24,853 nt of DNA. It comes from a virus. The notes under the pieces were generated by a model that had not been told where the DNA came from, did not search any database, and saw only the letters and a list, made by a program, of their open reading frames with translations. This document shows, piece by piece, positions 1-24,853 of the stretch (position 1 is its first letter; each line of letters starts with the position of its first letter). The position numbers were made by a program, and so were the translations under genes. The stretch covers positions 1 to 24,853 of the IMG/VR virus record IMGVR_UViG_3300010885_025362; one strand, written 5' to 3'.

Positions 1-3000
1 GCTGTTGGCGCTCGAGACAGCCGTGGTAGAGTATATCTTTATGAATATGACACAATTACAATTAATGAAGTTGAATCTGCAGAAGTAGCTTCGGGAGGTT
101 CAGATTATACCGTTTTTGAAATTGATACAGTAACAATTGTCGACGGCGGAATTGGGTACAATCCAGAATCAGCTGGGTTAGTGTTAACTATAACGTATCT
201 AGGTCAGACTGCAACATTTACTGCAGAAGTAGATACAGAAACACTTATTCCTGGAGACAACAGCGTTGCATTTAGCGTAAAAACAGTTACTCCATTGAAT
301 CGTGGACTATGGATTGATTTACCCTCAGCACCTTTATTAGTTACTGCCGAACCAAGCGAGTCGTCCGACGGATCTTCGTTGTCTACTGGTTGTCTATTGT
401 CTGTTTCCTTTAGGCCAGCAGTCACTGAACCAACAACACTAACTGTGACCTATGATAATCAAACAGCAACTTTCTTGGCAACTATAGCTAATGGAATAGT
501 TACAGCAGCCACTCCGATCGATCGTGGAAGATTTACAACAGTTCGTCCTGGCCCCAAATCTACAACTTCTATCCCAGGATACGGAAGCGGTGCTACCTTG
601 ACAATTGCCTATCGAGAAATTCAAACTCGAGGATGGTTGCATCTTGAAAATACCAACTATGTAGGCATCTATGACGGAACAAAATTTTATCCAACAGGAT
701 CTATAGTATGGCAAGATAATAGGCTTTATCAAGCTATAGTTGATCATCAAGGAGATGGTAGTTCCATACCAGTCAACGAAGCAGGCAGATTAGACACTAT
801 AGATTGGATAGAATTAGATTCTATAAGTACTCAAAATTCGTTGCCTACAAACATTGCGTTGGACGACGATGACTCTACAACACCTTACAGTGACTCTACA
901 ATACCTGTGGGGCTTTTTACTCCTGATCAGATTTCTGAATTGGTAAAAATTGGAGATGAATTTGGAACAAGTCTTGCAATGAATCAAGACGGAAGTATAT
1001 TGGTAGTAGGATCTCCAAACAGTGATGGTCAATATTTTACCAGATACAAAGGTCCTTGGATTTCATATCAGGAATATAGAGAAGGAGATGTGGTATTACG
1101 CAACAGTTTATACTATAGACTGGTAGAACCGTTCGATCAAAATCCATTACCAGATTCTGCATTAGACATCACTATTGTTAGTAAAAATCAACCGCCAGAA
1201 AACGGATACGAATTTTGGCAACAGATTTCAAACGAAAATACATTAATCACTGGTAAAATTTACATCTATAAACGAAATGCCAATAAGGTTTACGAATTAC
1301 AACAAGTAATTACAGCGGAAAACATAGAACAATTAAATCTAACCAACAGTGCGGTAGATATATCAGCCGGTGATAGATTTGGATTCGCCATGGACATCAA
1401 CGCCTCTGGTAGTGTTCTAATAGTTTCTTGCCCCGAAGCAGATGTAAGATTTCAAAATCAAGGGTCGGTGTTTGTGTTTAATACAACTAGTACACAAACG
1501 CCTGAGTATTCGTTAGCACAAAAATTATACAGTTTTGAATATTACAATAATGCATTGTTTGGATCTGCAGTATCTATTGATTCCGCTGCAACAAGAATAG
1601 TGGTAGGAGCTAAAAATGCTCCCTACAGATTGCCAGTAAGATTTGATGTTGGCAATGCCACTTCCTTCGACGGCAATTCTACAACATTTACAAAAAATCA
1701 AGGATATACCGGACAGGTATATGTATTTGAAAGAAAAGACAACGTCTTTATTCTAGCTGAAAAATTAGAAGCAGATTTAAAAAATTCTGAATCTTTCGGA
1801 TATAGCTTAGACTGTGTTGGATCTGTAATTATAACAGGATCCCCAACATATCGATTGACAGAGATTGATCAAAATCTACTTGATACCAGTCGAGGAATGA
1901 CACGATTATTTAGGAAAGACCCTTTTATACAAATCTGGAATGTAACAGCTTTGCAAGGTTTAAGATCTAATCTAGAACTATTTAAATCTATTGAAATTTA
2001 CGATCCTGAAAACAGCATAAAACTAGCAGACATAGATATAATTGATCATGCCAAATTAAAAATCTTAGGCCTAGCTGAACAAGAAATTACCTACAAAACA
2101 GTCTATGACCCTGCTACTTATACTATAGGTACAGATGAACAAGTGGTGGATGCTGATCAGGCATGGTTTGAAAAAAATGTTGGTAAGTTATGGTGGGATC
2201 TAAGCAAGGTAAAATGGATAGAATATGAACAAGGCGACCTTACCTATAGACAAGGGCACTGGAATCAAATGGCCTATGGATCTAGCATTGATGTCTATGA
2301 GTGGGTAGAGTCTTTATTATTGCCGTCGGATTGGAGTATACTTGCCGACACCAATGAAGGCCTATCTGAGGGAATATCAGGTCAGCCGTTATATCCTCAA
2401 GATACAGTTTATAGTATCAAAGAGATTTATAATTCTTCAACTGGAGTGCTTGTTGGTACTAGATACTATTTCTGGGTAAAAAATAAAACACTAGTTCCTG
2501 CAAATGTGTCGGGCAGACGATTATCGTCTGCATCAGTATCTGCTTTAATATCTAGTCCGCAATCGTCCGGAATTCCTATAGTAGCATTGATTGATAAAGA
2601 TAAGTTTTTATTTTATAATTTTGATCAATTACTTCGCGTTGAGAAAGCGTTGTTTAACATTGAATTTAAAAATACCAAAACAAGCAACGGTATAGTTCAT
2701 ACAGAATATCAACTACTGACCGAAGGTATGGCCGGCAGTGAGCCTAACATAAATCTTGAAACCAAATGGATTGACAGTCTAGTTGGGTTTGATCAATCAG
2801 GTAACACTGTACCAGATCCAAAGTTACCAATGAAACAAAAATATGGACTATCTTTTAGACCTCGTCAAAGCATGTTCAAAGACAATAACAAAATATTAAA
2901 AATTATTTTGGATAAAGTCAATACTATTTTGTTAACTCGACCTTTTGCGGACATAATTGATTTTACAAGATTAAATCAAGTAGATAGTGTTCCCGAATCT

Positions 3001-6000
3001 ACTTTAGATTTGTATGATCAAGCTGTTGACACATACATTGATCTCACAGTTCTAAATACACTAAGAGTTACACAAGCCAGTCTTAGAGTAAATCTTGTAG
3101 ATGCAGAAGTGGACACAATTGATATTATAAATCCTGGATTTGGATATAAAATTGTTCCACCTATAACTATTCAAGGCAATGGCACTGGCGCAAAAGCTGT
3201 TGCTACTTTGGACAATCAAGGTAGAATATCATCAGTATCAGTTACAGCTAGAGGGAAAAAATATACTTCAGCTACGGCTACTGCACGACAGTTTGCAGTA
3301 CTAGTAAGGAACGACGAAACCGCTGACGGATTTTGGTCAATATATAGTTGGGACGACATACGTAAAACTTTTTTTAGATCAGCATCACAGGGATTTGATA
3401 CAACCAAATATTGGAGTTATACAGACTGGTATGCACCTGGATATTCGTCAGTAAGCAGAATAGTAAAAGAAATTGGAAATCTGTATGAAGAACCAACTAT
3501 TCAAATAGAATTAGGAGACATACTGCGTTTAAAAGAATATGGCACAGGCGGCTGGGCCCTATTACAAAAAACTCAATCAGGATTGGGATCTATACTAGGA
3601 AATTATAATTTAATAGCTAGGCAAAACGGAACTATTGTATTCAGTTCTAATTTGTATAGTAGTTCAAAAGTAACTTTAGGATTTGATGCAACATCTAACT
3701 ACGATATAGGTAGCTATGATCTGTTGCCAACACTAGAACTTAGAACTATACTGCAAGCAATTAAACAAGACATTTTTATAAACGATTTATCGCTGCTATG
3801 GAATGATCTTTTCTTTACTTCGATAAGATATGCATTTGCTGAGCAAGATTATATAGACTGGGCATTTAAAACCAGTTTCATTAATGCAATACATAATGTT
3901 GGCAGTCTTGAGGAAAAAACAAATTACAAGAACGATAATTTAGACAGCTATAGAAATTACATAGAAGAAATTAAACCTTATAGAACTACTATTAGAGAAT
4001 ACACCAGTAGATACACCAAGGCTGATCCGTACAGCTCAGTGATTACAGACTTTGATCTGCCTCCTGAATACTCAGTAGCTTCTGGAAAAATTTTACCTAT
4101 AGATACTACTAATGATATAAAAGATCTATATCCGTGGAAATCTTGGAAGGATAATTTAGGATTTGGTATAACAGAAATACTTGTAGGTAATTCTGGTGCC
4201 GGATACACATCTGAACCTAGCGTTCTAATTACTGGGTCCGGCTCGGGAGCTACGGCCCAGGCATATATTGCTAACGGTTTAGTAGTTGAAATAAGAGTGC
4301 TAACTGCAGGACAGGGCTATATCACTACTCCAACAATTTCATTGATTGGAGGAAATGGATCTAACTCAAATATTGCTACAGCAATTCCTGTATTAGGAAA
4401 TTCTGCTATTAGATCTTTTGATACAACTCTTAAATTTGATAGAATAACTAAAAACGGCTATTATCAAGAATTATTTGTAAACGAATCTATACCAGTTGAC
4501 GGAACTACGTCAGTGTTTGAATTAAAATATGCTCCTACAGAAAAAAAGGACGAAATTAATATTTCTTTAAATGATCAGATACTGTTTAATAATGAATACG
4601 AAATTAGTTATTTTACCTCTACAACTGATTCATACAGTTTACTTAAGGCCAAGTTAAGACTGATTAATAATCCTACAAAAGGAGATGTAATAAAAATTTC
4701 CTATTACAAAAATGACAAGTTGTTAGACAGTGTTAACAGAATAAACAAGTATTACAATCCTAATTCAGGAATGAAAGGAAAGGCACTAGAACAACTAATG
4801 ACAGGAATTGACTATGGCGGAATACAAATCCAAGGTACAGAATTTGAAGTTAGTGGAGGTTGGGATGCATTACCGTGGTTTAGTGGCGGATGGGACAGTG
4901 TAGAATCAAACAAAGATTTTTACTATCCTGTATTAAATGAAACTGATGGTAGTACTAATTTTGTAGAACTACCAACAGCTCCGAAGAACGGACAACGAAT
5001 TTCTATCTACTTAAAACGTGCAGGATCACCAAGATCTGGATCTATTGACACATTGGGAACAGCGACATCGCCGGTTGTTGTATATGACAAGCCGGTATCA
5101 GACAATCCAATAATTAGAATCGACGATCCTTACTTTAATCTCTACGACGGTAGCACAGTTCAACCTAACGGTAGAAAAACGCCATATCCTAACACGTTAA
5201 TGCCAACGTTTATCGGAGACGGTGTAACAAAAATGGTTAGTCTTGAAGACTATCTAGTCACTTATCCTGGGGATCTATTAATATTTAGAGATTTTGAAAG
5301 TGACGGCACTGTTACAATTAACGATCCTAATATTATTGATACTGCAATAAGTGGAGGAACATATTCATTAGTTTCTGGCGCTACTAACATATCACCTAAC
5401 ACTATCGCCGGAGCATATTCAACTGCACTAGGAACACTAGCAGAAGAAATACAGATTGACGGCGGAAAATTAATATCACCTGATCAAGTGTCTGCTACCG
5501 AAGAAAATGTTCCTGGACAGGTATTAGAAAGTATCAGTATAAAAGTTTTTAGTATTAGTAAACAAGGTGCAGCACCAATTAATGCAACTAGATATTTTTC
5601 AGATGGGTCTACTAGAGTTTATGATATAGGTTTATCAGTAATTGATTCACAATCAGTAATCGTTTATGTTGACAAAATCCGACAAGGAATTTTAGCAACG
5701 GACAGCAGTATTGATTACAGTATATTATTTACTACCAACCAGATTGAATTTGTTACAGCCCCAGATGCAAATTCATTGATAGAAATTATTTCTATAGGTG
5801 TTGGCGGTGTTGAAATATTAGACTACCAAGAATTTATTGCTGACGGCGATACCTCGTATTTTTTAACAAAAGCAAATTATCAAGATACACAGTCTATAGT
5901 GGTCACAGTCGATGGTAATCAAATTGATACAGGTTTTGTAAACAGTACAGATGTATTAGGCGTTCGAAACAAGACTCTAGTAGAGTTTGCAGAAAAACCA

Positions 6001-7569
6001 GAATTTAACCAATCTGTAAAAATTATCTGTCTTGGATCTGCTCTGGATACTGATAGTTCTTTACAATCAGTAATTCGAACAAACAGACAAATCATAACAG
6101 TTGACGGAAGTACAAGAAAATATGATCTTGATTATTTTGTTTCGTTATCTCGTAATTCTGTAAAAAGTTCTGCAATAGTTGAGTTGAACAATGTGTTATT
6201 AAAAGGAGTTGATACTTCGTATGAAATATACGATGGAACAAACAACCAGATTGTGCTCGGCCTAGATCCAGAAGAAGCCATTGGTACAATTACTTCTAAT
6301 AATATCAAAGTATATGTTAATAATCAATTATTGCCGTTCTTAGTGGCCTACACATACAACGGTATTACAGCAACCGTTACAATTTCTACACAATACCTAA
6401 CAGTAGGGGATGCAATAAAAATTGAAAATGATGTAAGAACACAATACTCATTCTCAAATAATGATATAGAAATTTCTAATGCAGTTACTATTAACGAAGG
6501 CGACACTCTTACAGTAACTTGGTTCTCAGAATATCCAACTATGGATATTATTTCAGATCAATATTCGGGAGGAAAGAGTCACTATAAATTAGCAAGGGAA
6601 CCTGTTAACAGCAGTTACGTATGGGTTTACAAAAATGGAATAAGATTAACCAGCGGACAAGATTATTCAGTGTCTTTATCAAGGTTGCTGGTTTATATAA
6701 AAGATACAACTGTGCTAACAGATGAGATTAGAATAATTCAATTTGGATCAATAATTTATAAAAAACCGCAGGCATATGAAATTTTTAAAGATATGCTGAA
6801 TGTTCATCATTACAAACGATATTCAATTGATAACAAAATAAAGTTGTCTAAAACTCTTAATTATTATGATCAATCTATTGAAGTTACCGATGCTTCTCAA
6901 TTAGACAATCCAGTGCCTGCACGTAATATTCCTGGAATAATAGAAATCGATGGAGAAAAAATAGAATATTTTGTCAAAGCTGGTAACAAACTAAGTCAAC
7001 TACGACGGGGTAGTTTTGGAACGGCAATAAAGCCTGTTCACGAAATTAACAGTTATGTAATAAATGTTGGGTTGTCAGAAAATATTCCTTATAGAGAACA
7101 ACAAGAAAAAACCAACTTTATCAGTGACGGCAGTTCTATATTAGTAGGGCCATTGACATTTGTACCTAAGCAAGGAGTCAGAACCGCCTGGGATAGAGGT
7201 GGCATCGACCCCGTAACTGGACAACCGCTTATTCCAAATACATATGGACCAAGCGATGAAATAGAAGTTTTTGTTGGCGGAATCAGGCTTAAAAAAGATC
7301 CTATTACAAGCTACGCCGAACTTAAAGGATCCAGCAGTCTAAATTCCAATGAAATTTTGCCAGCGGAATTCAGCGTTGATGGGCTGTCTAATTATGTAAG
7401 ATTGACCTATCCAGTAAATGCTGGTACTCGTATAACAATTATAAGGAGAATAGGTTCTACCTGGTATGATCGAGGAGAAACTACAGCTAGCAACGGAGTA
7501 ACAATAACCGAAAATACCAATCCTATTGCAACATTCTTAAAGCAAAAGGTAACGGAATTGCCAGAATAA
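1..7569 (+). CDS. Giant virion structural protein, C-terminal 2522 residues (5' partial)
   Basis: The reading frame is open from base 1 to the TAA at 7567-7569, so the true start lies upstream and the GTG at 181 is only an internal codon. Four FG-GAP-like repeats (FGxSxxxxxDGSxLVVGSP type) lie at about 946-1020, 1363-1446, 1543-1625 and 1780-1855, suggesting an integrin-like beta-propeller. Glycine-rich GxGY...P.I.I.G.G.GA modules lie near 145, 3130-3215, 4195-4270 and 4312-4390. Towards the C-terminus there are repeated beta-domains that begin with a DG[ST]T-like turn (about 4490, 5600, 5840, 6100, 7120). Segments around 2300-2970, 3850-4080, 4800-5580 and 6790-7100 look like the very large virion proteins of T4-like cyanophages; this is from memory. 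I infer a baseplate or tail-fibre-associated structural protein with possible carbohydrate binding. No enzyme motif was seen. The next gene starts 7 bases downstream. Confidence 0.85.
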   Translation, partial: AVGARDSRGRVYLYEYDTITINEVESAEVASGGSDYTVFEIDTVTIVDGGIGYNPESAGLVLTITYLGQTATFTAEVDTETLIPGDNSVAFSVKTVTPLNRGLWIDLPSAPLLVTAEPSESSDGSSLSTGCLLSVSFRPAVTEPTTLTVTYDNQTATFLATIANGIVTAATPIDRGRFTTVRPGPKSTTSIPGYGSGATLTIAYREIQTRGWLHLENTNYVGIYDGTKFYPTGSIVWQDNRLYQAIVDHQGDGSSIPVNEAGRLDTIDWIELDSISTQNSLPTNIALDDDDSTTPYSDSTIPVGLFTPDQISELVKIGDEFGTSLAMNQDGSILVVGSPNSDGQYFTRYKGPWISYQEYREGDVVLRNSLYYRLVEPFDQNPLPDSALDITIVSKNQPPENGYEFWQQISNENTLITGKIYIYKRNANKVYELQQVITAENIEQLNLTNSAVDISAGDRFGFAMDINASGSVLIVSCPEADVRFQNQGSVFVFNTTSTQTPEYSLAQKLYSFEYYNNALFGSAVSIDSAATRIVVGAKNAPYRLPVRFDVGNATSFDGNSTTFTKNQGYTGQVYVFERKDNVFILAEKLEADLKNSESFGYSLDCVGSVIITGSPTYRLTEIDQNLLDTSRGMTRLFRKDPFIQIWNVTALQGLRSNLELFKSIEIYDPENSIKLADIDIIDHAKLKILGLAEQEITYKTVYDPATYTIGTDEQVVDADQAWFEKNVGKLWWDLSKVKWIEYEQGDLTYRQGHWNQMAYGSSIDVYEWVESLLLPSDWSILADTNEGLSEGISGQPLYPQDTVYSIKEIYNSSTGVLVGTRYYFWVKNKTLVPANVSGRRLSSASVSALISSPQSSGIPIVALIDKDKFLFYNFDQLLRVEKALFNIEFKNTKTSNGIVHTEYQLLTEGMAGSEPNINLETKWIDSLVGFDQSGNTVPDPKLPMKQKYGLSFRPRQSMFKDNNKILKIILDKVNTILLTRPFADIIDFTRLNQVDSVPESTLDLYDQAVDTYIDLTVLNTLRVTQASLRVNLVDAEVDTIDIINPGFGYKIVPPITIQGNGTGAKAVATLDNQGRISSVSVTARGKKYTSATATARQFAVLVRNDETADGFWSIYSWDDIRKTFFRSASQGFDTTKYWSYTDWYAPGYSSVSRIVKEIGNLYEEPTIQIELGDILRLKEYGTGGWALLQKTQSGLGSILGNYNLIARQNGTIVFSSNLYSSSKVTLGFDATSNYDIGSYDLLPTLELRTILQAIKQDIFINDLSLLWNDLFFTSIRYAFAEQDYIDWAFKTSFINAIHNVGSLEEKTNYKNDNLDSYRNYIEEIKPYRTTIREYTSRYTKADPYSSVITDFDLPPEYSVASGKILPIDTTNDIKDLYPWKSWKDNLGFGITEILVGNSGAGYTSEPSVLITGSGSGATAQAYIANGLVVEIRVLTAGQGYITTPTISLIGGNGSNSNIATAIPVLGNSAIRSFDTTLKFDRITKNGYYQELFVNESIPVDGTTSVFELKYAPTEKKDEINISLNDQILFNNEYEISYFTSTTDSYSLLKAKLRLINNPTKGDVIKISYYKNDKLLDSVNRINKYYNPNSGMKGKALEQLMTGIDYGGIQIQGTEFEVSGGWDALPWFSGGWDSVESNKDFYYPVLNETDGSTNFVELPTAPKNGQRISIYLKRAGSPRSGSIDTLGTATSPVVVYDKPVSDNPIIRIDDPYFNLYDGSTVQPNGRKTPYPNTLMPTFIGDGVTKMVSLEDYLVTYPGDLLIFRDFESDGTVTINDPNIIDTAISGGTYSLVSGATNISPNTIAGAYSTALGTLAEEIQIDGGKLISPDQVSATEENVPGQVLESISIKVFSISKQGAAPINATRYFSDGSTRVYDIGLSVIDSQSVIVYVDKIRQGILATDSSIDYSILFTTNQIEFVTAPDANSLIEIISIGVGGVEILDYQEFIADGDTSYFLTKANYQDTQSIVVTVDGNQIDTGFVNSTDVLGVRNKTLVEFAEKPEFNQSVKIICLGSALDTDSSLQSVIRTNRQIITVDGSTRKYDLDYFVSLSRNSVKSSAIVELNNVLLKGVDTSYEIYDGTNNQIVLGLDPEEAIGTITSNNIKVYVNNQLLPFLVAYTYNGITATVTISTQYLTVGDAIKIENDVRTQYSFSNNDIEISNAVTINEGDTLTVTWFSEYPTMDIISDQYSGGKSHYKLAREPVNSSYVWVYKNGIRLTSGQDYSVSLSRLLVYIKDTTVLTDEIRIIQFGSIIYKKPQAYEIFKDMLNVHHYKRYSIDNKIKLSKTLNYYDQSIEVTDASQLDNPVPARNIPGIIEIDGEKIEYFVKAGNKLSQLRRGSFGTAIKPVHEINSYVINVGLSENIPYREQQEKTNFISDGSSILVGPLTFVPKQGVRTAWDRGGIDPVTGQPLIPNTYGPSDEIEVFVGGIRLKKDPITSYAELKGSSSLNSNEILPAEFSVDGLSNYVRLTYPVNAGTRITIIRRIGSTWYDRGETTASNGVTITENTNPIATFLKQKVTELPE

Positions 7570-7576
7570 ATACACT

Positions 7577-8233
7577 ATGAACAATACAGAAACCCCTATG
7601 CAACCGTCTCAGAATAATACACCTAAAAACCCCAACGAAGTTGGAGGATTCCATTTTGAAGGACATATCAAAATATTTGATCCCGAAACGGAGGAAATAT
7701 TCATTGATAAAAGAAATGCTATTCACTATGAAAATATCAGCATAGCATTGGCTCAGGCCCTCAGTAATCAAGGGCAGGGCATAATTTATGAAATGGTTTT
7801 TGGATCTGGCGGAACTACAGTAGATCCTACTGGGCTAATTGCATATTTAACACCTAATACTGTTGGAACAAATACAGGATTATACAATCAAACATATCAA
7901 AAAATAGTTGATCAAAATGCCACAGCCAACACAGACCCAGTGCGAAATAAAATGGAAGTTAGGCATATTAGCGGTGCAACTTATACAGATATTTTAATTT
8001 CGTGTTTATTAGACTACGGAGAACCCGACGGCCAAGAGGCATTTGATAACAGTCAAACATTGTCTGGAAATTTTATATTTGACGAACTAGGATTAAAATC
8101 TTACAGCAGTAACGGTGCAGGAAAATTATTAACTCATGTGGTTTTTCACCCTGTGCAGAAATCTTTGAATAGACTTCTACAAATAGATTATACAATTCGT
8201 ATACAAAGTTTAACTGGATTTAATGAGGTCTAA
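7577..8233 (+). CDS. Conserved marine myovirus structural-type protein (218 aa)
   Basis: A 218-residue soluble protein with no signal peptide, membrane segment or known catalytic motif. It opens with a low-complexity Asn/Pro/Gln-rich stretch (residues 1-20). A conserved-looking core follows, with a GHIKIFDPETEE strand, an RNAIHYEN segment and a FGSGGTTVDPTG loop. Its C-terminus is LTHVVFHPVQKSLNRLL followed by a short beta segment. I recall close relatives in T4-like cyanophages and pelagiphages, usually annotated as hypothetical or structural. Its place between the giant virion protein and the fibre-like paralogs supports a baseplate or fibre-attachment role, by inference only. The start has no strong Shine-Dalgarno sequence, so coupling to the gene ending 7 bases upstream is likely. 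A second ATG (residue 8) is possible. Confidence 0.8.
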   Translation: MNNTETPMQPSQNNTPKNPNEVGGFHFEGHIKIFDPETEEIFIDKRNAIHYENISIALAQALSNQGQGIIYEMVFGSGGTTVDPTGLIAYLTPNTVGTNTGLYNQTYQKIVDQNATANTDPVRNKMEVRHISGATYTDILISCLLDYGEPDGQEAFDNSQTLSGNFIFDELGLKSYSSNGAGKLLTHVVFHPVQKSLNRLLQIDYTIRIQSLTGFNEV

Positions 8234-8235
8234 GT

Positions 8236-10353
8236 ATGCCATATAATGTTAATTTTTCTAATAATGACGTTCCGCCAATAGTTGTAAATGACAGTACTAA
8301 CAATACCGAAACAAGTTTAATATTTCCTGGAAGAAATGTCACAGGTTATGGCCAATACATAGCAGAAAATTTTCTAAAATTGCTAGAAAATTTTGCTAAC
8401 GATGAATCTCAAGAGCCAGTAAACCCGATACAAGGTCAGTTGTGGTACAATACAACTAATAAGACACTACTAGTATATGACGGAACAAGTTGGAAAGCTG
8501 CCAGTAATATACAAAAATCTAATACAGCTCCTTCTCTAGAATTGTCTCAAACAGGTGAGTTATGGGTTGATACAAATAATCAACAGTTGTATGTATTCAG
8601 CGGAAATAGATGGATTTTGGTTGGCCCAGAATTTTCAACAGGGCTACGCAGCGGACCTTTAGTAGAAGAGATTGTAGACTCAACCAACATTACTCGTGTT
8701 GTAGTTATTTTTTATGTTGAAGATGCTCCGGTAGCTATTATTAGCAAAGACACATTTACTCCAAAAGTATCTATAAATGGATTTCCAGTTATTAAATCAG
8801 GTGTAAATCTTACCAGTATCAACAACATAGGCGATGGCGGCCTATCTCCAAAATTTTACGGATCGGCATTAAATTCTGATTCTTTAAATATATTGGGTTC
8901 AGAAATTTCAGCAACAAAATTTTTAAGAACAGACACAATAAACACCACAGAGCAACCATTTAATATTCGAAACAATCAAGGTCTTACAGTAGGTGTTGAC
9001 GGTACATTTAGTTTTAGTGTTGCAAGCGGAACTAGTAAAATTTTTAATTCTTCTCCTGGCAGCAGTATTGATTTTCAAACTAATCAAGCAGGTATTCCGC
9101 AAACAGTTTTACGTATTATTGAAAACAAAGTATCAATCAATAAATTAGTACCGGACGAAGCATTAGATGTTAGTGGAAATATACAAGCCAATGGTTCATT
9201 AATTTTAACAAATACTACAGAAAGTACAAATTTTGGAAATGGAACATTAAGAACAGCAGGCGGCATAGCAGTAACTAAGAATATTTTAGTAGGAACTACT
9301 TTAAATGTATCAGGCACCACTACAACATCAAATGTCCGACCAGCAGTTAATGAAACATACTCATTAGGCAGTTCGGCAACTAATAGATATAAAAGTGTCT
9401 ATGTTAAAGATCTGTTTTCAGAAAATCTATTTGGTATTCTAAATGGAAATATTACAGGTAACGCTCAAACAGCCACTAATTTAAAATTTGAAACTGATTT
9501 TAGAACCACAGGTGCAGTGACTTCCGCCCCAGTAACATTTACGGGTACTGAAGGAACTATTACACTGGTAACACAGTTGACTAGTGAAATTATAAGTGGA
9601 CAGACGTTAGCCCCGACAGTTAGATATCCCGACGATAAAAATGATCAGGTAATTATGCTTAGAACAGTTCCTTCTGTGATAGGCGGCCCTACAGGATTGT
9701 TTAAAGCAAGTAAAGAAAACTTTTTACAAGATGCTGCTGTTCCAATTGGCGCCCTTTTTCCTTTTGCGGGTGCTACAGTTCCTTCCGGTTATTTACTGTG
9801 TGATGGTAGAGAAGTTCAAATTGGGCAATATCCAGACCTATATGATATTATAGGTGACTCCTATGGTATTACATCAATTGGATTCCAAACATTTAAACTA
9901 CCAGATCTTAGAGGTAGGTTTGCTCTAGGACGTGACAATATGAATAACAAGACCGATGGAGTAATTCCTGGACTGGTTCCTTTAATCACAGGAGGAACCG
10001 CAGAAGGTCAAATACCAGGACCTGCTGGTCGAGTAGATGGCGTAGAAGCTCAAACATTGGGCAGTTCTGGAGGTGCATCAGACACTAGTTTAGAAATAAA
10101 AAATCTACCTCAGCATGATCACACTTTACGAGGATCAACAGGCCAACAATATTATGCGGTAAGGACTAGTAGTGGTACTCCGCTCGATACTGGATCTTTC
10201 TTAGAAAAAGGCCCAACTACTCCTGGACAAATGCAATATCTTCCAACATCTGGTGAAGTTAAAACATCGGAAACCTTATCAAGTCCTTTCAGTGTTATGA
10301 ATCCGTTTTTAACGCTAAACTATATTATTCGATCTGGTCCGCCAGCATTCTAA
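8236..10353 (+). CDS. Tail-fibre-like protein with phage tail-collar domain
   Basis: First of four tandem paralogs. The shared N-terminal part (residues 1-150) has GYGQYIAENFLKLLENFAN followed by two copies of a G.LW...N..L.VY.G motif at about residues 67 and 107. The middle (about 290-430) is the beta-rich, Asn/Thr/Gly-rich type seen in fibres, including SLGSSATNRYKSVY and GNITGNAQTAT. The C-terminal part starts at about residue 504 with GALFPFAGATVPSGYLLCDG and continues with KLPDLRGRFALGRD near 552, which is a tail-collar domain (PF07484 type). An LPQHDHTL segment at about 624 carries an HxH pair like the metal-binding HxH motifs of T4 fibre proteins. The likely role is a trimeric adhesin or fibre for host recognition. 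GAGG lies seven bases before the ATG, and the gene begins two bases after the previous stop. Confidence 0.88.
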   Translation: MPYNVNFSNNDVPPIVVNDSTNNTETSLIFPGRNVTGYGQYIAENFLKLLENFANDESQEPVNPIQGQLWYNTTNKTLLVYDGTSWKAASNIQKSNTAPSLELSQTGELWVDTNNQQLYVFSGNRWILVGPEFSTGLRSGPLVEEIVDSTNITRVVVIFYVEDAPVAIISKDTFTPKVSINGFPVIKSGVNLTSINNIGDGGLSPKFYGSALNSDSLNILGSEISATKFLRTDTINTTEQPFNIRNNQGLTVGVDGTFSFSVASGTSKIFNSSPGSSIDFQTNQAGIPQTVLRIIENKVSINKLVPDEALDVSGNIQANGSLILTNTTESTNFGNGTLRTAGGIAVTKNILVGTTLNVSGTTTTSNVRPAVNETYSLGSSATNRYKSVYVKDLFSENLFGILNGNITGNAQTATNLKFETDFRTTGAVTSAPVTFTGTEGTITLVTQLTSEIISGQTLAPTVRYPDDKNDQVIMLRTVPSVIGGPTGLFKASKENFLQDAAVPIGALFPFAGATVPSGYLLCDGREVQIGQYPDLYDIIGDSYGITSIGFQTFKLPDLRGRFALGRDNMNNKTDGVIPGLVPLITGGTAEGQIPGPAGRVDGVEAQTLGSSGGASDTSLEIKNLPQHDHTLRGSTGQQYYAVRTSSGTPLDTGSFLEKGPTTPGQMQYLPTSGEVKTSETLSSPFSVMNPFLTLNYIIRSGPPAF

Positions 10354-10364
10354 GGTAAAAATAA

Positions 10365-12326
10365 ATGGCATATACAATAAACAAAACCGATGGATCAATT
10401 TTAGCCACAGTCGCTGACGGTCAAGTAGATGAAATTAAAACCGATTTGACATTGATCGGAAAAAACTACAGCGGCTTTGGCGAAGCATTAAATGAAAATT
10501 TTGTCAAATTATTAGAAAATTTTGCCGGAACATCAGTACCAACAAAACCTATTAGAGGCCAAGTATGGTTTGATACTAACGAATTGAAACTTAAGGTATA
10601 TAACGGTACAGCATTCCAGCCAGTGAGTAGTGCCACTATATCTGAAATACAACCTACAGATCTTGCCATCGGCGATCTATGGTTTGATAACACAAACAAA
10701 CAATTGTTTTTTTATGACGGAGTGTCTTTAATTTTATTAGGACCAGACTACTCGAAAAGTCAAGGATTAAGCAATCTTCGAGTGTCAAGTATATTAGATG
10801 ACAGAAATCAAACACGTATTATTTCTTCATTGTACATAAATGGAGTATTATTAGGAATTTTTTCTAAAGATCAATTCTTTCCAAAAGTAGAAATTTCTGG
10901 TTACGGCACAGGCGAAATAGTCCCCGGTTTTAATCAGTCTCCTACGTCTGGAATAAAATTTGTTGTTACGTCAACTAACTCAGAAAAATTAGGCAATCAG
11001 CCAGCAACATCTTATGTAAGAAGTGACACGTCGGGAGAAATTGATGGAACACTCAGTATTACAGGTGCCCTACTAGTAGGTGATGCTAATCAAAGTCAAT
11101 TGGTGGTACAGTCTGGAAATATAAAACTTGCTAATATTGCAAACAATAAAAATTTAACACTGGCTGTAAGACGTAACGATGTTTCTCAAGATGCAATAGT
11201 AATAAATGCAAATTCTCAAACAGTTCAATTATATCCTAACGAATTATCTAGCACCGTGGAAGTTGGCGGAGATTTAAATGTTGTAGGAAATTTTACTGTT
11301 AATGGCAGTGTTATAATCAACGACGGATCATTGACTACAGTTAAAACTTCTCAACTGTTGGTAGAGGATAAATTAATTATTCTTGGTGAAACTGGAGACA
11401 GTTCCTATAACGACGATGATTACGCCGATGGCGGCGGAATTATTTTAAAAGGCAATGATAACAAAGAATTTGTATGGGTGTACAACAGTGCAGTTCCGGG
11501 AGTAGAAGCCAACGATGCTTGGAACAGTAGCGAACACATAAATCTCACTGGCGGGAAAGAATTTAAGATTAACGGAGTTACTGTAATTAGTTCTACTAGT
11601 TTAGGTACAGGCATTACAAGTGCTCCGGGACTTACTAATTTTGGTCCACAAGTTTTTGTACAAATTGGGCCATCTGTGGCTACGCCTATTCTAAGACTTC
11701 AAGAAAATAGACTTGCTTCGGTGGCTGTAAACAGCAATATAGAAATTACTCCTAACGGCACAGGCAATATAGTTTTAAAACGAGTTACAGGTGCAACATA
11801 TTCTACTCAAACAGATGTTGGATTTCCGTTAATAACTGGACTTGCAACAACCAATCAAAGTGCTCCATCGCAAACAACTGAGACTACTGGTACTAAACCT
11901 GCAAGTCCTACACTTTCAGCTACTGAATTATCAGAGTCTACTAATAAAAAATATGTGTTAAATCTTGTTAGAACAAGATCGTTGGCATTTAGTTTAGATA
12001 CCAGTGACGGAGTTACAAATACTGGAATAGAAAATATTTTAAGTGTGTTGGCTCCAGTTAATGAATACGAAGAAAGCACTATTGCTAGAATATTATGTAC
12101 TACATTAACTAATGCTGCATCAACAGCTGACGTCGAAGCTGGAAAAATAATTAGTACAAGTTTATTTTTAGATTCGTTAGCCCCTAGTTCTGCTCCTGCG
12201 GTAACAAACGTAGCATTTGGATCAATAACAGTTCCTGCCCCAGTAGTTCAAGTTTCACCTCGTGTTGTAAAACAATTTCAAATAGTCAGCGGAGTATGGA
12301 CTTATATCACAGAAGCATTTGTATAA
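10365..12326 (+). CDS. Tail-fibre-like protein, second paralog (no collar domain)
   Basis: The N-terminal 140 residues match the other three paralogs: MAYTINKTDGSIL, then IGKNYSGFGEALNENF, LLENFAG, and the duplicated GQVWFDTNELKLKVYNG / GDLWFDNTNKQLFFYDG motif. Residues about 300-415 hold a module common in marine phage fibres: GNFTVNGSV, VEDKLIILGE, DGGGIILKG and a final KINGVTVIS. The last 170 residues are Ser/Thr/Ala-rich, with no collar or peptidase-G2-like domain, so the tip differs from its neighbours. The likely role is a virion fibre or adhesin. AAGG precedes the start and the gap to the previous gene is 11 bases. Structural assignment is firm by paralogy; the exact virion position is unknown. 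Confidence 0.83.
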   Translation: MAYTINKTDGSILATVADGQVDEIKTDLTLIGKNYSGFGEALNENFVKLLENFAGTSVPTKPIRGQVWFDTNELKLKVYNGTAFQPVSSATISEIQPTDLAIGDLWFDNTNKQLFFYDGVSLILLGPDYSKSQGLSNLRVSSILDDRNQTRIISSLYINGVLLGIFSKDQFFPKVEISGYGTGEIVPGFNQSPTSGIKFVVTSTNSEKLGNQPATSYVRSDTSGEIDGTLSITGALLVGDANQSQLVVQSGNIKLANIANNKNLTLAVRRNDVSQDAIVINANSQTVQLYPNELSSTVEVGGDLNVVGNFTVNGSVIINDGSLTTVKTSQLLVEDKLIILGETGDSSYNDDDYADGGGIILKGNDNKEFVWVYNSAVPGVEANDAWNSSEHINLTGGKEFKINGVTVISSTSLGTGITSAPGLTNFGPQVFVQIGPSVATPILRLQENRLASVAVNSNIEITPNGTGNIVLKRVTGATYSTQTDVGFPLITGLATTNQSAPSQTTETTGTKPASPTLSATELSESTNKKYVLNLVRTRSLAFSLDTSDGVTNTGIENILSVLAPVNEYEESTIARILCTTLTNAASTADVEAGKIISTSLFLDSLAPSSAPAVTNVAFGSITVPAPVVQVSPRVVKQFQIVSGVWTYITEAFV

Positions 12327-12338
12327 TGGAGCAAATAA

Positions 12339-14471
12339 ATGGCATATGTAATTAATAAATTTAGCGGGCCGAGATTAACGGTATTAGAGGATGGTACACT
12401 AGATGTGTCTACCAGTATCGGCCTAGTAGGAAGAAATTATTCGGGATACGGCGAAGTTTTTAATGAAAATTTTTTGTTTTTGTTAGAAAATTTTGCCAAC
12501 GGAATAGCTCCCGCTAGACCGATTGCTGGACAAACTTGGTACAACACATCTACAAAAACACTTTATGCATATAGTGGGTCCGGTTGGGCCCCAACCGGCG
12601 GCGCAACCGTTTCAAATACTGCGCCAAATATTGCTGTTGACGCTGCTTCAACAAGTCCTATCCCCGGAGCATTATGGTACAAAGAGGATAGCCAACAGTT
12701 ATATATTAGCAGCGGATCAGCCTGGGAGCTTATTGGACCAGAGAATGTAACGGGGTTTAATAAAACCAAACTTCAAAGTTTAGCTATAAAAGATGTTGAC
12801 GGTAACAATCATCCGGCATCATTATTGTATGTTAATAATAATTGCCTTGCAATTATTTCCTATGATAATTTTGTCATCAACACCTCAGAAAATCTACCAG
12901 GATTTTCAAATATCCAGCGCGGAATAAATCTTCCAATAAATTCAAAATTAATAGGAAATGTAACAGGAAACGCCGATACAGCATCTAGTCTGGCTAATAC
13001 TGTTACAATTAATAGCGTGCCTTTTAATGGTAATACAAATGTCACAGTAAAAGCCAGCACTACCAATAGTTTGATAAGAGGTACGTATCTAACTGGCTCA
13101 AATTTTGACGGCTCAGTTGAGAGAACCTGGGGAGTTGATGCTACTCCAAATAACGTCATAGGCAAAATTGTTGCTAGAGACAGTGCTGGGGATTTTTCTG
13201 CTAGAAGAATTACAGCAGATTTCATAGGTAATCTTTCAGGCAATGTTAACACTGCTACGGGAACAAGTTTTTTTAACATAATCGAAGCTAATGAAATTAT
13301 AGGACGTAGCATCAGTGGCAATTCTAGAACATCAACTAAATTAGAAACAGCAAGAACAATTAATGGTGTGTCTTTTGATGGTACTGCAAATATAACAGTT
13401 CCAGCAGCAGCTAATACACTTACAGGAACAACTATTCCTGCCAATGTCACAACAAGTTTTCTAACATCTATAGGCACACTAAATGAACTAGTAACAGGAG
13501 AAATTGGTGTAAAAGTAGGTTCAAACAACCAACTGAGATTATATCTTGACTCAAACACCCCAACCATTGAATCTACTGTACAGAACAGCAGTTTAAATTT
13601 TGAGATTAATGATTCCCCTCAAGCGCAGAACAATCCCGGTATTGGATTTTTAACTTCGTCGGCAGCTGTTAGTCTTGGTGGTGATGCATTCCCAGCTTTT
13701 TCTAAAATTAAAAACGGAACGATCAATTTAGGATTACCGGATTATCCTTGGAATAAAATTTATGCTACTGAATTTAATGGTAGTTCAGTTAAAGCCAGTA
13801 ACTTAATGCCTACTACAGGATCAAGTACCATAACCATAAGTGCCGATTTAATTTTAACTGGAGATTTTACAATCCAAGGGACATCGACTTTTGTCAACTC
13901 TACAAACGTAACAGTAGCAGATAAGACACTAACACTTGGCGCAGGCTCATTGAATTCTTCAGCAGCGAACGGTGCAGGCGTAGTTATTGACGGCAGTTTT
14001 GCATCTTTTACATATGCAACAACAGGTGATAAATGGGTATCAAATAAGGATATTGACGTTGGAGCAAACACATTCCGTGGAGTTGCTACATCGGCGAAAT
14101 ATGCAGATCTTGCAGAAAACTACGTAGCTGACAACAACTATGAAGCAGGTGTAGTAGTAGAAATAGGCGGTAGTTGCGAAATAACTATAGCCAGTCAACA
14201 CAGCAGAAAAATTGCCGGAATAATTTCAACAAATCCTGCATATTTGATGAATGATAAATGCCAGGGTAAATATGTACTTGCTGTAGCGTTACAAGGACGA
14301 GTTCCTTGCAAAGTTAAAGGTAAGATTTCTAAAGGAGATCTTATGATAAGTGCCGGCAACGGATATGCAGAATCAAGTCAAAATCCACTGCTTGGGTCAT
14401 TAATAGGAAAATCTCTAGAAGATTTTAACGGCGAAGAAGGCGTTATCGAGGTCTTAGTAGGTCTAGGGTAA
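12339..14471 (+). CDS. Tail-fibre-like protein with peptidase-G2/chaperone-like C-terminal domain
   Basis: Third paralog. It has the shared N-terminal part (GLVGRNYSGYGEVFNENF, LLENFANG, GQTWYNTSTKTLYAYSG, GALWYKEDSQQLY). The central fibre region contains repeated GN..G...TAT/TAS turns and, at about residues 503-580, a GDFTIQGTSTFVNSTN / VADKTLTLGAG module related to the second paralog. From about residue 586 a distinct C-terminal domain starts with YADLAENYVADNNYE and runs through GIISTNPAYLMN, ALQGRVPCKVKG and KGDLMISA to the end. This resembles the intramolecular-chaperone / peptidase G2 type C-terminal domain of phage appendages, which in some fibres helps trimerisation and is then cleaved off. 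Whether it cleaves here cannot be told. GGAG precedes the ATG. A GC-rich palindrome lies inside the gene at 12580-12598. Confidence 0.84.
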   Translation: MAYVINKFSGPRLTVLEDGTLDVSTSIGLVGRNYSGYGEVFNENFLFLLENFANGIAPARPIAGQTWYNTSTKTLYAYSGSGWAPTGGATVSNTAPNIAVDAASTSPIPGALWYKEDSQQLYISSGSAWELIGPENVTGFNKTKLQSLAIKDVDGNNHPASLLYVNNNCLAIISYDNFVINTSENLPGFSNIQRGINLPINSKLIGNVTGNADTASSLANTVTINSVPFNGNTNVTVKASTTNSLIRGTYLTGSNFDGSVERTWGVDATPNNVIGKIVARDSAGDFSARRITADFIGNLSGNVNTATGTSFFNIIEANEIIGRSISGNSRTSTKLETARTINGVSFDGTANITVPAAANTLTGTTIPANVTTSFLTSIGTLNELVTGEIGVKVGSNNQLRLYLDSNTPTIESTVQNSSLNFEINDSPQAQNNPGIGFLTSSAAVSLGGDAFPAFSKIKNGTINLGLPDYPWNKIYATEFNGSSVKASNLMPTTGSSTITISADLILTGDFTIQGTSTFVNSTNVTVADKTLTLGAGSLNSSAANGAGVVIDGSFASFTYATTGDKWVSNKDIDVGANTFRGVATSAKYADLAENYVADNNYEAGVVVEIGGSCEITIASQHSRKIAGIISTNPAYLMNDKCQGKYVLAVALQGRVPCKVKGKISKGDLMISAGNGYAESSQNPLLGSLIGKSLEDFNGEEGVIEVLVGLG
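12580..12598. repeat. 19-base GC-rich perfect palindrome inside a fibre gene
   Basis: The arms CCGGTTGGG and CCCAACCGG flank a single central C. As RNA it would fold into an 8-bp stem with a GCC loop. It lies in the shared N-terminal module of the third fibre paralog, in an otherwise AT-rich region, and encodes part of SGSGWAPTGGA. Function unknown; chance is possible. Confidence 0.6.
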
Positions 14472-14473
14472 TT

Positions 14474-14489
14474 GATAAATATTTAAATA
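14474..14489 (+). promoter_or_regulatory. Possible T4-type late promoter (imperfect, two overlapping matches)
   Basis: GATAAATA (14474-14481) and TTTAAATA (14482-14489) each differ by one base from the T4-type late motif TATAAATA. They sit in the 34-base gap before the fourth fibre paralog, with GGAG at 14494-14497 and the ATG at 14506. The first match would leave a short leader that still includes the ribosome binding site. AT-rich sequence makes such matches common, so this is only a candidate. Confidence 0.35.
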
Positions 14490-14505
14490 ATGTGGAGTAA
14501 CTAGG

Positions 14506-16278
14506 ATGGCATATCAAGTAGATAAATTTAACGGTACTTTTCTTGTATCAGTAGGCGACGGAACTATTGATACCACAACTGATCTACGGTTTGTTGGTAA
14601 AAATTACACCGGGTACGGCGAAGTACAAAACGAAAATTTTCTACATCTCTTAGAAAATTTTGCAAATACTACTGCTCCTCCTAAGGTTATACCTGGACAA
14701 ATTTGGTATGACAGTGGAAATAAAAAATTAAAATTTTATGATGGTTCTAAATTTAGAGCTGCGAGCGGAGCTGAAATTGGAACAACAGCACCATCTGGAT
14801 TAACTACTGGAGATTTTTGGTGGGATACTAGTTCTCAACAGTTAAAAACGTGGAACGGAACAGAATTTATTTTAGTTGGGCCAGCAGCCAGTCCCGCAGT
14901 AGGTGAAGCCGCCGCAGTTCAAGACACGGTTAAAGGCGTTGATAATGTTAATCATTCTATACTTAAACTGGTTTCAGAAGGCGAAGTAATAGCAATTATT
15001 AGTTCAGCTAACGATTTCACATTAAATTCAACTACTCCAATTACTGGATTTACGTTGATTAAGAAAGGCATAACTTTAGTTAATACCAACGGTACAACTG
15101 GAGTTACATCAACTCCGCACTATTTCTGGGGCACAGCATCCAACGCACTTAAATTAGGAGGGTTTGCCGCAGCCGATTTTGTAAAATCAGGCGCAGCAAA
15201 TTTCCAAAGCGGTCTTTCTGTTTCTGATTCAGGAATCACAGTAGGCGATCAAAATGATTTACGCATATGGGTCGACGATGGAAACAGACCTATTATTGAA
15301 AATCAATTAGGCGAAGATATAACTTTTAGAATTAAAACACTAGACACATTTGTTGATGTATCTAAGATAAATCAAACTGGAGTGTATCCAGTAACTACCG
15401 GAACTATTGAACTGGGACAATCTTCTTTAGTTTGGAAACAAGTTTATGCTACTAAATTCTATGGAAATCTACAAGGTAATGTATTAAGATCGGATGGCAC
15501 TACAGTATTAGTAGATCATACTGCAGGAACATACAAAGGAAATTTGATAGCAACAGATTCCACTACTGCATACAATTCTACCACAAAGGTATTTACAGGT
15601 TCGTTTGTTGGAAATATTACAGGAAACGTCACTGGAAGTATCACAGGCAGTTCTACTTCAGCAACAACATTGGCTGGAGTTTCAGCAGCTGAAGCTGCAA
15701 CACCTGGTACTATACCAATAAGAAATTCATCTGGAAATATTCTTGCAACTAGATTTACGGGAACGGCTGATAGAGCTGATCAATTATTGGTAGGAGCCAC
15801 ATATAGAGCTACAGCTATTGCGGCCACAGCTGATACAATACCTGTTAGAAATGGTTCTGGGGATATATTTGCTGTAAAATTTAGAGGAACAGCCACCGCT
15901 GCTGAATATGCTGATCTAGCAGAAAAATATCTAGCTGATCACGGCTATGGAGTTGGCACAGTAGTAACAATTGGTGGTGATAAAGAAGTCACAGCCTGTA
16001 AGAGAGGAGATAGGGCTATTGGAGTTGTTTCAGCAAATCCTGCATTCATGATGAACAGCCAATTAGAAAACGGCACATATATAGCTTTAAAGGGACGTGT
16101 TCCTGTAAAGGTCATGGGTCCGGTAAAAAAGGGTGATCGATTAATTGCTGCAGATTGCGGCCGAGCAATGGTTTGTAACGATCTGTCAATGATACATAAT
16201 CAGGTTAATTGTTTTGCAATAGCATTAGAAAACAATACATACGAAAAAGAAAAAATTGTCGAAGCGTTAGTACTATAA
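14506..16278 (+). CDS. Tail-fibre-like protein, fourth paralog, with peptidase-G2/chaperone-like C-terminal domain
   Basis: Shortest of the four paralogs (590 residues). The N-terminal module is FVGKNYTGYGEVQNENF, LLENFANT, then GQIWYDSGNKKLKFYDG and GDFWWDTSSQQLKTWNG. The shaft is beta-rich, with a TIELGQSSLVWKQVYATKF unit and GNITGNVTGSITGS turns at about 370-383. From about residue 466 the C-terminal domain (YADLAEKYLADHGYG, GVVSANPAFMMN, ALKGRVPVKVMG, KKGDRLIAADCG) is clearly homologous to that of the upstream paralog. Its tail after residue 560 diverges (CNDLSMIHNQVNCFAIAL). The likely role is a virion fibre or adhesin. It is the only paralog preceded by more than 30 non-coding bases, which carry a possible late promoter. 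GGAG lies eight bases before the ATG. Confidence 0.84.
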   Translation: MAYQVDKFNGTFLVSVGDGTIDTTTDLRFVGKNYTGYGEVQNENFLHLLENFANTTAPPKVIPGQIWYDSGNKKLKFYDGSKFRAASGAEIGTTAPSGLTTGDFWWDTSSQQLKTWNGTEFILVGPAASPAVGEAAAVQDTVKGVDNVNHSILKLVSEGEVIAIISSANDFTLNSTTPITGFTLIKKGITLVNTNGTTGVTSTPHYFWGTASNALKLGGFAAADFVKSGAANFQSGLSVSDSGITVGDQNDLRIWVDDGNRPIIENQLGEDITFRIKTLDTFVDVSKINQTGVYPVTTGTIELGQSSLVWKQVYATKFYGNLQGNVLRSDGTTVLVDHTAGTYKGNLIATDSTTAYNSTTKVFTGSFVGNITGNVTGSITGSSTSATTLAGVSAAEAATPGTIPIRNSSGNILATRFTGTADRADQLLVGATYRATAIAATADTIPVRNGSGDIFAVKFRGTATAAEYADLAEKYLADHGYGVGTVVTIGGDKEVTACKRGDRAIGVVSANPAFMMNSQLENGTYIALKGRVPVKVMGPVKKGDRLIAADCGRAMVCNDLSMIHNQVNCFAIALENNTYEKEKIVEALVL

Positions 16279-16287
16279 GGAAAAATA

Positions 16288-17283
16288 ATGGCAGCAGTTG
16301 GCTCAACAATATCAGCATCAGATTATAACACAATACGTAATAAGATTATTGCAGTTATGGGTGCAGGAGGAACCAATCCTAATACTGGTTCAACGGACTT
16401 GTCTTTTGGGTACAATCAGACGATCAACTCAGTAGCAGTATCTTCAGCAAGTACAATAGCTAAATCACAGTTTGACAATTTACGATTTGACATATTAAAT
16501 GCCAAGTTACATCAGGACGGAACTACTCCAACAATAACCACAGTAAATGTGGGAGACGTAATCAACTATTCAGCTACTAGTCCAGTATTTCAATATGAAA
16601 CCATATCAGATCAGGCAATTGCAAACAGATTTAATATAGGTAGCGGGTATTATTCTTTAGCAGCAGCACAAACTAGCTATACAGGAGCCACTCTAACACC
16701 CCCAACGTTTGTTGGAGGTTGGAGTAGTTCGATTAGTAATGAAATTACAGTAACATGGCCATCTTCATCTGCTATGAGGTATTTTTTCAATACTGGAGGA
16801 AGGATAAGATTTTCCTGTAGTTTTGTACCGTCGCTGGCAAACTCACAAAATACAGTTTGGCAAAATACTTTAGCTAATGCTGGCACACAGAGCTTTGGAG
16901 CCATATCGAGCGGTTCAGGAGCAGTTAATTTTTATAATCTTACTACTTCGTTCCAAACTTGGTATACTGCGGTAAGTTCAGCTCCGTATTCGTCTAACCA
17001 ATGGTTACTTCAGGTTAGGGTATCTAGTGGAAACTGCACTACATCTTCAGTAACTGCAACGTCTATAGTGTTTAGGTTTGTATGGAATGACGGATACACA
17101 GATCCAGGCGGCCCTCCCCCAGGCGATCTTGCACAAGGTACTCTTACTCTTAGCATAGATGAACAGTATGCTGGTAGCCCCGCTGGGATTTCGTTGTTGC
17201 CAACAGTTAGCCCACCGACGGTACAACCGGCTTGGACTGTAACGCGACCTTTGTATACTGCGACATCTATTACAGGATCCTAA
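16288..17283 (+). CDS. Marine phage structural-type protein (331 aa)
   Basis: The N-terminus (MAAVGSTISASDYNTIRNKI, then TIAKSQFDNLRFDILNAKLHQDG at about residues 55-78) is an alpha-helical module I recognise from marine myovirus proteins of unassigned or structural annotation. It looks like a multimerisation or virion-attachment element. The middle (about 130-265) is Ser/Thr/aromatic-rich and probably beta-sandwich, with an FNTGGRIRFSCSF segment and an FRFVWNDGYTDPG end. A Pro/Gly-rich linker (GGPPPG) begins at about residue 274, followed by a 50-residue tail. There is no enzyme motif. AAGGA six bases before the ATG is a good ribosome binding site. As the last gene before the gap at 17284, it closes the structural block. 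A minor fibre or baseplate role is inferred from position and composition. Confidence 0.78.
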   Translation: MAAVGSTISASDYNTIRNKIIAVMGAGGTNPNTGSTDLSFGYNQTINSVAVSSASTIAKSQFDNLRFDILNAKLHQDGTTPTITTVNVGDVINYSATSPVFQYETISDQAIANRFNIGSGYYSLAAAQTSYTGATLTPPTFVGGWSSSISNEITVTWPSSSAMRYFFNTGGRIRFSCSFVPSLANSQNTVWQNTLANAGTQSFGAISSGSGAVNFYNLTTSFQTWYTAVSSAPYSSNQWLLQVRVSSGNCTTSSVTATSIVFRFVWNDGYTDPGGPPPGDLAQGTLTLSIDEQYAGSPAGISLLPTVSPPTVQPAWTVTRPLYTATSITGS

Positions 17284-17298
17284 TTTATACTTGACCTA

Positions 17299-17329
17299 TA
17301 AAGTAGCATATAAATAAACTGCTACTTTA
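17299..17329. repeat. 10-bp perfect inverted repeat enclosing the late promoter
   Basis: TAAAGTAGCA (17299-17308) is the exact reverse complement of TGCTACTTTA (17320-17329). The 11-base loop TATAAATAAAC holds the late promoter motif. The downstream arm is not followed by a T-run (next bases ATTAGGGG), so it does not look like a standard intrinsic terminator. It is in the only sizeable intergenic gap of the window. Confidence 0.75.
17309..17316 (+). promoter_or_regulatory. T4-type late promoter (TATAAATA)
   Basis: An exact match to the late promoter core TATAAATA recognised in T4-like phages by the gp55 sigma factor with the sliding clamp. It lies 27 bases before the ATG at 17344, and the AGGGGAAG ribosome binding site (17333-17340) sits between them. 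It is well placed to drive the enzyme block downstream. No sigma-70 pair with proper spacing is seen: the TTGACC at 17291 is too close. Confidence 0.65.
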
Positions 17330-17343
17330 ATTAGGGGAAGTAA

Positions 17344-17694
17344 ATGGATGACAGATTAAGCAAGGCTTTGGATTTTGCAAAGTTTAGAGAAACACTGGCA
17401 ATACAAAGAAAAACACTCAAAGAAAAAATTGATTCAAAACTCACCTATGGGTACAATGGTGGCATCTTTAAGATTGATAAATCTTTAATTGCATTTGTAG
17501 AAATACTTATTTCAAAACAAAGAACTGCTGATGTTCCCTTAATTGATGCCAATGACAATCCTGTATTAATTGATGATTTAGTAAAATTTCAAAATGAAAT
17601 TTTAGATAGATATTTTACCGCCACCTTTGAATATTTAAAAGAATATGAAAAGATCAAAAAAAGTCGTACAGTTGAAAAATTGTTGGATCTATGA
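17344..17694 (+). CDS. Small hypothetical phage protein (116 aa)
   Basis: I do not recognise a domain. It is a 116-residue, charged, mainly helical protein, rich in Lys, Asp and Glu, with no signal peptide or membrane segment. A SKLTYGYNGGIFKID segment at about residues 32-46 may be a beta-hairpin, and the C-terminal third (about 80-116) looks like a long helix. It has the strongest ribosome binding site of the window (AGGGGAAG at 17333-17340), consistent with being first in the operon driven by the late promoter at 17309. Its stop overlaps the start of the next gene as ATGA, so the two are probably translated together. It might be a scaffold or adaptor for the enzymes that follow; that is speculation. 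Confidence 0.75.
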   Translation: MDDRLSKALDFAKFRETLAIQRKTLKEKIDSKLTYGYNGGIFKIDKSLIAFVEILISKQRTADVPLIDANDNPVLIDDLVKFQNEILDRYFTATFEYLKEYEKIKKSRTVEKLLDL

Positions 17695-18551
17695 CCAAGG
17701 GCGTTTTAATATTTGCTCACAACAGTACAGCCGTAGACTACGGTAAGCTGGCCATAATTGCTGGCGGCCTTGCAAAAAAACATCTTAAAGTACCTGTGTC
17801 TTTGGTAGCAGATACAGGCACACTGGCCTGGCTGAAAGAATCAAAAACAATTACAAAAGCTAAAAAAATCTTTGACAAGATTATATCAATAGATCTTCCC
17901 TATACAACAAACAATCGCAAATTGCACGACGGGCTTCATTCTCAAACAATTCCATTTATAAATTCTAATAGATGTACTGCCTGGCAGCTATCGCCTTACG
18001 ATACCACACTATTAATAGATTCTGATTTTTTAATTTTTTCAGATCAGTTAAATCAATACTGGGATATTGACTCGAGTGTAATGATAGCAGAAAGCATGAA
18101 TGATCTACGGGGCGGTCGCGAAAAAATTTTAGATAAGAAAGTTTCTGAAACAGGAATACATCTTTTTTGGGCCACTACAGTAATGTTCAAAAAAAATAAT
18201 GAAAGTAAATTTTTCTTTCAACTAGTCGAATATATTAGAGACAACTATGCTTATTTTGCAGATCTTTTTAGATTTGATTCTAGACAATATAGAAATGACA
18301 TAGCATTTAGTGTAGCAAAACATATTATCAACGGTTTTGAAACTACACAATCCTACACACTGCCTCCATTAACAACAGTATTTGACCAAGATGTATTAAT
18401 TGATGTAGATCGCAACGGAAAACTAACTATAACAACAGATTTTGAAAACTCTGGAGATTACACAGCGTCTACAGTGCAGAACACTGATATACATATAATG
18501 AATAAGCAGAGCATTTTGAGGCACGCAGATTCTTTAATGAGGTTAATATGA
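17691..18551 (+). CDS. GT-A-like glycosyltransferase (GT8-like), first copy
   Basis: A 286-residue protein with a GT-A-type layout. The N-terminal strand GVLIFAHNS is followed by a DYGKLA helix and a VPVSLVAD strand. A hydrophobic strand then ends in the DxD-type motif LLIDSDFLIF (Asp110, Asp112), which in such enzymes binds the metal and nucleotide sugar. A later HLFWATTVMFKK strand and an NDIAFSVAKHII helix fit an acceptor-side region. It aligns along its length with the next gene (DY.KLA, P.D.T..D.D, F...A..I), so the two are tandem paralogs. Donor and acceptor are unknown. The start codon overlaps the upstream stop (ATGA). There is no signal peptide, so it should act in the cytoplasm. Family placement is by motif and length only. 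Confidence 0.72.
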   Translation: MTKGVLIFAHNSTAVDYGKLAIIAGGLAKKHLKVPVSLVADTGTLAWLKESKTITKAKKIFDKIISIDLPYTTNNRKLHDGLHSQTIPFINSNRCTAWQLSPYDTTLLIDSDFLIFSDQLNQYWDIDSSVMIAESMNDLRGGREKILDKKVSETGIHLFWATTVMFKKNNESKFFFQLVEYIRDNYAYFADLFRFDSRQYRNDIAFSVAKHIINGFETTQSYTLPPLTTVFDQDVLIDVDRNGKLTITTDFENSGDYTASTVQNTDIHIMNKQSILRHADSLMRLI

Positions 18552-19384
18552 ATTTTGGTTATCTACTATTTGTTAAAACATCTCAGAACACAGATTATTT
18601 AAAATTAGCATATGCACTGGCATTGAGTATTAAACATACTCAAAAGCCAGGATATGACAAAGTTGCGTTAGTTATTGATGATCCTAGTCTGTTAAAAAAA
18701 TTAAACTCCGCCTGGGTTTTTGATCATGTTATCGAATGGGGACAAGAAGACGGTTGGGATGGTCGCAGCTGGATGGATCATTTAACTCCCTTTGATTATA
18801 CAGTATGTCTTGATGCGGATATGTTATTTTTAAGAGACTATAGTCATTGGATAGATTATTTTATTGAAAACACTGATTTGTATGTCTGTAACAAGTCGTA
18901 TACCTACCGTGATGAAATTGTTACCAATAAGTTTTATAGAAAAACATTTGTTGAATCTAACTTACCAGATCTTTATAGTTTTTATACTTTTTTCAAAAAA
19001 AATGACTTGTCGTTGGAATTTTTTTCAATGGGTAGATATATTATAAAAAATCAAGATGTATTTGCTAATTTATATTTAAAACATCGACCAAGCATAGTTG
19101 GTACTGATGAAGCATTTGCATTATCAGCAAAAATCTTAGACATCCAAGATCAAATTTCTTATGAATTAGATTTTCCAAAAATAGTACATTTAAAACCCAT
19201 GGTGCAAAATTGGCCGTGGCAATCAGATCGAGTAACGGATCATGTTGGATTTTATTTTAACGAAGAAGCTCAATTAAAAATAGGTAATTATAAACAAGAT
19301 TCAATAATACACTATGTTGAAAAAGATCTAATGACAGATGAGTATATAAACATTTTAGAGGAATTGGTATGGAACAACAATTAA
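18548..19384 (+). CDS. GT-A-like glycosyltransferase (GT8-like), second copy
   Basis: A 278-residue paralog of the preceding protein: NTDYLKLAYALALSIKHT matches its DYGKLA region and VALVIDD its second strand. The DxD-type motif is VCLDADMLFL (Asp89, Asp91). The region FANLYLKHRPSIVGTDEAFALSAKI matches the FADLF...NDIAFSVAKHI region of the first copy, and HLKPMVQNWPWQ near residue 215 may complete the active site. It therefore probably transfers a sugar from a nucleotide donor to an unknown acceptor. Both copies keep an intact Asp pair, so both may be active, perhaps adding successive sugars. GAGGT lies just before the ATG, which overlaps the upstream stop (ATGA). Its own end overlaps the next gene by 16 bases. 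Confidence 0.74.
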   Translation: MNFGYLLFVKTSQNTDYLKLAYALALSIKHTQKPGYDKVALVIDDPSLLKKLNSAWVFDHVIEWGQEDGWDGRSWMDHLTPFDYTVCLDADMLFLRDYSHWIDYFIENTDLYVCNKSYTYRDEIVTNKFYRKTFVESNLPDLYSFYTFFKKNDLSLEFFSMGRYIIKNQDVFANLYLKHRPSIVGTDEAFALSAKILDIQDQISYELDFPKIVHLKPMVQNWPWQSDRVTDHVGFYFNEEAQLKIGNYKQDSIIHYVEKDLMTDEYINILEELVWNNN

Positions 19385-19956
19385 TATTTGAAGACTTATA
19401 TACCGATAAAAATAAAATAGATTTCTATGCGTTTTACAGTCAGACAGACGGTTCAGTATTTGAAATATTTCCAGGTTTTCCAACAACTACCGATAAAAAA
19501 TTTGTTAAAGTTGATGCTGAAATATTAGACAGTATAGAATCTGGACAGTCTAATATTTTTTCATACTATGTAGACATTAAAACACAAAACCCTCAATTAC
19601 AGAAAAAAGCAAATTCCAATTTTGTTTTAACAAAGATTGACGATGTCTTACACAGAGTCATTGAGAAAAAATGGTCTAAAATAAAAAAACCAGACGTACA
19701 AATAAAATATTCAAAGAAAAACGAAGTACTAGAATTTAAAATTAATCCGTCTATTAAAAACATTCAATGGCCGGGCGAGCAAGAAATGATATTTTTAGTA
19801 ACAGGGTATAACGACCCAAATAGTGTAAAACAAATGATTAGATTTACAGTTGATGAATTAGCCAGTTTTCCGCAGATACATAAAATTAAATTGAGATCAA
19901 AATTTAGTATTTTTACACGCAGACTGTTTACAAACTACACGTTGGAAATAAAATGA
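19369..19956 (+). CDS. Hypothetical protein between glycosyltransferase pairs (195 aa)
   Basis: I do not recognise this protein. It is Lys- and Phe-rich with alternating polar and hydrophobic stretches that suggest a mixed, mostly beta fold (FYAFYSQTDGSVFEIFPGF, KFVKVDAEIL, VQIKYSKKNEVLEFKI). There is no signal peptide, membrane segment, cysteine cluster or DxD motif in a glycosyltransferase-like context. A good ribosome binding site (GAGGA, 19358-19362) lies six bases before the ATG, inside the end of the upstream gene, and its stop overlaps the next start as ATGA. Being locked between two glycosyltransferase pairs by overlaps on both sides suggests a partner or acceptor-binding role in the same process. 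That is inference from position only. Confidence 0.75.
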   Translation: MEQQLIFEDLYTDKNKIDFYAFYSQTDGSVFEIFPGFPTTTDKKFVKVDAEILDSIESGQSNIFSYYVDIKTQNPQLQKKANSNFVLTKIDDVLHRVIEKKWSKIKKPDVQIKYSKKNEVLEFKINPSIKNIQWPGEQEMIFLVTGYNDPNSVKQMIRFTVDELASFPQIHKIKLRSKFSIFTRRLFTNYTLEIK

Positions 19957-20852
19957 AAATCATTGAATTTGATGTAATATTCCTCAGCTATGACGAACCA
20001 AATGCCGAGTTGCATTATGCTGATTTATGCAATAAAGTACCATGGGCTAAACGAGTACACGGAGTTAAAGGATCTGACCACGCTCATAAAGCCGCTGCAG
20101 AATTATCAGATACAGATTGGTTTGTAACTGTTGATGCTGATAATATAGTTGACAGCAGATTTTTTAATATTAATTTAGATATGAGAGATCCTAAGATACA
20201 GGTCTATGGATGGTGTGGCCGTAATGTAATTAACGGATTACGCTACGGCAACGGCGGATTAAAAATTTGGAAAAAAGATTTTGTGTTGAATATGAAAACA
20301 CACGAAAACTCAGACAGCGATCGCGGCCAGGTAGATTTTTGTTGGGAAGATGGATATAAAAATTTTCCATTGAGCTTTAGTGATAGCATTATAACAGCAA
20401 GCCCATTTCAGGCCTGGAGAGCAGGATTTCGTGAAGGTGTTAAAATGACCTTGCTTGACGGAGTTCGAATTCCGCCTCAAGAAATCAAAGAACGCATTTG
20501 GTGGCACAACATTCATAGACTACGTATGTGGTCTACAGTTGGAGCTCATGAAGAAAACGGCAAGTATGCAGTTCTTGGTGCACGTATGGGAACGTGGATG
20601 ACCAATTGTACTGACTGGAACTATGTTGATGTTAGAGACTTTGAGATTTTAAAATCTATATACGAAGAAAAAGTCAATCACACAGTTGTAGAACAAGATG
20701 CACAAGATTACGGAACAAAAATAAAACATCAATTAGGATTAGACTGGCCGTGGTTAACTCCTCAACACAGTCAATATACTCTAGATTTATACAACGAGAC
20801 CATGAATCTTAATGACACTTACTTTAGGATGCCGGTGCCTGCAGATGTATGA
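19953..20852 (+). CDS. Glycosyltransferase-like protein with DAD motif (299 aa)
   Basis: The N-terminus FDVIFLSYDEPNAE is a first Rossmann-like strand and loop. It is followed by a basic AKRVHGVKG segment (residues 32-40), HAHKAAAE, and a strand ending in the DxD-type motif WFVTVDADNIVD (Asp61, Asp63). RYGNGGLKIWKK and SPFQAWRAGFREGVKM follow, then an RLRMWSTVGAHEENGKYAV segment. The layout is that of a GT-A nucleotide-sugar transferase of the GT2-like kind. All these elements recur in the same order in the C-terminal part of the next gene, so the two are paralogs. I recall many marine myoviruses carrying this family, usually as hypothetical proteins. ATGA overlap upstream; GGAA lies just before the start. 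Substrate unknown. Confidence 0.7.
   Translation: MKIIEFDVIFLSYDEPNAELHYADLCNKVPWAKRVHGVKGSDHAHKAAAELSDTDWFVTVDADNIVDSRFFNINLDMRDPKIQVYGWCGRNVINGLRYGNGGLKIWKKDFVLNMKTHENSDSDRGQVDFCWEDGYKNFPLSFSDSIITASPFQAWRAGFREGVKMTLLDGVRIPPQEIKERIWWHNIHRLRMWSTVGAHEENGKYAVLGARMGTWMTNCTDWNYVDVRDFEILKSIYEEKVNHTVVEQDAQDYGTKIKHQLGLDWPWLTPQHSQYTLDLYNETMNLNDTYFRMPVPADV
20046..20072 (+). repeat. 27-base repeat, copy 1 (glycosyltransferase pair)
   Basis: Matches 21289-21315 at 26 of 27 bases and encodes the AKRVHGVKG motif. The flanks are far more diverged, so this short block is unusually similar at DNA level. Confidence 0.7.
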
Positions 20853-21912
20853 TATTTTTTATGTGTCTAAAACTACTGGAAATGACACAGACTGGGCCGC
20901 AGTTAAGTCTAAGTACTCAACAGCTCAGCGCCTATCAAACATAGAATCATTTGATCAAATTAAATCTAGAGCATTTACCAAAATGTTTTGGGTTATTTGG
21001 GATGATATAATTTTAAACGACTCTTTTGATCTATTAGAATACGCAGCAACAAAGTGGGATGACCAGTATGTTCACGTATTTAAAAATGGTGAGCATTATG
21101 ACGGTGTAGTATTATTTTCTAAAAATATAATCATAAGCAAGAAAGAATTTGATTATAGATTTTTCATGAATAAAAAAGAATTAGATATAATAGCAAGTAA
21201 TCCCAAGCCGTATGATGTTGTTTTTATAAGTTATAATGAATCAAATGCTGATATTAATTATGAAAATTTAAAATTAAAAAGACCTGATGCTAAACGAGTA
21301 CACGGAGTAAAAGGAATTCATAATGCTCACATAGAGGCAGCAAAATTAGCAACAACTGAAATGTTTTGGGTTGTTGATGCTGATGCAGAATTAGTAGACA
21401 ATTTTAATTTTGAAATAACATATTTTCCGCACTATGATGTAGGAAATCGGTCAACACAAATTTCAACAGTTCATGTATGGTTGGGACAAAATCCCATTAA
21501 TGATTTAGTATATGGGTACGGTGGAGTTAAATTATTACCTAGAACACTTACAATTAATATGGATACAATGTCATCAGATATGACAACATCTATAAGCAAA
21601 AATTTTAAAGCAATAGATCAAGTTTCAAACATTACAGTATTTGATACCGATCCTTTTAATACATGGAAATCAGCATTTAGAGAATGCGTTAAACTGAGTA
21701 GTAGAGCCATTGATCGTCAAAACGAAGAAGAAACTTCTCGTAGATTAGATATCTGGTGCAGTCTAGGAGACGACAAATTATTTGGCAAAGATGCTATACG
21801 AGGAGCCAAAGAAGGCAGATTGTACGGTGAAACACATAAAGGAAACATTGAAGCATTGATAAAAATTAATGACTTTGATTGGCTCAAAGGAATGTTTGAC
21901 AATGGCAAGTGA
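20845..21912 (+). CDS. Glycosyltransferase-like protein with degenerate N-terminal duplicate (355 aa)
   Basis: I chose the ATG at 20845 over the one at 20812 because MYDIFYVSK begins the first recognisable strand; this gives an 8-base overlap with the upstream gene. Neither ATG has a clear ribosome binding site. The C-terminal two thirds (from about residue 122, KPYDVVFISYNESNAD) repeat the family core: AKRVHGVKG, AHIEAAKLATTEMFWVVDADAELVD with Asp178 and Asp180, YGYGGVKLLP, and DPFNTWKSAFRECVKL. The N-terminal third (YDIFYVSK, TKMFWVIWDDIILNDSF, YVHVF.NG, YDGVVLFSK) looks like a shortened second copy in which DAD has become WDD (residues 52-54). It may have lost catalysis and become a binding or regulatory domain. 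Probable sugar transferase; donor and acceptor unknown. Confidence 0.7.
   Translation: MYDIFYVSKTTGNDTDWAAVKSKYSTAQRLSNIESFDQIKSRAFTKMFWVIWDDIILNDSFDLLEYAATKWDDQYVHVFKNGEHYDGVVLFSKNIIISKKEFDYRFFMNKKELDIIASNPKPYDVVFISYNESNADINYENLKLKRPDAKRVHGVKGIHNAHIEAAKLATTEMFWVVDADAELVDNFNFEITYFPHYDVGNRSTQISTVHVWLGQNPINDLVYGYGGVKLLPRTLTINMDTMSSDMTTSISKNFKAIDQVSNITVFDTDPFNTWKSAFRECVKLSSRAIDRQNEEETSRRLDIWCSLGDDKLFGKDAIRGAKEGRLYGETHKGNIEALIKINDFDWLKGMFDNGK
21289..21315 (+). repeat. 27-base repeat, copy 2 (glycosyltransferase pair)
   Basis: Partner of 20046-20072, with a single silent T/A difference. It lies at the corresponding position of the paralogous domain in the next gene. Confidence 0.7.
21886..21891 (+). 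promoter_or_regulatory. Ribosome binding site that decides the first radical SAM start
   Basis: AAAGGA lies ten bases before the ATG at 21902 and inside the end of the upstream gene. It supports that start over the in-frame ATG at 21869. Confidence 0.55.
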
Positions 21913-23257
21913 AGAACAAAAATATAAAAAAGTTATTGAAATTTTAAACTCGGTGAGTCCTAGTTTTTGTTTAGCAAAATGGCATCAACTAACACTATAT
22001 TTACAAAATGGATTTAATCATAGTTGTCACCATCCGAGTCCTCACAAGGTTTCTCTATCGGAGTTAGAAACAAATCACAAGGCTCTGCACAATACACAAT
22101 ATAAAAAACAACAGATGCAAAAGATGCTAGACGGAGAACGACCTAGCGAGTGTGATTATTGTTGGAAGGCCGAAGATGCTGGACATATAAGTGATAGAGT
22201 ATACAAGAGTGCCTCGGCCTGGGCAAAAATAAATTTTGAGTCTGTTATAGAAAATAAAACTAAAGATGTCAATCCTGCATATTTAGAAGTTAGTTTTAGT
22301 AATGCCTGTAATTTTAAATGTGCGTATTGCAGCCCGGATTTAAGCAGTCAATGGTTTGAAGAAATACACAGTCACGGACCGTACCCAACATCAAACAGAT
22401 ACAATAATTTTGATTGGTTTAAACGAATAGGAAAAATGCCTATTCCAATCAAGGAACATAATCCGTATGTAGAAGCATTTTGGAAATGGTGGCCTGAGAT
22501 GTATGAAGATCTGCATACATTAAGATTAACTGGCGGCGAACCCCTATTAAGTAAAGATGCATGGAAGATGTTGGATTATATTGAATCAACTCCTAACACC
22601 AATCTAGTATTTGCTCTTAATACCAATCTATGTGTTCCTGACAATTTAATAGATAGATTAATACCTAAAATTCAAAATATTTCTAGGGACTCTAAAGAGT
22701 TTCAATTTTTTACCAGTGGAGAAGCAATAGGGGCAGCTGGAGAATATATAAGATACGGGCTTAATTACAATCAGTGGACTAATAATTTAGAAAAGATTTT
22801 AGACAATACAAACGTGATTGTCGCAATTATGACCACAGTAAATCTAACAAGCATAACTACATATACAGACTTTATACGATATATTCTTGATCTTCGTGGA
22901 AAATACAACAAGGGAGCGACATTTAATAAGGTACAGTTCATGACTAATTTTTTACGCTATCCTGAATTTTTATCATTAACTTTGTTAGATCAAAAAAACA
23001 AAGATTTATTTACAAAAGATGTAGAAAATTTAATCAAAGAAAGAGGAGTTTGGGACGGATATGCTACCTTAACATTTTCTGAAGTTGATCAATTAAAGCG
23101 TATGATCGATTATATGAATGTTACTGATGCCAACCAAACACAATTAAGAAAAGATTTTGCTGCATTTATTACTGAATATGATCAAAGACGCAACACAGAC
23201 TTTAACAAAACATTTCCAACTCTAACAGAATTTTATCAATTATGCCAACAAACATAA
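21902..23257 (+). CDS. Radical SAM protein with N-terminal twitch-like cysteine region, copy 1
   Basis: 451 residues from the ATG at 21902. The radical SAM signature is NACNFKCAYC (Cys136, Cys140, Cys143; CX3CX2C), which binds the [4Fe-4S] cluster that cleaves S-adenosylmethionine. The SAM-binding TGGEP motif is at residues 210-214. Before the core lies an N-terminal region with SFCLAKW (Cys23), HSCHH (Cys42) and CDYCW (Cys84, Cys87), a four-cysteine set that could hold an auxiliary iron-sulphur cluster. This is the architecture of the N-terminal-twitch radical SAM proteins seen in phage and environmental genomes. A shared TSGE segment follows the core. Such enzymes often modify peptides or small molecules, but the substrate here is unknown. 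The gene overlaps the upstream gene by 11 bases. Confidence 0.87.
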   Translation: MASEEQKYKKVIEILNSVSPSFCLAKWHQLTLYLQNGFNHSCHHPSPHKVSLSELETNHKALHNTQYKKQQMQKMLDGERPSECDYCWKAEDAGHISDRVYKSASAWAKINFESVIENKTKDVNPAYLEVSFSNACNFKCAYCSPDLSSQWFEEIHSHGPYPTSNRYNNFDWFKRIGKMPIPIKEHNPYVEAFWKWWPEMYEDLHTLRLTGGEPLLSKDAWKMLDYIESTPNTNLVFALNTNLCVPDNLIDRLIPKIQNISRDSKEFQFFTSGEAIGAAGEYIRYGLNYNQWTNNLEKILDNTNVIVAIMTTVNLTSITTYTDFIRYILDLRGKYNKGATFNKVQFMTNFLRYPEFLSLTLLDQKNKDLFTKDVENLIKERGVWDGYATLTFSEVDQLKRMIDYMNVTDANQTQLRKDFAAFITEYDQRRNTDFNKTFPTLTEFYQLCQQT

Positions 23258-24570
23258 AACGAACAATCGAAATCATAAATGAAATTAGCCCTAGTTTTTG
23301 TGCAGCCAAGTGGTATAATGCTACAATATGGTTAGGCAACGGAAGAACTGCAAGCTGTCATTTGCCACCAGCTCATAGCATTTTGGTATCTGAGATTATG
23401 AAAAATCCTAGTGCATTACACAACACTGCTTTCAAAAAAGATCGAAGATTGGAAATGTTAACAGGCAAACGCAGTGACGAATGCGCCTATTGTTGGACAG
23501 TTGAGGACAACGCCGAGCCTAATATCTATAGTGATCGCGTATATAAAACTCGAATTTATCAGGAAACTGAAATACTGCAATTATCTAAACTAGATCCTCA
23601 GGCAGATATTGATCCTAAGACATTAGAAATTAGTTTTGACAATTTGTGTAATCTAAGTTGTACTTATTGCAATTCAGAATTTAGTACCACATGGGCTAGC
23701 GATATTAAAGTTAATGGCCCTTATGCAGATTTAAAAACAACCGGCGGCGGAGCATTTCAAAACGCAGGAGATCTCGCATTGCCCTACGGCATCAAAAACG
23801 AAAATAACCCTTACATTGAGGCATTTTTTAAATGGTTTCATGGTAGTCTTAAAACCAATTTGCAAGAACTACGGATCACTGGTGGTGAGCCTACACGCAG
23901 TCCTTGGTTTTGGAAACTGTTAGACGAATGTCAAGATACAAATTTTGATTTTGCTGTTAACAGCAATCTCATAATGGATGAAGTAAAATTAAATCAACTT
24001 ATTTCTGCTAGTAAAAAATTTAAGAAATTTGATTTGTATACTAGCGGAGAGGGATATGGCGCTCATGCAGAATTTATTAGATGGGGATTGGATTATGACT
24101 TGTGGAGAAACAATTTAATTCGATTTGCCAACGAAGGTCAATACAGCATGATACACGTAATGATGACCATCAGTGCATTGAGTATTTGGTCGATAACAGA
24201 GTTTATGACAGATATATTAGAATTACGAAAAAAGTTTAACGGGCATCAATTTCATATGAGTCTTAATCTAGTTCGATTTCCTAGTTTTCAAAATTTAAAT
24301 GTCTTGCCCGAAGATCTAAAACAAGCACAAGCAGATAAAATTCAAACTTGGCTAAGTACTGCTGTTGGACTTAGTTCTTCCGAAACTAATCAAATAGAAA
24401 GAATTATAGCATATCTTCGTAACGTTAATAGAAGTCAAGAAGATACAGATAGTCAAGAAAATAAACAACACGATTTAAAAAGTTTTACACGTCAATACGC
24501 TGATAGAAAAAATGTTAATCTGTCTACAGTGTTTCCAACAGAATTTACAGAATGGTTTAATACAATATGA
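23242..24570 (+). CDS. Radical SAM protein with N-terminal twitch-like cysteine region, copy 2
   Basis: 442 residues, a tandem paralog of the preceding protein. NLCNLSCTYC gives Cys136, Cys140 and Cys143, the same residue numbers as copy 1, and TGGEP is at 213-217. The N-terminal cysteine set is also kept: SFCAAKW (Cys20), ASCHL (Cys39), CAYCW (Cys81, Cys84). An extra Gly-rich stretch (TTGGGAF, about 166-172) precedes the NPYIEAFFKWF helix. The TSGEGYGAHAEFIRWGLDYD segment matches TSGEAIGAAGEYIRYGLNYN in copy 1. The start lies within the previous gene (16-base overlap) and no Shine-Dalgarno sequence is visible, so translation likely depends on coupling. Both clusters seem intact, so this is probably an active enzyme; the target is unknown. 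Confidence 0.86.
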   Translation: MPTNIKRTIEIINEISPSFCAAKWYNATIWLGNGRTASCHLPPAHSILVSEIMKNPSALHNTAFKKDRRLEMLTGKRSDECAYCWTVEDNAEPNIYSDRVYKTRIYQETEILQLSKLDPQADIDPKTLEISFDNLCNLSCTYCNSEFSTTWASDIKVNGPYADLKTTGGGAFQNAGDLALPYGIKNENNPYIEAFFKWFHGSLKTNLQELRITGGEPTRSPWFWKLLDECQDTNFDFAVNSNLIMDEVKLNQLISASKKFKKFDLYTSGEGYGAHAEFIRWGLDYDLWRNNLIRFANEGQYSMIHVMMTISALSIWSITEFMTDILELRKKFNGHQFHMSLNLVRFPSFQNLNVLPEDLKQAQADKIQTWLSTAVGLSSSETNQIERIIAYLRNVNRSQEDTDSQENKQHDLKSFTRQYADRKNVNLSTVFPTEFTEWFNTI

Positions 24571-24853
24571 GTAAAGATAACTTTTGCATAGTACCGTGGA
24601 TACATCTTAATACAGAGCCTAACGGGCGTGTCAAGCCCTGCTGTGCGTATCTTGGAGAAGAGTTTGGAAACTTAAAAGACTCTACCCTTGAAGAAATATG
24701 GAATAACCGCCATATGAAATCAATGCGTAGAAGTTTTTTAAAAAATGAAATACCAAACGGCTGTTTAACCTGTACTAAAAAAGAAGACAGCGGCGGAGTA
24801 AGCTATCGTATGGCAGTTACAGATCGATTTAAACAGCACATTGAAAAAGCTAA
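24567..24853 (+). CDS. Third N-terminal-twitch radical SAM protein, N-terminal part (3' partial)
   Basis: The frame starts at ATG 24567, overlapping the upstream stop as ATGA, and stays open to the window end (95 full codons). It reads NFCIVPWIHLNTEPNGRVK at the start, then a PCC pair (Cys25, Cys26) and, further on, GCLTC (Cys66, Cys69). This FC..PW.H...P.G...PCC pattern is the classic N-terminal twitch region of radical SAM proteins. The radical SAM core itself would lie beyond the window, so the assignment rests on this region and on the two radical SAM neighbours. It is less similar to copies 1 and 2 than they are to each other. No clear ribosome binding site. Confidence 0.75.
   Translation, partial: MSKDNFCIVPWIHLNTEPNGRVKPCCAYLGEEFGNLKDSTLEEIWNNRHMKSMRRSFLKNEIPNGCLTCTKKEDSGGVSYRMAVTDRFKQHIEKA

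What the first reader, a model, noticed from the sequence alone, without database searches (positions are those of the whole stretch)
17344..24853. Late-promoted cassette of paired glycosyltransferases and radical SAM enzymes beside the adhesin genes
One operon holds two glycosyltransferase-like pairs, an unknown protein and at least three twitch-type radical SAM proteins, directly after four fibre-like adhesins and behind a late promoter motif. Late timing points to modification of virion proteins or a surface polymer rather than to early host takeover. Glycosylated or radical-SAM-modified phage fibres would be notable. Function is inferred from context only.
Basis: partly seen in the sequence, partly recalled or inferred. 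Interest (0 to 1): 0.75.

Follow-up and report, generated by a model that had tools for sequence, protein, structure and literature searches.

The report
Fibre-linked sugar and radical-enzyme gene module
Behind the tail-fibre genes of a widespread, uncultured group of T4-related phages sits a fixed set of sugar-transfer genes, followed by radical-chemistry enzymes; it is switched on late behind an RNA safety catch, and most likely decorates the phage's own fibres, although what it modifies has not been shown.

Summary
Window 17344-24853 is one overlapping operon: p1 (116 aa), paralogous GT8-like p2/p3, unknown p4, GT-A-fold p5 and homologous p6, then N-twitch radical SAM proteins p7, p8 and p9 (p9 cut by the contig end). 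It follows four paralogous fibres and a fifth, f5. With p5, p3 or p1 as bait in IMG/VR, f5-p1-p2-p3-p4-p5 kept its order wherever the retrieved contig reached; deeply diverged phage contigs keep it too. f5, p1, p3 and p5 have no match in 50,697 isolate phages.

The late promoter is conserved (127/130 loci) and lies inside a hairpin that hides p1's ribosome site in read-through RNA, as at T4 genes e and soc.

Two corrections. The radical-SAM block is always beside p6 (83/83) but inverted in 16 loci (at least two events), and where its upstream end was seen it is appended to the replication-side operon; its late timing is therefore not conserved. Also, p5/p6-type GTs plus twitch radical SAM genes occur without fibres in Bdellovibrionia genomes.

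Best reading: a late, fibre-coupled glycosylation module with radical-SAM tailoring of the glycan or fibre; substrate unproven. Host-surface polymer modification, published for pelagimyophages, is the main rival.

The parts
1..7569 (+). very large virion structural / baseplate-like protein (5' end cut)
   Evidence: PHROG 10938 (E 1.8e-47) and baseplate wedge phrog_708; relatives in PA5oct-, RaK2- and 121Q-type jumbo phages and cyanophages
7577..8233 (+). conserved phage protein of unknown function
   Evidence: phrog_11259 E 2.5e-70
8236..16278 (+). four paralogous fibre-like proteins f1-f4 (8236-10353, 10365-12326, 12339-14471, 14506-16278) sharing an N-terminal domain
   Evidence: tail/collar fibre PHROGs; shared N-terminus visible in the translations
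16288..17283 (+). f5, 331 aa, Ser/Thr-rich (27%) fibre-like protein; always directly upstream of p1
   Evidence: upstream of p1 in 69/69 loci; no match in isolate phages (L079 copy used as query); S+T fraction
17295..17308 (+). 5' arm of the hairpin that sequesters the p1 ribosome site in read-through RNA
   Evidence: mean z -4.0 over 38 clusters; own arms pair better than swapped arms, Wilcoxon p 3.5e-8
17309..17317 (+). T4-type late promoter TATAAATAA lying in the hairpin loop
   Evidence: TAAATAA in 127/130 p1 upstream regions
17320..17337 (+). 3' arm of the hairpin, running into the Shine-Dalgarno AGGGG (17333-17337)
17344..17694 (+). p1, 116 aa, unknown; conserved between f5 and the GT genes
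   Evidence: alignment A4, 48-96% identity to the window copy; no match in isolate phages
17691..18551 (+). p2, GT8-like protein
   Evidence: paralog of p3; PF01501 hits in 2 of 23 relatives
18548..19384 (+). p3, GT8-like protein
   Evidence: 546 or more relatives in viral contigs
19369..19956 (+). p4, 195 aa, unknown; two beta-rich domains predicted
   Evidence: AlphaFold pLDDT 86, pTM 0.57; no PDB match above Z 6; three uncharacterised phage proteins in BFVD at E <= 1e-3
19953..20852 (+). p5, GT-A-fold protein with DxD; among the most conserved proteins of these phages
   Evidence: 525 relatives; 85-90% identity among three large contigs against 89-93% for gp23; GT-A fold
20845..21912 (+). 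p6: one GT-A-like half-module (about 20845-21222) followed by a p5-like GT domain (21223-21912)
   Evidence: module homologous to the N-half of the GT domain (hhalign 96%, E 1e-9); 0-7 modules in 67 relatives
21902..23257 (+). p7, N-twitch radical SAM protein with CX3CX2C
   Evidence: NF033640 351 bits
23242..24570 (+). p8, N-twitch radical SAM protein with CX3CX2C
   Evidence: NF033640 278 bits
24567..24853 (+). p9, N-terminal SPASM/twitch part of a third radical SAM protein, cut by the contig end
   Evidence: PF13186 E 6e-13; NF033640 103 bits over 95 aa; full-length orthologue in L048 at 15239-16453

Best explanation
p1-p6 is a late, fibre-coupled glycosylation module of T4-related phages with a jumbo-phage-like major capsid protein. 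Shown: conserved order after f5, GT-A fold of p5, late promoter, RNA hairpin. Inferred: in read-through transcripts from the fibre genes a hairpin hides the p1 ribosome site; once late RNA polymerase starts inside the hairpin loop the site is free, and the overlapping genes p1-p6 are made together (translational coupling inferred from the overlaps). The GTs (p2/p3, p5, p6) then build a short glycan on a phage fibre protein, most likely the Ser/Thr-rich f5, with p1 and p4 as adaptor or assembly partners. The neighbouring twitch radical SAM enzymes oxidise, epimerise or otherwise tailor sugars of that glycan, or the fibre peptide itself. Target and chemistry are inference, not result.
For: f5-p1-p2-p3-p4-p5 without exception in retrieved loci from independent baits and the same order in phage-like contigs with p5 at only 40-53% identity. 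f5, p1, p3 and p5 are absent together from 50,697 isolate phages, so the fibre and the enzymes travel as a guild. Late promoter and lineage-specific complementary arms; other late promoters of the same phages lack an SD-hiding hairpin. p5 is nearly as constrained as the major capsid protein although the fibres diverge. Proteins carry no strongly hydrophobic segment (maximum 19-residue hydropathy about 1.3) and no polymerase, flippase or nucleotide-sugar gene was seen in the operon, which suits tailoring of a soluble acceptor. Best Foldseek match of p5 is the PBCV-1 GT of major-capsid glycosylation (2p72, E 2.4e-4). Phage-encoded virion glycosylation exists in mycobacteriophages (cited in PMC12619734). 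A twitch radical SAM enzyme acting on a sugar-like cyclitol exists (BtrN, PMC9012708). An Fe-S carrier (PF01521) is encoded in the relative G002 with orthologues in G001 and G003.
Against: No virion proteomics. No acceptor motif identified. GTs homologous to p5/p6 sit with twitch radical SAM genes but without fibres in Bdellovibrionia genomes, so this pair of functions does not need a fibre. The radical SAM block is not always co-transcribed with p1-p6. The published view of comparable pelagimyophage GTs is O-antigen modification. The 2p72 match is not specific: many GT-A enzymes score alike. No GT activity has been measured, and GT8 assignment of p2/p3 is weak.
Confidence: 0.42

Rival explanations
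1. The module changes a host surface polymer (LPS O-chain or capsule) during infection, so that progeny do not re-adsorb to debris and competing phages are excluded. Fibres and GTs sit together because both concern the same receptor.
For: Published proposal for GT8-rich host-recognition islands of pelagimyophages (PMC7029224). p5 homologues in Ruegeria, Tateyamaria, Cribrihabitans and Sulfitobacter occur in bacterial genomes without fibres, in some beside a GT-like gene. p5/p6 plus radical SAM genes occur without fibres in Bdellovibrionia.
Against: Receptor-changing functions are usually early (general knowledge), whereas here late onset is enforced by a conserved promoter-hairpin device. p5 is nearly invariant across phages whose fibres differ strongly; a host-receptor-specific GT should vary with host. 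No membrane or lipid-carrier enzymes were seen in the operon.
Confidence: 0.3
2. Two functional units that happen to meet at a module junction: p1-p6 belongs to the fibre module, while the radical SAM block is an accessory island at the boundary to the replication side, serving something else (for example Fe-S or peptide chemistry).
For: The block is inverted in 16 of 83 loci, in at least two independent events on the p5 tree, and follows the plf gene with no or almost no gap in the five inverted loci where plf was in view. Copy number is variable (1-6 per locus). Radical-SAM-rich T4-like phages were earlier read as Fe-S metabolism (PMC5332604).
Against: Presence is near-invariant rather than accessory: 83/83 next to p6 and 50/51 next to plf with a bait from outside the cassette. 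The same GT plus twitch radical SAM pairing recurs in bacteria and in diverged phage contigs.
Confidence: 0.15
3. The GTs and radical SAM enzymes make a diffusible glycopeptide (RiPP-like) or small molecule released at lysis.
For: SPASM/twitch radical SAM enzymes often mature RiPPs (PMC9012708); weak NCBIfam similarity to several maturase families.
Against: No precursor peptide, protease or exporter was noticed in the ORF lists, although short ORFs under 60 aa were not searched; would not explain the strict link to f5 and the fibres.
Confidence: 0.07
4. The GTs glycosylate phage DNA against host restriction.
For: Phage GTs often do this, and the relative G002 encodes a QueE-like protein (phrog_2076, E 7e-51).
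Against: Late fibre-side location and late promoter; DNA-modifying GTs are normally made with the replication genes (general knowledge). QueE lies elsewhere in the contig.
Confidence: 0.06

Closest known systems
Host recognition cluster of pelagimyophages (PMC7029224)
   Same: Variable island after a large baseplate-type gene, holding tail fibres, GTs (GT8 most common) and radical SAM cassettes in T4-like aquatic phages.
   Different: Here f5-p1-p2-p3-p4-p5 is fixed in order and p5 is near-invariant rather than hypervariable; f5, p1, p3 and p5 have no match in the isolate-phage collection; gp23 is closest to jumbo T4-related phages (Sinorhizobium Phosso 77%, Vibrio 2.275.O 74%, PA5oct 72%, GAP32 69%).
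N_Twi_rSAM (NCBIfam NF033640)
   Same: p7 and p8 are members (351 and 278 bits against a cut-off of 170), p9 in part.
   Different: The family has no assigned substrate in the model's description; several different members stand in one locus beside GTs.
T4 late genes with RBS-sequestering hairpins (e, soc, 49, I-TevI)
   Same: TATAAATA-type late promoter placed in the 5' part of a hairpin that hides the ribosome site in longer transcripts (PMC3014915, PMC2988022).
   Different: Here it stands before a GT operon behind fibre genes, and the motif core is often CTAAATAA.
Phage-encoded virion glycosylation in mycobacteriophages (cited in PMC12619734) and chlorovirus capsid GTs (2p72)
   Same: Virus-encoded GTs acting on virion proteins; p5 shares the GT-A fold with the PBCV-1 enzyme.
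   Different: Those systems target capsid or tail tube; fibre targeting and radical SAM partners are not part of them (own knowledge; the primary paper was not held).
GT plus twitch radical SAM clusters of Bdellovibrionia genomes
   Same: p5-like and p6-like GTs beside a full-length N_Twi_rSAM (L200, 434 bits) and two further radical SAM genes, one of a kind also seen in the phage loci.
   Different: No f5, p1-p3 or fibres nearby; large contigs with housekeeping neighbours (up to 936 kb).

Membership tests
N_Twi_rSAM (NF033640) | score above the curated cut-off of 170 bits | tested here: met
   p7 351, p8 278 bits; p9 103 bits because only 95 aa remain
N_Twi_rSAM (NF033640) | radical SAM cysteine motif CX3CX2C | tested here: met
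   p7 CNFKCAYC, p8 CNLSCTYC; the p9 core lies beyond the contig end
GT-A glycosyltransferase (p5, p6) | GT-A nucleotide-sugar fold | tested here: met
   p5 model against GT-A enzymes, VIA Z 10-10.6, rmsd 3-5 A over about 140-215 residues; Foldseek E 2.4e-4 to 2p72; p6 by homology
GT-A glycosyltransferase (p5, p6) | DxD metal/sugar motif conserved | tested here: met
   D61 and D63 of p5 invariant in 34 sequences including p6
GT-A glycosyltransferase (p5, p6) | sugar transfer activity | not testable with these tools
   needs enzymology
GT8 (p2, p3) | match to Glyco_transf_8 or a GT8 structure | tested here: inconclusive
   2 of 23 p2 relatives hit PF01501 (best E 8e-4); p2 profile against glycogenin E 0.18; p3 no GT8 hit
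T4-type gated late gene | late promoter TATAAATA/CTAAATA close upstream | tested here: met
   TAAATAA core in 127/130; the same core precedes gp22-like and fibre genes
T4-type gated late gene | 5' part of an SD-sequestering hairpin lost in late transcripts | tested here: met
   predicted SD unpaired 0.19 against 0.71; own arms -15.2 against swapped -9.6 kcal/mol, p 3.5e-8; RNAalifold on a MAFFT alignment found no consensus because stem register varies
T4-type gated late gene | mapped late 5' end and reduced translation of long RNA | not testable with these tools
   needs transcript mapping and reporter assay
Pelagimyophage host recognition cluster | fibres, GTs and radical SAM genes in one island after the large baseplate-type gene | tested here: met
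Pelagimyophage host recognition cluster | phage belongs to the pelagimyophages; island ends at neck gene gp14 | tested here: inconclusive
   gp23 of relatives closest to jumbo T4-related phages; gp14 not located; downstream neighbour is the unassigned plf gene
Phage virion glycosylation | glycan on a virion protein made by phage GTs | not testable with these tools
   needs virion mass spectrometry
RiPP radical-SAM system | dedicated precursor peptide beside the maturase | not tested
   ORFs shorter than 60 aa were not searched

The most novel reading that the evidence does not exclude
The phage fibre f5 carries a glycan whose sugars (or whose peptide) are remodelled by phage-encoded twitch radical SAM enzymes: a radical-SAM-tailored virion, with the glycan's reach or pattern set by p6, whose number of GT-like modules varies from 0 to 7.
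Probability: 0.2. Interest if true: 0.85.

Novelty: new variant of a known kind. Interest (0 to 1): 0.62.

Why it matters
Hundreds of uncultured aquatic phage contigs carry this module, yet isolate collections do not. A GT (p5) nearly as conserved as the major capsid protein inside the otherwise fast-changing host-recognition region suggests a modification important for infection. If fibres are glycosylated and radical-SAM-tailored, adsorption and host range could not be predicted from fibre sequence alone. The GT plus twitch radical SAM pairing in Bdellovibrionia offers a route to the chemistry of a large radical SAM family without assigned substrate.

Tried and rejected
(1) Isolate-phage matches: tblastn of p5, p8, p3, L079 p1 and L079 f5 found none; p7 matches only radical SAM proteins of Vibrio KVP40-type phages at 21-26% identity. 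(2) PDB sequence-profile searches: p3 and p5 found nothing, p4 only a chance-level hit, p2 only glycogenin at E 0.18. (3) A first reading that 16 of 44 loci lack radical SAM genes was wrong: I had searched one strand only; both strands gave 83/83, with 16 inverted. (4) RNAalifold on the hairpin alignment gave no consensus because stem register varies; replaced by the arm-swap test, in which 10 of 49 clusters do not favour their own arms. (5) TATAAATA in the window is not enriched over shuffles, so the promoter claim rests on positional conservation. (6) p4: no known fold found in the PDB (a second look at Foldseek's own matches, not proof of novelty). (7) SGNH-hydrolase-like genes between radical SAM genes in relatives are a motif reading of mine, not supported by Pfam or NCBIfam. 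(8) A joint alignment of p6 modules with GT domains (A3) mixed paralogous regions and was not used.
Full report
WHAT IS THERE. The window is a 24,853-base virus record. The first half codes for a very large virion protein, a conserved phage protein, four paralogous fibre-like proteins (f1-f4) and a fifth protein f5. From 17344 to the contig end nine ORFs overlap head to tail: p1, p2, p3, p4, p5, p6, p7, p8 and the first 95 residues of p9. p7 and p8 are N-twitch radical SAM proteins well above the NCBIfam cut-off and p9 is the start of a third. p2 and p3 are paralogs with weak GT8 support. p5 and the C-terminal part of p6 share one domain with an invariant DxD. The AlphaFold model of p5 (pLDDT 84.5) has a GT-A fold; Foldseek ranks a chlorovirus GT of major-capsid glycosylation first (E 2.4e-4), but many other GT-A enzymes align about as well. 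p1 and p4 remain without a known family; p4 is predicted as two beta-rich domains that resemble only uncharacterised phage proteins.

CONSERVATION. With p5 as bait IMG/VR returned 525 relatives, the best 80 kept, all with p4, p5 and p6 and the same order where the contig reaches. With p3 as bait all 51 loci with more than 4 kb upstream had fibre genes there, and p5 was in every locus with room. With p1 as bait f5 stood upstream in 69 of 69, p2 next in 80 of 80, p3 in 77 of 77, p4 and p5 in 74 of 74. These are the closest relatives kept by the tool, so they do not exclude exceptions farther away. A bait outside the cassette (plf, the gene on the far side of the radical SAM block) gave radical SAM genes in 50 of 51 loci and a p5/p6-type GT in 39 of 45; of the six others, four are still inside the radical SAM block when the retrieved stretch ends, one (L409) shows radical SAM genes but no GT within 10 kb, and L397 is a real exception within 10 kb. 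More distant phage-like contigs in genome bins (L188, L189, L191, L193, L194, L196, L198, L202), with p5 at about 40-53% identity, keep f5-p1-p2-p3-p5-radical SAM; p4 is recognised in some only. f5, p1, p3 and p5 have no match in 50,697 isolate phages. gp23 of relatives is nearest to jumbo T4-related phages such as Phosso, 2.275.O, PA5oct and GAP32; related contigs reach 353 kb. p5 is 85-90% identical among three large contigs, close to gp23 at 89-93%, ranking 4th, 9th and 22nd among 101-108 shared proteins, while the fibres in the same stretch are mostly at 30-65% to the window.

TIMING AND THE RNA CATCH. A TAAATAA late-promoter core sits before p1 in 127 of 130 loci and precedes gp22-like and fibre genes in large relatives. 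Around it lie complementary arms. In 38 sequence clusters the fold has a mean z of -4.0 against dinucleotide shuffles; the predicted chance that the Shine-Dalgarno is unpaired is 0.19 in read-through RNA and 0.71 in RNA starting just after the promoter. Each lineage's own arms pair better (-15.2 kcal/mol) than arms swapped between lineages (-9.6; 39 of 49 better; Wilcoxon p 3.5e-8), which shows compensatory change without needing an alignment; a consensus fold on an alignment failed because stem register varies. Clusters share ancestry, so the p-value is indicative. Other late promoters of the same phages do not show the device. T4 genes e, soc, 49 and I-TevI use this arrangement. So p1, and through overlapping genes probably p2-p6, is kept silent in read-through RNA and made late; transcription itself was not measured.

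THE RADICAL SAM BLOCK. It lies next to p6 in 83 of 83 loci with enough sequence, but in 16 it is inverted; on a p5 tree this needs at least two changes. In the five inverted loci where the upstream plf gene was in view the block follows it with no or almost no gap, on the strand of replication-side genes such as the 5'-3' exonuclease. Its late expression is therefore not a conserved property. Up to about six radical SAM genes per locus and up to 18 hits per contig occur. An A-type Fe-S carrier (PF01521) and a QueE-like protein occur elsewhere in G002, with orthologues in G001 and G003. Radical-SAM-rich T4-like phages with Fe-S genes were reported before.

OUTSIDE PHAGES. In a class-wide search of Bdellovibrionia, 11 of 144 genomes have p5/p6-type GTs. 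Several carry them beside a twitch radical SAM gene and further radical SAM genes, without fibres, on large contigs with housekeeping neighbours. p5 homologues in Ruegeria, Tateyamaria, Cribrihabitans and Sulfitobacter stand in bacterial genomes without radical SAM genes nearby, in some near a GT-like gene. The GT plus radical SAM pairing can thus work without fibres; fibre coupling through f5, p1, p2 and p3 was seen only in phages.

P6. The stretch before its GT domain is built from 0 to 7 copies of an approximately 105-residue module homologous to the N-terminal half of the GT domain itself (hhalign 96%, E 1e-9); copy number is cleanly quantised in 67 distinct proteins. A carrier or acceptor-binding ruler is a guess.

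MECHANISM. Shown: gene order, families and fold, promoter and RNA device, constraint on p5, orientation switches, bacterial counterparts. Inferred: the GTs glycosylate a fibre protein, f5 being the prime candidate because it is inseparable from the module and Ser/Thr-rich (27%); radical SAM enzymes tailor the product, as BtrN does for a cyclitol. The main rival is host-surface polymer modification, as proposed for pelagimyophages. Late gating and the near-invariance of p5 speak against it, the fibre-free bacterial clusters speak for it. I give 0.42 to 0.30.

NOVELTY. Fibres with GTs and radical SAM cassettes in one island are known. New here, as far as I could find in the libraries searched: the fixed f5-p1-p2-p3-p4-p5 guild, the hairpin-gated late operon, the inverting radical SAM block, the modular p6, and the Bdellovibrionia counterparts. 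I class it as a new variant of a known kind.

Noticed in passing
window 20845-21222; p6 of L003-L187 and L287-L364: p6 carries 0 to 7 tandem copies of an approximately 105-aa GT-half module before its GT domain, cleanly quantised across 67 distinct proteins.
   Followed up: partly
window 17295-17337: Late promoter inside an SD-hiding hairpin with lineage-specific complementary arms; absent at other late promoters of the same phages.
   Followed up: yes
L120, L122-L127, L134, L135, L138, L150, L152-L154, L158, L159: The radical SAM block is inverted relative to p1-p6, in at least two independent events.
   Followed up: yes
L200, L207, L279, L280, L281, L283, L285: Bdellovibrionia genomes with GT plus twitch radical SAM clusters and no fibres; L281 has eight radical-SAM-model matches in 18 kb.
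   Followed up: partly
L048 18452-20186, L079 14598-15314, L072 15752-18198, L188 11560-12288: SGNH-hydrolase-like proteins (GDSF/GCSxT motifs) between the radical SAM genes of relatives; no Pfam or NCBIfam assignment except DUF6473 at E 1e-3.
   Followed up: no
L087 18304-18627; L088 15454-16314: An A-type Fe-S carrier (PF01521) and a QueE-like radical SAM protein in relative G002, with orthologues in G001 and G003.
   Followed up: partly
L397 4082-13970: A relative whose junction after plf holds no radical SAM or GT within 10 kb but other genes, including what look like a sugar-nucleotide dehydrogenase and an aminotransferase: a candidate natural cassette-less or replaced variant.
   Followed up: no
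G001 230-258 kb: The 281-kb contig has a second cluster of about ten radical SAM matches far from the fibre locus.
   Followed up: no
L201, L203, L204, L205: p5 homologues in Rhodobacteraceae genomes, in L201, L203 and L205 beside a GT-like gene and/or a 160-180-aa protein with a conserved WPF motif.
   Followed up: no
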